Origin: Actinomycetota bacterium
GTDB taxonomy: Bacteria; Actinomycetota; Aquicultoria; Aquicultorales; Aquicultoraceae
DNA: 64,000 nucleotides
Direction of reading: 5' to 3'
Assembly: GCA_018333515.1 (NCBI GenBank)
Contig: JAGXSZ010000027.1
Coordinates: forward strand, 1 to 64,000
Below, one piece after another: positions 1 through 64,000 of this stretch. The position numbers and the translations under genes were made by a program. The stretch's first letter is position 1; each line of letters starts with the position of its first letter. A model generated the notes under the pieces. The model made no database searches. It had not been told where the DNA came from and saw only the letters and a list, made by a program, of their open reading frames with translations.

Positions 1-158
1 TTTGTTTTGATTGATAAGCATTTCGCCCGCAGGGGAGAGAGATTGCTTTAGGCGAGGTTGACATATCATCGGGGTTAGGTGCGGATACCGCCAACAGCAC
101 AAGAGCTTGACATAGAATAGGTCGAGAACTAGTGTTAAGCCATGCTACAGAAACCACA

Positions 159-217
159 GCTCGATGTATCAGGGATTGCGTACCGCATGTATTTTTGATA
201 CGCAAGGCAAGCTTGCT
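159..217. repeat. 59-bp dispersed repeat, copy 1
   Basis: This stretch recurs at 1890-1948 with about three mismatches in 59 bases. Both copies end in the 10-base palindrome GCAAGCTTGC. No reading frame is shared, so it looks like a non-coding dispersed repeat. The rest of 1-286 holds nothing I can recognise. Confidence 0.8.
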
Positions 218-286
218 TGTCCGGCGTCAATTATTTCTTCCTACCGGTAATTTTAATTGTCGCTGGATAACGTTACTACCGTGCAG

Positions 287-333
287 CAGTGGATAGCTTG
301 AGTAAGGATAGCCGACAACTTCCTTAGTTAAGG
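287..333 (-). pseudogene. Fragment of a RAYT transposase gene
   Basis: About 38 of 46 bases match 23439-23485, the part of the full transposase gene at 23196-23870 that encodes the YPYSSYPLY segment, in the same orientation. The flanks do not continue the gene. I read it as the remnant of a decayed copy. Confidence 0.65.
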
Positions 334-375
334 GTTAATTTTAGCTGTTCAAGATAGTCAGGGAGGTTTGACCCC
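330..375. repeat. REP-like element, class A, copy 1
   Basis: A stretch of about 46 bases ending in GGGAGGTTTGACCCC. Related copies lie at 24311-24358 and 25835-25882, all ending in GAGGTCTGACCCC or a one-base variant. The core is the reverse complement of the GGGGTCAGACCTC motif at the end of the RAYT gene. This copy lies just upstream of the DUF433 promoter. Confidence 0.65.
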
Positions 376-391
376 AACACCTTGGTTCTTT

Positions 392-400
392 TGTTATAAT
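392..400 (+). promoter_or_regulatory. Extended -10 promoter for the DUF433 gene
   Basis: TGTTATAAT matches the extended -10 consensus TGnTATAAT, 44 bases before the start codon at 444. No -35 box lies at the usual spacing; a TTGACC from the adjacent REP element is 21 bases upstream, which is too far. An AGGAGA ribosome site precedes the ATG. Confidence 0.5.
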
Positions 401-443
401 TAAGATAAATGCTTGTTTATTGTTTTCTTGATAGGAGAGAGAT

Positions 444-674
444 ATGAAATATACACGAATAACAGTTGACCCTAAGCAAATGGGAGGCATTCCTTGCATT
501 AGGGGTTTACGCATTCCTGTAGCAACTGTGGTCGAGATGGTTGCCGATGGGATGACTGAAGATGAGATTCTTCGCACCTTTCCCGACCTTGAACACGAAG
601 ATATTCGCGAGGCATTGCATTATGCAGCAGAAGCGGTAAGGGAGCGTGAGCTTCCACTGGTAAAAGTGTCATGA
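444..674 (+). CDS. DUF433 family antitoxin-like protein
   Basis: A 76-residue protein with the hallmarks of DUF433: an N-terminal GGIPCIRGLRIPVATV segment, then an acidic DGMTEDEIL helix and a FPDLEHEDIREAL helix. DUF433 proteins are winged-helix-like and are usually the first gene of a type II toxin-antitoxin pair whose second gene is a DUF5615 PIN-like nuclease. Here the second frame begins at the overlapping ATGA (671) but stops after 33 codons, so the pair is broken. A ribosome site of the AGGAGA type precedes the ATG. The antitoxin itself looks intact in length and motifs. DNA binding and autoregulation are inferred from the family. Confidence 0.85.
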   Translation: MKYTRITVDPKQMGGIPCIRGLRIPVATVVEMVADGMTEDEILRTFPDLEHEDIREALHYAAEAVRERELPLVKVS

Positions 675-772
675 AGTTTCTGATAGATAAGATAGGGGAG
701 GAGCTTCGGGCATACTTGGAAATCCTTATTAGCGACAGGCAAAGAGTGCCTGTCGGCGAGGCGGCTTTTTAG
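671..772 (+). pseudogene. Truncated DUF5615-type PIN-like toxin
   Basis: The frame starts at an ATG overlapping the antitoxin stop (ATGA) and reads MKFLID, the normal opening of DUF5615 toxins, where the Asp is part of the PIN-like active site. After that the 33-residue frame no longer resembles the family and ends at TAG. A normal partner is roughly 110-120 residues. I infer deletion or decay of the toxin, leaving the antitoxin alone. Confidence 0.6.
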
Positions 773-804
773 CAGGAGGGTAGCCGATGTGCGTCCCTGT
801 TTCC

Positions 805-837
805 AAGGAGGTCTGACCCCGCTCAGCCCCGCTCAGC
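805..837. repeat. REP core plus 10-bp tandem duplication
   Basis: AAGGAGGTCTGACCCC at 805-820 is the REP core found elsewhere in the window. It runs into two copies of the 10-base unit CCCCGCTCAG (817-836). The region between the broken toxin and the CopG antitoxin holds nothing else. Confidence 0.65.
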
Positions 838-845
838 AGAGGCTC

Positions 846-1097
846 CTAACTTTGCGAGGTAAATTTCTCTTTAATCCACATTCTTACCAAAGAGGTGTAA
901 CTGAGGCCTTTCTCTTGCGCGATTATTTTAAGTTTTTCGATTTCATTTGGCTCAAGCCTAAAAGTGATTTGCGCTTTTCTTGGACGAACAAATCTAGCCT
1001 GAGCTTCTTCGGTATCTTTTGCAAACTCAGAGAAATCATGCGTTACCCAAAACTCTCTTATGTCTTCGACTGTCTTAAACTCGGGTATTTTTTTCAT
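846..1097 (-). CDS. CopG/BrnA-type antitoxin, orphan
   Basis: An 83-residue protein. The N-terminal half (KTVEDIREFWVTHDFSEF) and the C-terminal ribbon-helix-helix part (ITFRLEPNEIEKLKIIAQEKG, then SYTSLVRMWI) match the CopG antitoxin family that pairs with RelE- or BrnT-like RNase toxins. Such toxins are normally encoded directly upstream, but nothing toxin-like lies in 1098-1280, so it appears to be an orphan. The opposite-strand frame over the same bases has no family features. A decayed copy of its 5' end lies at 2558-2632, so the gene has been duplicated locally. Confidence 0.8.
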   Translation of the reverse strand: MKKIPEFKTVEDIREFWVTHDFSEFAKDTEEAQARFVRPRKAQITFRLEPNEIEKLKIIAQEKGLSYTSLVRMWIKEKFTSQS

Positions 1098-1238
1098 AGC
1101 TTTTATTATTTACCCCTCCTATGATAATATTTTCGCTCTTTTTCAGTCATGTCTCGAGCAGTAACAACACATTTATTGAGCAACACTCGATGTTACGCAT
1201 TCGATAGCAATGGTTTAAGATTAGTGCTTTGTATATAA

Positions 1239-1254
1239 TATAATCGAGATTATA
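1239..1254 (+). promoter_or_regulatory. Probable hicBA operator overlapping a -10 box
   Basis: TATAATC-GA-GATTATA is a perfect inverted repeat with 7-base arms. Its left arm is itself a consensus -10 box, 27 bases before hicB. HicB-type antitoxins repress their own promoters by binding such palindromes, so this is a good operator candidate. No strong -35 box is visible. Confidence 0.5.
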
Positions 1255-1280
1255 GCTCAGGGGATTAAGGAGTAGAACTT

Positions 1281-1550
1281 ATGAATTTACAATTAACTAT
1301 TGAGATATGGAAAAAAGGCACTTGGTATTTGGCAAGAACTCCAGAGCTGGACTTTATTTCTCAGGGAGAAACAGTTGAAGAAGCAAAAAAGAATCTTTTA
1401 GAAGTTGTAAAAATGCAATTTAGAGAGATGGGTGACTTAGGAACCCTTGAGGAGTATCTAGCTGAGCATGGTTTTGAAACTAAAGATGATACTCTGGTGT
1501 CGCAAGCTGAGATAATCGGCTTTGAAAAATCGATGATTAAGGTATCCTAA
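1281..1550 (+). CDS. hicB: HicB-like antitoxin
   Basis: An 89-residue protein with the HicB partial RNase H-like fold: LTIEIWKKGTWYLARTPELD, then a GETVEEAKKNLLEVVKM helix. It lacks an obvious C-terminal DNA-binding domain, so it belongs to the short form. Its stop overlaps the start of hicA (TAATG), consistent with coupled translation. The antitoxin-first order is the reverse of the E. coli hicAB arrangement but common elsewhere. An AAGGAG ribosome site sits 8 bases before the ATG. It should neutralise HicA by binding it. Confidence 0.85.
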   Translation: MNLQLTIEIWKKGTWYLARTPELDFISQGETVEEAKKNLLEVVKMQFREMGDLGTLEEYLAEHGFETKDDTLVSQAEIIGFEKSMIKVS

Positions 1551-1780
1551 TGCCAAGATTAACCCCTGCTAATTGGAGGACTCTTGTGAAGATGTTTCAG
1601 ATGTTTGGATGTGAATATAAACGCAAGGAAGGTTCCCATCATGTCTTGCGCTATCCCGGTGCAAAGCGAGCGGTTGTGATTCCTGAATATAATGAGGTAG
1701 ACGTTGAAATTATCAAGAACAACATGCGAACTGTTGGCATGACCAGAGAACAATATTTTGATTTACTTGGTAAAGTATAA
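1550..1780 (+). CDS. hicA: HicA mRNA interferase toxin
   Basis: A 76-residue protein with a double-stranded-RNA-binding-like fold. The key motif is KRKEGSHHVLRYPG, in which the first His of GSHH corresponds to the catalytic residue of HicA, followed by a conserved VVIPEYNEVDVEIIKNNMRTVGM stretch (positions 43-64). HicA toxins cleave mRNA independently of the ribosome. All motif residues are present and the length is normal, so the toxin looks intact. It starts inside the hicB stop codon. Confidence 0.88.
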   Translation: MPRLTPANWRTLVKMFQMFGCEYKRKEGSHHVLRYPGAKRAVVIPEYNEVDVEIIKNNMRTVGMTREQYFDLLGKV

Positions 1781-1837
1781 TGACCTGGTCGGTTGTGCGC
1801 GGTATCAAGCGAAGAGACATCTTTGTTAGATAATCCA

Positions 1838-1884
1838 GGGGGTCAGACCTCGTTATCCCCATTTACCAGCGTATTAGTAGCTCT
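1838..1884 (-). repeat. RAYT gene tail remnant with REP core
   Basis: Read on the minus strand, this encodes NTLVNGDNEV followed by TGA, nearly the same as the last residues (NTLVNEDSEV) of the transposase at 23196-23870. The stop codon lies within the REP core GAGGTCTGACCCC. Only the tail of the gene is present. Confidence 0.75.
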
Positions 1885-1889
1885 ACAAG

Positions 1890-1948
1890 GCTCGATGTAT
1901 CAGGGGTTGTGCACCGCATGTATTTTTGATACGCAAGGCAAGCTTGCT
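1890..1948. repeat. 59-bp dispersed repeat, copy 2
   Basis: Second copy of the repeat at 159-217, differing at about three positions. It begins six bases after a RAYT tail remnant, so the two repeat types may travel together. It is followed by an AT-rich stretch leading to the next gene. Confidence 0.8.
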
Positions 1949-2010
1949 ATAATCATATATTAAGATAAAAAGTAAGGTTAGCTTGGTAAAACGAATAGAA
2001 ACGATTAGAA

Positions 2011-2247
2011 TTGGACATGTATTTCAAGATAATTGGGGCGATTCGGGAGATTGAAACTATTGCGGCAGGTCGTGGAGTAAAGAATTTGAATCGTTTAAAT
2101 AAGATATACGGAAAAGCAAACTGGAGAAAATTAAAAGGTATTTGCCGGGTAGAATTGGACAACGGCGCTATCTTTGAGGCGGAAGTGCACTGGTACGAAG
2201 GGCATGGCATTGGGAAGAGAGAGATAAAGATCAAAAGATATTTATAG
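2011..2247 (+). CDS. Small conserved protein, function unknown
   Basis: A 78-residue basic protein ending in EVHWYEGHGIGKREIKIKRYL (positions 58-78). I recognise this kind of C-terminus from small uncharacterised proteins of anaerobes and cyanobacteria but cannot name a family. Residues 1-35 look helical; residues 40-78 look like a small beta sheet. The start here is TTG at 2011; an ATG two codons later (2017) is equally possible because neither has a strong ribosome site. The next small gene starts 10 bases after its stop, and I infer they are co-transcribed. A toxin-antitoxin role is possible but not shown. Confidence 0.65.
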   Translation: MDMYFKIIGAIREIETIAAGRGVKNLNRLNKIYGKANWRKLKGICRVELDNGAIFEAEVHWYEGHGIGKREIKIKRYL

Positions 2248-2257
2248 GGAGACCGTC

Positions 2258-2479
2258 ATGGGAAGACATTTTATGATATGCGTTGATAACGGCGGTTATG
2301 AATCATCACTGGAGACAAGAAAACTCTATGAGGTGTTAACCGACAAAGTGGCTGAAAAACAACATCAGATAAGAGTCGTTGATGAATCAGGCGAGGATTA
2401 TCTATATCCCGAAAGGTTTTTTGCTCCAGTAAGATTACCCCGTGTCACAAAAGAAAAACTAGAATCGATAACAGCATAG
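2258..2479 (+). CDS. Small conserved protein, function unknown
   Basis: A 73-residue acidic protein: MGRHFMICVDNGGYESSLE at the start and a central IRVVDESGEDYLYPERFFAPV. The pattern, an N-terminal strand followed by a DESGEDYLYP segment, is one I recognise from small unnamed proteins in many genomes. No catalytic motif is visible. An AGGGAGA ribosome site precedes the ATG. The acidic character contrasts with the basic protein just upstream, which would suit a pair that bind each other (inference). Confidence 0.7.
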   Translation: MGRHFMICVDNGGYESSLETRKLYEVLTDKVAEKQHQIRVVDESGEDYLYPERFFAPVRLPRVTKEKLESITA

Positions 2480-2493
2480 TGCCAGGGGTGCCG

Positions 2494-2557
2494 GGGGTCA
2501 GACCTCATTGTCCCCATTTACCAGCATATCAGTAAATCTATTTTCAAATGCAGTGTT
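2494..2557 (-). repeat. RAYT gene tail remnant with REP core
   Basis: On the minus strand it reads AFENRFTDMLVNGDNEV and then TGA, matching EFENRVINTLVNEDSEV at the end of the full transposase. It starts with the REP core GGGGTCAGACCTC and joins directly to a CopG antitoxin remnant at about 2558. Confidence 0.75.
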
Positions 2558-2632
2558 TCCCAAAACTCTCTTATGCCTTCGATAGCCTTAAACTCGGATA
2601 TTTTTTCACGGCTCGCGCTATTTATCTCTCAG
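2558..2632 (-). pseudogene. Remnant of the CopG-type antitoxin gene
   Basis: The bases match the first ~18 codons and the leader of the antitoxin gene ending at 1097 (EFK.IE.IREFW on the minus strand). One A is missing from the early A-run, shifting the frame, and the ATG has become GTG. The homology stops where the RAYT tail begins, so it is a broken duplicate. Confidence 0.65.
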
Positions 2633-2765
2633 CAGTAAGCAATATAATAATTTGCTTACCGGTATAGACATCCTCCGCTGGTATGAACCGAAAATCAGCC
2701 TGCCGACCAATAACAATAGGGGCGCGTGCATGCGAAACTATAAACACAAGCATGACGAAGAGCAA

Positions 2766-2873
2766 GCGCAACGAAAAGCAAGCGCAAGCAATTATTGCGA
2801 TTTTTGTGTCGTGTAGCAATTGTGCCTGGTCGAACGGCGCAACGAAAAGCAAACGCAAGCAATTATTGCGATT
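2766..2873. repeat. Two 37-bp direct repeats upstream of the LPxTG gene
   Basis: Positions 2766-2802 and 2837-2873 are identical except for one base; each starts GCGCAACGAAAAGCAA and ends AATTATTGCGATT. They are 71 bases apart (start to start). The 2633-2974 gap holds no convincing gene; these repeats could lie in the leader or promoter of the LPxTG gene. Confidence 0.8.
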
Positions 2874-2974
2874 AAGGTTCAAGAAACAGATAAGAAGTAC
2901 CACGACTGACAGCCTCTTTGCAGCAACGGAATCATGTTTGCGAAAGAAATTTTTACGCAAGAAAGGAGGTTGTT

Positions 2975-3538
2975 ATGAAGAGATTAATCACGAGTATTAT
3001 GACCTTTGTTATAACCTTTGCTCTGCTGTTCACGGCCAATGCAGCATTTGCGGCGAGCCAGGGTTCACTTAGTGTCAGCCCCGCAACCGTAGATTCAAAC
3101 GGGACGGTTTCGGCCACGGGCGGCGGTTTTCAGCCGATGGCCGATGTAACGGTCAAGTTTGACGGGGACGGTGCTAAAGTCGTCAAGTCCGATATCAACG
3201 GCAACATATCGTTTAGTTATAAAGTTCCGCCAAGCATAAGCAAGGGTATGCACTCATTATCCGCTCAAGGTCCCTCAAGCGGAACCCATCCTGACGACTC
3301 TATCGAACCGTACTCCACCGGAAGCCGGGTTCTTATCGGCTCGTTGAATGTAGTCGAGAAGCGGCCCGTCTTAGGTGAGCAAGTAAAGCCGGAGCAAACA
3401 GCTACGCCAAGCAAGCCGGTGGCATCGACAAAAGGGCAATTACCATATACCGGCGGCACACCGCTTTGGGTTCTACTAATAGCCGGTCTGGCCTTAACGG
3501 TCGTTGGATTCGGTATCAAAGTGCTTAAGCAAAACTAA
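2975..3538 (+). CDS. LPxTG-anchored cell-wall surface protein
   Basis: A 187-residue secreted protein. It has a signal peptide (MKRLITSIMTFVITFALLF, cleavage probably after AFA near residue 26), a domain of about 90 residues resembling small Ig-like beta-sandwiches (LSVSPATVDSNGTVSATGGGF), a Lys/Pro/Thr spacer, and a sorting signal: LPYTGG, a hydrophobic helix and the basic tail KVLKQN. A strong AAGGAGG ribosome site at 2964-2970 fixes the start at 2975 rather than at upstream in-frame starts. It is the only LPxTG protein in the window, and a sortase lies at 7355 in the same direction. I infer it is the sortase substrate. Its job on the surface is unknown; the Ig-like part may bind sugars or form a stalk. 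Confidence 0.85.
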   Translation: MKRLITSIMTFVITFALLFTANAAFAASQGSLSVSPATVDSNGTVSATGGGFQPMADVTVKFDGDGAKVVKSDINGNISFSYKVPPSISKGMHSLSAQGPSSGTHPDDSIEPYSTGSRVLIGSLNVVEKRPVLGEQVKPEQTATPSKPVASTKGQLPYTGGTPLWVLLIAGLALTVVGFGIKVLKQN

Positions 3539-3683
3539 AAGGTCTGATTCCTCGTTTGTGTAATACCCGCAAGTAACTCCTAACATCTAGAAGTGTTGGC
3601 CGCTGCTCATAAAAGTCACTCGGAATGAGCGAACCCCGAAATCCGGATGTATACGCGCGCAGTATAGAAGTGTGCTCGCTATG

Positions 3684-3787
3684 CCGACATATACCGTACC
3701 GACATATACCGTAGCACCGCGGAAACATTCAGTGCGCAACTGCGTTGGCTGCGACTATATGGCCAGTGGCTGCGACTATATGGCCAG
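3684..3787. repeat. Two short tandem duplications before the Wzz/kinase gene
   Basis: A 15-base unit (CCGACATATACCGTA) occurs twice at 3684-3713, and a 21-base unit (TGGCTGCGACTATATGGCCA plus G) twice at 3746-3787. Both are exact. They lie in the 5' leader of the Wzz/kinase gene; an in-frame extension runs through them but has no ribosome site or family homology. Confidence 0.85.
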
Positions 3788-3818
3788 GACTCGAGGCGCA
3801 CACCGATATGGAGTAAAT

Positions 3819-5216
3819 ATGGAAGAGCAACTTGAAATCGTTCAGTTTCTCAAGATAATCGCGAAAAGGAAGGGCATTGTCGTAATCGGCACTGCCCTCT
3901 GTGTTCTATTGGCCGTGATTGCGACGATGTACATGACGCCGCGATACGATGCGACAGCCAAAATATTGGTAGCGCAGGCTCAGGCGCCCCTCAACGATCA
4001 ATCATCCTCTGAATCGTACCAGGCCGTTCTCCTTAGTCAGCAGCTCGCCAAGACCTTTAGTGAGATAATGGTCAGCCGCACGCTGGCAGAGCGGGTCATA
4101 ACACGGCTGGAGCTTCCTTTGTTGCCCGATGACCTGATGAAAAAAGTAAAGGCGCAGCCGATACGCGACACCCAGCTCATCGTCCTTAAGGTAACGGATG
4201 TCGATCCGAAGCGCGCCAAGGATATCGCCAACACCTATGCGGATGAATTCATCGCGTTTATCCCGTCGACCGCTCCCGGGGCATCACAGATGAAGGTCAG
4301 CATGGTCGAATCGGCTATCGTAGCGTTGCAACCGGTGACCCCAAAGCCGCTTCTCAACACGGTACTAGCCTTTATGCTCGGTTTGAGTATGAGCATAGGT
4401 TTTGCCTTCGTTCTCGAAAAGCTCGACGTGACCGTGAAAGAGCCGGAGATGCTCGAACAACTTCTCGGCATAACGTCGTTAGGCCTCGTGCCGAAATCAC
4501 AGCAGCCGCTCCTTCTGGGCGACAACAACACTGATACGTCTGAATCGATGAGACGGATCAGGACCAATCTTCAGTACCTCAATTTCGACCAGTCGATACG
4601 ATCTTTCGCGGTGACGAGCCCCGAGACAGGGGATGGAAAGACCACTTTGGCATCGAATTTAGCGATGGTCTTTGCCCAGGCCGGGCAGAACGTTTTACTT
4701 GTCGATTGCGATTTGAGAAGACCGTCCATCGGTAAGGTTTTCCACCTGCGGGAAGCACCAGGGCTCTCAAATGTTCTAATAGGCGCCGCCGACGCCGACT
4801 CGGTTGTCGTCGCGAGCGGGGTAGACGGTTTAAGTATTGTTACAAGCGGACCGATTCCGCCGAACCCCGCCGATCTGTTGAATTCGGAGCGCATGGATGA
4901 TTTGCTGGCAAGATTCGAGAGCCGGTTCGATATTGTTATCCTTGATTGCCCGCCGGTGCCGGCTTTATCCGACACGGTGATTCTTGCGTCGAAAGCCGAC
5001 GCCGTTCTTATGGTTTCGAGTTTTGGTAGATCGAAGAAAGCCGACATGCTCGCCGCGCGGAACGCGCTTGCCAAGGTGGGCGCGCGAATTCTCGGCTTTG
5101 TCATAAACGGTGCACGGACTTCAAAACAGAATGGTTATTATAATCAACCATATACCAGCCGGCAGGCTCTACGTGATGCGCTCCGCAATTTACCCCGCGA
5201 TATAAGAGGTGGTTGA
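3819..5216 (+). CDS. Wzz/CpsC chain-length regulator fused to BY-tyrosine kinase
   Basis: A 465-residue inner-membrane protein. Residues ~1-190 form the Wzz part: a short cytoplasmic start, a first membrane helix near 20-40, an extracytoplasmic region and a second helix near 165-190. The C-terminal half is a bacterial tyrosine kinase with Walker A (ETGDGKTTLASN), Walker A' (LLVDCDLRRP) and Walker B (VILDCPPVP). Such proteins control export and chain length of polysaccharides. The tail has only three tyrosines in a cluster (YYNQPY), fewer than many relatives. The ATG at 3819 follows GGAG and gives the usual family start. It overlaps the DUF4012 gene by four bases. No partner phosphatase is seen in the window. 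Confidence 0.9.
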   Translation: MEEQLEIVQFLKIIAKRKGIVVIGTALCVLLAVIATMYMTPRYDATAKILVAQAQAPLNDQSSSESYQAVLLSQQLAKTFSEIMVSRTLAERVITRLELPLLPDDLMKKVKAQPIRDTQLIVLKVTDVDPKRAKDIANTYADEFIAFIPSTAPGASQMKVSMVESAIVALQPVTPKPLLNTVLAFMLGLSMSIGFAFVLEKLDVTVKEPEMLEQLLGITSLGLVPKSQQPLLLGDNNTDTSESMRRIRTNLQYLNFDQSIRSFAVTSPETGDGKTTLASNLAMVFAQAGQNVLLVDCDLRRPSIGKVFHLREAPGLSNVLIGAADADSVVVASGVDGLSIVTSGPIPPNPADLLNSERMDDLLARFESRFDIVILDCPPVPALSDTVILASKADAVLMVSSFGRSKKADMLAARNALAKVGARILGFVINGARTSKQNGYYNQPYTSRQALRDALRNLPRDIRGG

Positions 5217-7189
5217 TTACTATCGGTGTCTTAAGAAAGAAGACGAACCAGGATAACTCATCGCGTGTTCATAGGACTAAAGATAACCGCGCTAAGAGAA
5301 AAAACACAAGGCTTCTCTTACTCGTGCTTGTGATTCTGCTTGCGCTAACCGCTACGATAGCCGGTCGCAGCATCGTCAGCGACCTGTTAGGCGTGCAAAA
5401 GTGGCTCATCAATGGCCAAGATAGTCTGCGGTCGGCCTATATTGCTGCTGAGAAAGGAGAATTCGACAAATCCCAGCTAAACTTCGAACAAGCGCAAAAC
5501 AGCTTTATGGACGCCGGCATAATCATGAGCAAGCCCGGCGTGACCATGCTTGCGATTGTCCCCGTCGCCAACTCAAACCTCGAAGCGGTTCGTCGTTTGA
5601 CCGAGGCGGGCATCGAGGTAGCGTATGCCGGCGAGGCACTGACTCAAGCCTCGACGAAGTTCTCTAAAAAACAGGGTAAGTTCGATATCAGCATCGATAA
5701 CGGAATGGTAGATATTAAACCATTCATAGAGGCACAACCAGATATCGACCGGGCACACCTGCACGTGCTTCAAGCGATGGCGGCTTTCGATAAGATACCC
5801 GACGGATATCTTATCCCTCAAATAAAGAGCGCGAAGAAAAGGCTCGGAGAAGAGCTTCCGACGTTGAAAACCCTTGTCTCAAAGGCCAAGGTGACCTTCG
5901 ATGTCTTACCCGGAGTCATGGGGGGAGAGGGGAAGAGGCGCTATTTCCTCGCGATTCAGAACAATGCCGAACTGCGCGCGACAGGCGGTCTTATCGGCAA
6001 CTACGGGTTACTGACGGTCGACAACGGCGCCATAAAGCTTGACGAATTCGACGAGATACTCGCCATCGACAATCCAGCCAAACCGATTGACGCCCCCGAG
6101 GATTTTGCCGCACGGTATAGCCGTTTTGAAGGGGCGCGCATCTGGTCGAACGTGAACATGAGCCCCGACTTTCCGACTGTAAGCAGGGTCTTGCTCAAGT
6201 TCTTTGAGAGCGTGCGGGGTGAGAAGCTCGATGGAGTCATCACCATCGACCCGGTCGGGCTCTCGTACCTGCTCGATGCCATCGGGCCACTCACCCTTGC
6301 CGATACGGGTGTCACGATTGACTCGGGCAACGCTGTCGAGTGGACGCTTGTCAAGGCGTACAAGGATTTTCCACAGCGTGACACGCGCAAGGATTTCTTG
6401 GCGGATATCGCGCAAGCGGTCTGGGGGCGCATCATCACCGGGCAGGTGGCGGATAAATCGAAACTCGTAGAGCAGTTCGGGCTGGCGTTATCTGAAAAAC
6501 ATATGGCTTTGTACAGCACCGACGAAAGCGAGCAAAAGATAGCGGAGAGTCTGGGTTATGCCGGTGAGTTGATGCCGACGACCAATGACTATCTACAGGT
6601 CGTTATGCAAAACCACGGGGCGAACAAGGTCGATATCTATATGCACCAAGAGATAAAGCATACGATTGATTTGAGACCGGACGGCTCGGGGCTCGCGACC
6701 CTGTCTATCGATATTTCAAACAAAACTCCGGCTTCAGGCCTGCCGACCTATGTTACAGGCGAGAACTCCTTAGGGGCCAAGGGCGGTCTGAGCAACACAT
6801 GGCTGAGTGTCTATGTGCCGAAGGGCGCCCAATTGCTGAGCGCAAAACTTGACGGCGAGGCCGGTGTAATCGAGATAAACCGCGAAAAAGACAAGACGGT
6901 CTTTTCGAGATATGTAAAAGTACCACCCGGTGCGAACAAGGTCGTGGAGTTATCGTATGAGCTGCCGTATGTGCTTGTCTTCGATAAGAGCGGCATTGAC
7001 TATAGATTTGACTGGCAGGCTCAGCCGGTCATCAATAAGCCCACCGTCACGTCGAGGGTTACGCTTCCCGACGGGTTTGCCATCAGCGAGTTGCCCGACG
7101 GGTTTGCGCGGAAGGGCCACAACGCCGCGTACTCCGGAACACTCTCAAAGGACAAGTCCTTTGATTTTGGGCTTATCGATAACCGATAG
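5213..7189 (+). CDS. DUF4012 membrane-anchored protein of the glycan locus
   Basis: A 658-residue protein with a basic N-terminus, one membrane helix near residues 33-53, then a long extracytoplasmic region. The DUF4012 domain includes YFLAIQNNAELRATGGLIG near residues 243-261. The C-terminal third, with many beta-strand-like segments, resembles no family I know. The start is TTG at 5213, overlapping the kinase stop (TTGA), so translation is probably coupled. DUF4012 proteins are frequent in actinobacterial polysaccharide loci, but their role is undescribed as far as I know. Position suggests a step in polymer assembly or attachment on the outer face of the membrane. Confidence 0.85.
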   Translation: MITIGVLRKKTNQDNSSRVHRTKDNRAKRKNTRLLLLVLVILLALTATIAGRSIVSDLLGVQKWLINGQDSLRSAYIAAEKGEFDKSQLNFEQAQNSFMDAGIIMSKPGVTMLAIVPVANSNLEAVRRLTEAGIEVAYAGEALTQASTKFSKKQGKFDISIDNGMVDIKPFIEAQPDIDRAHLHVLQAMAAFDKIPDGYLIPQIKSAKKRLGEELPTLKTLVSKAKVTFDVLPGVMGGEGKRRYFLAIQNNAELRATGGLIGNYGLLTVDNGAIKLDEFDEILAIDNPAKPIDAPEDFAARYSRFEGARIWSNVNMSPDFPTVSRVLLKFFESVRGEKLDGVITIDPVGLSYLLDAIGPLTLADTGVTIDSGNAVEWTLVKAYKDFPQRDTRKDFLADIAQAVWGRIITGQVADKSKLVEQFGLALSEKHMALYSTDESEQKIAESLGYAGELMPTTNDYLQVVMQNHGANKVDIYMHQEIKHTIDLRPDGSGLATLSIDISNKTPASGLPTYVTGENSLGAKGGLSNTWLSVYVPKGAQLLSAKLDGEAGVIEINREKDKTVFSRYVKVPPGANKVVELSYELPYVLVFDKSGIDYRFDWQAQPVINKPTVTSRVTLPDGFAISELPDGFARKGHNAAYSGTLSKDKSFDFGLIDNR

Positions 7190-7226
7190 AGAAGTAGAGA
7201 TAACCTTACATTGCCGCACGCCTCGC

Positions 7227-7330
7227 GCGAATGAACGCGAGACAGGCTGCAAGCGAATGAACGCGAGACAGGCTGCAAGCGAATGAACGCGAGACAGGCT
7301 GCAAGCGAATGAACGCGAGACAGGCTGCGA
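7227..7330. repeat. Four 26-bp tandem repeats between DUF4012 and sortase genes
   Basis: The unit GCGAATGAACGCGAGACAGG followed by CTGCAA occurs four times in a row, at 7227, 7253, 7279 and 7305. All are identical except the last, which ends CTGCGA. There are no spacers, so this is not CRISPR. The 26-base period is not a multiple of three, arguing against a coding repeat. It sits just before the sortase ribosome site. Confidence 0.95.
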
Positions 7331-7354
7331 GAAAGAACTGGAGGAACGGCGCAA

Positions 7355-8053
7355 GTGAGGAAAGAGCGCTCAAAAGACACTTTGAACAAAATTTCTAACC
7401 TGATGCTGGCTGTCGGGCTTATTTGCCTGGTGGTGCCAGCCGGCCTATGGCTTAACGCAAAATACTACCAGTGGAATGAAGCTAAAAAATGGCAGCCGAT
7501 TGCACGCGTTTCGGCCGATAGTGACCGCTCGGCCTCGGTTGCCGTGAAAGACGGCGACGATAACATTGGTGGGTCTACCGATGGGAGTGCCACCGCCGGC
7601 GATATCGCTGACTTAGTAGCCGACGGTCCAGCGGCTACGGGGAAGAGTATCGGGTTTATCGTCATACCAAAGCTTGACCTCAACCTTAGCATTATAGAGG
7701 GTGAGACCTGGACCAATCTGGCAAAAAGCCCCGCACGTGTCTCAAAGACCGCACAAATCGGCGCCATCGGTACTTCACTTATATCGGGACACCGCACCAT
7801 GTTCTCGGCGCCCTTCCGCGACCTCGACCGGCTGGATATCTCGGACCGTGTGTTCGTCTATACCGAGCAAGCGCTTTTTGTATACACGGTCATCGGGATA
7901 AAAAGAGTAAAACCGGACGACTGGAGTGATATAGAATCGGGTGTTGAGCGAAGACTCGTACTCTCGACCTGCGACCCTGTGTACTCGGCGGCCAAACGTC
8001 TCTTAGTCATAGCGCGGTTGAGCAACGCTCAAAAGCTGGACGACGCGAAATAG
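7355..8053 (+). CDS. Sortase
   Basis: A 232-residue transpeptidase with an N-terminal membrane helix (LMLAVGLICLVVPAGLWL), a low-complexity linker rich in Asp, Gly and Ser, and a sortase domain from ~residue 97 (IGFIVIPKLDLNLSI). The three catalytic residues are visible: His in SGHRT, Cys in LVLSTCDP and Arg in KRLLVIARL. Sortases cut LPxTG-like signals and join the protein to the wall or to another surface protein. Overall layout is that of class D/E/F housekeeping-type enzymes; I cannot fix the class by eye. GTG start with GGAGG about 10 bases upstream. The LPxTG protein at 2975 is the obvious substrate. Confidence 0.92.
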   Translation: MRKERSKDTLNKISNLMLAVGLICLVVPAGLWLNAKYYQWNEAKKWQPIARVSADSDRSASVAVKDGDDNIGGSTDGSATAGDIADLVADGPAATGKSIGFIVIPKLDLNLSIIEGETWTNLAKSPARVSKTAQIGAIGTSLISGHRTMFSAPFRDLDRLDISDRVFVYTEQALFVYTVIGIKRVKPDDWSDIESGVERRLVLSTCDPVYSAAKRLLVIARLSNAQKLDDAK

Positions 8054-8197
8054 CAGCGGGACGAGGGCTTTGCGAACTGCCGGACATCTCGTGTTAGGCG
8101 GCCGTCGGCGGCGAGCGGTGCCCTCAAGAGTCGATCTCTTAAGCCCGATAGAATAGGGGATCGAGGGGTACGATATCGGCGCTAAAAGTAGGCGATT

Positions 8198-10147
8198 ATG
8201 TCAATATTAAACAATGATGTGGCCGAGCAACCTTGTACGGCACGAGCGGAGCTTTTTCAAAGCATAATAAGGCAGCTAAAACTTACAAGGCTGAAGCAGC
8301 CTGTTTTTTTGTTGGTCGACGCGGCGCTCGTCGTTATCGCACTTTTCATGTCGTTCTTGCTGCGTTTCGGCATGAGCGTCCCGCAGACCTATATGGCTAC
8401 TCTCATCGCAATCCTGCCGATTGCGATATTGACGAAAGTGCCGGTCTTTTATGCCTTCGGTTTCTATCAACAACTGTGGCAATACGCGAGTATGAAAGAG
8501 GGCCTCAGGTTGTTGGGCGGGATAACATCCGCCTCGTTTCTGTTTCTCGGAGTTCTCTGGTTGAGCCAAAATATTACCATCCCGCGCGGAGTGTTTATCA
8601 TCGACTGGATGCTGACTTTGTCGCTCATCGGCGGGAGTTATTTTTTGATTCGAGCCCAAAAAGACCTCTTTCCGACACTCAACTTCGCAGTCCATGACGG
8701 GGAACGGACACAGGTCATTATCGTCGGCGCCGGCGCCGCGGGGAGCGGCCTTGTCAAACAGATGCAGTCGAGCCCGGAGTGCGGCTACCGGCCCATCGCG
8801 ATATTAGACGATGACCCCGCGAAGAACGGGCTGATGATTCACGGCATCGAGGTTGTAGGGGCAAGTACGGCAATCCCGACTATCCTGGCGAAATATCCTG
8901 TCGACGAGATAATCCTGGCGATTCCTTCGGCTGCGGTGAGAGATAGACGGCGCATTGCGCTGGAGTGCCGGGAGATAGGCATTGCCTGCAAGACCGTACC
9001 CGACCTCTCCGAACTCGTCGGCGGCAACATAAGCCTCTCGCAGATTCGCGATATCGACCCCAAGGAACTGCTCGGCAGAAAAGAGGTCGATACCGATTTA
9101 AGAGATACGATTACCTGCTATAAAAACAGGACCGTACTGATAACCGGAGCGGCAGGTTCCATTGGCTCTGAGATTTGCCGCCAGGTCGTTTACCTGAAAC
9201 CGGCCAGAGTCATCGCCACCGATATCTCGGAGAACGGGCTCTACCACCTCGACGAAGAGATGCGGGCTAGTTTAAACTTGGGCCGGGCGCCGCTTGAGAT
9301 TAATATAATGGATGTTCGGGACAAGCACGCTATCGAGCGGGCCTTTAACGCATACAAACCGGACATAGTATTCCACGCTGCGGCCTACAAGCATGTGCCG
9401 ATGATGGAGAACCATATGCTCGAGGCTATGGAGAACAATTTTGTCGGTACGCGTAATGTGATAGAAGCCGTTACACGCCATAAGTGCGAGCGGTTCACGC
9501 TCATATCTACCGATAAGGCCGTCAACCCGACAAGCGTCATGGGTCTATCGAAACAACTGGGAGAACGGTCTGTGCGGGCGGCGGCAAGCAAGGACGGCGG
9601 CACCAAGTTCATGGCGGTCAGGTTCGGCAATGTTTTGGGGAGTAACGGCAGTGTTATTCCTAAGTTTAAGAGGCAGATTCGCGACAATGAACCGATAACC
9701 GTCACCCATCGCGAAATAACCCGGTACTTCATGACTATCCAAGAAGCGGTATACCTGGTTACCCAGGCGACCGCTATCGGCAAGGGCGGGGAAGTCTTCG
9801 TACTCGATATGGGTGAGCCGATAAACATCTATGATTTAGCCGTGAGCATGGTGCGGCTCTCGGGTTTTGAGCCCGATGAGGATATACCGATTCAGGTGAC
9901 GGGTTTGAGGCCGGGAGAGAAGTTGTATGAAGAACTATTTGCCGAAGGGGAAAGCATTAATCGAACCATTCATCCTAAGATAAACGAGGCATGGAACGAG
10001 TACGACAGGGTTGCGGATGCCGGGTTCCTGAAAGGGCTTGAAAATATCGTTAGAACGGGCGACGAGAAGAGGCTTGCAAGAAAATTGAGCGATGTGTCTA
10101 TTGCGGCATCCGGCAAATTCGACACGAACGTTCGCTTTGGGGCTTAG
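8198..10147 (+). CDS. Membrane nucleotide-sugar 4,6-dehydratase, CapD/PglF/WbpM type
   Basis: A 649-residue protein with four N-terminal membrane helices (~residues 35-150), a CoA-binding-like Rossmann domain (VIIVGAGAAGSGLVKQM, near 173) and a C-terminal extended SDR domain from ~305 (VLITGAAGSIGSEI). The SDR core has STDKAVNPTSVMGLSKQLGE, where Met replaces the usual Tyr and the Lys is kept, as in this dehydratase family. It should convert a UDP-N-acetylhexosamine to the 4-keto-6-deoxy sugar, the first step to bacillosamine- or QuiNAc-like sugars. The DegT aminotransferase at 19617 could act on its product. Full length for the family. Confidence 0.92.
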   Translation: MSILNNDVAEQPCTARAELFQSIIRQLKLTRLKQPVFLLVDAALVVIALFMSFLLRFGMSVPQTYMATLIAILPIAILTKVPVFYAFGFYQQLWQYASMKEGLRLLGGITSASFLFLGVLWLSQNITIPRGVFIIDWMLTLSLIGGSYFLIRAQKDLFPTLNFAVHDGERTQVIIVGAGAAGSGLVKQMQSSPECGYRPIAILDDDPAKNGLMIHGIEVVGASTAIPTILAKYPVDEIILAIPSAAVRDRRRIALECREIGIACKTVPDLSELVGGNISLSQIRDIDPKELLGRKEVDTDLRDTITCYKNRTVLITGAAGSIGSEICRQVVYLKPARVIATDISENGLYHLDEEMRASLNLGRAPLEINIMDVRDKHAIERAFNAYKPDIVFHAAAYKHVPMMENHMLEAMENNFVGTRNVIEAVTRHKCERFTLISTDKAVNPTSVMGLSKQLGERSVRAAASKDGGTKFMAVRFGNVLGSNGSVIPKFKRQIRDNEPITVTHREITRYFMTIQEAVYLVTQATAIGKGGEVFVLDMGEPINIYDLAVSMVRLSGFEPDEDIPIQVTGLRPGEKLYEELFAEGESINRTIHPKINEAWNEYDRVADAGFLKGLENIVRTGDEKRLARKLSDVSIAASGKFDTNVRFGA

Positions 10148-10331
10148 TTTCAAGCATTGCTCCGGCGATTAATTATCTGAATTGCTAATAAGCGTGTCAC
10201 AAGCTCATGCAAGTGAAATACGAGATAAAAATTTAAAATTAAGTCACCGGCGTAATAATAATGGTGGTGTAAGGTCATTGCAGCAGAACGATGCAGGAAA
10301 ATTTCAGGTAAACATTGCAGCTGAGCCCATA

Positions 10332-11645
10332 ATGGTTTCCGGACTATCGTTGAGGCAGAACTTCTCTTGGACCCTCGTCGGCAATATTGTCTATGCGGCC
10401 TGCCAGTGGGGGATGCTCGTCGTCCTCGCGAAGATGGGCAGCCCGGTGATGGTCGGGCAGTTCGCGTTGGGGCTGGCTGTAACTGCTCCCATTATCATGT
10501 TTGCAAATTTGCAGTTGCGGGCTGTGCAAGCGACCGATGCCCGGCACGAATACCTCTTCGACGACTACCTTAGCCTTCGTTTAGCCACGACCATTGCGGC
10601 GCTTGCTGCTATCGCAGGTGTGGTTATTTTCTCGGGATATAGAAGCGAGACGGCGCTTGTAATCTTGGCCGTGGGCGTGGCTAAGGCGTTCGAAGCGATA
10701 AGCGATGTCTTCTATGGACGGCTGCAGCAGCATGAGCGTATGGATAGAATCGCCAAATCGATGATAATAAAGGGCCCGCTGTCATTGCTGGCCCTTGGTT
10801 TTGGCGTTTATCTTACTGATAGTACGCTGTGGGGCGCGGTAGGACTGGCTGTTGCTTGGGCACTCGTGCTCGTCAGCTACGATGTGCGCAGTGGCTTGAC
10901 GCTTAAGGGGCGGGATGCAGGTGTGGCTGATGTATCTGCTGATGGGGGTCGCCGGGTGGCACCGAGGCCTCGCTGGATCAACAAAACATCGTTCGCCTTA
11001 ATTAAGTTGTCGCTACCTCTCGGCTTCGTGATGCTGCTGATATCACTTAACGCAAACATCCCGCGCTATTTTATCGAGCATTATCTCGGCGAGCGGGAGC
11101 TAGGCATCTTCGCCGCCATCGCCTATCTTATGGTGGCCGGGGGCATGGTAGTAAATGCGCTCGGGCAATCCGCAAGCCCGCGTTTGGCTAAGCATTATGC
11201 CGCGGCTGAGGCCAAGCCGTTTCGACATTTGCTCGGCAAGCTTATCGCGATATCTGCGTTGTTGGGTCTTGCGGGCGTGGCAATCGTTGCGGTTGCCGGC
11301 GAGACCATCTTAACGATGATATACAAGCCTGAGTATGCGCAACATCTCGATGTTTTTCTTCTACTCATGGTAGCGACGGGGCTTGGTTTTAGCGCCTCGT
11401 TTTTAGGTTATGCGATGACAGCGGCGCGGTACTTCAGGGTGCAAGCACCGCTATTTGCTATGGTAACGGCGGTGTCAATACTAACATGTTTATGGTTGGT
11501 CCCGTTATATGGGCTCAGCGGTGCGGCTGTGGCGCTAGTTATCGCTGCGGCGGTGCAGCTCTTGGGCAGCCTGGCGATTACCGTATTTGCGATTTATAAA
11601 CTTAGCATTTGCGCGAAGGTGGCGATGGCTCATGACTCCATCTAG
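10332..11645 (+). CDS. Wzx-type oligosaccharide flippase
   Basis: A 437-residue polytopic protein of the MATE/MOP superfamily with 12 or so hydrophobic segments, beginning LRQNFSWTLVGNIVYAACQW. It should move an undecaprenyl-linked repeat unit across the membrane. The open frame extends to a TTG at 10182, but those 50 extra residues are polar and unlike the family, so I chose the ATG at 10332; neither start has a strong ribosome site. It overlaps the next glycosyltransferase gene by 14 bases. Confidence 0.85.
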   Translation: MVSGLSLRQNFSWTLVGNIVYAACQWGMLVVLAKMGSPVMVGQFALGLAVTAPIIMFANLQLRAVQATDARHEYLFDDYLSLRLATTIAALAAIAGVVIFSGYRSETALVILAVGVAKAFEAISDVFYGRLQQHERMDRIAKSMIIKGPLSLLALGFGVYLTDSTLWGAVGLAVAWALVLVSYDVRSGLTLKGRDAGVADVSADGGRRVAPRPRWINKTSFALIKLSLPLGFVMLLISLNANIPRYFIEHYLGERELGIFAAIAYLMVAGGMVVNALGQSASPRLAKHYAAAEAKPFRHLLGKLIAISALLGLAGVAIVAVAGETILTMIYKPEYAQHLDVFLLLMVATGLGFSASFLGYAMTAARYFRVQAPLFAMVTAVSILTCLWLVPLYGLSGAAVALVIAAAVQLLGSLAITVFAIYKLSICAKVAMAHDSI

Positions 11646-12774
11646 CGTGAGACCCATAAGGATAATGCACGTAGTCGGCGGCATGGAGCGCGCGGGCACC
11701 GAAACATGGCTCATGCATGTTTTGCGAAACATCGACCGCGACGCGTTCCAGATGGACTTTGTCGTCCACACCGACCAGCCCTGCGCTTTCGACGAAGAGA
11801 TTCGGGACCTAGGCTCAAAGGTCATACCTTGCTTGAATCACGCCAATCCGGTCGCCTACGCCTGCAATTTCAACCGGATTCTGCGGCGTCACGGGCCTTA
11901 CGATGTTGTCCATAGCCATGTTCACAATTTCAGCGGCTATATTCTGTGGCTTGCGCGCCGGACTGGAGTGCCTATGCGCATCGCACATAGCCACCTCGAT
12001 ACCAGTGACTTTGATGATGCCTCATCGCACGTCAGGCGTCTATATATATCTTTAACAAAGCGGATGATGAGAAATAGCGCGACCCATGGTTTGGCAGCGA
12101 GCGAGAAGGCGGCCATAGCTTTGTTTGGTGAGGATTGGGCGGCCGATGCCAGATGGCAGATTCTTTATTGCGGCATCGACTTGAATCCCTTTGCCGAACC
12201 GGTCGACGCAACGGTCGTGCGCGCAGAATTGGGCATAGCCGCCGACTCGTTCGTCCTCGGGCATGTCGGCAGGTTTATGGAGCAGAAAAACCACGGATTT
12301 CTAATCGATATCGCAGTGGAGGTCGCGCGTCGTGAGTCGAATATGCGCTTGCTGCTGGTCGGCGATGGTCTTTTACAGGAGGAGATTAGACAAAAAATCG
12401 TTGATAAGGGTCTTGCGGACTATGTGATTATGGCTGGCGTACGTGAAGACGTGGCGAGGCTTATGCTCGGAGCTATAGATGTTTTCGTCTTTCCTTCGCT
12501 ATATGAGGGACTTGGCCTTGTATTAATTGAAGCCCAAGCAGCTGGTCTTCCATGCGTCATCTCAGACGTGATTCCCAGCGAAGCCGATCTTGACGGTCGG
12601 CTAATATCACGACAACCGCTTGCGACGTCAGCCTCGGAGTGGGCGGAAGTCATACTGACATTAAACCGACATTCTCTAAACACTGACAAAATCGAGTATT
12701 TTATGAAGGTTAAGCGGAGCGATTTTAATATAGCGTCAAGTATGAGTAAATTAGTAGAGGTCTATTATGGCTAG
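11632..12774 (+). CDS. Glycosyltransferase family 4 (EpsF-like)
   Basis: A 380-residue GT-B enzyme. The N-terminal domain starts RIMHVVGGMERAGTETWLMH; the C-terminal donor-binding domain has GHVGRFMEQKNHGF and the E-x7-E region FVFPSLYEGLGLVLIEAQA. These match EpsF-like transferases of exopolysaccharide loci. It should add a sugar from a nucleotide donor to the lipid-linked repeat unit on the cytoplasmic side. The start was set to the ATG at 11632, which follows a weak AGGTGG; longer starts run far into the flippase gene. Overlaps the next gene by eight bases. Confidence 0.88.
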   Translation: MTPSSVRPIRIMHVVGGMERAGTETWLMHVLRNIDRDAFQMDFVVHTDQPCAFDEEIRDLGSKVIPCLNHANPVAYACNFNRILRRHGPYDVVHSHVHNFSGYILWLARRTGVPMRIAHSHLDTSDFDDASSHVRRLYISLTKRMMRNSATHGLAASEKAAIALFGEDWAADARWQILYCGIDLNPFAEPVDATVVRAELGIAADSFVLGHVGRFMEQKNHGFLIDIAVEVARRESNMRLLLVGDGLLQEEIRQKIVDKGLADYVIMAGVREDVARLMLGAIDVFVFPSLYEGLGLVLIEAQAAGLPCVISDVIPSEADLDGRLISRQPLATSASEWAEVILTLNRHSLNTDKIEYFMKVKRSDFNIASSMSKLVEVYYG

Positions 12775-14197
12775 CCATACGCCCGCGGAGTTCAACGCAA
12801 TACTCAAAGCGTCGCAGCAGGAAGCGTCGAGCGGACCGGCCGAGACGCTACGGTTGCGAAAAAGCAGAATGCTTTTTTTTGCGCTTGGTTTCTATCTGTT
12901 GGCACAGGCCTTCATGATACCGGTTCGGGCCGTCGGGCCGTCGTGGGCCATCTGGCCGACGCTTGCCGACATCGCACTGCTCATGCTCTTGTTGGCGTTC
13001 TTGCCGTACATAGCGGCCGGCTTAAGGGTTATTTCGCAAGCAAATAAAGTGGTTTTCAATAATCTATTGATTGTTTTTTGTGGCGCGGCCTTGTCATACT
13101 TCGTCTTTATTCGTTTCTATCCCGGATGGAGTCCTGACGCCGCATTCGATCGCTCTAATGTTATCTTCGGCGCATTCCAGCTTTACCGGTTGGCTCAATT
13201 TATCCTCATATTCTGGATAACTGCGCAGATACCCCTTACCGAGAAGCGCATCACTGTGCTTCGTCGAATCGTCGATGGCGCCTTCATATTTACGACTATC
13301 ACGGTTGTCCTTACATATTTCGATATTCTTCCGAAAAGCGCTCTTGTCGCGCACTTGCCCTCTGATTTAAGCGTCGCCGGTCCCTGGGTTTTTTATTCCA
13401 CGAGTTTCGCCGGCAAGGGCTGGGGAACGATAGGATACAACCACGCATATGTAGCCGCGCAGTTGCTCATGCTCGCTGCCCTGCGTATATACCTGAGTTC
13501 GGCCAGCAAAGCGTTCGCCAACGGGACAATATTGTTTGTGACTACGCTGGCGATATTTATGAGCGGGAGCCGTGCCGGCTTGGCGGCGGCACTGCTTTTT
13601 GCGGTAACGGTTCTGTACAAGAAGCCGATTTACATAATAGCCATAGTCGTTATCGGGGCGGTCGCAGTGCTGGCCTCCATGAGCTTGGTTGGTGGTTTAT
13701 CGGTTGCGGATAGCTCGTTCAGTCTCATAGGTTCGACGTTCGAACGGCAATTAGCCCTCGGTAGTGCATACGAGTCTGAGAGCTTGAACGGCAGGGACAC
13801 GATATGGTTAGACTATCTGGTGCGCCTCAATGAGGCGCCCAAGCTCTGGGTCTTCGGGTCAGGGTTTGGCGCGGCGGGCGGTCAAAACGCCCACCTTCTC
13901 TATTTACAAATAATCTATGAGGTCGGCTTGATAGGCCTAGTAGTGTTCGCATGGCTTATACACAGGGTGCTTTCTTATTTAAGTGTATGCGAGCGGGGTG
14001 TCAAGCCACTATTTTGGGTTACGATTGCTTTCTTGCTATCGGGTTTCTCGCAAGAGACGTTCTATCCGGTTCCGTCGTTCGGACACTTTTTAGGTTTTTA
14101 TCTTTGCTCGTTGGCGATAGCGCTTCGTGTGCGTGAGGTTGACGATGAAAGTGAGCAAGGCCCGGATTTTGGATGCGGCACAAACATGACAGCATAG
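12767..14197 (+). CDS. O-antigen ligase/polymerase-like membrane protein (Wzy/WaaL)
   Basis: A 476-residue protein with about 11 hydrophobic segments and a large polar loop in the C-terminal half (around NGRDTIWLDYLVRLNEAPKL), the layout of Wzy/WaaL proteins. A motif MSGSRAGLAAALLF precedes the loop and resembles the SRAG-like motif of the O-antigen ligase family. It would polymerise repeat units on the outer membrane face or transfer the glycan to an acceptor; sequence alone cannot separate the two. Eight-base overlap with the transferase upstream. Confidence 0.82.
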   Translation: MASHTPAEFNAILKASQQEASSGPAETLRLRKSRMLFFALGFYLLAQAFMIPVRAVGPSWAIWPTLADIALLMLLLAFLPYIAAGLRVISQANKVVFNNLLIVFCGAALSYFVFIRFYPGWSPDAAFDRSNVIFGAFQLYRLAQFILIFWITAQIPLTEKRITVLRRIVDGAFIFTTITVVLTYFDILPKSALVAHLPSDLSVAGPWVFYSTSFAGKGWGTIGYNHAYVAAQLLMLAALRIYLSSASKAFANGTILFVTTLAIFMSGSRAGLAAALLFAVTVLYKKPIYIIAIVVIGAVAVLASMSLVGGLSVADSSFSLIGSTFERQLALGSAYESESLNGRDTIWLDYLVRLNEAPKLWVFGSGFGAAGGQNAHLLYLQIIYEVGLIGLVVFAWLIHRVLSYLSVCERGVKPLFWVTIAFLLSGFSQETFYPVPSFGHFLGFYLCSLAIALRVREVDDESEQGPDFGCGTNMTA

Positions 14198-14362
14198 TAG
14201 GGCGAGCTGACATGGGGTTACAGGCAGAATGATGGCAGTAGTGGCGCATATACATAAGCCGATTATATCAAGGAGCTTATCAAATTGAACTTCATCGTAT
14301 TTCTGGAGTCACTTTCTCTAAGTCTCGGTGGTAAAGCACTTAAGGAGGTTGTTGGTTAGATC

Positions 14363-15265
14363 ATGCGTGTTTCCATTGGTCTTCCTTTTTATAATGCACA
14401 GCGCACGCTTGCTGATGCAATTCGCTCAATATTTGCACAAACTATTGACGACTGGGAACTCATCCTTGTCGATGACGGTTCGTCCGATGGCTCTGCTGAC
14501 ATCGCGCGTGCTGTGAGCGATCCACGAGTCAGGGTTGTGAGTGGTGGTGTCAATAAAGGACTTCCTTGCAGGCTAAATCAGATCGCACGGCTGGCTAAAG
14601 GTGAATATATTGCGCGCATGGATGCCGATGACCTGATGCATCCTGACCGATTAGCCCTTCAACTACAGTATCTTGACGCAAATCCGACGGTCGATGTCGT
14701 TTTTACGGCGATATACACGATAGACGAGAATAACATACCGGTCGGTGCTCGAAGTTTTGCAGAGCTTGACCTTAGGCCTAAAGCTTTATTGCGACACGCC
14801 TTGGCAGCTCATGTGACCATGATGGGCCGCGTAGAGTGGTTTCGCGACAACCTTTATGATGGTAATTTTGTTCGCGCTGAAGACCATGAATTATGGTGTC
14901 GCACCTACGGACATACCGCCTTTGACAAGATTCGACAACCACTGCTTTTTGTTCGTGAACCTACCGATGTAAATCTCAACAACTACTTGCACAGCTGCAA
15001 AACAGATCGGAAGATATTTAAGATATATGGTCCTTCGATGGTGGGGTGGCCTACAACAATAGAACTTGTGGTCAAATCGCATCTTAAAGGTCAGCTTTAC
15101 CGCGTTTTTACGGCGTTGGGCAAGCAAGATGCTCTCCTCAGGATGAGAAACAATACGCTCAGCGAACACGAAAAGGAAACAGCAGCGCAGGTTATTCAAC
15201 ACATATTAGCGGCTCATGTACCTGGCTTTACCGCCTATGTATTACGTGAGGAGTGCTTAATGTGA
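14363..15265 (+). CDS. Glycosyltransferase family 2
   Basis: A 300-residue GT-A enzyme. The N-terminal half is typical: VSIGLPFYNAQRTLADAIRS, the nucleotide-binding LILVDDGSSDGS, and the metal-binding ARMDADDLMHPDR (DxD). It should transfer one sugar to the growing repeat unit in the cytoplasm. An AAGGAGG lies at 14341-14347, somewhat far from the ATG. The 165-base gap before it holds no other gene. Base composition here is a little more AT-rich than in the flanking genes, which may mean separate origin. Confidence 0.88.
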   Translation: MRVSIGLPFYNAQRTLADAIRSIFAQTIDDWELILVDDGSSDGSADIARAVSDPRVRVVSGGVNKGLPCRLNQIARLAKGEYIARMDADDLMHPDRLALQLQYLDANPTVDVVFTAIYTIDENNIPVGARSFAELDLRPKALLRHALAAHVTMMGRVEWFRDNLYDGNFVRAEDHELWCRTYGHTAFDKIRQPLLFVREPTDVNLNNYLHSCKTDRKIFKIYGPSMVGWPTTIELVVKSHLKGQLYRVFTALGKQDALLRMRNNTLSEHEKETAAQVIQHILAAHVPGFTAYVLREECLM

Positions 15266-15296
15266 TATACGGATGGTGGACCGGGTTTGATGTGAA

Positions 15297-17207
15297 ATGC
15301 TAAGTGCAAGACTGCGGGGTCTAATGGTGATGTTTAAACCAAGAGATTCACACATAATAAATTTGTCGAAGGCTGGGCCAACGATTATATGCATGACCAC
15401 GGTACCTCAGACACTAAGATTTTTTGTTGGTCAAATCGGATATTTGAAGGAGCGGGGTATAGACGTCCATTGTCTGTCCTCACCAGGTCCGGAGCTTGAC
15501 GAATTTGCTTTGTGTGAACGAGTTCCTGTTCACGCCATTGAAATGCCTCGACGCATAACGCCCTTGCGCGACATTGCAGCGGTTCTAAGAATCTGGCGGC
15601 GATTGCACATCGTTAAGCCACACATTGTTCATGCCCACACGCCCAAAGGCGGACTACTTGGAATGGTGGGTGCATGGTTGGCGCGAGTGCCCGTACGCAT
15701 CTATCATATTCACGGTTTACCCTTCATGACCGCTACGGGATACAAAAGGGTCCTGCTAATATTGACCGAGAAATTGGCTTGCCGCCTTGCCGACCAAGTC
15801 TTATGTGTCAGCGACTCGATTCTCGGGGTGGCTGTGGGCGCGGGCATTTGTCAGGCAAACAAAATCAAGGTGCTGCATAACGGGAGCATTAATGGCGTCG
15901 ACTCAAAAGCGATGTTCAATCCGATGAAAAAAACACAGGACGCGCGGACTCGTGTCTGTGAAAACTACAATATTCCAGAAGAGGCTCGAATTATCGGCTA
16001 TGTCGGCCGAATCGTTCGCGATAAGGGTATCGCGGAATTAGCAGGCGCCTGGAACGTTTTGCGGAAGCAATCCCCGGAATTTCATCTGGTCGTCGTCGGG
16101 GCCTTCGAATCGCAAGACCCTGTACAAGAAGACGTAATACAAATGCTTTATGATGATGCGCGCGTGCATTTCACTGGCAGAGTCAAGGACCCCTCGGAGC
16201 TGTACGGGGTGATGGATGTCCTAGCTTTGCCGAGTTATCGCGAGGGATTCCCTGTTGTGCCCATGGAGGCCGCCGCCATGGCGGTGCCCGTCGTGGCGAC
16301 CCGTGTGCCCGGCTGTATCGACGCGGTCCAAGACAATGTGACCGGTGCGCTCGTGCCTGCATATGACGCGGCGGCGCTGCGAGAAGCGATCGCGCGGTAT
16401 CTACAAGACCCCGAGTTGCGGCGAGCCCATGGGCAGGCTGGGCGAATGCGAGTTGAGCGCGATTTTCAGCCGGAGGTGATATGGGAAGCGCTCTATGCTG
16501 AATATGGCCGCTTATTGAAGGAGAAGCGGCTTTTTTCAGATTCCACGGAATCAAAACATGCGCATAGTATACCGGGAAAGAAGAGCTATCGTTTTCTCAT
16601 AAGTAGAGCCCTAAAAGCAGCGATAGATTTTGGCGTAGCTTTAGTAGGGCTAGTCGTGCTCAGCCCTTTGCTGGTTGCTATAGCCTTATTAGTCCGAATA
16701 TATTTAGGGTCACCGGTGCTGTTCCGTCAGGAGCGCCCTGGTTTTAAAGGCGCGCCGTTTATCATCTATAAGTTTCGAACGATGAGCAACGCACGCGATT
16801 CACACGGCGAACTCTTGCCCGACGAAGAACGTCTCAATCGTCTTGGGAGTTTCTTACGAAGTTCAAGCCTTGATGAGTTGCCGGAACTCTTAAACGTATT
16901 AAAAGGGGAGATGAGCCTGGTCGGGCCGCGTCCCTTAATGATGGAGTATCTCGACAGATATACGCCCGAGCAAGCGCGCAGGCATGACGTGAAGCCCGGA
17001 ATAACCGGTTGGGTGCAGATCAATGGTCGCAATTTACTGACTTGGGATGAGAAATTTGTCTTAGACCTCTGGTATGTAGATAACTGGACATGGTGGCTTG
17101 ATGTCAAGATATGCCTGATGACAGTACTCAAGGTGCTAAAACGAGAAGGAATAAGTGCTGAAGGGTATGCAGTAATGCCCGAGTTTATGGGGTCGGAGAA
17201 GAAATAG
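15297..17207 (+). CDS. Fusion of GT4 glycosyltransferase and phosphoglycosyl transferase
   Basis: A 636-residue two-domain protein. Residues ~25-410 are a GT4 glycosyltransferase (IGYVGRIVRDKGIAELAGAW; ALPSYREGFPVVPMEAAAMA). Residues ~430-636 are a small monotopic phosphoglycosyl transferase: a re-entrant hydrophobic helix (AIDFGVALVGLVVLSPLL), RQERPG, YKFRTM, the catalytic Asp-Glu pair in SLDELPEL, and SLVGPRPL. The frame is uninterrupted. The second domain should put the first sugar phosphate on undecaprenyl phosphate and the first domain could add the next sugar. Three close ATGs (15297, 15324, 15330) make the exact start uncertain. It is the only initiating enzyme in the locus. Confidence 0.9.
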   Translation: MLSARLRGLMVMFKPRDSHIINLSKAGPTIICMTTVPQTLRFFVGQIGYLKERGIDVHCLSSPGPELDEFALCERVPVHAIEMPRRITPLRDIAAVLRIWRRLHIVKPHIVHAHTPKGGLLGMVGAWLARVPVRIYHIHGLPFMTATGYKRVLLILTEKLACRLADQVLCVSDSILGVAVGAGICQANKIKVLHNGSINGVDSKAMFNPMKKTQDARTRVCENYNIPEEARIIGYVGRIVRDKGIAELAGAWNVLRKQSPEFHLVVVGAFESQDPVQEDVIQMLYDDARVHFTGRVKDPSELYGVMDVLALPSYREGFPVVPMEAAAMAVPVVATRVPGCIDAVQDNVTGALVPAYDAAALREAIARYLQDPELRRAHGQAGRMRVERDFQPEVIWEALYAEYGRLLKEKRLFSDSTESKHAHSIPGKKSYRFLISRALKAAIDFGVALVGLVVLSPLLVAIALLVRIYLGSPVLFRQERPGFKGAPFIIYKFRTMSNARDSHGELLPDEERLNRLGSFLRSSSLDELPELLNVLKGEMSLVGPRPLMMEYLDRYTPEQARRHDVKPGITGWVQINGRNLLTWDEKFVLDLWYVDNWTWWLDVKICLMTVLKVLKREGISAEGYAVMPEFMGSEKK

Positions 17208-17252
17208 CCGATTAGGTTTTAGTTACGGATTTATAAAGAGAGGCGTACTTTG

Positions 17253-18359
17253 ATGAAGGAAATACCGTCTCGTTGGGAACATGGTTCTGAATTTCACCTT
17301 TTTTCATACGATCAGCAGAACTCAATCTCTATTCCCTGGAGCGATAGTGGACAGCTATTTGGTTCCGGACGCTATGCGTTTCGCGCGCTGCTGCAGCACG
17401 GCGTAGCTACTCGCGGGTGGCGCCGGTTGTGGATGCCAAGCTATTTTTGTCCGCCGGTTGTGACGGCCGCGTTATCAACAGGGATAAAAGTAGCTATATA
17501 TGACGATGGTCCTGAGAATATACAGCCGGATTTCAAACTGTTAGATTTTCGAAAGGGTGATGTGCTACACCTTAGCAATTATTTTGGCTTACGCACAAAA
17601 TACTCTGCTTTGAATATTGACCGAAGCTTAATCGAAGTGATCGAGAATCATACGCACGATCCATGGTCAACCTGGGCGAGGACCAGTAATGCCGACTGGT
17701 GTATTGCCTCTTTAAGAAAGACACTTCCTATCCCGGACGGTGGCATTGTCTGGACGCCGAAAGGACACCAGTTACCTGAAGCTGCACCTGTTAGTGATTT
17801 GCACCAAAGTGCATCTTTAGAAAAGCTTGCCGCAATGGTTCTTAAGAATTTGTATTTAGAGGGCAAACAGATAGATAAGGAAGTTTTTCGCCGCATGGCT
17901 GTTTCAAGCGAGAACCTCCTTGCCGCCGGTGAGATATCCGGAATACCAGACTGGACTGCTAATATGCTTGGCACCTTCCCGGTTGAGGAGTGGCGTCAAC
18001 AACGACGTCGCAACCATCGCGTCTTGGTAAATGCATTAGCGAACGTATCCTGGCTAAGCGTACTCATGCCTGCGGACGGTGCGGATGTTACGCCTTTTGC
18101 TGGAATTCTTATATTTGACAATGCAGCTCGGTGCAGACACATACGCCAGGCGCTGGCAGCTTCGCACATCTACACAGCCGTTCACTGGTCTCTGGATGAA
18201 CCGGTTATTAAAGGAATACAGCAGAAGCATATTGATTTGAGCAGCCGCTTGTTTTCTGTCCATTGCGATATGCGATATATTGATGCTGATATGGAATATG
18301 TCGCATCACTTATCTATAAGTTTGGCGAAGAATATTGCGAAGGAGGAAGTGCGTCGTGA
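17253..18359 (+). CDS. PLP-fold aminotransferase-like protein of the glycan locus
   Basis: A 368-residue protein with distant likeness to fold-type I PLP enzymes: a glycine/serine helix start (GSGRYAFRALLQHG), an acidic IENHTHDPW segment, and SLRKTLPIPDGG, in which the Lys is placed where DegT-type enzymes hold PLP. I have seen such proteins in exopolysaccharide loci but cannot assign a reaction. It overlaps the next gene (GTGA), so the two probably act together. The start is the ATG at 17253, following AGAGAGG; a TTG one codon earlier is less likely. Confidence 0.6.
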   Translation: MKEIPSRWEHGSEFHLFSYDQQNSISIPWSDSGQLFGSGRYAFRALLQHGVATRGWRRLWMPSYFCPPVVTAALSTGIKVAIYDDGPENIQPDFKLLDFRKGDVLHLSNYFGLRTKYSALNIDRSLIEVIENHTHDPWSTWARTSNADWCIASLRKTLPIPDGGIVWTPKGHQLPEAAPVSDLHQSASLEKLAAMVLKNLYLEGKQIDKEVFRRMAVSSENLLAAGEISGIPDWTANMLGTFPVEEWRQQRRRNHRVLVNALANVSWLSVLMPADGADVTPFAGILIFDNAARCRHIRQALAASHIYTAVHWSLDEPVIKGIQQKHIDLSSRLFSVHCDMRYIDADMEYVASLIYKFGEEYCEGGSAS

Positions 18360-19459
18360 TAGCGGAGTTTGTGAAGCCGAATGACGCAAGGTGGTCGCGC
18401 ATACTCAGAGAAACGCGCCACGATTTCTATCATCTTCCCGAATATATCGAGTTTGCGGCAAAACATGAAGGTGGTGAACCTGTCGTATTCTACGCCGAAT
18501 ACGGGGATGATGTCTTTTTGGCGCCGTTGCTGCTTCGAGGCATTCCGACGGAGCTTGGAAGGGCGCATGGGTTGCGCGATGCGGCGACATCGTATGGATA
18601 CCCGTCGCCGATACTTAAGAGCGAAAATCGTCCCGCTTCACTCTTGCGCTTCCTGCGAGCATTCGCGCAATGCGCGGTGGAAGAAAGAATCGTCACCGCG
18701 TTTATCCGCCTACACCCCATGCTGTCACTGCCCATAGACGGCTTGGAGAAATACGGCGCGCTCTTCCGGCACGGCCAGACCGTCTATATCGACCTTACTT
18801 TGCCATCAGAGCAGATTTGGTCGCAGGTCAGGCGTGACCATCGGGCAAACTTACGCAAGTTAGACAAATCCGGGTTTGAAGCGGTCATGGATGATTGGGA
18901 CTTATACAAGCCTTTTATGCAGCTATACCGGGCCAACATGAACCGCAAGGACGCGAGCGATTTCTATATGTTTTCAGACGACTATTTTCAAGATTTGCGG
19001 GAATCGTTGGGCGGGGGGTTGCATCTTTGCGCGGTCTTGTCGCCAGCCGGGGATGTGGCCGCCGCAGGATTGTTTGTTGTCACAAATAAAATAGTACAAT
19101 TTCATCTTTCCGGCACTGCTGATGGGTATCTTAAGCAAGCGCCCGCGAAGATGATGTTGGATCACGTTTGGCGTTGGGCAAAAGAGGCCGGTAACGAGGT
19201 CTTCCACTTGGGAGGCGGTGTTGGGGGCAACGACGATTCGCTTTTCAAGTTTAAGGCCGGGTTCTCCGACTGCCGAGCCGATTTCTATACATACAGGATG
19301 GTTCTCGACAAGCAGAAGTATGGCATGCTGATGAACGAGCACGCTGAAGAATTCGCAGACTCAAGTAACGGCGATCCACATTTCTTTCCCGGCTATCGCA
19401 AGCCGATGGGGACTCGCGGCTTCGGTGAGCCTACGCTCGAAGGGGCGGTGAGTTCATGA
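18356..19459 (+). CDS. FemAB/GNAT-like acyltransferase
   Basis: A 367-residue protein of the FemAB/BioF2-like acyltransferase group. The second GNAT domain is plain: SQVRRDHRANLRKLDKSGFE, then MQLYRANMNRKDASDFYMF and a conserved FHLGGGVGGNDDSLFKFKAGF near the end. Relatives transfer amino acids from tRNA to peptidoglycan precursors or acylate sugars of surface glycans. In a glycan locus, next to two PLP-fold genes, N-acylation of an amino sugar is the more likely role (inference). GTG start with AAGGAGG 9 bases upstream, overlapping the preceding stop. Confidence 0.75.
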   Translation: MIAEFVKPNDARWSRILRETRHDFYHLPEYIEFAAKHEGGEPVVFYAEYGDDVFLAPLLLRGIPTELGRAHGLRDAATSYGYPSPILKSENRPASLLRFLRAFAQCAVEERIVTAFIRLHPMLSLPIDGLEKYGALFRHGQTVYIDLTLPSEQIWSQVRRDHRANLRKLDKSGFEAVMDDWDLYKPFMQLYRANMNRKDASDFYMFSDDYFQDLRESLGGGLHLCAVLSPAGDVAAAGLFVVTNKIVQFHLSGTADGYLKQAPAKMMLDHVWRWAKEAGNEVFHLGGGVGGNDDSLFKFKAGFSDCRADFYTYRMVLDKQKYGMLMNEHAEEFADSSNGDPHFFPGYRKPMGTRGFGEPTLEGAVSS

Positions 19460-19547
19460 ACGTGTTTCTGACGCGCGCAAGGGGTGGTGGAGGAAGAGCT
19501 AACCCGGGGTTTAGAAGGGGCGGTGAGTTCATGAACGTGTTTCTGAC
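19439..19547. repeat. 34-bp direct repeat covering the acyltransferase stop codon
   Basis: Positions 19439-19472 and 19514-19547 are identical 34-mers. The first includes the last codons and stop of the acyltransferase gene; the second is a non-coding copy 75 bases downstream. The spacer also has partly repeated GGGG-rich text. Confidence 0.9.
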
Positions 19548-19616
19548 ATGTACAAGGCACTGTAACTATATGGTTGAATACCATAAGAGAACCGCGGTAG
19601 GGATGAGTGCGTTCTA

Positions 19617-20834
19617 GTGAGACTGATAAATACTCTTGCCATCGACGGCGGCAACCCCATCCGCACCAAACCCTTCGCACCGTGGCCTCATTTCGAGCAA
19701 GACGAAATCGAGGCGGTTGAGGCTGTCCTAAAATCCGGCAAGGTCAACTACTGGACGGGTGATGAAGGCCGGCATTTCGAGCGTGAATTCGCCGCTTACA
19801 CCGGCTGCGATTTTGCTGTGGCCTTGGCTAACGGGACGGTCGCGCTCGAACTGGCGCTCTACGCACTCGGCATAGGCCCTGGCGATGATGTTATCGTGCC
19901 GAGCCGGACGTTTATCGCATCGGCAAGCGCCATCGTCATGCGGGGTGCGACGCCGGTCATGGCCGATGTCGACCGCGTAAGCCAGAACATAACCGCCGAG
20001 ACTATCGCGGTGGCCCTTACGCCGAAAACACAGGCCGTTATCGTGGTCCATCTCGCGGGGTGGCCGTGCGACATGGATTCTATCATGGAATTCGCCCGGA
20101 AAAACGGCCTCGCGATCATCGAAGACTGCGCCCAAGCGCACGGCGCCAAGTACAAGGGGCGGCCTGTCGGCTCGCTCGGTGATGTCGCAGCGTTCTCGTT
20201 CTGCCAGGATAAGATTATAACGACCGGTGGAGAAGGCGGCATGCTTACCACTAACGACAAAGATGTCTGGGAGAAGGCATGGTCGTTTAAGGACCATGGA
20301 AAAAGTTATGACGCGGTATTTAACCGCAAGCACCCGCCGGGTTTTCGCTGGGTACATGAGACATTCGGGACGAACTGGCGATTGACCGAGATGCAGTCGA
20401 CCATCGGCAGGGTCGCGTTGAAGAAACTGGACGCATGGGTCACAGCCCGGCGTGCGCACGCAGGTATTTTAACTGAGCGGTTTTCAAGGCTTCCGGCCCT
20501 GCGCGTGACTCAGCCAACAGACGACATTTACCACGCCTATTACAAGTACTATGTGTTTCTCCAACCCGAACTCCTCAAGGACGGGTGGAACCGCGACCGC
20601 ATCATGGAAGCCATCAACGCCGAGGGCATCCCGTGCTCATCGGGGAGTTGTAGCGAGATATATCTCGAGAAAGCATTCGACAAGGACGGTCTTCGCCCGA
20701 CTAAACGTCTCGAGGTCGCAAAAGAACTCGGCGAGACGAGCCTCATGTTTCTGGTTCATCCGACCCTGAGCGAAGAAGATATATCCGATACATGCGCCTC
20801 AGTCGAGAAGGTCATGGCTGCGGCTACGCGCTAA
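19617..20834 (+). CDS. DegT/DnrJ/EryC1/StrS sugar aminotransferase
   Basis: A 405-residue PLP enzyme. The family pattern is complete: GDEGRHFEREFAAYTG, ALANGTVALELALYALG, VIEDCAQAHGAKYKG-like text (IIEDCAQAHG) and the PLP lysine in SFCQDKIITTGGEGG. Family members aminate keto sugars, often the product of a 4,6-dehydratase such as the one at 8198. GTG start at 19617. It closes the glycan locus. Whether it makes a 3- or 4-amino sugar cannot be told by eye. Confidence 0.92.
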   Translation: MRLINTLAIDGGNPIRTKPFAPWPHFEQDEIEAVEAVLKSGKVNYWTGDEGRHFEREFAAYTGCDFAVALANGTVALELALYALGIGPGDDVIVPSRTFIASASAIVMRGATPVMADVDRVSQNITAETIAVALTPKTQAVIVVHLAGWPCDMDSIMEFARKNGLAIIEDCAQAHGAKYKGRPVGSLGDVAAFSFCQDKIITTGGEGGMLTTNDKDVWEKAWSFKDHGKSYDAVFNRKHPPGFRWVHETFGTNWRLTEMQSTIGRVALKKLDAWVTARRAHAGILTERFSRLPALRVTQPTDDIYHAYYKYYVFLQPELLKDGWNRDRIMEAINAEGIPCSSGSCSEIYLEKAFDKDGLRPTKRLEVAKELGETSLMFLVHPTLSEEDISDTCASVEKVMAAATR

Positions 20835-20981
20835 AGCTCAAGCGCCAGGCTATGTCCAGCTCTTGCCGGCACACATAGGGCACAGGGCACGAAAACCCGA
20901 TATACTCGATGTACGTCCCCTAGAGGTTACCCTAGAGGTTAGAGGTTCTATAGGACAACGTTTTTACGAATCTCGCGCACC

Positions 20982-21010
20982 TTGACTAAGTTAATGACTT
21001 AGTCTATTAT
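20982..21010 (+). promoter_or_regulatory. Promoter with embedded operator for the phd-vapC pair
   Basis: TTGACT (20982-20987) and TATTAT (21005-21010) are spaced by 17 bases, a near-consensus housekeeping promoter. Between them lies the perfect inverted repeat GACTAAGT-TAATG-ACTTAGTC (20984-21004). This is a textbook place for repression by the antitoxin. Confidence 0.75.
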
Positions 21011-21029
21011 GATTTAAGAGGTGTTAAAC

Positions 21030-21263
21030 ATGGTAACGGTCAACATTTATGAGGCAAAAACCAAATTCTCTAAACTTCTAAGTCGGGTTGAAGGTGGAGA
21101 GGAGATAATTATCGCAAAGGCGGGAAGGCCGATAGCCCGTATCGTTCCTCTATCCTCAAAGGCTGAAAAGCGTATGCCGGGCAGCGCGAAAGGACGCATT
21201 ATTATAAAAGAAAGTTTTTTTGAGCCTTTGCCTGAAGAAATATTGAGGGAGTTTGAGGAATGA
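21030..21263 (+). CDS. Phd/YefM-type antitoxin
   Basis: A 77-residue protein: VTVNIYEAKTKFSKLLSRVE followed by GEEIIIAKAGRPIARIVPL, the standard Phd/YefM DNA-binding N-terminal domain, and a charged C-terminal tail (SFFEPLPEEILREFEE) that would wrap the toxin. The start at ATG 21030 follows AAGAGG; an upstream GTG at 21021 is possible. Its stop overlaps the toxin ATG (ATGA). It should repress its own promoter through the palindrome at 20984-21004. Confidence 0.9.
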   Translation: MVTVNIYEAKTKFSKLLSRVEGGEEIIIAKAGRPIARIVPLSSKAEKRMPGSAKGRIIIKESFFEPLPEEILREFEE

Positions 21264-21655
21264 TCGCTTTGATGGACACGCATGTGTTTTTATGGTGGAT
21301 CACCGAAGACCCGAGGCTTCCGGCCGCCGTAATCGAGTTAATCAGCAATAGCGATAACGAGTTATTTTTCAGTGCTGCAAGCTGCTGGGAAATAGCGATA
21401 AAGGCTCAACTTAGCAAAATTGAAACGACTGGCGAACCTGAAGATTTTATACCCGATCAGATGGCCAAGAACGCAGTCCAGGGGCTGCCAATACAATTAA
21501 GCCACGCATTACATGTGTATAATCTCCCCAACCATCACAGAGATCCTTTTGACCGCATGATTGTGGCTCAGGCGCAATTAGAGAGAATGCCTGTAATAAC
21601 TTCTGATCCATTAATAGCGAAGTATGACGTTACTGTGTTCTGGAATGAGAGCTAA
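21260..21655 (+). CDS. vapC: PIN-domain toxin, VapC family
   Basis: A 131-residue PIN nuclease. Acidic active-site residues are visible: Asp in ALMDTHVFLWW, Glu in SCWEIAIK, Asp in HRDPFDRMIVAQA and Asp in ITSDPLIAKYDV. Relatives cut tRNA or rRNA. The FLWW variant and the antitoxin type mark the subgroup often paired with Phd-like antitoxins. All four acidic residues are present and length is normal, so it appears functional. Confidence 0.92.
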   Translation: MIALMDTHVFLWWITEDPRLPAAVIELISNSDNELFFSAASCWEIAIKAQLSKIETTGEPEDFIPDQMAKNAVQGLPIQLSHALHVYNLPNHHRDPFDRMIVAQAQLERMPVITSDPLIAKYDVTVFWNES

Positions 21656-21685
21656 TCTCTAAGCCGCCATTTTTTCTACGCCGGC

Positions 21686-22297
21686 ATGACTTTAAATGCG
21701 CCGCCAAGCACAAAACGTATCGTCGCCATATTGACCAACTCAAGCAAGAGCTATAGTATCTGCAGTGAAATGAATTCCTTAAAGAGCTTTAAAACATATC
21801 AAACCCTCGGCCGATGGCTTCTTGTTCTCATCTGTCTAGGGACAATCGCGTACTTTTCCGGCCAAACCTTTGCGGAGCAGGATTTGCGACCGAAAATCCG
21901 TCAACAGGAACGCTTCGTCGAGGCGATCAAGAGCCTACCCGAGGTCGAGTTCACATATAGTAGAAAACCGCTCAATAACCTGCGAAACCCGGTCGATTTT
22001 GCCCATTTCTGGATTCGAAAGGGGGCGCACGTACTCGTCTACGGCATCTTTGGGTTAGCGCTCTTGGCGGCTTTGGGAGACTTGCGCATGCGTTTGTGGA
22101 AGAAGTGGATGGTTGTTCTTGCGCTGGTATTCGTCGTTGCCTTATTAGATGAGTGGCACCAGTCTATTGTCGGCGACCGGACAGGCATGTTCAGGGACAT
22201 CGTGCTTGATACGGTTGGCTTCGTCGTAATCTCAAGCATCGCGCTCATAGTGAGAATCACAGCACGCCGTTTTCGTTCTATGGCTCGACCCTTTTAA
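21686..22297 (+). CDS. VanZ-like family membrane protein
   Basis: A 203-residue protein with about four membrane helices. The VanZ-like motif is clear: FAHFWIRKGAHVLVYGIFG, then LLDEWHQSIVGDRTGMFRD and DTVGF. VanZ of enterococci gives low-level teicoplanin resistance, but most relatives have unknown roles at the envelope. The first 28 residues are polar; the ATG at 21770, just before the first helix, may be the true start. It is 30 bases after the vapC stop. Confidence 0.82.
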   Translation: MTLNAPPSTKRIVAILTNSSKSYSICSEMNSLKSFKTYQTLGRWLLVLICLGTIAYFSGQTFAEQDLRPKIRQQERFVEAIKSLPEVEFTYSRKPLNNLRNPVDFAHFWIRKGAHVLVYGIFGLALLAALGDLRMRLWKKWMVVLALVFVVALLDEWHQSIVGDRTGMFRDIVLDTVGFVVISSIALIVRITARRFRSMARPF

Positions 22298-22804
22298 TGG
22301 GAACAAGGGGATGCGAACAAGGAACAAGGGGACGCACCTCGGATATATCGGTTTCCATAAAGAGATTTTCTCTCCCCGCACGCAGCAAAGGATATCATTA
22401 CCAGGGTCAGGTCTAGTCTGATTTTTGCTAGAGGTAAAACTGTGGCCAAGTCAAGGCTTGCAGCTCTAAGAGGGCAAAAACAACTATCGTGGCCGCCTAG
22501 AAATCTAGGAAACTGCCCTGTTTGCAGTCGTAGGGGTCAGACCTCATTATCCTCATTTATCGTAGGGGTCAGACCTCATTATCCTCATTTACCAGCGTAT
22601 TTATAACTCTATTTTCAAATTCAGCACTTCCTAAGAATATCCGGTTTCTAATCAGTTGTTTTGGCTGATAAGCGCTGTGTTGAATCATTGATTGGGAACG
22701 CAAGGGATAGGAAAGACTTCGTCCGCGCACGCAAAAACAAACCGATCAATATTTAACCGGTTCGTTCAAGGTTTAGTCAATTAATGAGCAGTCGCCTGGA
22801 AAGC
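22298..22804. other. Gene-free region with repeat remnants
   Basis: The 507 bases between the VanZ-like gene and rpsT hold a GGAACAAGGGGA-rich duplication (about 22299-22335), a GGGTCAGGTCTAGTCTGA stretch near 22405, and the RAYT tail remnants described separately. The last 130 bases contain nothing I recognise. No open frame with family features is seen. Confidence 0.7.
22528..22672 (-). repeat. RAYT tail remnants with a 32-bp tandem duplication
   Basis: The 32-base unit starting TCGTAGGGGTCAGACCTCAT is repeated twice at 22528-22559 and 22560-22591. The second copy continues to about 22672 as a near-identical copy of the last ~35 codons of the RAYT gene (compare 23195-23303), with the same stop codon in the REP core. 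This is a partial second copy 630 bases from the full gene. Confidence 0.85.
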
Positions 22805-23071
22805 CTAGCTTCCCAGCCCGTTGAGCTTTTTCATCATCTTTGATTTCTTGTTGGCGGCGTTGTTCTTGTGGATGATGCCTTTCTCAGCGGCCCTATCGAA
22901 CTGCTTCACGGCGGCGTTCATCGCTGACGCAGTCGCGTCTTTGTCGCCGCTTGTCCACGCGCTGTTAAACTTTGCCGCGAATGTTTTAAGCGCTGACTTC
23001 GCGCTTTTGTTCCGCTGGCGTTGGCGCTCGGCCACTTTGATGCGTTTGATTTGTGACTTTATGTTTGCCAA
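22805..23071 (-). CDS. rpsT: 30S ribosomal protein S20
   Basis: An 88-residue basic protein, ANIKSQIKRIKVAERQRQRN through KGIIHKNNAANKKSKMMKKL, the standard S20 pattern. S20 binds 16S rRNA in the small subunit body. The start is TTG at 23071, seven bases after AAAGGAGG; a longer start at 23092 would add eight residues not found in S20. In many genomes rpsT lies near lepA; here a transposase and an ATPase gene lie between them and murJ-lepA. Confidence 0.96.
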   Translation of the reverse strand: MANIKSQIKRIKVAERQRQRNKSAKSALKTFAAKFNSAWTSGDKDATASAMNAAVKQFDRAAEKGIIHKNNAANKKSKMMKKLNGLGS

Positions 23072-23173
23072 GGTAATCCTCCTTTTATACACGTAAAACA
23101 GAAAAATTCTATCACATTGCCGCGCTTATCGCAAGCATAACCGCACGATAAGCTTAAAGGCGTGTCAAATATT

Positions 23174-23199
23174 TCGCGGGGGTCAGTCGCGGGGGTCAG
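23174..23199. repeat. 13-bp tandem duplication at the RAYT 3' end
   Basis: TCGCGGGGGTCAG occurs twice in a row at 23174-23186 and 23187-23199. The second copy contains the RAYT stop codon (reverse complement of TCA at 23196). Confidence 0.85.
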
Positions 23200-23870
23200 A
23201 CCTCACTATCCTCATTTACCAGCGTATTTATAACTCTATTTTCAAATTCAGCACTTCCTAAGAATATCCGGTTTCGAATCAATTGTTTTGGCTGATAGGC
23301 ACTGCGCTTCTTTTTCTTTTCGACAAAGGCTTGAAATCTCTTTTGTTGAGTTATAGGTCTTTTGCCAAAATAGGAGAAGATCTCTTCCCGTTCGATCAAT
23401 AGGTTGTCATCGCTGCCACTTATGTCGTCTTTTAAATACAGTGGGTAGCTTGAGTAAGGATAGTCTGTAACTTCCTTGACTAGGCCTGCTCGAACAGGGT
23501 TTTGGTGAATATAACGGAGAAGTTCAAGCAGGTGAGGTTCTTCTTCTACTAACACACTCTTATAGCGGCCTTGGAATAGATGGCCGCATCGCGTGTATTT
23601 TCTGTTTACGTACATGGTATAGGCGGTGTGCAGCGTTTGCATAATCCTTGATAAGCTTCCGTTTTCGGTGGTTTTAAGTAGCAGATGGGTGTGGTTTGGC
23701 ATTAGGCAAAACGCATAGAGAGAAAACCGATACTTTTCTTTTGCCTGGGTCAGGTATTTGATAAAAGCGAGATAGTCGTTCTTTTCCCAGAAGATAAGCT
23801 CCCGGTTGTTACCACGGGCGGTGACATGATAGAGAAGGTAAGGAATATCAAACCGAGGTTTTCTTGCCAA
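23196..23870 (-). CDS. REP-associated tyrosine transposase (RAYT), Y1 family
   Basis: A 224-residue transposase of the Y1/IS200-like superfamily. It has YHVTARGNNRELIF, the metal-binding HUH motif in FCLMPNHTHLLLK, the catalytic Tyr region THLLLKT...ITRIMQTLHTAYTMYVNRKY-like text (SLSRIMQTLHTAYTMYVNRK), and RCGHLFQGRYKSVLV plus YIHQNPVRAGLV. RAYTs move or process REP palindromes and are usually domesticated. The gene is AT-rich compared with its neighbours. Its stop codon lies within the REP core, and tails of the gene are scattered at 1838, 2494 and 22528. Length suggests an intact protein. Confidence 0.93.
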   Translation of the reverse strand: MARKPRFDIPYLLYHVTARGNNRELIFWEKNDYLAFIKYLTQAKEKYRFSLYAFCLMPNHTHLLLKTTENGSLSRIMQTLHTAYTMYVNRKYTRCGHLFQGRYKSVLVEEEPHLLELLRYIHQNPVRAGLVKEVTDYPYSSYPLYLKDDISGSDDNLLIEREEIFSYFGKRPITQQKRFQAFVEKKKKRSAYQPKQLIRNRIFLGSAEFENRVINTLVNEDSEV

Positions 23871-24310
23871 CTTACACCCCTTCTGTAATTTGCTTAACCA
23901 ACAATTATCTCATAGGTGCTATCGCGTAGTAGCATATAATAGCAATAGCATAAAAAAGCAAATGCATGTATAGTATAGAACAGATGATATTTAAGAACAA
24001 CAGAAATAAGTGCACATTGCTTAGAAGAAAAGAATGTTGGTCGGAAGAAAAGAATGCATGTGAAGAAAAATAATTCTGTTGTTGTTAGGCGGATTAGGCG
24101 GAAGAAATAATTGACGCCGGACAGGCGCCGGACAAGAAGGCATACTGAAAAAACGAGCACACGTTAGTCATAAGAAAAAGAAAAAACCAACAGGAGGAAA
24201 GCAGATACGAGGGGGAATCGGTCTGCCTGCGCCCTTTCGGTAAATCAGTGTTTTGTTATTTAAGTGTAACAAGAAATTAAGATACGAGGGGAAAAAGGGG
24301 GAAAGCGAGA

Positions 24311-24358
24311 TTAGGGATTAGTCTTAGCTGGTCAGGGCAGTCTGGGAGGTCTGACCCC
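24311..24358. repeat. REP-like element, class A, copy 2
   Basis: About 48 bases from TTAGGGATTAG to GGGAGGTCTGACCCC, matching the elements at 330-375 and 25835-25882. With the third copy it brackets the ATPase gene at 24475-25752. Confidence 0.75.
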
Positions 24359-24415
24359 GCCTATACCCCGCCCCTACGGTTTCGAATCGACTGTTTTTAT
24401 ATGTCCTCTATGCCG

Positions 24416-24445
24416 ATAATAATAACATTGCAATGTTATTATTAT
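24416..24445. promoter_or_regulatory. 30-bp perfect palindrome upstream of the ATPase gene
   Basis: The sequence is symmetric about 24430/24431 (AATAACATTG|CAATGTTATT at the centre) over 30 bases, ending 29 bases before the ATPase start. It could be an operator or a cruciform target for mobility. There is no U-tract, so a terminator is less likely. Confidence 0.7.
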
Positions 24446-24474
24446 TAAATTACAATGACATTGAGGTGTAATCA

Positions 24475-25752
24475 ATGGACCTGTTAACGTTTAATCCTTG
24501 GTGGCGTGAGGGTAGATTGCATGCAGCCTTGGTGGGGAAAAAGCGAAAAATATTTACCGAAGTATTGAGCTATCTTGACCTAAGACAAATTCTCATATTT
24601 TCGGGCCTAAGGCGGGTCGGTAAAACAACCCTGATGTTTCAGCTTATCGAGGAACTTCTATCAAGAGGGATAAATCCTTATCATATCCTCTATTTTTCCT
24701 TTGACGACGAGATTAGCGAAATAAAGAATATTTTTGACATTTTTGAAAAAGAGGTGCTCAAGGAGCGCATTTCGGGTGTCGGGAATGTCTATGTCTTCTT
24801 TGACGAAGTGCAGAAACTTGAGAATTGGCCGGAAAAAGTAAAGATCATCTATGACCTTTACCCGAATTGCAAGGTATTTCTTTCGGGCTCGGCTGCAATA
24901 AACATCATAAAAGGAACAAAGGAGAGTTTAGCTGGTAGGTTTTTTGATTTTCGCATCGAGCCCCTTAGTTTTGATGAGCACCTAATATTCAAAGGAGTGG
25001 AGATTGACAACGAAAGGGAAGACATATTTGAGGTAGAGATAAAAAGGCATCTTAATGACTTTCTTAAAACCGGCGGTTTTATTGAGGCGATGCACTTCAA
25101 CGACATGCAACTAAAAAAATATTTCAAAGAAGGATTACTGGAGCGCATAGTTTATAAGGATATCCCGGGCGCTTTTTCGGTTAGTTCGCCCGATCTCTTA
25201 AACCGGCTTGTGCGCATTTGTGCGGGGAGGCCGGGCATTTATCTTGATTATAAAAACATAGCCAATGATTTGGGTTACGATCAGAGAACAATTGCGGACT
25301 ATTTTTCCTATCTGGATCACGCTTTACTTATAAACAAGCTTTATAATTATTCGCCCAACCTTCTAGCCAGCGAGAAAAAGATGAAGAGGGCGTATCTTTC
25401 AAATACAGCGTTTACGCTGGCTCTTTCAGAAAAAGTAGAATTGCCCATTTTACTTGAGCAGTTTTTTGTACAGCTTTTCAAGGCAAGGTTTTTCTCCAGA
25501 ACACCGCAAAAAGACGAAGTTGATATAGTTCTTGTCGCCGACAAGCGTCTTATGCCGGTAGAAGTTAAGATAAAGCCCGAGATTAGAGAAAGAGATATTG
25601 TGCCGATAATTAAGTTTTTGAAAAAAACCGGCTCAAAGAAAGGCTGCTTGATCTCGGGTGGCGACGAGAAGACTTTTGTTAAAAATGGCTTTATCGTAAA
25701 GGTTATACCTTACTGGAAATACTGGAGCATGCAAAGGGAAATAGAAATGTAG
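24475..25752 (+). CDS. AAA ATPase with DUF4143 domain
   Basis: A 425-residue protein of the AAA_14/DUF4143 group (COG1373). It has Walker A GLRRVGKTTLMFQ, Walker B VYVFFDEVQKL, the sensor-like VFLSGSAAINI, a middle winged-helix-like part, and a C-terminal segment EVDIVLVADKRLMPVEVKIK that resembles a PD-(D/E)xK nuclease core (D...EVK). These proteins are common in anaerobes and archaea, often near mobile elements, but their function is unknown. AT-rich codon use, REP copies on both sides and an upstream palindrome suggest acquisition by transfer. Confidence 0.9.
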   Translation: MDLLTFNPWWREGRLHAALVGKKRKIFTEVLSYLDLRQILIFSGLRRVGKTTLMFQLIEELLSRGINPYHILYFSFDDEISEIKNIFDIFEKEVLKERISGVGNVYVFFDEVQKLENWPEKVKIIYDLYPNCKVFLSGSAAINIIKGTKESLAGRFFDFRIEPLSFDEHLIFKGVEIDNEREDIFEVEIKRHLNDFLKTGGFIEAMHFNDMQLKKYFKEGLLERIVYKDIPGAFSVSSPDLLNRLVRICAGRPGIYLDYKNIANDLGYDQRTIADYFSYLDHALLINKLYNYSPNLLASEKKMKRAYLSNTAFTLALSEKVELPILLEQFFVQLFKARFFSRTPQKDEVDIVLVADKRLMPVEVKIKPEIRERDIVPIIKFLKKTGSKKGCLISGGDEKTFVKNGFIVKVIPYWKYWSMQREIEM

Positions 25753-25765
25753 CTTATACTACAAT

Positions 25766-25810
25766 CCAACAAAACAGGAGCCAACAAAACAGGAGCCCGC
25801 AAAACAGGTG
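25766..25810. repeat. Three 15-bp tandem repeats after the ATPase gene
   Basis: CCAACAAAACAGGAG at 25766 and 25781, followed by the degenerate CCCGCAAAACAGGTG at 25796. Non-coding. Confidence 0.85.
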
Positions 25811-25834
25811 CCAGGCATCTGGCTGTAAACAAGA

Positions 25835-25882
25835 TTAACGATTAGGATTAGCAGCTCAGGATAGCCGAGGAGGTCTGACCCC
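25835..25882. repeat. REP-like element, class A, copy 3
   Basis: TTAACGATTAGGATTAGCAG through GAGGAGGTCTGACCCC, related to 330-375 and 24311-24358. It is followed by a duplicated ACCCCGTGTTT. It lies in the 238-base gap before murJ. Confidence 0.75.
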
Positions 25883-25990
25883 GTGTTTACCCCGTGTTTA
25901 AGATTGCGCTATGCTATAATTGTTAAGATTTTGACTGCGGATTTTCTTATTTACCACTTGTTTTTCTAATTAGAGGTGCCGGGCGCAAAA

Positions 25991-27610
25991 ATGCGAAATG
26001 GAGAATACGTAGCAGCAACAGAAGAGTTCAAGGCGCCATCGATTGCAAAATCTACCGCGAAGATGTCTATAGCGACAATATTCAGTCGAGGGACCGGCTT
26101 CATAAAGACGATGGTGCTGGCCTACGCTATCGGCATAGGTCCGATTGCCGATGCGTTCAATACCGCCAACGTTATGCCCAATATTATCTTCGAGCTGGTT
26201 ATGGGCGGAATTTTGGGCTCGGTTATCATCCCGGTCTATATCCAATATCTAACAGACAAAGGGGATGAAGAATCCCGCTACATGATAAGCAACCTCACGA
26301 ATATTATTTTTGTCCTGGGTATTGCGTTGAGTTCGCTAGGTTTTTTATTTGCACCGGCTATCGTTGGATTGATGACCATGCACGACCCGTCGAAGGCGAC
26401 CCCGCTGATGATATTTTTCTTCAGAGTGTTCTCCCTCAAGATAATGTTTTACGCGTTGGCTGCGGTGTTTACCGGCGCGCTTAACTCACAGCGCCGGTTC
26501 ACGATACCGATGGCGGCACCGATCTTCAATAACCTGGTCGTCATTGTAGCGGTTCTGGCCCTGTACGTTCCGTTTAGCGAAAGCAACCCCGATTTCGCCT
26601 TGGCGGCGTTGGCCATCGGAACGATGATGGGCGTAGTGGTGATGGCCCTGGTGCAAATCCCGTCGGTCTTAAAGATAGGCTTAAGACCACGGCTCTCTTT
26701 TGACTTGCGCCACCCGGCGGTCAAGCAGGTAACAAGATTAGGCATTCCGATGCTCGGGTTTGCGGCCACCACCCAAGCCAACACGTTTATCATCTATTCT
26801 CTGTTGCAGCCATTCGATAAAGGCCCGACCGCCTACGCATACGCGCTGGCGTTCTTTCAGTTGCCCTACGCGATATTTATCGTCTCGATTACGACCGCCA
26901 TCTTCCCGGAACTTTCTCGGTATGCGAATAACAAGGATTTTCAGAGCTTCAAGAAGACCCTCTCGCTCGGCGTCCGTTCGACCTCGTTTATTACCATCCC
27001 GTCGGCTATCTTTGTCGGGTTAATGGCAAAGCCGATTATCGGCCTCACGCTCCAGCACGGGCTATTCGACGAAGCCGGCACGACGATTACGGCGGCGGTG
27101 CTGACGTCCTTTGCTTTCGCACTCCTATCGTTTTCACTTTACAATATGTTGACCAGGGTATATTATTCACTCCAGGACACAAAAACGCCGTTAAAGATAG
27201 GTGCCGTCAGCGTTCCGTTGCAGATTCTGTTTAACTTCCTATTCATCGGTATCATGGGGGTTCCCGGTCTGCCTTTGGCATACGCGCTGGCGCTTACTTT
27301 TGCCGTCATAGCCCAGCTTTATGTGCTGCGACGTAAGATTGGCCCGATTGGGGCTTCGCATATGCTTAAAGGGATGGGAAAGCAGGCCATGGCGGCGATT
27401 CCGGCGGGGGGCGCGATGTATCTCGTTTCCCACGGGGTCGGGGGCCTGGAGTTACCGCGTATGCTCGGGCTCGCTGCTCAAATCGGAGGCGCGGCGGCGC
27501 TCGGCTTTGTCGTCTATCTCGGGCTGTCCCTATTGTTCGGTGTTGAAGAGGTCGATTTTATTAAGAAGTTATTAAGGAAGTTTAAGGGCGCGAAAGCGGC
27601 ATCTATATAA
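25991..27610 (+). CDS. murJ: Lipid II flippase MurJ
   Basis: A 539-residue MOP-superfamily protein with about 14 membrane helices, starting with the family pattern [20 protein letters not shown] and [21 protein letters not shown]. It exports lipid II for peptidoglycan synthesis. The ATG at 25991 is preferred; an in-frame GTG at 25976 would add five residues, and AGAGGTG at 25973 lies at a usable distance from the ATG. Its stop overlaps the lepA ATG (TAATG). It supplies the pathway whose enzymes lie at 53624-63847. Confidence 0.92.
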
Positions 27611-29427
27611 TGAATCACAATATAATGAATCAACAGAATATCAGAAATTTTAGCATTATCGCCCATATAGACCACGGCAAGTCGACGCTTGCCGACAGGA
27701 TGCTCGAGGTCACGCATACGGTCTCGGGTCGCGAGATGATGAACCAGGTCCTCGACTCGATGGACCTCGAGCGCGAGCGCGGCATCACTATAAAAGCCCG
27801 CGCCGTGCGCATTAACTACAAGGCCAAAGACGGGCAGGATTACATCCTCAACCTTATCGACACCCCCGGACACGTCGACTTCACATACGAGGTCTCGCGC
27901 AGCCTCGCCGCCTGCGAGGGGGCGCTGCTCGTCGTCGATGCGGCCCAGGGAGTCGAGGCGCAAACACTCGCAAACACTTTCTTGGCGCTCGAGAACGACC
28001 TCGAGGTCGTTCCGGTCATCAACAAAATCGACCTTCCCAGCGCCGACCCCGTCAGGGTGGCCAGGGAGATAGAGGAGAGCCTCGCCATCGATACGAGCGA
28101 TGCGCTGCTGGTTAGCGCTAAGACAGGGGAGGGCACGCTCGACGTGCTCGAAGCTATCGTAAGAAAGATTCCCGCGCCCTCGGGCAAGCCGGATGCGCCG
28201 CTAAAAGCGCTAATATTCGACTCGCTGTTCGATTCGTACCGGGGCGTTATCGTCTATATCCGCGTGGTAGACGGCTCGATAAAAAAAGGCGACAAAATCA
28301 AGATGATGGCGACCGGGCGCGTGGCCGAGGTCGAAGAGATAGGCGTGCTCCGCCCCGAGATGCAGAAGGTGGGCGAGCTTGCGGCGGGTGAGGTCGGCTA
28401 TCTTATCGCCGGCGTCAAGGATGTGCGCGACAGCAAGGTCGGCGACACGATAACGAATGCGAAACACGGCGCCGAGACGCCGCTTCCCGGCTACAGCGAG
28501 GTCAAACCGATGGTCTTCTCGGGCCTATACCCGGTCGACGGGGGCCAATATGAGGATTTGCGCGACGCGCTCGCGAAATTGCAGCTAAACGACCCGGCGC
28601 TCATGTACGAGCCGGAGACCTCTTCGGCGCTCGGCTTCGGTTTCAGGTGCGGTTTTCTCGGGCTGCTCCATATGGAGATAATCAAGGAGCGCCTCGAGCG
28701 CGAATACAACCTGGAGCTGGTGGCGACCGCGCCGAGCGTGTCGTATAGAATAACCAGGACCAACGGGGAGCAGAGCGCTATCAGGAATCCTTCGGATATG
28801 CCCCAGCCCCACGAGGTGGAGACGATGGAGGAGCCGTTCGTCTCGGCCGTGATTCTGCTGCCGCCGGAATACGTCGGCGCTATCATGGACATATGTCAGG
28901 ATCGGCGCGGTGAGTTCAAGAATATGCAGTATTTGAGCGAGAACCGGGTCGAACTCCATTATGAGCTGCCGCTCTCCGAGATATTGCTCGACTTCTTTAA
29001 CCAGCTCAAGTCGCGCACCCGCGGTTACGCGTCGCTCGACTATGAGCACCTGGGGTATCGCCGGACCGAGCTGGTCAAACTAGACGTGATGTTGGCCGGT
29101 ACGCCGGTCGACGCGTTTTCCAGCATCGTTCCGAAGGAAAAGGCCTATTACCGGGGCAAAGAACTCGTGGCCAAGCTCCATGAGATAATCCCGAAGCAGA
29201 TGTTCGAGGTCGCCATCCAGGCGGCGATAGGGAGCAAGATAATCGCGCGTGAGACCGTCAAAGCGAGGCGCAAAGACGTTACCGCCAAGTGCTACGGCGG
29301 CGACATCAGCAGAAAGCGCAAGCTTCTCGAGAAGCAGAAGGAAGGCAAGCGCAAGATGAAGCAGGTCGGACGGGTAGAAGTACCGCAAGACGCTTTCATG
29401 CAGGTGCTAAGGGTGGAGGATAAGTAG
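27610..29427 (+). CDS. lepA: Elongation factor 4
   Basis: A 605-residue translational GTPase. G motifs are clear: [13 protein letters not shown] (G1), the switch region [19 protein letters not shown] (G3) and NKIDLPSA (G4). The C-terminal LepA-specific part ([20 protein letters not shown]) is present and the length is normal. EF4 acts on the ribosome, with back-translocation or initiation-quality roles described. An alternative start lies at 27625. Coupled to murJ by a TAATG overlap. Confidence 0.97.
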
Positions 29428-29466
29428 CGAAGCGAGTCACCGTCTCCGCTGGTAAGGACGACCCCT

Positions 29467-31368
29467 GTGAAAAGCAAAGCCCGTTTATTAGAACAACTGA
29501 AAAGCGTTCCGCACAGCCCCGGCGTCTATCTCTTCCGGGATATCGACGCCAAAGTAATATATGTAGGTAAGGCGAAATCCCTCAAGAACCGCGTGCGTTC
29601 GTATTTCCACAATAGGGGTATGGACCCCAAGACCAGGGCGCTCGTCGAGCGTATCGCCGACTTCGATTTCCACGTGACCGGCAATGAAATAGAGGCGCTC
29701 GTGCTCGAGTGCAACCTTATAAAGAAATACCGCCCGGTTTTCAACGTCTCATACCGGGACGACAAGAGCTATCCCTATCTAGCGATAACCTGGCAGGACG
29801 AGTTCCCGCGAATCATGGTGACGCGGGAGCGCCACAAGAAGGGCACGAAATATTACGGCCCCTACACGAGTGTGCAGCCGGTGCGCGAGACTTTCGACAC
29901 CTTAAGGCGGATATTCCCGTTCCGGACATGCAAGCGCGCCAAACCCGGCAAATCGACCGGCTCGCCGTGCCTCAACTACCACATCAAACGCTGCCTGGGG
30001 CCGTGCATCGGCGCGGTCGCCAAAGACGAGTACCGGGCGATGATGGAGCAGGTCGAGTCCTTCTTGGAGGGGCGCCCTAACCCCGTCGTCAAGCAACTCG
30101 AAGTCGAGATGGAGGCGGCGGCGGCGGGTCTGGAGTTCGAGCGCGCGGCGCGCGTCCGCGACCGGCTCGAAGCCGCCCGGCATGTCCTGCGGAAACAGAA
30201 GATCGTCTCGGAAGCCGGTGAGGACTACGACGCTATCGGTTACAGCCTCGACGATTCGCTGGCCGGCGTCAACCTGCTCGTCGTGCGCGACGGCAAGCTT
30301 ATCGGCAGCGATAATTTCGTTCTGGCGCGGGGTGCGCTCGACGACGATGTAGTCGGCGCGTTCATCAAAGAGCATTATCTCTCATCGGTCGCCGTGCCTC
30401 CGCAAATAATCGTGCCGGGCGCGGTCGAAGACCGGGAGTTGATAGAGGAATGGTTGGGCCTTCGTCGCGGCTCCAAAGTGACCATAAAGACGGCGCAACG
30501 GGGGGCGAAGCGGGATTTATTGGAGACGGCGTCGGCAAATTCCCGGTACGCGCTGGTGATGTCGGCCATAAAATATTCATGGGAGCGGGAGTCGGCCTCG
30601 CTTGCCTTGACATCGCTCACGAGCGCCCTCGGACTTGCCGGCCCGCCCCGGCGAATCGAATGTTTCGATATATCGACGATTCACGGCCATAACTCCGTAG
30701 GGTCGATGGTCGTTTTCACCGATGGCCGTGCGTCCAAGGCGGACTATAGGAAGTTCAAAATAAAGTATGTCGACGGTCTCAACGATTTTGCCATGATCCA
30801 CGAGGTAATCAGCAGGAGACTGCTCCATTTGGGCGATGATTTCGACCCCTCGTTCGCTACCGTGCCCGACTTGATAATCGTCGACGGCGGCAAAGGCCAG
30901 CTCTCGGCCGCCATGTCGGCGCTCAGGGAGAAGGGCTACCCGGATATTCCCATCATCGGCCTGGCCAAGCGGGAAGAGGCGGTGTTTATGCCGGGGCGGC
31001 CCGACCCGCTCTTGCTGGAGAGGTCATCGGAGGCGCTCAAGCTGCTTCAGCGGGTGCGCGATGAGGCGCACCGCTACGCGATTGCCTACCACCGCAAACT
31101 GCGCGGTAGAGCGATGGTAGAGTCGACGCTCGACAAGATATCGGGAGTCGGGGAGAACCGGAAGCGTTTGCTCTTGACACATTTCGGCGCGCCCGGCGCG
31201 ATTGCGGACGCCACGCTCGAAGAATTAAAAAGCGTACCCGGCCTGCCGGATATAATCGCCGAGCGGGTACACCGCCACTTCCATAGCAGCGGGGGAAACT
31301 TCCGTAGCAACGGGGGAAACTTCCATAGCAGCACGGGAAACTTCCATAGCAACGGGGGAAAGTTGTGA
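29467..31368 (+). CDS. uvrC: UvrABC excinuclease subunit C, with repeat tail
   Basis: A 633-residue nuclease for nucleotide excision repair. Order: GIY-YIG domain (SPGVYLFRDIDAKVIYVGKA, from ~residue 17), cysteines in FRTCKR, SPCLNY and RCLGPCIG, a UVR domain near 205-240, the RNase H-like nuclease (CFDISTIHGHNSVGSMVVF; IIVDGGKGQLSAA) and a C-terminal helix-hairpin-helix (LDKISGVGENRKRLLLTHFG). It ends with an unusual four-unit heptad tail rich in Phe, His, Ser, Asn and Gly. GTG start. The stop overlaps the start of the ogt gene (GTGA). Confidence 0.97.
   Translation: MKSKARLLEQLKSVPHSPGVYLFRDIDAKVIYVGKAKSLKNRVRSYFHNRGMDPKTRALVERIADFDFHVTGNEIEALVLECNLIKKYRPVFNVSYRDDKSYPYLAITWQDEFPRIMVTRERHKKGTKYYGPYTSVQPVRETFDTLRRIFPFRTCKRAKPGKSTGSPCLNYHIKRCLGPCIGAVAKDEYRAMMEQVESFLEGRPNPVVKQLEVEMEAAAAGLEFERAARVRDRLEAARHVLRKQKIVSEAGEDYDAIGYSLDDSLAGVNLLVVRDGKLIGSDNFVLARGALDDDVVGAFIKEHYLSSVAVPPQIIVPGAVEDRELIEEWLGLRRGSKVTIKTAQRGAKRDLLETASANSRYALVMSAIKYSWERESASLALTSLTSALGLAGPPRRIECFDISTIHGHNSVGSMVVFTDGRASKADYRKFKIKYVDGLNDFAMIHEVISRRLLHLGDDFDPSFATVPDLIIVDGGKGQLSAAMSALREKGYPDIPIIGLAKREEAVFMPGRPDPLLLERSSEALKLLQRVRDEAHRYAIAYHRKLRGRAMVESTLDKISGVGENRKRLLLTHFGAPGAIADATLEELKSVPGLPDIIAERVHRHFHSSGGNFRSNGGNFHSSTGNFHSNGGKL
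31279..31362 (+). repeat. Four 21-bp in-frame repeats in the uvrC 3' end
   Basis: Units of 21 bases at 31279, 31300, 31321 and 31342, each reading TTCC(A/G)TAGCA.C..GGAAA. They encode FHSSGGN, FRSNGGN, FHSSTGN and FHSNGGK. The last unit touches the ogt start codon. Confidence 0.95.
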
Positions 31369-31886
31369 AGACTTATTGCTTCTACGAGACGGTGTGGGGC
31401 GATGGAGCCTTGCTCTTTAACGAAAAAGGATTGGAGCGCGTGCTCTTTCCGTCGCCGTCGGCGCGGGATTTGTCGGACGAGCTAAACAAGCATTTTGAGC
31501 AGTATAAACACATCCAGGGCCGGGATTATGGTTTAAGCTCTACTTTAGCTAGATACTTTAGCGGAGAGCGGGTCGGTTTCGATGTCGAGATAGATTTCGG
31601 GCGCCTGAGCGATTTTGAGCGCGCTGTATTGAGCAAACTAAGAGGTCTTTCCTATGGTAAGACCATCGGATATAAGGATTTGGCGAAGGAGTGCGGGAGG
31701 CCTCGTGCCGCGAGAGCTGTCGGCAACGCGCTTGCGAAAAACCCGGTGCCGATTGTGGTGCCGTGCCATCGTATACTCAGAAACGACGGCCGCCTCGGGG
31801 GATGGAGCGGACCGCAAGGTTGGAAGGAGCGACTGCTCGAACTCGAGGGGATAGCATTGGGCGACAGCGATCGGGTACGGGCGTAG
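31365..31886 (+). CDS. ogt: Methylated-DNA--protein-cysteine methyltransferase
   Basis: A 173-residue DNA repair protein. The catalytic domain has LSYGKTIGYKDLA, the DNA-binding helix RPRAARAVGNALAKNP and the active-site VVPCHRIL, whose Cys accepts the alkyl group from O6-alkylguanine. The GTG start overlaps the uvrC stop, so excision repair and direct reversal are probably made together. No ribosome site is seen other than the purine-rich repeat itself. The gene separates uvrC from rapZ, which are adjacent in most Actinobacteria. Confidence 0.95.
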   Translation: MKTYCFYETVWGDGALLFNEKGLERVLFPSPSARDLSDELNKHFEQYKHIQGRDYGLSSTLARYFSGERVGFDVEIDFGRLSDFERAVLSKLRGLSYGKTIGYKDLAKECGRPRAARAVGNALAKNPVPIVVPCHRILRNDGRLGGWSGPQGWKERLLELEGIALGDSDRVRA

Positions 31887-31903
31887 CGATCGGGTACGGG
31901 CGG
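31866..31903. repeat. 19-bp tandem duplication over the ogt stop codon
   Basis: AGCGATCGGGTACGGGCGT at 31866-31884 is repeated at 31885-31903 with a change in the last base. The duplication covers the end of ogt. Confidence 0.9.
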
Positions 31904-31920
31904 AAGAAGCTCTAAGTTAA

Positions 31921-31946
31921 AGAGTAAAGACCTGACCCCAGGTCTT
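31921..31946. repeat. REP-like element with hairpin
   Basis: AGAGTAAAGACCTGACCCC followed by AGGTCTT. The arms AAGACCT (31927-31933) and AGGTCTT (31940-31946) can pair around GACCCC. The first 19 bases recur at 36233-36251, where the right arm is missing. The core resembles the RAYT REP core with T and C exchanged. Confidence 0.65.
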
Positions 31947-32062
31947 GGGCGACAGTGATTGAGTGTAAGCGGTAAAGCCGGTCACATACTCACAGCGCAT
32001 CGGCGTGAAGCCGAAAAATAAGTTAGAATATAATAAAACGCGGGAGTGAGGTAGAGCAGCTT

Positions 32063-32938
32063 TTGAATCCTAACATCGAATTCGCAATTATAACGGGACT
32101 GTCCGGCGCGGGAAGGTCCGAAGCGATAAAGTGCTTCGAGGACATGGGGTTTTTCTGCATCGACAACCTGCCCCCGTCACTAATCCCGAAGATGGCCGAG
32201 CTGGCTACGCTTCCGGGAAGCAAGGTCAATCAAGTCGCGGTCGTCTGCGATGTGCGCGGAGGGGAGTTCTTCGACGACCTCCTGGAAGAGCTGCGGAAGC
32301 TGAAAGAGCAGCGTATCACCTACCAGATTCTTTTCTTGGAGGCCTCCGATGAGGTGTTGGTAAAGCGTTTCAAGGAAACGCGACGCCGACACCCGCTCTC
32401 CGAAGAAGGGGCAATCGTCGAAGGCATCCACAGAGAGCGCCGTATCATGGAGCAGCTCAGAGGGCAGGCCAACATCATCATCGATACGAGCAATTTAGCA
32501 CCCTTCGAGCTGAAAGATAAGATCCGCACCGCGATTCTCAAGCAGGATAAGCAGAAAAAAGGCATCATGATAACTATTATGTCGTTCGGCTATAAGTACG
32601 GCATGCCGCTCGACGCCGATTTAGTAATGGACGTGCGCTTTCTGCCCAATCCGCACTACATCGAAGCGCTCCGGGATTTTGACGGCACGAACGAGAAGGT
32701 CTGCGATTTTGTGTTAAACAGGTCCGAGAGCCGCACCTTCATCAAGAAGTTCACCGGCATGCTCGCCTTTTTGCTGCCGAGGTATGTCGCCGAAGGCAAG
32801 ACCCACCTTACCATAGCGATAGGGTGCACCGGCGGAAAGCACCGCTCTGTGGCCATTGCCGAAGAAGCGGCGAAGTTCTTGCGCGAGAAGGATTACAATG
32901 TCGTTGTACGCCATCGCGATTACAAGAGAGGCAAATAG
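32063..32938 (+). CDS. rapZ: RNase adapter / nucleotide-binding protein RapZ
   Basis: A 291-residue P-loop protein: IITGLSGAGRSEAIKCFED, MGFFCIDNLPPSLI, and in the C-terminal domain FLPNPHYIEALRDFDG and TIAIGCTGGKHRSVAIAEE. In E. coli RapZ guides RNase E to a small RNA controlling amino-sugar synthesis; in Gram-positives (YvcJ) it affects competence and gene expression. The Arg in place of Lys in the P-loop is frequent in actinobacterial homologues. TTG start. It leads the rapZ-yvcK-whiA set. Confidence 0.95.
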   Translation: MNPNIEFAIITGLSGAGRSEAIKCFEDMGFFCIDNLPPSLIPKMAELATLPGSKVNQVAVVCDVRGGEFFDDLLEELRKLKEQRITYQILFLEASDEVLVKRFKETRRRHPLSEEGAIVEGIHRERRIMEQLRGQANIIIDTSNLAPFELKDKIRTAILKQDKQKKGIMITIMSFGYKYGMPLDADLVMDVRFLPNPHYIEALRDFDGTNEKVCDFVLNRSESRTFIKKFTGMLAFLLPRYVAEGKTHLTIAIGCTGGKHRSVAIAEEAAKFLREKDYNVVVRHRDYKRGK

Positions 32939-32977
32939 GCTGTCGGCAAAGGCTTCAGGCGGGAGATAAGGTATTAT

Positions 32978-33916
32978 ATGTCGGGGATAAAAGTCACGGC
33001 AATCGGCGGAGGGACCGGTTTGCCTATAGCGCTTAAGAGCATAAAGGAGTACGCGTCCGAGGTCACGGCGATAGTCAGCGTGGCCGATGATGGGGGAAGC
33101 TCCGGTCGCCTCCGTCGCGACCTGGGCATGCCGCCGCCCGGTGATATCCGCAACTGCCTGGTGGCACTTGCGGGCGATGAGCCGATGGCCGAGCTTTTCA
33201 AGTATCGTTTCAAGGAAGGCGTCGGAATCGCAGGGCACAACCTCGGCAACTTGATAATCGCCGCGCTCACCGATATGCGGGGCGGGTTTGATTGCGGTAT
33301 AAACGCCGCCGCGGAGCTGCTCGACATAGAAGGGCGGGTTCTCCCGTCGACGATAGACGATGTGATATTGCGGGCGGCGACGTATGCCGGGGACCCGATT
33401 GAAGGGCAAGCCAGTATCGCAACGACGACCAGGCCGCTTAAAGAGGTATATTTAGACCCGCCCGATACGCAAGCCTACTCGGCGGCGGTCGAGGCGATTC
33501 TCGAGGCGGACCAGGTTGTCATTGGGCCGGGCAGCGTATTTACGAGCATTCTCCCGAATCTGATAGTCAAAGGTATAGGGAGGGCGCTCTCGGAGACGAA
33601 CGCGCTAAAGATTTATATCTGCAACGTCATGACGCAGCCGGGGGAGACCGACCTTTTCACCGCCTACGACCATATCGGCGCGATTTTCGACCATGGCCCC
33701 AGCGACTGGGTCGATGTTATGATAATCAATTCCGAGCCGGTGCCCGAAGACAGGGTCATCGATTTTGCCGAAGACAGACGTTATCAAGTCTCCGCGAATT
33801 CCGAGGACATCGAGGCCCTGGGTGTAAATGTCATCCTTGCCGATGTGCTCGATACGGACAAGCCTTCATATCATAGCTCAAAAAAGCTGGCGGCGGTATT
33901 GAGGGAGCTAGGGTAG
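32978..33916 (+). CDS. yvcK: YvcK / gluconeogenesis factor, CofD-like
   Basis: A 312-residue protein with the N-terminal GGGTGLPIALKSI nucleotide-sugar-binding motif, DDGGSSGRLRRDLGMPPPGDIRN and the conserved GHNLGNLIIAAL. YvcK of Bacillus is needed for growth on gluconeogenic carbon sources; the mycobacterial homologue CuvA links carbon use and wall synthesis, and B. subtilis YvcK binds UDP-GlcNAc. Sits between rapZ and whiA, 39 and 28 bases away. Confidence 0.95.
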   Translation: MSGIKVTAIGGGTGLPIALKSIKEYASEVTAIVSVADDGGSSGRLRRDLGMPPPGDIRNCLVALAGDEPMAELFKYRFKEGVGIAGHNLGNLIIAALTDMRGGFDCGINAAAELLDIEGRVLPSTIDDVILRAATYAGDPIEGQASIATTTRPLKEVYLDPPDTQAYSAAVEAILEADQVVIGPGSVFTSILPNLIVKGIGRALSETNALKIYICNVMTQPGETDLFTAYDHIGAIFDHGPSDWVDVMIINSEPVPEDRVIDFAEDRRYQVSANSEDIEALGVNVILADVLDTDKPSYHSSKKLAAVLRELG

Positions 33917-33944
33917 CCACGGAGTGAAGCTCAAGGAGTTTTAG

Positions 33945-34874
33945 TTGGCATTTTCAACACAGGTCAAAAACGAACTCGCCAAATTGCAGCCGAAACGCGC
34001 TTGCTGCACGCGGGCCGAAGTATCGGCGATAATACATATGGACGGAACGCTTCATCTTCTCGGAGATGGGCGCCTCACGCTCGATATCGCCACGGAAAAC
34101 GCGGCGGCGGCGCGTCTTCTGTATAAATATTTGACCGATGAGTTCTCATTGAAGGTCGAATCCATAGTCAGGAGATCGGTTCTGCACAAGGTCTACAATT
34201 ACCTTATCCACATCCCGGACCAGCCGGCCATCACGCAGGCGCTCAACGAGATCGCCATAATCGACGACCGGTCGCGCTACGTGCCCGGCATATTGCCGAG
34301 AATCGTCAAACGCGACTGCTGCGCGACGGCTTATCTGCGCGGCGCGTTTCTCGGGGGCGGTTTTGTAAGCGACCCAAAACGCGATTACCACTTCGAGCTG
34401 GCGACCGACAACGAGGTGCTCGCGGAGGACTTAAGTTCGCTTATGAAAAGACTTGGATTGCACGCAAAGATTAGTGAACGTCAGCGAAATTTCGCCGTCT
34501 ACCTAAAGGACAGTGAAGAGATAGCTAAAATGCTCGTGCTCATCGGGGCGCACACCGCTCTTCTCGCATGGGAAGACCAGCGCATATTAAAAGAGATGCG
34601 GGGTCAAGTCAACCGGCTCGTAAACTGCGATACGGCCAACGTCAACAAAGCCGTAAATGCCGCAGCCGAACAGGTCGACCAAATCAAAGCCATCGATTCC
34701 CATATCGGTCTCGAAAAATTACCAGCGGGCTTGCAGGAATTCGCGCGCGCGCGCGTCGAATATCCCTATGTAAGCCTAAGAGAGCTGGGGGAGCTTTTCG
34801 ACCCGCCGCTGAGTAAATCGGCAATCTATCACCGGGTCAGGCGGCTGTCGAGGCTGGCAAAAAGTCTTGATTAA
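33945..34874 (+). CDS. whiA: DNA-binding protein WhiA
   Basis: A 309-residue protein: an N-terminal LAGLIDADG-like domain (CCTRAEVSAIIHMDGTLHL; AYLRGAFLGGGFVSDP) and a C-terminal helix-turn-helix (VSLRELGELFDPPLSKSAIYHRVRRL). WhiA controls sporulation in Streptomyces and division in Bacillus. It lacks homing nuclease activity in studied members. TTG start with AAGGAG seven bases upstream. Confidence 0.95.
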   Translation: MAFSTQVKNELAKLQPKRACCTRAEVSAIIHMDGTLHLLGDGRLTLDIATENAAAARLLYKYLTDEFSLKVESIVRRSVLHKVYNYLIHIPDQPAITQALNEIAIIDDRSRYVPGILPRIVKRDCCATAYLRGAFLGGGFVSDPKRDYHFELATDNEVLAEDLSSLMKRLGLHAKISERQRNFAVYLKDSEEIAKMLVLIGAHTALLAWEDQRILKEMRGQVNRLVNCDTANVNKAVNAAAEQVDQIKAIDSHIGLEKLPAGLQEFARARVEYPYVSLRELGELFDPPLSKSAIYHRVRRLSRLAKSLD

Positions 34875-34973
34875 GGTTTTACATCAAACCTTATGGGGAA
34901 AACTCAACCGGATACGCCGAAAGCCGCACTATTGTTTGATAATTTAATGTGTTAATGTGTTAAAATGTTTTTT

Positions 34974-35003
34974 TAAGGCTATCAGGTTTTCAAGATAGCC
35001 TTA
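34974..35003. other. Inverted repeat in the whiA-gap gap
   Basis: TAAGGCTATC and GATAGCCTTA are perfect complements around a 10-base loop. No U-tract follows on either strand, so I call it a stem-loop rather than a terminator. It lies about 100 bases after whiA and could still end or process that transcript. Confidence 0.55.
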
Positions 35004-35065
35004 TAACATGAGTCCGCAACAACCGATGATTAATCTTACGCCTGTTAGTATTGCGGTTATCGCGG

Positions 35066-35091
35066 TACATGCTAGGCTGCGTTAGCATGTA
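35066..35091 (+). promoter_or_regulatory. Palindrome upstream of gap, possible operator
   Basis: TACATGCTA and TAGCATGTA are perfect complements separated by eight bases, 65 bases before gap. No cggR-like gene is nearby, so the regulator, if any, is unknown. It could instead be a stem-loop in the 5' leader of the glycolytic transcript. Confidence 0.45.
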
Positions 35092-35129
35092 TACCCTCAG
35101 GATAGATAGAACATGACGGTTTAATGTAA

Positions 35130-36152
<1,023 letters not shown>

Positions 36153-36172
36153 CGATATAGAATGCGCGACAA

Positions 36173-36223
36173 GATAGCAGGTGCATGCCGGCGAATGTGA
36201 GTTCCCGGCGCGCACCTGCTATC
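36173..36223 (+). terminator. Long stem-loop after gap
   Basis: GATAGCAGGTGC (36173-36184) pairs perfectly with GCACCTGCTATC (36212-36223), and an inner GCCGG/CCGGC adds to the stem. It begins 20 bases after the gap stop. No U-tract follows, so it may be a weak terminator or an mRNA-stabilising structure that lets gap be expressed above pgk. Confidence 0.5.
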
Positions 36224-36232
36224 GGAAATTAA

Positions 36233-36251
36233 AAAGTAAAGACCTGACCCC
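36233..36251. repeat. REP-like half element
   Basis: AAAGTAAAGACCTGACCCC, the same core as at 31921-31939 but without the complementary right arm. It lies between gap and pgk. Confidence 0.6.
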
Positions 36252-36354
36252 TTTTGTGTGCGAAGCTGGGGTTGGGTAATGTTGGCTCAAAATTTGCGAT
36301 ACGGGACTCGGGACTGGGGATTCGAGAGACGAGATTTAATAGAGGGGGAGGAAG

Positions 36355-37533
36355 TTGGATAAAAAGACCGTGCGGGATATCGACGTATCCGGAAAGCGCG
36401 TGCTGGTTAGGGTCGATTTCAACGTGCCCTTACGGGAAGGTGTCGTTACCGACGACAGCAGGATAAGGGCGGCGCTGCCGACCATCGAGTACTTGGTCGA
36501 ACGGGGCGCTAAAGTCATTTTGATGAGCCATCTGGGGCGGCCCAAAGGGGTAGACGATGCCTTACGGCTCGATGCGGTGGCGCAGGAACTCGCCGACATG
36601 CTCGACAAGCAGGTCGAAAAAGCGGACACTACCGTCGGCGATGATGTTGTCGAGGCCATAGACAGGTTAGGGCCCGGAGGGATATTGCTCCTCGAAAACC
36701 TCCGTTTCAATGAGGGCGAAAAGAAGAACGACCCCGAATTTGCGAGCCGACTCGGACAATTGGCCGATGTCTATGTCAACGACGCGTTCGGCGCGTCCCA
36801 TAGGGCGCACGCCTCGATTGTCGGTCTCAGTAAACATATGCCGGCGGTCGCCGGTTTGCTCCTCGAAAAAGAGATAGACACCCTGACCGCCATCCTTAAA
36901 GACCCCGACCGACCGCTCATCGCTATTTTGGGCGGGAGCAAAGTATCGGACAAGATAGGCGTCATCGAAAAATTTCTCGACATCGTCAACGCGCTCGTAA
37001 TCGGGGGCGGGATGTGTTTCACTTTTCTGAAGGCCAAAGGTTACGATATCGGAAACTCACTGCTAGAGGAAGACAAACTCGACTTTTGCCGTCGGATAAT
37101 CGAGCGAGCAGCGCAAAAAGACATCCCGATTTATTTGCCGTCGGATGTGGTCATCGCGAAAGAGATAAGCCCCGATGCCGAAGCGAGAATCGCCCATGTC
37201 GACGCCATCCCCGATGGTTGGATGGGCTTGGACATCGGGCCGGACTCGATCGCCGCGTACCGGGGCGTTATAGGTAAGTCGCGCACGCTCTTTTGGAACG
37301 GGCCGATGGGCGTCTTTGAAATCGAGCAGTTCTCGCGGGGGACCGAAGAGATAGCGTCGGCTATCGCCAATTCGGTGGCGACAAGCATTATCGGCGGCGG
37401 TGATTCGATTGCGGCGCTGAAAAAATTTCACCTCGAAAACAAGGTCACGTTTGTCTCTACCGGCGGCGGCGCCTCGCTCGAATTGCTCGAGGGTAAAGTG
37501 CTCCCCGGTTACGAAGCGCTGATGGATAAGTAG
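36355..37533 (+). CDS. pgk: Phosphoglycerate kinase
   Basis: A 392-residue enzyme: GKRVLVRVDFNVPLREG at the start, MSHLGRPKG, ENLRFNEGEKKNDPEFA and the C-terminal nucleotide-binding GGGDSIAALKKF and FVSTGGGASLELLEG. It makes ATP from 1,3-bisphosphoglycerate. TTG start behind GGGGGAGGAAG. Normal length. Confidence 0.97.
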   Translation: MDKKTVRDIDVSGKRVLVRVDFNVPLREGVVTDDSRIRAALPTIEYLVERGAKVILMSHLGRPKGVDDALRLDAVAQELADMLDKQVEKADTTVGDDVVEAIDRLGPGGILLLENLRFNEGEKKNDPEFASRLGQLADVYVNDAFGASHRAHASIVGLSKHMPAVAGLLLEKEIDTLTAILKDPDRPLIAILGGSKVSDKIGVIEKFLDIVNALVIGGGMCFTFLKAKGYDIGNSLLEEDKLDFCRRIIERAAQKDIPIYLPSDVVIAKEISPDAEARIAHVDAIPDGWMGLDIGPDSIAAYRGVIGKSRTLFWNGPMGVFEIEQFSRGTEEIASAIANSVATSIIGGGDSIAALKKFHLENKVTFVSTGGGASLELLEGKVLPGYEALMDK

Positions 37534-37567
37534 GCCTTGAGCAACCGCAAAATCGAAAGGAGAATGC

Positions 37568-38362
37568 ATGTCGGATAAACGTCGAATAATAGCAGGTAAC
37601 TGGAAGATGTATAAGACCGCGAAAGAAGCCGTCTTTTTGGTACAGGAACTAGAAGACGAACTCGATGGTATCGCGACGGACGGCACGGGTCTGGCGGGTG
37701 TCGAGGTAATCGTCTGTCCGCCTTTGACGGCGCTCAAGAGCATCTATACGGTGCTGGGCCAGGATAAACCGCCGATAAAGCTCGGCGCGCAGAACATGCA
37801 CTGGGAGGACGAGGGCGCGTACACCGGCGAAGTCTCACCGGTGATGCTAAAAGACCTCGAGTGCGAGTTCGTAATAATCGGTCATTCCGAGCGGCGTATG
37901 TATTTCGGCGAGACCGATGAGACGGTAAACAAAAAGGTCAAGGCCGCGCTGGCGCACGACATCACGCCGATCATGTGCTGCGGAGAGTCACTTGAACAGC
38001 GCGAATCCGGCCAGGCGGAAGCTTTCATCGGGTCGCAAATCTTGGGGGGCACCGAAGGGTTAAGCGAAAGCGACATGAAGGACTTTATCATAGCCTACGA
38101 GCCGATTTGGGCGATAGGGACCGGCAAGACGGCGCTTCCCGAGGATGCCAACAGCATTATTTCTCACATCCGCAAAGTATTGGCTTCGAGATTTGACGAA
38201 GAAATCGCCAAAGCAGTGCCGGTTCTTTACGGCGGAAGCGTCAAAGGCGGCAATATCGCGGAATTCATGGCCGAGCCGGATATCAACGGCGCCCTGGTCG
38301 GAGGCGCGAGCCTGGAGGCGGAGAGCTTCGCGAGCATCGTACGCAACGCGAGAAAGCAGTAG
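37568..38362 (+). CDS. tpiA: Triosephosphate isomerase
   Basis: A 264-residue TIM-barrel enzyme. Catalytic residues: Lys in AGNWKMYK, His in IIGHSERR, Glu in AYEPIWAIGTG; the phosphate-binding LYGGSVKGGN follows. It interconverts dihydroxyacetone phosphate and glyceraldehyde 3-phosphate. Slightly longer than the usual ~250 residues because of an insert near residue 35 (DGIATDGTGLAG). Confidence 0.97.
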   Translation: MSDKRRIIAGNWKMYKTAKEAVFLVQELEDELDGIATDGTGLAGVEVIVCPPLTALKSIYTVLGQDKPPIKLGAQNMHWEDEGAYTGEVSPVMLKDLECEFVIIGHSERRMYFGETDETVNKKVKAALAHDITPIMCCGESLEQRESGQAEAFIGSQILGGTEGLSESDMKDFIIAYEPIWAIGTGKTALPEDANSIISHIRKVLASRFDEEIAKAVPVLYGGSVKGGNIAEFMAEPDINGALVGGASLEAESFASIVRNARKQ

Positions 38363-38473
38363 TTGCGGTTGAATGCTAAGATAGCATAGGGCGACCGCGA
38401 CTTGGTGACACGCGAGGTCGTTGCGGGGCGTGAAATTTATTGTTTACCACCCTGAACTGGAGAGATAACTATA

Positions 38474-40039
38474 TTGAACGAGCAAACGATAACGAAGCGA
38501 CCCAAACCGGTTGTCCTTTGTATCCTTGACGGTTGGGGAGAGAACCCCGATTTAGAGGGAAACGCCGTGGAGGCGGCCGACACGCCCAATCTCGACCAGT
38601 ATAAAGAGGCATATCCGTTTTCGACCCTGACGGCCTCGGGTGAGGCGGTAGGCCTGCCCGAGGGGCAAATGGGAAACTCGGAGGTGGGTCACCTCAATAT
38701 CGGCGCGGGACGTGTCGTCTACCAGGAAATCACGCGAATCAGCAGATCGATTCGCGACGGCGATTTCTTCGAGAACGCGGCGCTCCTTGAAGCTTTTCGC
38801 GGTTGCGCGAAGGAAGGAAGGGCGGTTCATCTGATGGGATTGCTATCCGACGGCGGGGTCCACAGCCACGAGGAGCACCTGTTCGCCTTAATCGACATGG
38901 CGAAGATGAACGGCGTCGAACGCCTCTATATCCACGCTTTTCTCGACGGACGCGACGTTCCGCCGAAGAGCGCCCTCGAGTACTTCGAACGGCTCGAAGA
39001 GAAGATGCGGGAGACCGGGCTCGGCAGGGTAGCCACGGTTATGGGCCGCTACTATGCGATGGACCGGGATAACCGCTGGGACAGGGTGAAGACGGCGTAT
39101 GACGCGATGGTCTACGCCGAGGGTGAGCGCGCGTACACGGCGGCTGAGGCGGTGGAGTCATCGTATGAAGCATCGCGCGTCGATGAGTTTGTGATGCCTA
39201 CCACAATCATCGACCCCGAACGCGATGCGCCCGTTGCGACGGTCGAAAGCGATGATTCGGTTGTTTTCTTTAATTTCAGAGCCGACCGGGCTCGCGAGAT
39301 AACACGCGCTTTTATTAAGGATGATTTTACCGGGTTCGACCGGGGACCGAGGCCGCCCGAGGTATCTTACGTCTGCATGACCCAATACGATGCCAATTTT
39401 GACGCACCGGTAGCTTTCCCGCCGCAAGAGCTTACAAAAGTTCTGGCCGACGTCCTTGCCGTGCATGGCCTGCGGCAACTCCACGTCGCCGAAACCGAGA
39501 AGTACGCCCATGTCACGTTCTTCTTCAATGGCGGGGAAGAGACGCCGAAACCGGGGGAAGACCGCGTGCTTATAGCCTCCCCGAAGGTGGCGACCTACGA
39601 CCTCAAACCGGAGATGAGCGCCGATAAGGTAGCCGACGCGGTCGTTCACGCCATAAGTACGGATGATCATGATTTCATTGTCGTCAACTTCGCCAATGGA
39701 GATATGGTGGGGCACACTGGTGTCTTTGACGCGACTGTCGAAGCGGTCGAAGCGGTCGACAGGTGCGTGGGGCGCATCGTAGAGTCGGTTCGGAGAGCCG
39801 GGGGAGTCATCCTGATAACCTCCGACCACGGCAACGCCGACAAGATGACCGACAACATGCACGACCAGCCTTTTACGGCGCACACCACCAACAAAGTACC
39901 GCTTTATCTTATAACTGATGAGCGCGTGAGATTGGCTGCGGGAGGTATCCTCGCCGACATCGCGCCGACCCTTCTCGATATCTTGAAAATCGAGAAACCC
40001 GCGGAGATGACCGGGCGGTCGCTGATTGAGCGCGATTAA
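38474..40039 (+). CDS. gpmI: 2,3-bisphosphoglycerate-independent phosphoglycerate mutase
   Basis: A 521-residue metalloenzyme of the alkaline phosphatase superfamily: VLCILDGWGENPD, the catalytic Ser in GQMGNSEVGHLNIGAGR, HLMGLLSDGGVHSH and the metal-binding TSDHGNADKM. It converts 3- to 2-phosphoglycerate. TTG start. It is inserted between tpiA and secG, which are adjacent in many Actinobacteria. Confidence 0.97.
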   Translation: MNEQTITKRPKPVVLCILDGWGENPDLEGNAVEAADTPNLDQYKEAYPFSTLTASGEAVGLPEGQMGNSEVGHLNIGAGRVVYQEITRISRSIRDGDFFENAALLEAFRGCAKEGRAVHLMGLLSDGGVHSHEEHLFALIDMAKMNGVERLYIHAFLDGRDVPPKSALEYFERLEEKMRETGLGRVATVMGRYYAMDRDNRWDRVKTAYDAMVYAEGERAYTAAEAVESSYEASRVDEFVMPTTIIDPERDAPVATVESDDSVVFFNFRADRAREITRAFIKDDFTGFDRGPRPPEVSYVCMTQYDANFDAPVAFPPQELTKVLADVLAVHGLRQLHVAETEKYAHVTFFFNGGEETPKPGEDRVLIASPKVATYDLKPEMSADKVADAVVHAISTDDHDFIVVNFANGDMVGHTGVFDATVEAVEAVDRCVGRIVESVRRAGGVILITSDHGNADKMTDNMHDQPFTAHTTNKVPLYLITDERVRLAAGGILADIAPTLLDILKIEKPAEMTGRSLIERD

Positions 40040-40108
40040 TGCGCGATTATTCCAATGCTTTGCGAAATATGCTATTCTTTTAAAGGCTTATTATTTTAGG
40101 AGGTTACC

Positions 40109-40348
40109 GTGGTAGTTTTTGTTGAGACGATTCATGTTATCTTTTCGCTCGGCCTAATCGTCGCCGTTCTTCTTCACTCGGGCAAAGGGACCGGTCTTTC
40201 AAACGCTTTTGGCGGCGCTCTTCCTACGACGTTTTCGGGCACGAGCATTATCGAGAAGAACCTCAACCGTATAACGGTTGCGATCGCTATCGGCTTTGGT
40301 GTTACGAGCATGATTCTTTACTATATAACCCAAAAAGGTGTCCTTTAA
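40109..40348 (+). CDS. secG: Preprotein translocase subunit SecG
   Basis: A 79-residue protein with two membrane helices (ETIHVIFSLGLIVAVLLH and ITVAIAIGFGVTSMILYYIT) and the family loop SGKGTGLSNAFGG. SecG assists the SecYE channel. GTG start with AGGAGG. Its place after the glycolytic genes is conserved in Actinobacteria and Firmicutes. Confidence 0.95.
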   Translation: MVVFVETIHVIFSLGLIVAVLLHSGKGTGLSNAFGGALPTTFSGTSIIEKNLNRITVAIAIGFGVTSMILYYITQKGVL

Positions 40349-40440
40349 GGCATCTAGGTCACACCGGATGGCCCTATATCGAGAACGGCACTGAGCCCAT
40401 CATCGCCGAGGGTGATTCCTGTTTATGCTGGTTAGAGAAA

Positions 40441-42090
40441 ATGATGGTTAGAGAAAAATATGTATTGGCATATTTGCTAATTCTAGCACTTACGTTGACC
40501 CTCCTGGCCGGCTGTAGCTCTTCGAACGACGGCGACACGGCGGGCGCCGTAAAACCGGGGGAGCCGGTGGCCGGCGGAGACCTGGTCGTAGGTATCAGTG
40601 AGGAGCCTGTGAGCCTCAACCCGTTTCTCCCCGACGGAACCTCCATGGCGACAAAGCTGGTCACAGCGAATATCCTCTGGGGATTACTCGTCGTCACCCC
40701 GTCGCTTACGCACGCCCCCCGTATCGCCGAAACCGTTCCGACGCTTGAAAACGGGCTGGTGACGCGGAACCCGTTTACCGTGACCTACCGGATAAAAGAG
40801 GAAGCCATATGGAGCGACGGGGAGCCGATTACTTCATGGGATGTCCAGTTTACCTGGCAAAATATCATGGACCCCAAGCGAAATGTCGCCGACCGCGCGG
40901 GCTATGACAAAATAGAAACCATCCAAACCCCGGACGCCAAAACCGTGAAGATAGTCTTTAAGGAACCATATATCCACTATAAAGAGCTATTTTCGACGAC
41001 TTACCCCATATTGCCTAAGCATCTACTTAACGGTAGGAGTTACGACGATTTGCTTAGCCAAATGATAACGTTTGCGAGCGGGCCGTACAGATTCAAGAAA
41101 TGGACCAAAGGCGAAAGCATCACTATTACCAGAAATGAGAACTTCTGGGACAAAGAACCCTACATCGACCAGGTAATTTTTAAATTCACGCCCAAAACCG
41201 ACTCGATGTTTACAGGGCTTGAGGAGGGCAAGCTGGATATGGTCTATGCGCCGTCCGACCTAAAATTCATCGAGCGCCTGATCACGCTCGAAGGCAAAGA
41301 AGTAAGAATAGAGCCGGGTCTCGTCTGGGAGCACATCGGGTTTAACTTGAAAAACGCCTATTTAGGGGACGAGAACGTACGAAAGGCGATAGCCCATGCG
41401 TTGGACCGTAGGAAGATCGCCAAAGAAGCCACCGGGGACGAGAAAGTCCTGCAGAGTGTCGTGATGCCGCTGCAAGACCGTTACTACGTCTCCTCGTGGA
41501 AAACCTATGACTACAACCCGGACAAGGCGCGGGAGTATCTGCGGAAGGCGGGTTTCAGCCGAGGCGCGGACGGAATTTACGAAAAAGAAGGCAAGCCGCT
41601 TAAGCTGGCGATAAGCACTACCACCGGAAACGCGGTAAGGGAGCGGACGGTCGAAATAATCCAAGAAAACCTAACGCGGGCGGGGATACGGGTCGAGGTG
41701 GCGAACTCTTCGCCGGCAACATTTTTCAACACGAAGTTGTCCCGAGGAGATTTTGAAATAGGCGTCTGGGCGTGGCTCGCCGGCGATGAGCCCAAACTAC
41801 AGCATCTTTTTGCGTCGGATATGGCTCCACCGGCGGGGTTTAACTATTACGGCTACGATGACGGCTTCCTCACCGATGTCGTTAAACGCCTTAGCCGGAC
41901 CATCGACCAAAAAGAACGTGCGGCTGTCTATAGAATCGCGCAGGACAAGCTGAGCGACGACGCGGTGGTAATCCCGCTTTACCAGCATCCCCATGTCATA
42001 GCTTATGATGGTCGTGTCCATGGCGTCCGCGACAATGTCTCCTTCGAAGGGCCCCTTTGGAATCTGCATGAGTGCTCGATTGCGAAGTAG
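40441..42090 (+). CDS. Peptide-type ABC transporter substrate-binding lipoprotein
   Basis: A 549-residue protein of the SBP_bac_5 (DppA/OppA) family. A lipoprotein signal ends in LTLLAGC with the lipidated Cys near residue 25. The mature part has VVGISEEPVSLNPFLPDG and YRIKEEAIWSDGEPITSWDV, the usual family signature. It should bind peptides or another small ligand at the membrane. No permease or ATPase genes are beside it, so it is an orphan here. Two ATGs in a row (40441, 40444) are both possible; the upstream bases GGTTAGAGAAA are duplicated around them. Confidence 0.9.
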   Translation: MMVREKYVLAYLLILALTLTLLAGCSSSNDGDTAGAVKPGEPVAGGDLVVGISEEPVSLNPFLPDGTSMATKLVTANILWGLLVVTPSLTHAPRIAETVPTLENGLVTRNPFTVTYRIKEEAIWSDGEPITSWDVQFTWQNIMDPKRNVADRAGYDKIETIQTPDAKTVKIVFKEPYIHYKELFSTTYPILPKHLLNGRSYDDLLSQMITFASGPYRFKKWTKGESITITRNENFWDKEPYIDQVIFKFTPKTDSMFTGLEEGKLDMVYAPSDLKFIERLITLEGKEVRIEPGLVWEHIGFNLKNAYLGDENVRKAIAHALDRRKIAKEATGDEKVLQSVVMPLQDRYYVSSWKTYDYNPDKAREYLRKAGFSRGADGIYEKEGKPLKLAISTTTGNAVRERTVEIIQENLTRAGIRVEVANSSPATFFNTKLSRGDFEIGVWAWLAGDEPKLQHLFASDMAPPAGFNYYGYDDGFLTDVVKRLSRTIDQKERAAVYRIAQDKLSDDAVVIPLYQHPHVIAYDGRVHGVRDNVSFEGPLWNLHECSIAK

Positions 42091-42231
42091 GCGGTTTTAG
42101 CCCGCCCACTCCTGTCGGAGACGTCATTCTCCCGAAGCGTCGATTGAATAACCTTATCTTTGTTACAAGTCTTTGCTTGCCGGGTATATAACGAATCGCG
42201 GGCGAATACCAAGCTTGGAGGTGACTTGATA

Positions 42232-42399
42232 ATGAAGCAATACGTCTGTCAGATGTGCGGCTATGTATACGACCCGGCCAAGGGCGACAAAAAAGGCAAC
42301 ATACCGCCCGGGGTGGCGTTTGAAGATTTGCCGGACGATTGGAAGTGTCCTTTGTGCGGCGTATCGAAATCAAAGTTCGCACCGATGGTCGAGGGATAA
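42232..42399 (+). CDS. Rubredoxin
   Basis: A 55-residue iron protein with the four ligands in [14 protein letters not shown] and [11 protein letters not shown]. It carries electrons at low potential, often to flavodiiron proteins. The ATG at 42232 follows GGAGGTGA; the in-frame extension upstream has no rubredoxin likeness. It lies 59 bases before desulforedoxin and 0.6 kb before the flavodiiron gene, a sensible electron-transfer set. Confidence 0.97.
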
Positions 42400-42458
42400 G
42401 ACATCGTTATTTGGATAGAGCCCGCGAGTAAATATCGTCTATTGAAGGGAGAAACGGC

Positions 42459-42599
42459 ATGGCAACCAAAAACGGGCAGAAGTATAAATGTGAGATTTGC
42501 GGCAACGAGGTCGTCGTCACGCATGAGGGCGATGGCGAACTCGTATGCTGCGGCCAGCCGATGGGCGTTATCGGCGAAGGTTTCAGTTGCAGCGCGTAA
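42459..42599 (+). CDS. Desulforedoxin-like small iron protein
   Basis: A 46-residue protein: [17 protein letters not shown] and [12 protein letters not shown]. The CxxC...CC cysteine pattern is that of desulforedoxin, which is also the N-terminal domain of desulfoferrodoxin (superoxide reductase). Here it stands alone: no superoxide reductase domain follows before the stop. GAAGGGAG precedes the ATG. One further Cys lies near the end (FSCSA). Electron transfer in oxygen defence is inferred from neighbours. Confidence 0.9.
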
Positions 42600-42622
42600 G
42601 CAGACTATTTAATATTGGAGTA

Positions 42623-42821
42623 TCAGGGATTTTGTAACTCAAAATAGCAACCTTGCAACCAGGGATTTTAATTGACGTAGCTCAGCCCTTTAGGGCTGAT
42701 AACGGCCATGCATATGCGATTATCAGGGCTAAAGCCCTGAGCTACGGGAGCATGCATATGTGATTATCAGGGCTAAAGCCCTGAGCTACGGGAGATAAAA
42801 TATGAGTTGCAAAATCTCTGA
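42623..42821. mobile_element. MITE-like element with 19-bp imperfect terminal inverted repeats
   Basis: The ends (42623-42641 and 42803-42821) match in inverted orientation at 17 of 19 positions: TCAGGGATTTTGTAACTCA and the complement of TGAGTTGCAAAATCTCTGA. Inside lie palindromic units. No coding sequence. Size near 200 bp fits a non-autonomous element or a structured intergenic repeat. Confidence 0.6.
42707..42794. repeat. Two 44-bp palindrome-bearing direct repeats
   Basis: The unit runs from CATGCATATG through TATCAGGGCTAAAGCCCTGA to GCTACGGGAG and occurs at 42707-42750 and 42751-42794 with one mismatch. Each has the hairpin TCAGGGCTAAAGCCCTGA. A related half, GTAGCTCAGCCCTTTAGGGC, precedes them near 42678. 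Confidence 0.9.
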
Positions 42822-42844
42822 GTATGTATTGGGGGCGTGATTAT

Positions 42845-44056
42845 ATGGCGGTTGAACTGAAAAACGGAATATGTTGGGTCGGTGCCGTCGATTGGTCGAT
42901 ACGGGATTTTCACGGCTACGAGACGCCGCGCGGAACCAGCTATAACAACTACCTTATCATGGATGAACAGGTGACGCTCGTCGATACGGTCAAGCACAGT
43001 TTTGTCAGCGACATGGTCGGAAACATCGAGCGCCTTGTCGACCCCGCGAAGATAAAGAACGTCATCGTCAACCACATCGAGAACGACCACGCGACCTCAC
43101 TCGGGGCCGTCATGCGGCTCGCCCCCGACGCCAATGTCTACATCACCGAGAAGGGCAAGAAGGGCATCGCGCGCTTCTTCGATATCTCGAAGTGGAACAT
43201 CAACGTCGTAAAGACGGGTGACACGCTCAACATCGGCGGCCGCAACCTGGTTTTTCTGGAGACACCGATGCTCCACTGGCCGGACTCGATGATGACCTAT
43301 ATCCCGGAGGACAAGTTGTTGATAAGCCAGGACGGTTTCGGCCAGCATATCGCCTCGGCCGAGCGCTTCGACGACGAGTATATTCACGCCCACTCCCAGG
43401 CCGAACTCGACGACGCCGTCGCCGACTACTACGCGAACATCCTCATGCCGTTCGGGTCGATAATCAAGTCGAAACTTGCCGAAGTGCAAAAACTGGGGCT
43501 CGATATCGAGATGATCGCGCCCGACCACGGCGTCATCTGGCGCAAGTTCCCGCAAAAAATCGTCCAAGATTACCTAGACATGGCCGACGGCAAAGCCGAC
43601 CTGAGTGTGGCGATCATCTACGACACCATGTGGCGGGGTACCGAGATGATGACGGTGCCGTTGACGCGGGGTATCATCGATGAGGGCGTGGCTTGCAGGG
43701 TCGTCAAGCTCAGGGCTAATGCGCGAAGCATCGCGGTCAAGGAGTTCTGGAAGGCGCGCGGGGCGCTTATCGGCACACCCACGCTAAACAACCTCATGTT
43801 CCCGACGGTCGCCTCGTTCCTGGCCTATCTGCGCGGCTTGAAACCGAAGAATCGTATCGTCGGCGCGTTCGGCAGCTATGGCTGGGGAGGCGGCGGCGTA
43901 AAGAACGTCTATGAAGAACTCGGCAAGACGGCGGTCGAGGTCTACGAGCCCGGCATCGAAGCGCACTACCGCCCGGACCCGGACGATGAGACCAAAGCCT
44001 ACGAGTACGGTCGCGACTTCGCGAAAAAGGTGAAGGAGTACCACGGGCAGTTTTAG
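42845..44056 (+). CDS. Flavodiiron protein (FprA family)
   Basis: A 403-residue protein with a metallo-beta-lactamase-like diiron domain and a C-terminal flavodoxin domain. All diiron ligands are visible: HIENDH, the His in PMLHWPDSM, the Asp in LLISQDGFG and the His in APDHGVIW. The FMN domain starts near residue 253 (VAIIYDTMWRGTEMM) and has GSYGWGGGG. It reduces oxygen to water or NO to nitrous oxide, taking electrons from rubredoxin. The ATG at 42845 sits 24 bases past the right end of the MITE-like element. Confidence 0.96.
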   Translation: MAVELKNGICWVGAVDWSIRDFHGYETPRGTSYNNYLIMDEQVTLVDTVKHSFVSDMVGNIERLVDPAKIKNVIVNHIENDHATSLGAVMRLAPDANVYITEKGKKGIARFFDISKWNINVVKTGDTLNIGGRNLVFLETPMLHWPDSMMTYIPEDKLLISQDGFGQHIASAERFDDEYIHAHSQAELDDAVADYYANILMPFGSIIKSKLAEVQKLGLDIEMIAPDHGVIWRKFPQKIVQDYLDMADGKADLSVAIIYDTMWRGTEMMTVPLTRGIIDEGVACRVVKLRANARSIAVKEFWKARGALIGTPTLNNLMFPTVASFLAYLRGLKPKNRIVGAFGSYGWGGGGVKNVYEELGKTAVEVYEPGIEAHYRPDPDDETKAYEYGRDFAKKVKEYHGQF

Positions 44057-44172
44057 CCTGCGAATCAGCCCTGAATTAAAATCCCTGATTATAATGACTT
44101 GGGAGCCGTGGTATTATTGCATATGAAACCTATCGCATAGAGACCCGTGTCTCGTAAATATCTAGTGAGAAG

Positions 44173-46446
44173 ATGACATCAGACCAGCTATCATTTGGAA
44201 ATAAGAGTAAAAAGAGCGCTTGCGCCCAGCCGGGGCAGGGGGCGCCCCCGCGGAAACTCGATACCCTCGAAGGCATTCTCGAGAACTTTGTCTTCTCCAA
44301 CGACGATAACGGATGGAGCGTGGTTCGCTTGAATGTGAAGGGCAACCGCGAGCCGGTAACCGCTGTCGGGAGCCTGCTGGGGGTTCAACCCGGAGAGAGC
44401 GTTCGGCTTGAGGGGTATTGGGTTAGCGACCGTAAATACGGCGACCAGTTTAAGGCCCAGTCGTTTACGACAATAAAGCCGGCCACTCTCGTCGGTATCG
44501 AGAAATATCTCGGCTCGGGCATGATAAAGGGAATCGGCCCGGTCATGGCGTCGCGCATGGTCAAATGCTTCGGTGTGGAGACGCTCGACGTCATCGAGGC
44601 CGACCCTTCACGCCTGCTAGAGGTGGAGGGACTCGGTAAGGTCCGCGTCGAGGGCATCCGCCGGGCCTGGCGGGAGCAGAAAGAGATAAAAGAGGTCATG
44701 ATATTCTTGCAGTCGCATGGTGTTACCACGACCTATGCGATAAAGATATATAAGGAGTACGGCAACAAGGCGATTGATATCGTCAGCGAGAACCCATATC
44801 GGCTTGCCGTCGATATCTTCGGCATAGGCTTTAGGACGGCGGACAAAATCGCATCCAACCTGGGGATTGCGGCCAACTCCCCGCGGCGCGCCGAAGCGGG
44901 GGTTTTGCATGTGCTCGGCTCCTTCAGTGAGGACGGGCATGTCTGCTGCCCGCGCAGTTTGCTCGTCGAAAAGGCCGCCGAAGTGCTCGAAATCGACGAG
45001 CACGTTGTCGAGCCCGCTGTCGATTCGCTCAGCGTAGAGGGACTTGTCGTCATCGAGAACATCGACGAGCGCGCGGTCGGGGAAGACTTGGTCGCGGTTG
45101 AAGAAACCTGCGATGAATTCGTCTACCTGCGGTCGCTCTACGCGTCCGAGGTCGGCGCGGCCAACTTGATGCGGCGGATTTTAGAATCCGACGTAGTGCG
45201 GCTCGATATCGACATGGATAAGGCGGTCGGCTGGTTCGAGCGTAAGTTTTCGATCGAGCTTGCCGGGCAGCAAAGAGATGCGATTAAGCGCGCGATAACG
45301 AGTAAGATGATGGTGGTCACGGGTGGGCCCGGTACGGGCAAGACGACGCTGATAAACGGGGTCATCCAGATACTCAAAGGAAAAGAGCGCCGCGTCTTGC
45401 TGGCGGCGCCGACCGGGCGCGCCGCCAAACGGCTGAGCGAAGCGACCGGCATGGAGGCGAAGACCATTCACCGCCTGCTCGAGTTCAGCCCGCGCTCCAT
45501 GTCTTTTGAGCGCGGGCCGGATAACCCGCTCGAGGTCGATATCCTCATTCTAGACGAGGTTTCGATGGTCGATATCGTGCTCTTCTACAATGTGCTCAAA
45601 GCCCTATCGACGACCGCTCAGGTTATTCTCGTCGGCGACGTCGACCAGCTGCCGTCGGTGGGGCCGGGCAGCGTGCTCAAGGATGTTATAGCATCGGGTC
45701 GCATCGGAGTGGTCTGCTTGACCGAAGTCTTCAGGCAAGCCCGGGAGAGCATGGTGGTAATGAACGCCCACGCCATAAATAGTGGTAAAATGCCGTATGT
45801 CAAGGACGAGGGGCACAGACGCGACTTCTTCGTCATCGAAAAAGACGAGCCCGAGGATGTCCTGGAGACGATAAAGACACTTATCACACAGCGCATACCG
45901 GCGCATTTCGGCTTCAGCCCGACAGACGATATCCAAGTGCTCACGCCTATGCACAAGGGTTTGCTCGGCACGGCCAACCTCAACAAAGAGTTCCAAGAGT
46001 TGCTCAACCCGGAGCGGGAATCTATTTCGCGGGGCAGTCGCACCTTTCGTGTCGCCGACAAAGTCATGCAGATTCGCAACAACTACGATTTAGATGTCTT
46101 CAATGGCGACATCGGCAAAATCGCATTGATTGACCAGGTCGAGCGAGTTGTGCGCGTCAACTTCGACGGCAGGATGGTCCTCTACGAGTACTCCGATTTG
46201 GACGAATTGATACTCGCCTATGCGTGCTCGGTACACAAGGCGCAGGGGAGCGAGTACCCGGTGGTCGTCTTACCGCTCCACACCCAGCATTATATGATGC
46301 TCCAGCGAAACCTACTATATACCGCGGTCACTCGCGGCAAGCGACTCGTGGTTATCGTTGGGAGCAGAAAGGCGCTGGCGATTGCGGTGAAAAACAACAA
46401 AATTCAGGATAGATTCACGCGCCTCGCCGAGAGGCTAAAGATATAG
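44173..46446 (+). CDS. recD2: RecD2-type ATP-dependent DNA helicase
   Basis: A 757-residue superfamily 1B helicase. The N-terminal part has tandem helix-hairpin-helix segments (GSGMIKGIGPVMASRMV; LEVEGLGKVRVEGI). The motor has Walker A VTGGPGTGKTTLINGV, DILILDEVSMVD, VGDVDQLPSVGPG and near the end YACSVHKAQGSEYP. RecD2 helps genome stability outside RecBCD. The first ~28 residues are poorly conserved, so the start may lie further in. A small GAGAC/GTCTC inverted repeat is 20 bases upstream. Confidence 0.95.
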   Translation: MTSDQLSFGNKSKKSACAQPGQGAPPRKLDTLEGILENFVFSNDDNGWSVVRLNVKGNREPVTAVGSLLGVQPGESVRLEGYWVSDRKYGDQFKAQSFTTIKPATLVGIEKYLGSGMIKGIGPVMASRMVKCFGVETLDVIEADPSRLLEVEGLGKVRVEGIRRAWREQKEIKEVMIFLQSHGVTTTYAIKIYKEYGNKAIDIVSENPYRLAVDIFGIGFRTADKIASNLGIAANSPRRAEAGVLHVLGSFSEDGHVCCPRSLLVEKAAEVLEIDEHVVEPAVDSLSVEGLVVIENIDERAVGEDLVAVEETCDEFVYLRSLYASEVGAANLMRRILESDVVRLDIDMDKAVGWFERKFSIELAGQQRDAIKRAITSKMMVVTGGPGTGKTTLINGVIQILKGKERRVLLAAPTGRAAKRLSEATGMEAKTIHRLLEFSPRSMSFERGPDNPLEVDILILDEVSMVDIVLFYNVLKALSTTAQVILVGDVDQLPSVGPGSVLKDVIASGRIGVVCLTEVFRQARESMVVMNAHAINSGKMPYVKDEGHRRDFFVIEKDEPEDVLETIKTLITQRIPAHFGFSPTDDIQVLTPMHKGLLGTANLNKEFQELLNPERESISRGSRTFRVADKVMQIRNNYDLDVFNGDIGKIALIDQVERVVRVNFDGRMVLYEYSDLDELILAYACSVHKAQGSEYPVVVLPLHTQHYMMLQRNLLYTAVTRGKRLVVIVGSRKALAIAVKNNKIQDRFTRLAERLKI

Positions 46447-46576
46447 TACATGTTGATGGTTATACTGAGCAACGGAGGCGTCGGGGTCAAGGATTCCATG
46501 AAGCGCACCGCCAAACCGGGTCCGCTTTCCGTAATGCGACAGATAATCGGGGTTTTACTTAATCGCCGGGGTTGAA

Positions 46577-46924
46577 TCAGACAGGCTTCCAACTCATCCC
46601 CGCCAGGGCATCATCGAGCGAGTCGTAGATGCGGATATTGTCGACTTGCGGCAGCCCGACCACGCCTATGATATACCTTACGTTTTCATCGGCGACAACC
46701 AAAGCCATGCGGCGGCCGACGCTCAGGAGCGTCTTCACCGTTGAGAAGAGGAGGCTTACGCCGGCCGTATCCATATAGATGACATCGGAGAGGTCGAGAA
46801 CGATATCCTCACCTTTACCGAGAGCCTCGTCGAGAACCTCTTTGACGCTTCGCGTGTTGTGGTGGTCGATCTCACCGGTGACGGTCACAATCGGTAGTTT
46901 TGCGTCGGTAAGGGCAATTTTCAT
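46577..46924 (-). CDS. STAS-domain anti-sigma factor antagonist-like protein
   Basis: A 115-residue STAS protein: VTVTGEIDHHNTRSVKEVLD and LDLSDVIYMDTAGVSLLFS. In SpoIIAA-like proteins a kinase phosphorylates a Ser or Thr in this DxxG loop; here it is Thr in DTAG. No anti-sigma kinase or sigma gene lies nearby, so its partners are unknown. AGGAGG precedes the ATG. It is transcribed away from the menaquinone methyltransferase gene, across a 222-base gap. Confidence 0.92.
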   Translation of the reverse strand: MKIALTDAKLPIVTVTGEIDHHNTRSVKEVLDEALGKGEDIVLDLSDVIYMDTAGVSLLFSTVKTLLSVGRRMALVVADENVRYIIGVVGLPQVDNIRIYDSLDDALAGMSWKPV

Positions 46925-47134
46925 GAGCCTCCTACTTCCCGGCTAAAACATCAGCCTCTAGATATCGCCGGCAATTACTCGTTTTATCAACTCAGAAGCG
47001 TACATGCTTATTATATTATAGCAAAACATCCGCCGTAGTCTTTTATTTTGCGCAAAATACAGCAAAATTTCAACAAAAAGACGATTGCATTGCGAGCAAG
47101 TGTCTCTCTCGTTTCTTAATCGTAATTCGTCTGT

Positions 47135-47140
47135 TATATT
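47135..47140 (+). promoter_or_regulatory. -10 box placed for a leaderless menG transcript
   Basis: TATATT fits TANNNT and ends six bases before the ATG at 47147, the position expected if transcription starts on the A of the ATG. No Shine-Dalgarno-like sequence lies before the start. Leaderless transcripts of this kind are frequent in Actinobacteria. Confidence 0.45.
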
Positions 47141-47146
47141 GAGACT

Positions 47147-47887
47147 ATGAATGAAACGAAGGACTATGCGGGGAAAGCGATACAGCCCCCCGAGCGAGTG
47201 CGAACTATGTTCGACGCTGTTTCCGGCCGTTACGACCTGTTGAACCGGATACTTACGCTCGGGCGCGACCGGCGCTGGCGAAGGCTCGCTGCCGCTAGCA
47301 CCGAAGTGTCGGCAGGCTCGGTTGTGCTGGACGCATGTTGCGGTACGGCGGACCTGGCTTTGGCGATAAACGCCGGGACGGGGGCGAGGGTCGTCGGAAT
47401 CGACTTTAGCTCGGATATGCTCAAGATAGCGAAGGAGAAGACAATCCGGGCAGGCAAGGGCGACACCATATCGTTTATAGAAGCGTCGGTCGATGACATT
47501 CCCTTTGACGACGATTCATTCGACGCTGTGACGGTCGGGTGGGGACTGAGAAACACCCCCGATTATAAGGCGGTACTCGAAGAGTTCTACCGGGTGGTGC
47601 GGCCGGGCGGAAGGATGGTTTGCCTGGAATCGACCGAACCCGAAACGGCATTGCTGAGAATTCCGTATAAATTCATACTTTCGAACATCGTACCGCCAGT
47701 GGGGAGGATGTTGTCCAAAGACTACGGCGCATATAGATATCTGTCCGACAGCATCCAGGCCTTCCCGCCACAGAAAGACCTCGTCGCGATGATGGAGAAA
47801 GCGGGCTGGGTGGATGTTTCATATCGAAATCTCTTCGGCGGCGCGGTCGCCATTCATGTTGGACGGAAACCCTCAAGCGACCTTTAA
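47147..47887 (+). CDS. menG: Demethylmenaquinone methyltransferase
   Basis: A 246-residue SAM-dependent methyltransferase of the UbiE/MenG family: VRTMFDAVSGRYDLLNRILTLG-type start (VRTMFDAVSGRYDLLNRIL), VLDACCGTADLALAI for SAM binding, and TVGWGLRNTPDYKAVLEEFY and LESTEP. It methylates demethylmenaquinone, the last step of menaquinone synthesis, implying a respiratory quinone. Ubiquinone is unlikely in this lineage. No other men genes are in the window. Its 3' end overlaps by four bases the gene on the other strand. Confidence 0.93.
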   Translation: MNETKDYAGKAIQPPERVRTMFDAVSGRYDLLNRILTLGRDRRWRRLAAASTEVSAGSVVLDACCGTADLALAINAGTGARVVGIDFSSDMLKIAKEKTIRAGKGDTISFIEASVDDIPFDDDSFDAVTVGWGLRNTPDYKAVLEEFYRVVRPGGRMVCLESTEPETALLRIPYKFILSNIVPPVGRMLSKDYGAYRYLSDSIQAFPPQKDLVAMMEKAGWVDVSYRNLFGGAVAIHVGRKPSSDL

Positions 47888-48339
47888 GGCACTGAGTGAG
47901 AGCCCGGTATGAGATCGTTCTCATCTTTGTTCTCGGCGGCCGGTTCGGACGGTGCTCTTTCAACGGCCGCGGGCGCGATGCCGCCGCCCTCCGACATCGA
48001 CGGAGCGGGTTTTGCGCCGGTATCAATGCCGCGCTCTTTAAGGTCTTTTGTCCTATCCGACTGCCATTTTGGCGTGAACTTCTGCTCTTGTCCTTCAAAT
48101 TGCCCCATGCCTTGCGGCATCGCGTTCGAGCCGTCGCGAATAACGAACGGGTTTTGCTCCTTTTTCGCCGCCGCCTCTTCTTCGTCGACTTTTGCGAAGA
48201 AATCATTTTTAGGGGATTGCAGGTTTACCTGGTTTCGGTCGATGTTGAAGAACATAAAGCCGCTGGCCCCGATGAGCATCGCGGACAGCAGCAAAATAAG
48301 CTTCTCAAAAGGGGAGCGCTTCGTTTTCTTCTTTTTCAA
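47884..48339 (-). CDS. Single-pass membrane protein, function unknown
   Basis: A 151-residue protein: a basic start (KKKKTKRSPFEKL), one membrane helix (ILLLSAMLIGASGFMFF) and an extracytoplasmic, low-complexity tail rich in Pro, Ala, Glu and Gly. I do not recognise a family. TTG at 48339 is chosen because CAGGAG sits just upstream; a TTG at 48366 would add nine residues. Converges on menG. Confidence 0.6.
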   Translation of the reverse strand: MKKKKTKRSPFEKLILLLSAMLIGASGFMFFNIDRNQVNLQSPKNDFFAKVDEEEAAAKKEQNPFVIRDGSNAMPQGMGQFEGQEQKFTPKWQSDRTKDLKERGIDTGAKPAPSMSEGGGIAPAAVERAPSEPAAENKDENDLIPGSHSVP

Positions 48340-48656
48340 AACAGTCTCCTGAATAAAGAGGAACAAACCATTCTCAATCTAATAATACCTGATTTTCACC
48401 GCAATCGGAAGCTTTACCGGCACTAAACACTCGTGAAAGTGGAAGATATCGTTTGTCGGATTTTGGCTGGGCGAGAACCTACGGTGAGCCTTTGCCCCAT
48501 ACGAAAAGTGTAAAGAATGAGGTCATTGGCCGATATTTAATATGCAAAAAGATAAAGCGCTTTGCAGTTGGGAGGCGCCACGCCGGAATGGCGATTCCAG
48601 TACGGCCTTATGTTTGTCGAGATGTCGTATGTGGAATCACCGCGGGAGGTGCGGGC

Positions 48657-48830
48657 ATGTTCAAAGACCGATGGCGATTAGAACGACGCAGAGACGACGA
48701 CTGGAAGGCCTGGACCAGGGTTGCCGAGGAAGGTCGGAGAATAAATATGGAGTTTAGCAGGGAATCGAAGCTGATTGCCGAAAAAACTAAAGAACTCGTC
48801 GATTCGATCAAAGACGACAGCGCCGCATAA
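48657..48830 (+). CDS. Small hypothetical protein
   Basis: A 57-residue, highly charged, probably helical protein (MFKDRWRLERRRDDDWKAW; ESKLIAEKTKELVDSIKDD). GGGAGGTG lies six bases before the ATG. The frame is open further upstream (to 48453) but without a ribosome site. No family recognised. The next gene starts 30 bases later, so it may share a transcript with the GlsB-like protein. Confidence 0.5.
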   Translation: MFKDRWRLERRRDDDWKAWTRVAEEGRRINMEFSRESKLIAEKTKELVDSIKDDSAA

Positions 48831-48860
48831 TGCCGTTTAATAGTTGGGAGTGATGACGGA

Positions 48861-49115
48861 ATGGGCATTCTAGCATGGATAGTTCTAGGTTTGGTCGCGG
48901 GGACGATTGCCCGACTGCTCGTCCCCGGGAAGCAGCCGGGCGGTTGCGTGACCACTATAGCCCTCGGTGTCGCGGGCGCGCTCATCGGCGGGTATATCGG
49001 CAATACGCTCACCGGTGAGGGCATTAGCGGCATTAATATTTGGAGCATATTTCTAGCGATAGTCGGTTCGGTCATCTTGATTTTCGTCTGGACCAGGCTG
49101 TTCGGCAAGGGCTAG
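48861..49115 (+). CDS. GlsB/YeaQ/YmgE family membrane protein
   Basis: An 84-residue protein with three membrane helices: ILAWIVLGLVAGTIARLL, the conserved PGKQPGGCVTTIALGVAGAL, and IFLAIVGSVILIFVW. Often named transglycosylase-associated protein, without proof of such activity; some members respond to stress. GGGAG precedes the ATG. Confidence 0.92.
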   Translation: MGILAWIVLGLVAGTIARLLVPGKQPGGCVTTIALGVAGALIGGYIGNTLTGEGISGINIWSIFLAIVGSVILIFVWTRLFGKG

Positions 49116-49187
49116 TCCGCCGATATATTTGTCACATCAAAGACTCGCGCCAATCGCGGCGCTCAAATCTTTTTTTGGGGGTTTCCA

Positions 49188-49658
49188 GTGATCGTCCTCG
49201 ATATTCCCGGCAGGGGAACGTATCAATTCAAAAGCCTGGTTCTCGATATGAACGGCACTATAGCCATCGACGGGATAATTCCCGAATCGGTAATAGAGCG
49301 CCTGCGGAAGCTCTCCGGAGGGCTTGAGGTCTACGTCATAACCGCCGACACCCATGGTCGGCTCGACTCGCAGAGAGACAAGTTACCCGCCGGCATCCAA
49401 AAGGTCACACCGCCCGGCGAGGGTCTACAGAAAGCCGAGTTTCTGGAGAATCTGGGTGCGGAGACAAGTGTGGCCGTCGGCAACGGCGCCAACGATGTCG
49501 AGATGCTCAAGTTGGCCAAACTCGCTATCGCGGTCATCGGAGGCGAAGGCTGCTCCGCCGAAGCGCTCGGGGCCGCCGATATCATAACGAAGTCACCAGA
49601 GGCCGCACTCGATCTTTTGCTCGACACCAACCGGCTTATCGCGACCTTGCGGCGATAA
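49188..49658 (+). CDS. HAD-family phosphatase, soluble P-type ATPase-like
   Basis: A 156-residue HAD protein: the nucleophile motif LVLDMNGTIAIDG, motif II VYVITADTHG, and motif IV VAVGNGANDVEMLK. The second acid of the DxDGT motif is Asn (DMNGT), as in small proteins of the COG4087 soluble P-type ATPase-like group. This suggests an acylphosphate-type chemistry like that of P-type pumps, but no substrate can be named. GTG start. Confidence 0.85.
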   Translation: MIVLDIPGRGTYQFKSLVLDMNGTIAIDGIIPESVIERLRKLSGGLEVYVITADTHGRLDSQRDKLPAGIQKVTPPGEGLQKAEFLENLGAETSVAVGNGANDVEMLKLAKLAIAVIGGEGCSAEALGAADIITKSPEAALDLLLDTNRLIATLRR

Positions 49659-49845
49659 GCCTTTCCCGAAACAAACCCCAAACCCCAAATCCAAAAAAAA
49701 AATAATCACCTTGCCGGAAAATATTTTCAATCGTTTTTTAGGCTGTGCCAACAGCCCGCTTGCTTGATTCCCGTCCGTTGTCAAAACAAATAATTCTATG
49801 AAAAACGAAAGGAAAGTGATATTTTTTGGAGAATAGTAGTTGCAG

Positions 49846-49870
49846 AGTGGAACAAAGTGGAGTAGAGTGG
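49846..49870 (+). promoter_or_regulatory. MraZ boxes: three AGTGG repeats at 10-bp period
   Basis: AGTGG occurs at 49846-49850, 49856-49860 and 49866-49870, exactly one helical turn apart and 33 bases before the mraZ start. MraZ of other bacteria binds such short direct repeats upstream of its own operon (TGGGN in E. coli, AAAGTG-type in mycoplasmas). I infer autoregulation of the dcw cluster. Confidence 0.75.
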
Positions 49871-49902
49871 TTTGTACAGTCAACGCCGAGGGGACTTGCG
49901 CA

Positions 49903-50334
49903 TTGTTTTTTGGAGAGCATTATCATTCGGTAGATGAAAAGGGAAGAATCATTCTGCCCGCGAAGTTTAGAGAAGCGTTCGCGGATGGGCTTTTCATCAC
50001 GAAATCGTTCGACAACTGTCTTCTGGTTTACACAAAAAAAGATTGGTTTGAGATAGTCGAGAAGATCAACTCGCTGCCAACGACGAAAGCGAGTGTACGG
50101 AACTACCAGCGATTCTTTATCGGTAGCGCTGTCGAGGGAGAAGTAAGCCGGCAGGGAAGGATATCGATAGCCCAGAATCTAAGGGATTTCGCGGCACTCG
50201 ATAAGGATATAGTAATTGTCGGTTTAGCGAACAAGATCGAGATTTGGGAAAAGGAGAAATACGAGGAGCACATCGCCGGCGCCGAGCAGGCCGCGGCTGA
50301 GATTGCGGAAGAAATCGCGGAATTCGGCGTATAG
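49903..50334 (+). CDS. mraZ: Transcriptional regulator MraZ
   Basis: A 143-residue protein with two AbrB-like halves. The first has FFGEHYHSVDEKGRIILPAK, the second GEVSRQGRISIAQNLRDFA, each with the DxKGR or RQGR type turn. The TTG at 49903 gives the family start (FFGEHYHS) and follows GAGGGGAC; the frame stays open further upstream, through the MraZ boxes. First gene of the dcw cluster and its likely repressor. Confidence 0.95.
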   Translation: MFFGEHYHSVDEKGRIILPAKFREAFADGLFITKSFDNCLLVYTKKDWFEIVEKINSLPTTKASVRNYQRFFIGSAVEGEVSRQGRISIAQNLRDFAALDKDIVIVGLANKIEIWEKEKYEEHIAGAEQAAAEIAEEIAEFGV

Positions 50335-50344
50335 GGCGCAAAAA

Positions 50345-51283
50345 ATGGAGTATTATCACAAACCCGTTTTGCTGGCTGAGGTCCTACGGTACTTACATTG
50401 CACTAATGGTAGCACGGTCATAGACTGCACTTTGGGCGGGGCAGGACATGCAGAGGCAATACTAGATTTGATCAAGCCGGAAGGCTACTTACTAGGGATC
50501 GACGCAGATGACGCAGCATTGGACGGAGCAAGGGTTAGACTAGCACGCTTCAGCCAGCAAATATTTTCTTTAGTAAAAGGTAATTTTAGGGATTTGGATC
50601 GAATACTGACCGCCGCGGGCCTCCATGCGGTCGACGGGGTTCTGTTCGATCTCGGGGTCTCCTCCGTACAGTTCGACAGGGCCGAGAGGGGGTTCAGTTA
50701 TCGGTTTGACGCTCCGCTCGATATGCGGATGGACCAAAACGAAGGACTGACCGCCGCCGAAATCGTCAACACCTATGGGGAAGAAGAGCTTTCACGGATT
50801 ATCAAAGAGTATGGCGAGGAAAGATGGGCGCATCGAATCGCTTCCTTAATCGTGAAAGCTAGGAGAAAGCGCCCAATCGGTACGACCTTTGAGCTGGTGG
50901 ACATCGTCAAAGACGCGATACCGGCTCCCGCCAGGCGCAAGGGAGGACATCCCGCCAAGCGGACCTTTCAAGCAATACGAATCGCGGTCAACGACGAACT
51001 CGGCATTCTCGAGAATAGTTTTAGAGATGCCGTCAGGTGGTTGAGGCCGCGGGGAAGGCTGGTCGTGATTTCGTACCATTCACTCGAGGACAAAGTCGCC
51101 AAGAGCGTAATCAATGATTTAGCAGCGGCATGTCTTTGTCCACCCGGTTTACCTGTATGTAGTTGCGGCCTCAAGCCGCAGTTGCGTGTCGTGACAAGAA
51201 AAGCAATAAGGCCGGAGCCAAAAGAGCTGGCCGATAACGCACGAGCGGAGAGCGCCCGTTTGCGGGCGGCGGAGAGACTGTAA
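50345..51283 (+). CDS. rsmH: 16S rRNA m4C1402 methyltransferase RsmH
   Basis: A 312-residue enzyme: HKPVLLAEVL at the start, the SAM site VIDCTLGGAGHAEAIL, LFDLGVSSVQFDRAERGFSY, KRTFQAIRIAVNDEL and VISYHSLEDK. It methylates N4 of C1402 in 16S rRNA. The ATG at 50345 matches the family; longer starts run into mraZ. Starts 10 bases after mraZ. Confidence 0.97.
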   Translation: MEYYHKPVLLAEVLRYLHCTNGSTVIDCTLGGAGHAEAILDLIKPEGYLLGIDADDAALDGARVRLARFSQQIFSLVKGNFRDLDRILTAAGLHAVDGVLFDLGVSSVQFDRAERGFSYRFDAPLDMRMDQNEGLTAAEIVNTYGEEELSRIIKEYGEERWAHRIASLIVKARRKRPIGTTFELVDIVKDAIPAPARRKGGHPAKRTFQAIRIAVNDELGILENSFRDAVRWLRPRGRLVVISYHSLEDKVAKSVINDLAAACLCPPGLPVCSCGLKPQLRVVTRKAIRPEPKELADNARAESARLRAAERL

Positions 51284-51286
51284 GAG

Positions 51287-51739
51287 GTGAGGACAATACA
51301 AGCAGCACAAAAAGTCGCGGTGAGACATCAGGTAAGACCCAAGGAACGGCCCGGCAAACGGCACAACCTAAGAGTTATAGACGAGAATACGCGTCGTATA
51401 TCGACGTCTAGGAGAGCATCGTCTTCAATAGAAATTCCTTTTCCGCTATTCGTCCTTTCCGTTTCGGCGCTTACGGCCTGCATTATTCTTAATGTCGCGC
51501 AACAAGCGCTCGTCTCTCAACTGAGTTATCAGACCGAGATGGTCAAAAAAGAGATTCAAATAGCCCAACAGGAACAGGACAAACTTTTGGCGCGCAAGGC
51601 AAAACTTGAGTCGCCGCAAAGAATCGAGTCGGTCGCCATTAATAAGTTGTCGATGGTTAAAGCGCCGAAGATATCGTATCTTCGGGTAGCGGTAGGCGGC
51701 CCCGAACCGGCTCATGGTAAAAATCCCGCAGGGCAATAG
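51287..51739 (+). CDS. ftsL: Cell division protein FtsL
   Basis: A 150-residue bitopic protein: a basic cytoplasmic region of ~50 residues, one membrane helix (FPLFVLSVSALTACIILNV) and a coiled-coil region (QTEMVKKEIQIAQQEQDKL). FtsL sequences vary widely; the layout and place between rsmH and ftsI support the name. GTG start. A 148-base G/T-rich gap follows, unusual in this tight cluster. Confidence 0.8.
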   Translation: MRTIQAAQKVAVRHQVRPKERPGKRHNLRVIDENTRRISTSRRASSSIEIPFPLFVLSVSALTACIILNVAQQALVSQLSYQTEMVKKEIQIAQQEQDKLLARKAKLESPQRIESVAINKLSMVKAPKISYLRVAVGGPEPAHGKNPAGQ

Positions 51740-51887
51740 AGTACGGAATAAAAGATCGGCGCTTAGATGTTGTTGTTGCGGTAGTCAAGGCGTTGGTATA
51801 GTGTGTTGTTTTGGCGTGTCGTAGTCGTTGTTTGAGTAAGCCAAAAGATCGACTCGGCGGAACAGGGCGGAAAAGGGAAGATATCCT

Positions 51888-53588
51888 GTGGGCGAAAATC
51901 GTGTGCTTGAAATACGTCTAAAACTCCTACTCGCCTTTATCATCGTCTGTTTATTGACTGTCTCCGGACGGCTTTTTTATGTCCAGGCGATGTCCTCGGC
52001 CCAATACGATGAAATGGCCGAGAAACAAAGGCTCCGCGTAATAGAAATACCCTCGAAGAGAGGCGAAATCCTAGATAGAAACGGCAGCGAACTGGCGGTC
52101 AATATACTGATGGATTCGGTCTATGCGACACCCTATCTTATTGACGACCCGAAGAGCTTTGCAAAGAAGTTAGCTCCGATTTTAAAGAAAGATGAGCGAG
52201 AACTGCTGGATTCCCTTATAAAGCAGTCGGGGTTTATGTATCTTGTTAGAAAAACCGATTCCAAGACCCTCGCACAGATAAAGAAAATCGTCGAAGAGGA
52301 CAAAGTCAAAGGGATAGGCTATATCAAAGAAACCAAGCGTTATTATCCTAACGGCAAGTTGGCGGGGCATGTTTTAGGGTTTGCCGGCATGGACAACCAC
52401 GGTCTCGGCGGCCTTGAATTGGAATACAACGAGTACCTCTACGGGAAACCGGGAAGGATAGTAGCCGAGCGGGATGGGCAGGGCAGACCGATCCCTCGAA
52501 GCACCAAATCGTCTTCGCGGCCGATCGACGGGGCCGGTATTAAAATCACAATTGACCGGGAGATACAGTACAAGGCCGAGCTGGAGCTGGCTAAGGCGGT
52601 CGAGGACTACGAGGCCAAATCGGGCAGTATCATCGTCATGAGCCCTAAGACCGGTGAAATATACGCGATGGCGAACGTGCCCTGCTACGACCCGAATAAG
52701 CTCGAGACGCTCGATGACGACAATCTCCGCAATAAGGCTATAACCGACCTCTACGAGCCCGGTTCGACAATAAAGGCGATGATTGCGGCTATCGCTCTCG
52801 AAGAGGATGTTTGCAGCCCTTCGACGGCGTTCTATCTTGAGCCGACGATTAGGGTCGGGTCGAAGAACATTAAAGAATCGCACCCGCGACCCGCGAAGAA
52901 CTTCACATTCGCGGAGATTGTGCGGGAATCGAGCAATGTCGGCATGGTCAAAGTCGGAGTCATGCTCGGCAAAGAGCGAATCGACGAATACCTTAAGCGC
53001 TTCGAGTTCAACAAAACTTGCGACATAGATTTTCCCGGCGAAGCTAGAGGCTACTATCCGCAGGTCGAGAACTGGTCCAAGATGTCGCTCGCTAACATAT
53101 CTTTCGGACAGGGCATCTGCACGACACAGCTGGCCATGACAAAAGCGCTGGCGACAATTGCCAACGACGGCGTGCCCGTAAGACCGCGTTTTCTAATAGA
53201 GGCGGCGGGTCCGCGCGGCCGAATCGTTGAAAAGACGGAAATCGTCAATGGAAAGCGCGTGCTCAGCGCCGCTACCGCCGGTCGAATGAAGGAAATTCTC
53301 GAGGGAGCGGTCTTGGAGGGGACCGGCGGGCCGGCTAAGGTGACCGGGTATCGCGTGGGCGGGAAGACAGGAACCGCGCAGAAGGCCAAAGTCGGCGGGC
53401 TTGGATATGAACAAGGAAAATATATCGCGTCCTTCATGGGCATAATACCGATGCACGACCCCCAGCTGGTAATATCGGTCGTTATCGACGAGCCCCAACG
53501 GGACATTTACGGCGGGTCGGTAGCCGCTCCGGTCTTCAGCGAAGTGGCGGAGTTTTCGTTGCGACATCTTAAAATACCCCCGGAATAG
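51888..53588 (+). CDS. ftsI: Division transpeptidase, penicillin-binding protein (FtsI)
   Basis: A 566-residue class B PBP: an N-terminal membrane helix (LLLAFIIVCLLTVSGRLFYV), the dimerisation domain with RGEILDRNG, and the transpeptidase with SxxK in PGSTIKAM, SxN in RESSNVGM and KTG in GGKTGTAQK. It cross-links septal peptidoglycan. No PASTA domain follows, unlike SpoVD or PBP2x. GTG start. Confidence 0.95.
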   Translation: MGENRVLEIRLKLLLAFIIVCLLTVSGRLFYVQAMSSAQYDEMAEKQRLRVIEIPSKRGEILDRNGSELAVNILMDSVYATPYLIDDPKSFAKKLAPILKKDERELLDSLIKQSGFMYLVRKTDSKTLAQIKKIVEEDKVKGIGYIKETKRYYPNGKLAGHVLGFAGMDNHGLGGLELEYNEYLYGKPGRIVAERDGQGRPIPRSTKSSSRPIDGAGIKITIDREIQYKAELELAKAVEDYEAKSGSIIVMSPKTGEIYAMANVPCYDPNKLETLDDDNLRNKAITDLYEPGSTIKAMIAAIALEEDVCSPSTAFYLEPTIRVGSKNIKESHPRPAKNFTFAEIVRESSNVGMVKVGVMLGKERIDEYLKRFEFNKTCDIDFPGEARGYYPQVENWSKMSLANISFGQGICTTQLAMTKALATIANDGVPVRPRFLIEAAGPRGRIVEKTEIVNGKRVLSAATAGRMKEILEGAVLEGTGGPAKVTGYRVGGKTGTAQKAKVGGLGYEQGKYIASFMGIIPMHDPQLVISVVIDEPQRDIYGGSVAAPVFSEVAEFSLRHLKIPPE

Positions 53589-53623
53589 CAAGGCTCTTGC
53601 GCCCTGATATTATATAATGGTTT

Positions 53624-55099
53624 ATGGAGGAGAGCGTGCGACTAAAAGATATTATTGCCGAAATCGAAGAGACCAAGGTCGAGGGTGATCCCGGTATTGA
53701 AATATCGGGCTTGGCCTATGATTCGCGCCGGGTAAACAGCGGCGACCTTTTCTGCTGTATTCGCGGATTCAATACAGACGGCCATGAGTTTGCCGGGCGC
53801 GCGCAAGCGGCGGGGGCATCGGCGGTCATGGTCGAAGAGCGCTTGCCCGGCCTTTCGCTAACGCAGGTCGTCGTCGCGGAGACGCGCGTCGGGATGGCGC
53901 GGGCGGCGAGCGCTTTCTATGGGCACCCTACCCGCAAGATGAGGCTGGCCGGCGTAACCGGAACCAATGGGAAGACCACGACGACCTATATGATAGATTC
54001 GATATTTAGGTCGGCCGGATACAAGACGGGCCTCATCGGCACCATCGAGTATCGGATTGGCGACGAAGTCTTTGCGGTCGAGCGAACCACGCCCGAATCA
54101 CTCGACATACAGCGGCTCTTCGCGTCTATGGTCGACGCCGGTGTCGAGGCGGCGGCGATTGAGGTATCGTCTCACGCTATAGACCTTGCGCGGGTCGAGG
54201 CCTGTGATTTCGACACCCTTGTCTTTACGAATTTGAGCCGGGACCATCTGGATTACCATGGGACCATGGAGGAGTACTTCAAGGTCAAGCGCCGTATATT
54301 CGAAAGGGCGTCCGGCCGCGACGTCGCGCGCGTCATCAATGTCGACGACCACTTCGGACGTCGCATAATCGAAGAGACAGGTCCGCCGCACATAAGGTTT
54401 AGCTATAAAGATAAGGTAGAGGTTTATGCAACAGATATAGACGCTAGGGCGGATGGCTCGACATTCGAGCTTCACGTGTCGGGCGCGCAGACGAGGGTAG
54501 CGCTCAGGTTGCCGGGGATGTTCAATATACAAAATGCGTTGGCCGCGGCCGGCGCCGCATATTCGCAGGGAATCGGAATCGATATCATCAAAGCCGGGCT
54601 GGAGGCGTTGGCGGCGGTGCCGGGGAGGTTCGAACGCATAGATTGCGGCCAGAGCTTTAGCGTCATCGTCGATTATGCGCATACTCCCGATAGCCTCGAG
54701 AAGGCGCTACTCGCGGCGCGAGAGATCACAACCGGAAGGCTTATAACGGTCTTTGGCTGCGGCGGCGATCGCGACCGGGGAAAGCGGCCGTTAATGGGCA
54801 GGATTGGGACGCAATTGAGTGATTACGCAATCTTGACATCGGATAATCCGCGAAATGAAGAACCGGGGAAGATTTTAGAGGAGATCGCGGAGGGAGTGCG
54901 TCCGCTAAACGGCAATGGCTATCATATCATCGAAGACAGAAGACTGGCGATCAAAGAGGCTATCGCCCGCGCGGGGAACGGTGACACCGTGGTAATAGCG
55001 GGCAAGGGTCATGAGGGCGGCCAGGAGATCAAGGGAGAAATAATGCCCTTTGACGATAGAGATGTGGCTAGATGTTATTTAGAGGGATTGCAAGGATGA
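53624..55099 (+). CDS. murE: UDP-MurNAc-tripeptide synthetase MurE (meso-DAP type)
   Basis: A 491-residue Mur ligase: GVTGTNGKTTTTYMI for ATP, the substrate DYAHTPDSLEKAL and DNPRNEEPG, whose DNPR motif marks meso-diaminopimelate rather than lysine specificity. It adds the third residue of the stem peptide. Its stop overlaps the murF ATG (ATGA). Confidence 0.97.
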   Translation: MEESVRLKDIIAEIEETKVEGDPGIEISGLAYDSRRVNSGDLFCCIRGFNTDGHEFAGRAQAAGASAVMVEERLPGLSLTQVVVAETRVGMARAASAFYGHPTRKMRLAGVTGTNGKTTTTYMIDSIFRSAGYKTGLIGTIEYRIGDEVFAVERTTPESLDIQRLFASMVDAGVEAAAIEVSSHAIDLARVEACDFDTLVFTNLSRDHLDYHGTMEEYFKVKRRIFERASGRDVARVINVDDHFGRRIIEETGPPHIRFSYKDKVEVYATDIDARADGSTFELHVSGAQTRVALRLPGMFNIQNALAAAGAAYSQGIGIDIIKAGLEALAAVPGRFERIDCGQSFSVIVDYAHTPDSLEKALLAAREITTGRLITVFGCGGDRDRGKRPLMGRIGTQLSDYAILTSDNPRNEEPGKILEEIAEGVRPLNGNGYHIIEDRRLAIKEAIARAGNGDTVVIAGKGHEGGQEIKGEIMPFDDRDVARCYLEGLQG

Positions 55100-56520
55100 T
55101 ACGACTACAGGCGGCTGAGATAGTATTATGCACGGGCGGCGTACTTTTGTACGGGTCGCTCGACACCGGGGTGAGCGGCGTCGGCATAGATAGTCGAGCC
55201 GTTGTCTTCGGGGACCTCTTTATACCTCTTAAGGGGACGACCGATGGTCATGCGTACATAGAGGACGCGATAAGAGCCGGCGCCGCCGGCTTCTTGATTG
55301 AGAGCGGGGCGGTATCGCGCGGCATGAAGCCGCCGGCCGGGGCGCAATTCGCGGTCGAGGTCGCCGACACGCTCCGGGCGCTCCAGGCGATAGCGGCGCA
55401 TTGTCGCGCGAAGCTTTCGGCGACCGTCATAGGCGTGACGGGCAGCACAGGCAAGACGACCACGAAAGACATGTTGACCGCGGTGTTGTCGAGATCGATG
55501 AACGTCGTAAGCACCACCAAGAATTACAACAATGAGATTGGGGTGCCGCTGACCGTTTTAAAAGCCGATTTAGAGACGTCGGCCCTGGTCGTAGAGATGG
55601 GCATGCGGGGTCTTGGACAAATTAAGGCGCTTGCCGATATCGCGGCGCCCAACATCGGGGTCGTCACGAATATCGGGCAGGCGCATATCGAGCTTCTCGG
55701 TACGCAAGAGAGAATAGCCCATGCGAAAGCCGAGCTTATCGAGGCAATCTCGCCCGCGGGCGCGGCGGTGCTAAACGCCGATTGTGCGTGGAGCACGAGC
55801 ATCTCGAATAGGACATCGGCCCGGTTGGTCACATACGGCATTGCCGACGGCGACGTGCGCGCATCCGGTATCGAAGTCGACCAACTGGGCAGGGCCGCTT
55901 TTAGCTTGACAATCGGCGGCTCTTCGAGTTATCGTGTACGTCTTGCCGTACCCGGCAAGCACAACGTATACAACGCGCTCGCGGCAATCGCGGTCGCCAT
56001 CGAGTTCGGGTTGAGCGTAGACAGCATCAGGCTCGCGTTGGCGGAGTGCAAGCCGACGGCGATGCGGATGGAAATAGTCACAACCGAGCGGGATGTGTTG
56101 ATATTAAACGACGCGTATAACGCGAATCCCGCTTCCATGGAGGCAGCCCTTTTGACCTTGATGGATATCGAGACGAAGGGACGGCGTATCGCGGTCCTCG
56201 GCGACATGCTGGAGTTGGGGCCGACTTCGAGGGAAGCGCATCGGCGGATAGGTGAAATCGCAGCCGTGCTCGGCGTCGATATTTTGATAGCGGTGGGAGT
56301 TGAGGGCCGGCTTATTGCGGAGTCGGCGGTTAGGGCCGGCATGAGCAATAAGGCGGTCATCGCCTGTATGGACGCTTATACGGCCACCCGAGTACTCGGG
56401 CAGCTGGGCGTTGAGCGAGACGCGGTACTTGTAAAGGCGTCGCGGGCAATGGGGTTGGAAAAAATCGTGGAAGCGCTGGTAGCATATGATGAAGCAGAAT
56501 CTAGAACACAGAATCCGTAA
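55096..56520 (+). CDS. murF: UDP-MurNAc-pentapeptide synthetase MurF
   Basis: A 474-residue Mur ligase: GVTGSTGKTTTKDML, KNYNNEIGVPLTVL and LNDAYNANPASMEAAL. It adds D-Ala-D-Ala. The ATG at 55096 overlaps the murE stop; an in-frame start at 55072 within murE is unlikely. Confidence 0.97.
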   Translation: MIRLQAAEIVLCTGGVLLYGSLDTGVSGVGIDSRAVVFGDLFIPLKGTTDGHAYIEDAIRAGAAGFLIESGAVSRGMKPPAGAQFAVEVADTLRALQAIAAHCRAKLSATVIGVTGSTGKTTTKDMLTAVLSRSMNVVSTTKNYNNEIGVPLTVLKADLETSALVVEMGMRGLGQIKALADIAAPNIGVVTNIGQAHIELLGTQERIAHAKAELIEAISPAGAAVLNADCAWSTSISNRTSARLVTYGIADGDVRASGIEVDQLGRAAFSLTIGGSSSYRVRLAVPGKHNVYNALAAIAVAIEFGLSVDSIRLALAECKPTAMRMEIVTTERDVLILNDAYNANPASMEAALLTLMDIETKGRRIAVLGDMLELGPTSREAHRRIGEIAAVLGVDILIAVGVEGRLIAESAVRAGMSNKAVIACMDAYTATRVLGQLGVERDAVLVKASRAMGLEKIVEALVAYDEAESRTQNP

Positions 56521-56573
56521 AACGTCCGCGCGCCGTCTAGCGTTTTCTTAGTTGAGCAAGGATAACAGTCGAG

Positions 56574-57620
56574 ATGATCGCATTTTTTAGGTATCCGACA
56601 TACCAAATATTTATGACGGCCGTGATGGCGCTGATGATAACGGCGGCGCTGACGCCTATCTGGATAAAGCTGTTGCGCAGGGAGGGTTTGGGCCAAGTCG
56701 TCAGAATCGACGGGCCCCAGAAACACCTGACCAAGTCGGGAACTCCGACTATGGGCGGGATTATCATCCTATTTACCATCGCCGTCACTTATTCTCTGAT
56801 AGCGACGACTACGATGCGCGGTGTCGTAGCGATTGTTACCATTCTTGCCTGCGGTTTGTTGGGATTTGTCGACGATTACAGTAAAGTGGTAAAGGCGAGG
56901 TCGCTAGGCTTAAGAGCGCGAGCCAAGGTTTTCTGGCAGCTTGTAATCGCCGTTGTCGCCGGTGTGCTCGCCGTCAATTTCGCCGGGCTCGATACCGACG
57001 TCTCTGTTCCCTTGACCAACATCGTCATACCTATGGGACAACCGTCCTTTAAAATCGCCTTCGCCGGCATAGATGTCATCATTCCGCTCTTATATGTCGC
57101 GTTTGTTTATCTGATAATCGCGGCGACGACAAATACGGTCAATCTTACCGACGGACTCGACGGGCTGGCGGCCGGAACCGTAACCATATCTATGCTCGCG
57201 TTCGCGGGTATCGCCTTCCAACAGGGGAGGCTCGACCTAGCCATAATCTGTGCCGCGGCAGGGGGGGCGTGTATAGGATTTTTATGGTTCAATAGCTATC
57301 CGGCGAGCATTTTTATGGGGGATACCGGTTCGCTGGGTTTAGGCGGAGCTATCGCGATAATGTCGATTCTGACCGAGACCGAGCTGTTGCTCGTTCTAAT
57401 CGGAGGTATTTATGTGATCGAAGGCCTCTCCGTTATCGCGCAAGTGATAAGTTTTCGCCTGTTCAATGTGAGGGTCTTGAAGATGGCCCCCATCCATCAC
57501 CATTTCGAGATGCTCGGTTGGTCCGAGACGCAGATCATGATGAGGTTTTGGATAGTCTCCGGGATTCTCTCGGGCATCGGGTTTGGCGTCTACTTCATGA
57601 TGGCGGCAGGGGGCGGCTAA
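56574..57620 (+). CDS. mraY: Phospho-MurNAc-pentapeptide transferase MraY
   Basis: A 348-residue membrane enzyme with 10 or so helices: KSGTPTMGGI near the start, FVDDYSKV, NLTDGLDGLAAG and MAPIHHHFEMLGW. It makes lipid I on undecaprenyl phosphate. It competes for the same lipid as the phosphoglycosyl transferase at 15297. Stop overlaps murD (TAATG). Confidence 0.97.
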   Translation: MIAFFRYPTYQIFMTAVMALMITAALTPIWIKLLRREGLGQVVRIDGPQKHLTKSGTPTMGGIIILFTIAVTYSLIATTTMRGVVAIVTILACGLLGFVDDYSKVVKARSLGLRARAKVFWQLVIAVVAGVLAVNFAGLDTDVSVPLTNIVIPMGQPSFKIAFAGIDVIIPLLYVAFVYLIIAATTNTVNLTDGLDGLAAGTVTISMLAFAGIAFQQGRLDLAIICAAAGGACIGFLWFNSYPASIFMGDTGSLGLGGAIAIMSILTETELLLVLIGGIYVIEGLSVIAQVISFRLFNVRVLKMAPIHHHFEMLGWSETQIMMRFWIVSGILSGIGFGVYFMMAAGGG

Positions 57621-58984
57621 TGGACTTATCTAATAAGCGGGTGCTGGTCATAGGGCTTGGGCGTAGCGGAAAAGCGGCGGCACTTAAACTGAAAAGTCTC
57701 GGAGCGAGCGTTCTGGCGTCGGATGTGTCGACGGCGGATGAGATGTCGGCGCTCGCCGAAGAGTTGCGGGCGGGCGGCATCGATGCGGAGCTGGGGGCGC
57801 AGGACGATAGCTTGCTCGCCGGTGTCGATCTCGTCGTCGTCAGCCCCGGCGTGCCGAGCCGTGTCCCCCTGCTTTCGGCGGCCGGAAATCTCGGTCTGCC
57901 GGTTTGGAGCGAGATCGAGCTGGCTTACCGGCTTACGGATAAACCGATAATCGCCATCACCGGAACGAACGGCAAGACAACGACGACGACTCTCATAGGA
58001 GCGGTTTTCGACGCGGCGGGACATTCAGCCGCGGTCGGGGGCAATATCGGCACACCGCTTGTGTCGGTTGCCGACGATAGCGGCGTCGAGACACTCATAG
58101 TCGAGGTGAGCAGTTTTCAGCTCGAGACAATCGTCGAGTTCAGACCGAAAATCGCCGTCCTTTTAAACATTACGGAGGACCATCTCGACCGGCACCCGAA
58201 TTTTGCCGACTATGCGCGGGCCAAGAGCAGGATTTTTCTAAACCAGACGGCGGATGACGTCGCTGTGCTAAATCTCGACGACCCGCGGGTAAAAGTACTG
58301 GCGCCGCGGGTAAAAGCGAGAGTCATCGGCACGAGCAAAGCTGAGCTTATGAGCGGTGTCTGTGTCAGCGGAGGGCGCATCGTCTTGCGGCTCGATAAAG
58401 AAATCGACCTCTGCGGCGTCGGCGAACTCAAGGTTCGCGGCAGCCACAATATCGACAACGTCATGGCGGTCGCGGCCGCCTGTTACGCCGCCGGCATAGA
58501 CCCGCGGGTCATAGCCGAGACCGTGACGGGGTTCTCCGGTCTGCGCCACCGGGTAGAGTTTGTGGGAACAATCGATGGAGTCTCTTATTACAACGATTCG
58601 AAAGCGACCAATGTCGACGCGACGGTCAAGGCGCTGACCGCCTTTACGGAGCCGCTCGTTCTTCTGGTCGGTGGCAGAAATAAAGGCAACAGTTTTGTCC
58701 CGCTGGCCCGGAGTTTGGGTCTGGGCGTCAAAGCCGCGGTCGGTTTTGGCGAGGCGGGTCGCGATATCTTAGAGGTGATGCCGGGAGATATCCGCCGGGA
58801 ATACGCGGCCACGGTCGAAGACGCGGTGGTGCGCGCGGCGGCCCTTTCGCACCCGGGCGACGTGGTGTTGTTATCCCCGGCATGCGCGAGTTTCGACGCG
58901 TTCAATGGTTACGCTCAAAGAGGGGACGCCTTTAAGAAAGCCGTTATGGGCCTTGGGGTAAGCGATGGCGAGAGCAAGAACTAA
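57620..58984 (+). CDS. murD: UDP-MurNAc-L-Ala--D-Glu ligase MurD
   Basis: A 454-residue Mur ligase: VLVIGLGRSGKAAALKL for UDP, AITGTNGKTTTTTLIG for ATP and YNDSKATNVDATVKAL. It adds D-glutamate. The ATG at 57620 overlaps the mraY stop and is preferred over longer starts inside mraY. Overlaps ftsW by 20 bases. Confidence 0.97.
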   Translation: MDLSNKRVLVIGLGRSGKAAALKLKSLGASVLASDVSTADEMSALAEELRAGGIDAELGAQDDSLLAGVDLVVVSPGVPSRVPLLSAAGNLGLPVWSEIELAYRLTDKPIIAITGTNGKTTTTTLIGAVFDAAGHSAAVGGNIGTPLVSVADDSGVETLIVEVSSFQLETIVEFRPKIAVLLNITEDHLDRHPNFADYARAKSRIFLNQTADDVAVLNLDDPRVKVLAPRVKARVIGTSKAELMSGVCVSGGRIVLRLDKEIDLCGVGELKVRGSHNIDNVMAVAAACYAAGIDPRVIAETVTGFSGLRHRVEFVGTIDGVSYYNDSKATNVDATVKALTAFTEPLVLLVGGRNKGNSFVPLARSLGLGVKAAVGFGEAGRDILEVMPGDIRREYAATVEDAVVRAAALSHPGDVVLLSPACASFDAFNGYAQRGDAFKKAVMGLGVSDGESKN

Positions 58985-60434
58985 AGACAGGCATGATTAT
59001 CATAGGTTGCTCGGATTAGTCTTCGTCATGATTTTGCTCGGGCTCGTCATGGTGTTGTCGGCGAGTTCTATTCGCGCATTTGCGAGCACCGGTGACAGTT
59101 ATTACTATATCAAGAAGCAATCACTGGCGGCGTTGATAGGCTTCGTGGTACTTATGGTCGCGTCCCGCACCCCGTTGCGGACGATACGGGGACTCGCGCG
59201 TCCCGCAGTCGGCTTGTCGTTAATAATGCTGGTCGCCGTGTTGATTCCGGGAATCGGTAAGACCGCCGGCGGTGCGAGCAGCTGGTTTTCGTTTGGCGGG
59301 TTTCAAATACAGCCTTCAGAGATAGCTAAACTCGCGGTCATCTTATTAACGGCGGACGTCTTTACGCGGTACGGCAAAGACCTTAACAACCTGAAAGAGC
59401 TGTTCTACTCATATGCGGTAGTAATAATATTAGTGGTGACCCTTATTATGCTCCAGCCCGATATGGGGACGACCATAGCTATCTGCCTGGCGCTCCTGGC
59501 TACCGTCTTTGTCGCCGGTTTTAACCTGAAGTACCTTTTGTTGCTGGTGACGATGGGAGGAATCGGTGCGACCTACCTTATATATTCCGCGTCCTATCGC
59601 CTCAAGCGCATCTCAGCCTTTCTAGACCCCTCGGCCGACCCATTGGGAGCCGGTTATCAGATAATGCAGTCGCTGCTGGCGTTTGGGTCCGGCGGGCTTT
59701 TCGGTGTGGGCTTAGGGATGAGCAGGCAAAAGTATTTCTACCTTCCGGCGGCGCATACCGATTTCATCTTCGCTATAATCGGTGAGGAGGTCGGGCTGCT
59801 CGGAACACTGGCAACCATCCTTCTGTTCGCCGCGTTTGCCTATTACGGCGTGCGAATATCGCTCAAATGCAACAGTCGCTTCGGGCGATTGTTGGGCACG
59901 GGTGTTACTTCTATGGTAGTGCTGCAAGCCTTGGTGAATATGGGAACGGTAACGCAGATTCTGCCCATAACCGGCATACCGATGCCGTTCATAAGCTACG
60001 GTGGTTCTTCGCTCATAGTCAACCTCGCGGCGGTAGGGTTACTCTTAAGCATCGCTGTCGAAAACGAGCGTGAGTCAACCTCGCGGCGTCGGAGGTCAAG
60101 GGTGCGTTTATTCGACGGCTCCCGTGAGGACGCGGCGGAACGCAAGACCACGTCACGCTCGAGAAAGACGAAGAAGAGCGCCTCGCGGAAGAAGCCCGTC
60201 GCGGCGTCCTCGCATGTGGTATCGATAAAAGACGCGAAGAGCCCCACCTCCGCCAAAGCCGCGAGTAAAAAGCGTAAAACCAGTGCAAAGAAGCGTTCAA
60301 GCAGTAGCGCAAGTAATGCGACAGGGAGACCTAGAACGAATGCGAGTGATAATAAGCGGCGGCGGGACAGCGGGACACGTGTATCCGGGTCTGGCTCTAG
60401 CCGCGGCACTACAAAGAGCAAAAAAAGACCTTGA
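58965..60434 (+). CDS. ftsW: Septal peptidoglycan glycosyltransferase FtsW with long basic tail
   Basis: A 489-residue SEDS protein with 10 helices ending near residue 365; IYSASYRLKRISAFLDPSAD, the SLLAFGSGGLFGVGLG and PITGIPMPFISYGGSSL segments are typical. It polymerises lipid II at the septum with FtsI. The last ~120 residues are a Lys/Arg/Ser-rich low-complexity tail, of which the last 31 are encoded in the 95-base overlap with murG in another frame. Confidence 0.95.
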   Translation: MARARTKDRHDYHRLLGLVFVMILLGLVMVLSASSIRAFASTGDSYYYIKKQSLAALIGFVVLMVASRTPLRTIRGLARPAVGLSLIMLVAVLIPGIGKTAGGASSWFSFGGFQIQPSEIAKLAVILLTADVFTRYGKDLNNLKELFYSYAVVIILVVTLIMLQPDMGTTIAICLALLATVFVAGFNLKYLLLLVTMGGIGATYLIYSASYRLKRISAFLDPSADPLGAGYQIMQSLLAFGSGGLFGVGLGMSRQKYFYLPAAHTDFIFAIIGEEVGLLGTLATILLFAAFAYYGVRISLKCNSRFGRLLGTGVTSMVVLQALVNMGTVTQILPITGIPMPFISYGGSSLIVNLAAVGLLLSIAVENERESTSRRRRSRVRLFDGSREDAAERKTTSRSRKTKKSASRKKPVAASSHVVSIKDAKSPTSAKAASKKRKTSAKKRSSSSASNATGRPRTNASDNKRRRDSGTRVSGSGSSRGTTKSKKRP

Positions 60435-61467
60435 TATTTTGTTTGTCGGCACCAGTGCGGGTTTAGAGGCGACTTTGGTTCCGCAAGCCGGACATGGCTT
60501 CAAAGCCATCGAGGCAAAAGGCTTACCCCGAAAGCCGTCGTTTAAGGCGTTCGGTACTTTTCTTTCAGCCGGCAAGGGAACGATAGAGGCTGTGAACCTT
60601 CTGCGGCATTTCAAGCCCGATATCGTCATCGGAATGGGCGCGTATGTTAGCCTGCCGGTCGTTGGCGCGGCGGTATTGCTCCATATTCCAACCGTCGTCC
60701 ATGAGCAAAACGCGGTACCCGGGCTTGTAAACCGGGTTCTCGGGCGGGTGGCGAGCGCCGTAGCCGTCTCCTATCCGGATATGGCGGAATTCTTTCCTCG
60801 CGGCAAGCGCGTCGAAGTCACCGGCAACCCTATTCGCCGGGAGATACTAGACGCTCACCGCGAAGCCGCCGTAAAAGCGTTTGGGCTCGACGAAAAACGT
60901 AAGACCCTGTTGGTCTTTGGCGGCAGCAGGGGGGCGCGGAAGATAAACGAAGCGGTGGTCGAGGCGTATGATACGTGGCGCCATAACGACGGCTTGCAGA
61001 TAGTCCATGCTACGGGTAAGATAAACTTTGAACTGGTAAAGAGAGCGATTGAGGATATGCGAAGAGGGGACGATAGCCTCCGTTACGACGCTCTCCCGTA
61101 TATCGACGACATGAGTGTCGCTTACGCCGGTTCCGATCTTTTAGTCTGCCGGTCGGGAGCGACTACGATTGCCGAGATATCGGCGAAAGGTTTGCCGGCG
61201 ATACTTATCCCATATCCATACGCGACCGACAATCACCAGGAAAAAAATGCCCGAAGCCTTAAAGATACAGGCGCGGCCGAGGTCATATTGGATAGGGAAC
61301 TGTCGGGCGACGCATTACGTGAAATGGTCGACTCGCTCATATCGGATGAAGGGCGCTTGCGCGCCATGAGAGAAGCGTCGCTCGCGTTCGGAAAACCGGA
61401 TGCGGATGAGAACCTGGCGGCCCTCGTCTTTGAGATCGGTGAGGCGAACTTACCCGCGAAGGTCTGA
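60340..61467 (+). CDS. murG: Lipid II synthase MurG
   Basis: A 375-residue GT-B enzyme: RVIISGGGTAGHVYPGLALA, HEQNAVPGLVNRVL and CRSGATTIAEISAKGLPAIL. It transfers GlcNAc from UDP-GlcNAc to lipid I. The ATG at 60340 gives the family start and follows GGGAG; it lies 95 bases inside ftsW. Longer starts have no likeness to MurG. Confidence 0.96.
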   Translation: MRVIISGGGTAGHVYPGLALAAALQRAKKDLDILFVGTSAGLEATLVPQAGHGFKAIEAKGLPRKPSFKAFGTFLSAGKGTIEAVNLLRHFKPDIVIGMGAYVSLPVVGAAVLLHIPTVVHEQNAVPGLVNRVLGRVASAVAVSYPDMAEFFPRGKRVEVTGNPIRREILDAHREAAVKAFGLDEKRKTLLVFGGSRGARKINEAVVEAYDTWRHNDGLQIVHATGKINFELVKRAIEDMRRGDDSLRYDALPYIDDMSVAYAGSDLLVCRSGATTIAEISAKGLPAILIPYPYATDNHQEKNARSLKDTGAAEVILDRELSGDALREMVDSLISDEGRLRAMREASLAFGKPDADENLAALVFEIGEANLPAKV

Positions 61468-61517
61468 AGTTTACAACAAAGTTTGGATGCGGAACGCAAA
61501 GCAATAGGGGAGAAGCA

Positions 61518-62939
61518 ATGGTTGAAAAGACAAAACATTTCCATTTCATAGGGATCGGCGGCGCGGGCATGAGTGGTATCGCAAAGGTGCTGCTCGAGAA
61601 GGGTTTTCAGGTCGGCGGGTCGGACTTGAAAGAATCCCGCTACACGAAGGCGTTGCGTGAGGCGGGCGCGGAGATATCGATAGGACACGATTCCGCGGCG
61701 ATGGGTACGCCGGATGTGGTCGTTGTCTCAACAGCTATACCTGAAGTAAACCCTGAGCTTAGGGCAGCGCGCGAGCGGGGCCTAAAGGTGATTCGTCGAG
61801 CCGAGATGCTTGCCCGGCTCGGAAGAGATAAACGAAGCATCGCGGTGGCCGGTACGCACGGCAAGACTACGACTACCTCGATGATCTCCGCGACCTTCGA
61901 TAAGACAAACCAAAACCCGACGTTTCTGATAGGCGGCGAACTCAATGATATCGGGAGCAACGCCAAGTACGGCAGCGGAGAGTTTTTTATAACCGAGGCC
62001 GATGAGAGCGACGGGTCGCTCCTTTTTCTACGGCCGGAAGCGATTATAATAACCAACATCGAAGCGGACCACCTCGATTACTACGCGTCGCTCGAAGAGA
62101 TAGACGATGTTTTCTACGATTTTGTCGAGCTGTTGCCGCAAGACGGTTTTGTCGTCTGTTGCGGCGATGACGCGGGCGTCAAACGTCTCATGGCGCGCTC
62201 GGACAAGAGGTTCATCACTTACGGCGTGGATTTAGATGACGGCGCCACCGTAGCGGACTATGATTTCACGGCGCGTAACGTCGGCGAAATGAGGCTCGGG
62301 TGCGCGTACGACCTCTACATTCGCGGAGAGTATGTCGCGAAGGTCGAGTTGAACGTCCCGGGCATGCACAATATATGTAATTCTCTCGCCACAATCGCTA
62401 TCAGCGTCGAGTTCGGTTTGGATTTAGGCGGAGCGCTCGGTGCCCTTAAGCAGTTTTGTGGCGTTAAGCGCCGTTTTCAGCTCATCGGAACGACGCCGGA
62501 CTTTGTCCTCTTCGATGACTATGCCCACCATCCGACCGAAGTCAAGGCGACCCTGAGCGCCGCGAAGAGCGGAGAATGGAAGCGTCTTATCTGCATTTTC
62601 CAGCCCCACAGGTATTCCAGGACGAAATTTCTCGGCAAGGATTTCGGCGCTTCGTTTTCGGATGCCGACATGATTGTGCTGACGGATGTATATTCGGCGG
62701 GCGAAGAGCCGATACCAGGCGTGTCCGGGAAATCGATAGTCGATGCGTTGCTCGCGCAAGACCCGAGAAAGAATGTGGTCTACCTGCCGAATAAGGCGGA
62801 GATACCCAAGTATTTGCGGGCGAACGTGAAAGAAGGCGACCTCGTGCTGACGATGGGGGCCGGAGACATATCGACCATAGGCGAGGATTTGCTTAGCCTG
62901 TACTCAAGGAATGGTTGCACGTGGGCGCTCACTATTTGA
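61518..62939 (+). CDS. murC: UDP-MurNAc--L-alanine ligase MurC
   Basis: A 473-residue Mur ligase: HFIGIGGAGMSGIAKVLLEK, AVAGTHGKTTTTSMIS and FDDYAHHPTEVKATL. It adds the first amino acid, L-Ala. GGGGAG precedes the ATG. Its 3' end overlaps murB by 25 bases. Confidence 0.97.
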   Translation: MVEKTKHFHFIGIGGAGMSGIAKVLLEKGFQVGGSDLKESRYTKALREAGAEISIGHDSAAMGTPDVVVVSTAIPEVNPELRAARERGLKVIRRAEMLARLGRDKRSIAVAGTHGKTTTTSMISATFDKTNQNPTFLIGGELNDIGSNAKYGSGEFFITEADESDGSLLFLRPEAIIITNIEADHLDYYASLEEIDDVFYDFVELLPQDGFVVCCGDDAGVKRLMARSDKRFITYGVDLDDGATVADYDFTARNVGEMRLGCAYDLYIRGEYVAKVELNVPGMHNICNSLATIAISVEFGLDLGGALGALKQFCGVKRRFQLIGTTPDFVLFDDYAHHPTEVKATLSAAKSGEWKRLICIFQPHRYSRTKFLGKDFGASFSDADMIVLTDVYSAGEEPIPGVSGKSIVDALLAQDPRKNVVYLPNKAEIPKYLRANVKEGDLVLTMGAGDISTIGEDLLSLYSRNGCTWALTI

Positions 62940-63847
62940 ACAGGGCTTATTATTCACTCCGACAAGTCTTGGGCGACAACGTCGTCAAGAACAAGATTCT
63001 TGCCAAGGAGACGAGCATCCGGGCCGGCGGACCCGCCGCGCTTTTTGCTGTGGCGGACTCGTTCGACCAATTAAGGGCGGTCCTGTATTCGGCTAACGAA
63101 TGGGGTTTGCCCCTCTTTGTCATCGGCAAGGGCTCGAACCTTCTCGTATCGGATGCCGGCTTCCAGGGAATCGTGGTGCGTCTCGGAAAAGATTTCATGC
63201 TCAAGCGAGTCGACGGCAATAAGATTCAGGCCGGCGCCGCGGTTTCGCTGCCGTTGCTGGTGCAGACGGCGTCTAAGCATGCGCTCGACGGCATGACGTT
63301 TGCCGTGGGAATTCCCGGCAGCCTCGGGGGCGCGCTGGTAATGAACGCGGGCGCGCACGAGCACTGTATCGGTGATGTCATCAGTAGCGTAATGGTTTTT
63401 ACGAAAGCTTGCGAATTCAGAGTCTTGGGAGTTCGCGACCTTTGTTTCGAGTATCGCAACGGTAATTTCGACAAAGACGATATCATAGTCGAAGCCACGC
63501 TCGCGCTGACTCCCGGCGAGCCTGAAATAATAAAGCGCCGGATGGAGGAGTGGTTTGACCAAAGAAAGAGCAACCAGCCGCTACAATTTCCCAACGCGGG
63601 CAGTGTCTTTAGAAACCCCAAGAGAACGCCGGCGGGCTTGTTGATAGAAAAAGCCGGGTGTAAAGGGATGCGCAGCGGTGACGCCGAAGTCTCAGAGAAG
63701 CACGCGAACTTTATTATTAATCGCGGCTCGGCTCGGGCATCGGACATATACTCGCTGATAAAAGCGGTTCAGATAAGGGTCTTCGAGCATACGGGGGTCC
63801 ATCTCGAGCCGGAGATAGAGTTTCTTGGAGAATTCGAAGAGATATGA
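62915..63847 (+). CDS. murB: UDP-N-acetylenolpyruvoylglucosamine reductase MurB
   Basis: A 310-residue FAD enzyme: KETSIRAGGPAALFAVAD, IGKGSNLLVSDAGFQG, GIPGSLGGALVMNAGAH and the catalytic Ser in NAGSVFRNPK, with Glu in LEPEIEFLGEF near the end. The short type II form. It completes UDP-MurNAc. TTG at 62915 follows AAGGA; a GTG two codons on is possible. Confidence 0.95.
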   Translation: MHVGAHYLNRAYYSLRQVLGDNVVKNKILAKETSIRAGGPAALFAVADSFDQLRAVLYSANEWGLPLFVIGKGSNLLVSDAGFQGIVVRLGKDFMLKRVDGNKIQAGAAVSLPLLVQTASKHALDGMTFAVGIPGSLGGALVMNAGAHEHCIGDVISSVMVFTKACEFRVLGVRDLCFEYRNGNFDKDDIIVEATLALTPGEPEIIKRRMEEWFDQRKSNQPLQFPNAGSVFRNPKRTPAGLLIEKAGCKGMRSGDAEVSEKHANFIINRGSARASDIYSLIKAVQIRVFEHTGVHLEPEIEFLGEFEEI

Positions 63848-63915
63848 CAAGTATTAAAATCCGTTCTGGTTGTAACGGCAATGAATTGCAGTAATATTAT
63901 AGACGGGTGGTAGTA

Positions 63916-64000
63916 ATGGTCGAAGGAAGAAATCTTGCGCGCGCTAAAGCGGAGGAGAGACAGCGGAAGCTCGTAGACATCAGGCGCACCAGGAGAAAAC
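63916..64000 (+). CDS. ftsQ: Probable ftsQ/divIB, 5' end only
   Basis: The frame starts at ATG 63916, eight bases after GGTGG, and runs off the window. The 28 residues seen are strongly basic (NLARAKAEERQRKLVDIRRT), as in the cytoplasmic start of FtsQ/DivIB. The name rests mainly on its place after murB. The 68 bases before it hold no other gene. Confidence 0.6.
   Translation, partial: MVEGRNLARAKAEERQRKLVDIRRTRRK

Follow-up and report, generated by a model that had tools for sequence, protein, structure and literature searches.

Structural analysis suggests that the DUF4012 domain very probably adopts an LCP-type fold, as judged from its AlphaFold model. In the window studied here (the whole stretch of 64,000 nucleotides), the DUF4012 gene is grouped with the genes of an LPxTG protein, a Wzz/BY-kinase and a sortase, and this set suggests an overlooked way to fix a sugar coat to the cell. 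Its placement in the LCP superfamily on structural grounds and its specific LPxTG partner make DUF4012 a concrete ligase candidate. They also raise the question of whether the sugar coats of Actinomycetota are protein-anchored. The LCP fold of DUF4012 and its sorting-signal partner were not found in the open-access literature. The view of the initial annotation that DUF4012 has no described function holds in the literature searched, since neither a tested function nor a fold was found in open-access papers.

Gene organization of the locus

The source genome (2.33 Mb) belongs to the Candidatus Aquicultor group of the Actinomycetota. Its nearest named relatives are Candidatus Aquicultor MAGs, which share 82-84% identity across the DUF4012 protein. 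Between positions 2975 and 8053, four genes are encoded on the + strand: the LPxTG protein, the Wzz/BY-kinase, the 658-residue DUF4012 protein, and the sortase. These positions and this strand, as first annotated, were confirmed from the sequence and the Pfam matches. A Wzx/Wzy glycan cluster lies directly downstream (8198..17207, + strand). According to Pfam and NCBIfam, it encodes a nucleotide-sugar 4,6-dehydratase (8198-10147), Wzx (10182-11645), a GT4 (11587-12774), a Wzy/O-antigen-ligase-like (WaaL-like) protein (12767-14197), a GT2 (14363-15265), and a GT4-sugar-phosphate transferase (15297-17207), all on the + strand.

The LPxTG surface protein (2975..3538, + strand; 187 aa) consists of a signal peptide, one Ig-like β domain, a Thr/Pro/Ser linker, the LPYTGG motif, a hydrophobic stretch, and a basic tail. 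PF00746 matched above the cut-off, and no other Pfam domain was found; the Ig-like domain of the partner proteins has no Pfam family. The homologues of the LPxTG protein show weak NCBIfam matches to Ig-like models. The second gene (3819..5216, + strand; 465 aa) encodes a fusion of a Wzz chain-length regulator and a BY-type tyrosine kinase. Its best start is the ATG at 3819, with GGAG just upstream. The fusion had been proposed before, and is borne out by the presence of the Wzz and tyrosine autokinase domains in one protein (PF02706, 48.9 bits; PF13614; TIGR01007, 182 bits vs a cut-off of 108). The DUF4012 gene (5213..7189, + strand; PF13196, 134 bits, 6e-39) starts with TTG, and the overlap with the stop of the Wzz/BY-kinase gene, noted earlier as a coupling TTGA, is present at 5213-5216.

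The sortase (7355..8053, + strand; 232 aa; PF04203, 82.8 bits) has an N-terminal transmembrane helix and contains the catalytic His (SGHRT), Cys (LSTC), and Arg (IARL). TIGR01076 scored above its cut-off, whereas the sortase class models all remained below theirs. The best of the class models was that of class E (NF033747; 81.6 bits vs a cut-off of 160). The class E sortases are also actinobacterial and have LAXTG substrates (PMC5148588), and many DUF4012 neighbours bear LAxTG-type signals. However, the window sortase falls under the class E cut-off, and its neighbour carries LPYTGG. The source genome contains one DUF4012 gene and four sortase matches. Two LCP matches (one strong, one weak) occur elsewhere in the genome, and ordinary LCP genes coexist with DUF4012. 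In two other sortase loci and two LCP loci of this genome, a motif pattern found no further LPxTG protein.

LCP-type fold of the DUF4012 domain

AlphaFold2 models were built with alignments of the window protein and fetched DUF4012 proteins. The structure prediction proposed in the initial annotation gave a confident full-length model (pLDDT 88.6, pTM 0.82). A single transmembrane helix was located at about aa 35-52 (5315..5368, + strand) from the sequence and the secondary structure of the model, and is followed by a helical stalk up to about aa 235. The LCP-fold domain (aa 236-476; 5918..6640, + strand) is supported by the model, the Foldseek matches, and residue conservation. A C-terminal β-rich domain (aa 477-658; 6641..7186, + strand) is seen in the full-length model; in the Foldseek search, its fold resembles the N-terminal domain of the M1 aminopeptidases and ribophorin I. 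The sequence points to one N-terminal transmembrane helix and a predicted extracytoplasmic domain, as in the LCP-type topology.

Matches to the C-terminal β domain swamped the full-length Foldseek search, and the LCP-fold domain was therefore modelled separately (pLDDT 90.3, pTM 0.88). In a Foldseek search of the PDB, its 22 best matches were all LCP structures (E 2e-5 to 1e-2, probability 0.89-1.00). These include Cps2A with octaprenyl pyrophosphate (3tep, 3tel), TagT with a lipid-linked substrate (6mpt), S. aureus LcpA, and S. dysgalactiae LytR. An Hsp70, at rank 23 with a probability of 0.18, was the highest-placed structure unrelated to LCP, and the A. oris LCP (5v8c) was found at rank 26. 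The query-normalised TM-scores were moderate (0.33-0.48), and the kinship of DUF4012 and the LCP proteins is therefore distant.

Profile alignment with hhalign, which is independent of the fold search, agrees at the sequence level on the central part of the domain. The DUF4012 segment xDGVIxxDPVxLxxLLxxxGPv was placed on the LCP segment YxxVDFxGFxxxVDaLGGv with a score of 24.7. Permuted controls had means of 14-15, and the score was reached by 1 of 180. Column and block permutations were used as controls instead of the reversed LCP alignment, which was discarded because its outcome (133 bits over 13 columns) made no sense. Among the PDB chain sequences, neither the profile of the whole DUF4012 protein nor that of the domain alone found an LCP relative; the Pfam search of DUF4012 gave no second family. 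Plain sequence searches are blind to this kinship, and the LCP link rests on the fold and a weak profile match.

The DUF4012 proteins resemble the LCP transferases (TagT, Cps2A, LcpA; PF03816) in the fold, the single N-terminal transmembrane helix, the extracytoplasmic domain, and the association with polysaccharide loci. However, they also contain the helical stalk and the extra C-terminal β domain of about 180 aa, and none of the 29 DUF4012 domains scored above the PF03816 cut-off. The LCP motifs are different as well. A set of 50 LCP proteins from the same phylum shows conserved GsDxR...RxDT and SiPRD motifs, whereas GsDxR...RxDT (RSDT) and SIPRD are absent from the consensus of 169 DUF4012 sequences. 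Because RSDT and SIPRD are missing, DUF4012 is regarded as LCP-like rather than as a member of the LCP family; it is therefore a divergent LCP-fold family outside PF03816. In the same 169 sequences, E253 (98%), R255 (98%), G259 (99%), D346 (99%), Y383 (96%), and K472 (99%) are near-invariant, and G258-G259 also belongs to this set. By their conservation, E253, R255, D346, and K472 look like a functional site. Judging from the topology, the ExR of DUF4012 (E253, R255) could replace the metal-binding DxR of the LCP proteins, although the hhalign alignment of the N-terminal half did not match the two.

Gene neighbourhoods and sortase phylogeny in the same taxonomic order

The neighbourhoods of 11 DUF4012 loci from the same taxonomic order, the window included, were read. 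The order LPxTG-Wzz-DUF4012-sortase was found in the window and in the relatives G001, G002, and G005; LPxTG-sortase-Wzz-DUF4012 in G009 and G010; and DUF4012-LPxTG-sortase-Wzz in G010 as well. G011 has DUF4012-LPxTG-sortase, with no Wzz gene nearby. The four genes thus recur in at least three arrangements, and since the set recurs in relatives with an altered order, it is not due to chance. A sortase lies within 3 kb of DUF4012 in 9 of the 11 loci, compared with about 0.15 expected from the sortase numbers and genome sizes. An LPxTG protein lies within 3 kb in 8 of the 11; in G003 the contig ends first.

In a tree of 32 sortases from the related genomes, the nine sortases of these loci form one clade (support 100/99), and this clustering was equalled in 0 of 500 label shuffles. 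The clade has a long stem, for which the tree tool gave a long-branch warning; the grouping is well supported. Kept together despite the reshuffling, and with its own sortase lineage, the LPxTG/Wzz-kinase/DUF4012/sortase set most plausibly forms a functional unit. The co-occurrence of DUF4012 and sortases, which had been suggested as a test, was far above chance in this taxonomic order only. Sortase adjacency was rejected as a phylum-wide rule, with only one positive locus among about 90 outside the order.

Sorting-signal partners across the phylum

DUF4012 genes were found in 111 of 396 sampled Actinomycetota genomes (over a quarter), and bifidobacteria have them as well. They sit in polysaccharide loci, where wzz often adjoins them and a separate LCP gene is present in 3 of 101 loci. 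At the loci found by homology, 46 of 111 DUF4012 genes are directly followed by a gene whose secreted product bears a sorting-like signal, compared with 3 of 254 other glycan genes in the same loci (Fisher p ~5e-24; related genomes are non-independent, so that p-values overstate the evidence). An even sample of 102 genes was also used, consisting of the phylum-wide DUF4012 regions plus the relatives. In this sample 23 of 102 DUF4012 genes have a same-strand partner that ends no more than 1 kb downstream, with at most 4 partners in any other 1-kb bin; about two thirds of the genes have no LPxTG neighbour. All partner counts are based on gene calls of a simple ORF finder and on a pattern for the sorting motif. 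Adjacency of DUF4012 and LPxTG genes, the other co-occurrence anticipated at the outset, therefore holds across the phylum above the glycan-gene control, in a part of the loci.

When other positions and homology matches are counted, partners occur in 17 families. The partner proteins are short (about 110-250 aa), and usually contain one Ig-like domain and a signal such as LADTGS, LANTGA, LPVTGS, or LPYTGG. The same pair of DUF4012 and partner is also found on a Streptomyces plasmid, where the partner is annotated merely as a hypothetical protein.

One DUF4012 protein, BL105A_0406 of B. longum 105-A, has been described in a capsule locus and was guessed to be an auxiliary envelope protein; its expression is lost in the capsule-negative cpsD mutant (PMC5412050). 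As in the window, wzz is close by in the CPS/EPS locus, where BL105A_0406 lies beside the priming transferase and wzz (PMC5412050). In contrast to the window, the bifidobacterial DUF4012 loci showed neither an LPxTG nor a sortase partner.

Proposed function and alternative explanations

The LCP enzymes transfer polyprenyl-pyrophosphate-linked glycopolymers to peptidoglycan (PMC7831098). In A. oris, LcpA is needed for glycosylation of the LPxTG protein GspA, whose gene adjoins lcpA, and SrtA anchors GspA (PMC6381275). The gene anatomy here parallels this system: an LCP-fold membrane protein gene adjoins that of a sortase-anchored LPxTG protein. Such adjacency is found in the window, in most loci of the taxonomic order, and as an enrichment phylum-wide. 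However, the A. oris LcpA is a true member of the LCP family with catalytic arginines, of which R149 is the arginine of SIPRD, and it uses the housekeeping SrtA (PMC6381275). Here the ligase candidate is a DUF4012 protein, its Wzx/Wzy locus has a sortase of its own, and the glycosylation is putative.

In the favoured explanation, the DUF4012 protein, membrane-anchored and extracytoplasmic with a divergent LCP fold, would act as a ligase dedicated to the polysaccharide of its Wzx/Wzy locus. It would bind the polymer linked to undecaprenyl pyrophosphate, the length of which would be set by Wzz, and would transfer it to the cell envelope. In the window locus the small Ig-like LPxTG protein may be the acceptor or a co-displayed partner; the dedicated sortase would then link it to peptidoglycan, and the coat would be held by protein. 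That DUF4012 ligates the polysaccharide of its locus to the envelope is, on balance, probable. The role of the LPxTG protein as acceptor is putative and can be put forward only tentatively. The whole proposal, with the DUF4012 ligase, the LPxTG protein as likely acceptor or co-displayed partner, and sortase anchoring, stands at slightly less than an even chance. The initial annotation suggested that the DUF4012 protein or the sortase couples the wall to the glycan or to an LPxTG protein that carries it. This idea is partly supported by the LCP fold, the dedicated sortase clade, and the retention of the LPxTG protein through rearrangements. In a broader version, which is speculative and rather unlikely, DUF4012 proteins throughout the phylum would make up a second class of LCP-fold ligases. 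These would place complete Wzy-made polysaccharides on small dedicated LPxTG/LAxTG proteins fixed to the wall by sortases, and a capsule would then be held by protein instead of directly by peptidoglycan.

About two thirds of the DUF4012 genes in the even sample have no LPxTG neighbour, so that the LPxTG protein is not an obligate acceptor. In Bifidobacterium, and for many other DUF4012 genes without such a neighbour, peptidoglycan may be the acceptor. In an alternative explanation, DUF4012 is an LCP-fold ligase that would join the polysaccharide straight to peptidoglycan, like TagT and Cps2A, while the LPxTG protein and sortase would only display a small surface protein co-made with the coat. 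This alternative is somewhat unlikely. It agrees with peptidoglycan as the acceptor of most characterised LCP enzymes (PMC7831098), with the many loci that have no LPxTG neighbour, bifidobacterial ones included, and with the capsule locus of B. longum 105-A, where the DUF4012 gene is flanked by the priming transferase gene and wzz (PMC5412050). However, it leaves unexplained why the LPxTG protein is beside DUF4012 and not beside other glycan genes, and why the sortases form a dedicated clade.

The missing LCP signature motifs, the frequent adjacency of wzz, and the long helical stalk would fit a non-catalytic LCP-fold scaffold, which binds the lipid-linked glycan and acts with Wzz in chain length or export. 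The near-invariant charged residues in the 169 sequences fit an active site better, and a link to LPxTG proteins and sortases would be unexpected for a scaffold, which is an improbable role overall. It is very improbable that the neighbourhood reflects only a shared location of surface genes with no functional link. Clustering of surface and polysaccharide genes is common, and sortase adjacency is rare outside this taxonomic order. Within the order, however, sortases of one clade lie within 3 kb in 9 of 11 loci with varied gene orders, where about 0.15 would be expected; and LPxTG adjacency extends over 17 families, whereas the control genes gave 3 of 254.

The C-terminal beta domain of DUF4012 (6641-7186) is predicted to be similar to the N-terminal domain of the M1 aminopeptidases, and also to ribophorin I of the oligosaccharyltransferase complex.

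In the Streptomyces plasmid NZ_CP108391.1, the gene directly upstream of DUF4012 (4222-4836 of the surrounding stretch, L287) is annotated as hypothetical; its product is an Ig-like protein with a LAATGS sorting-like signal. Another DUF4012 gene is located on a megaplasmid of Lachnospira eligens (4536-6401 of its stretch, L290), and no glycan genes are annotated within 5 kb around it. This host is a firmicute, beyond the Actinomycetota.

Upstream of the LPxTG gene, there are two 37-nt direct repeats (2766-2802 and 2837-2873; 97% identity, spacing 71 nt), each containing a small hairpin (CGCAAGCAATTATTGCG). These repeats are possibly a regulatory element or a mobile remnant. Within the glycan cluster, a 369-aa ORF (17250-18359) had no match in Pfam or NCBIfam; the gene immediately after it (18335-19459) encodes a FemAB-like acyltransferase.

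A low-GC region contains a CopG-type antitoxin gene (846-1097, minus strand; PF12441) and, near it, a small ORF (1281-1550, plus strand) judged by eye to be HicB-like; together they might be a toxin-antitoxin remnant. The AAA_14/DUF4143 ATPase gene (24475-25752) also lies in a low-GC stretch (41-42%, versus about 54% in the surroundings), and was likely acquired.
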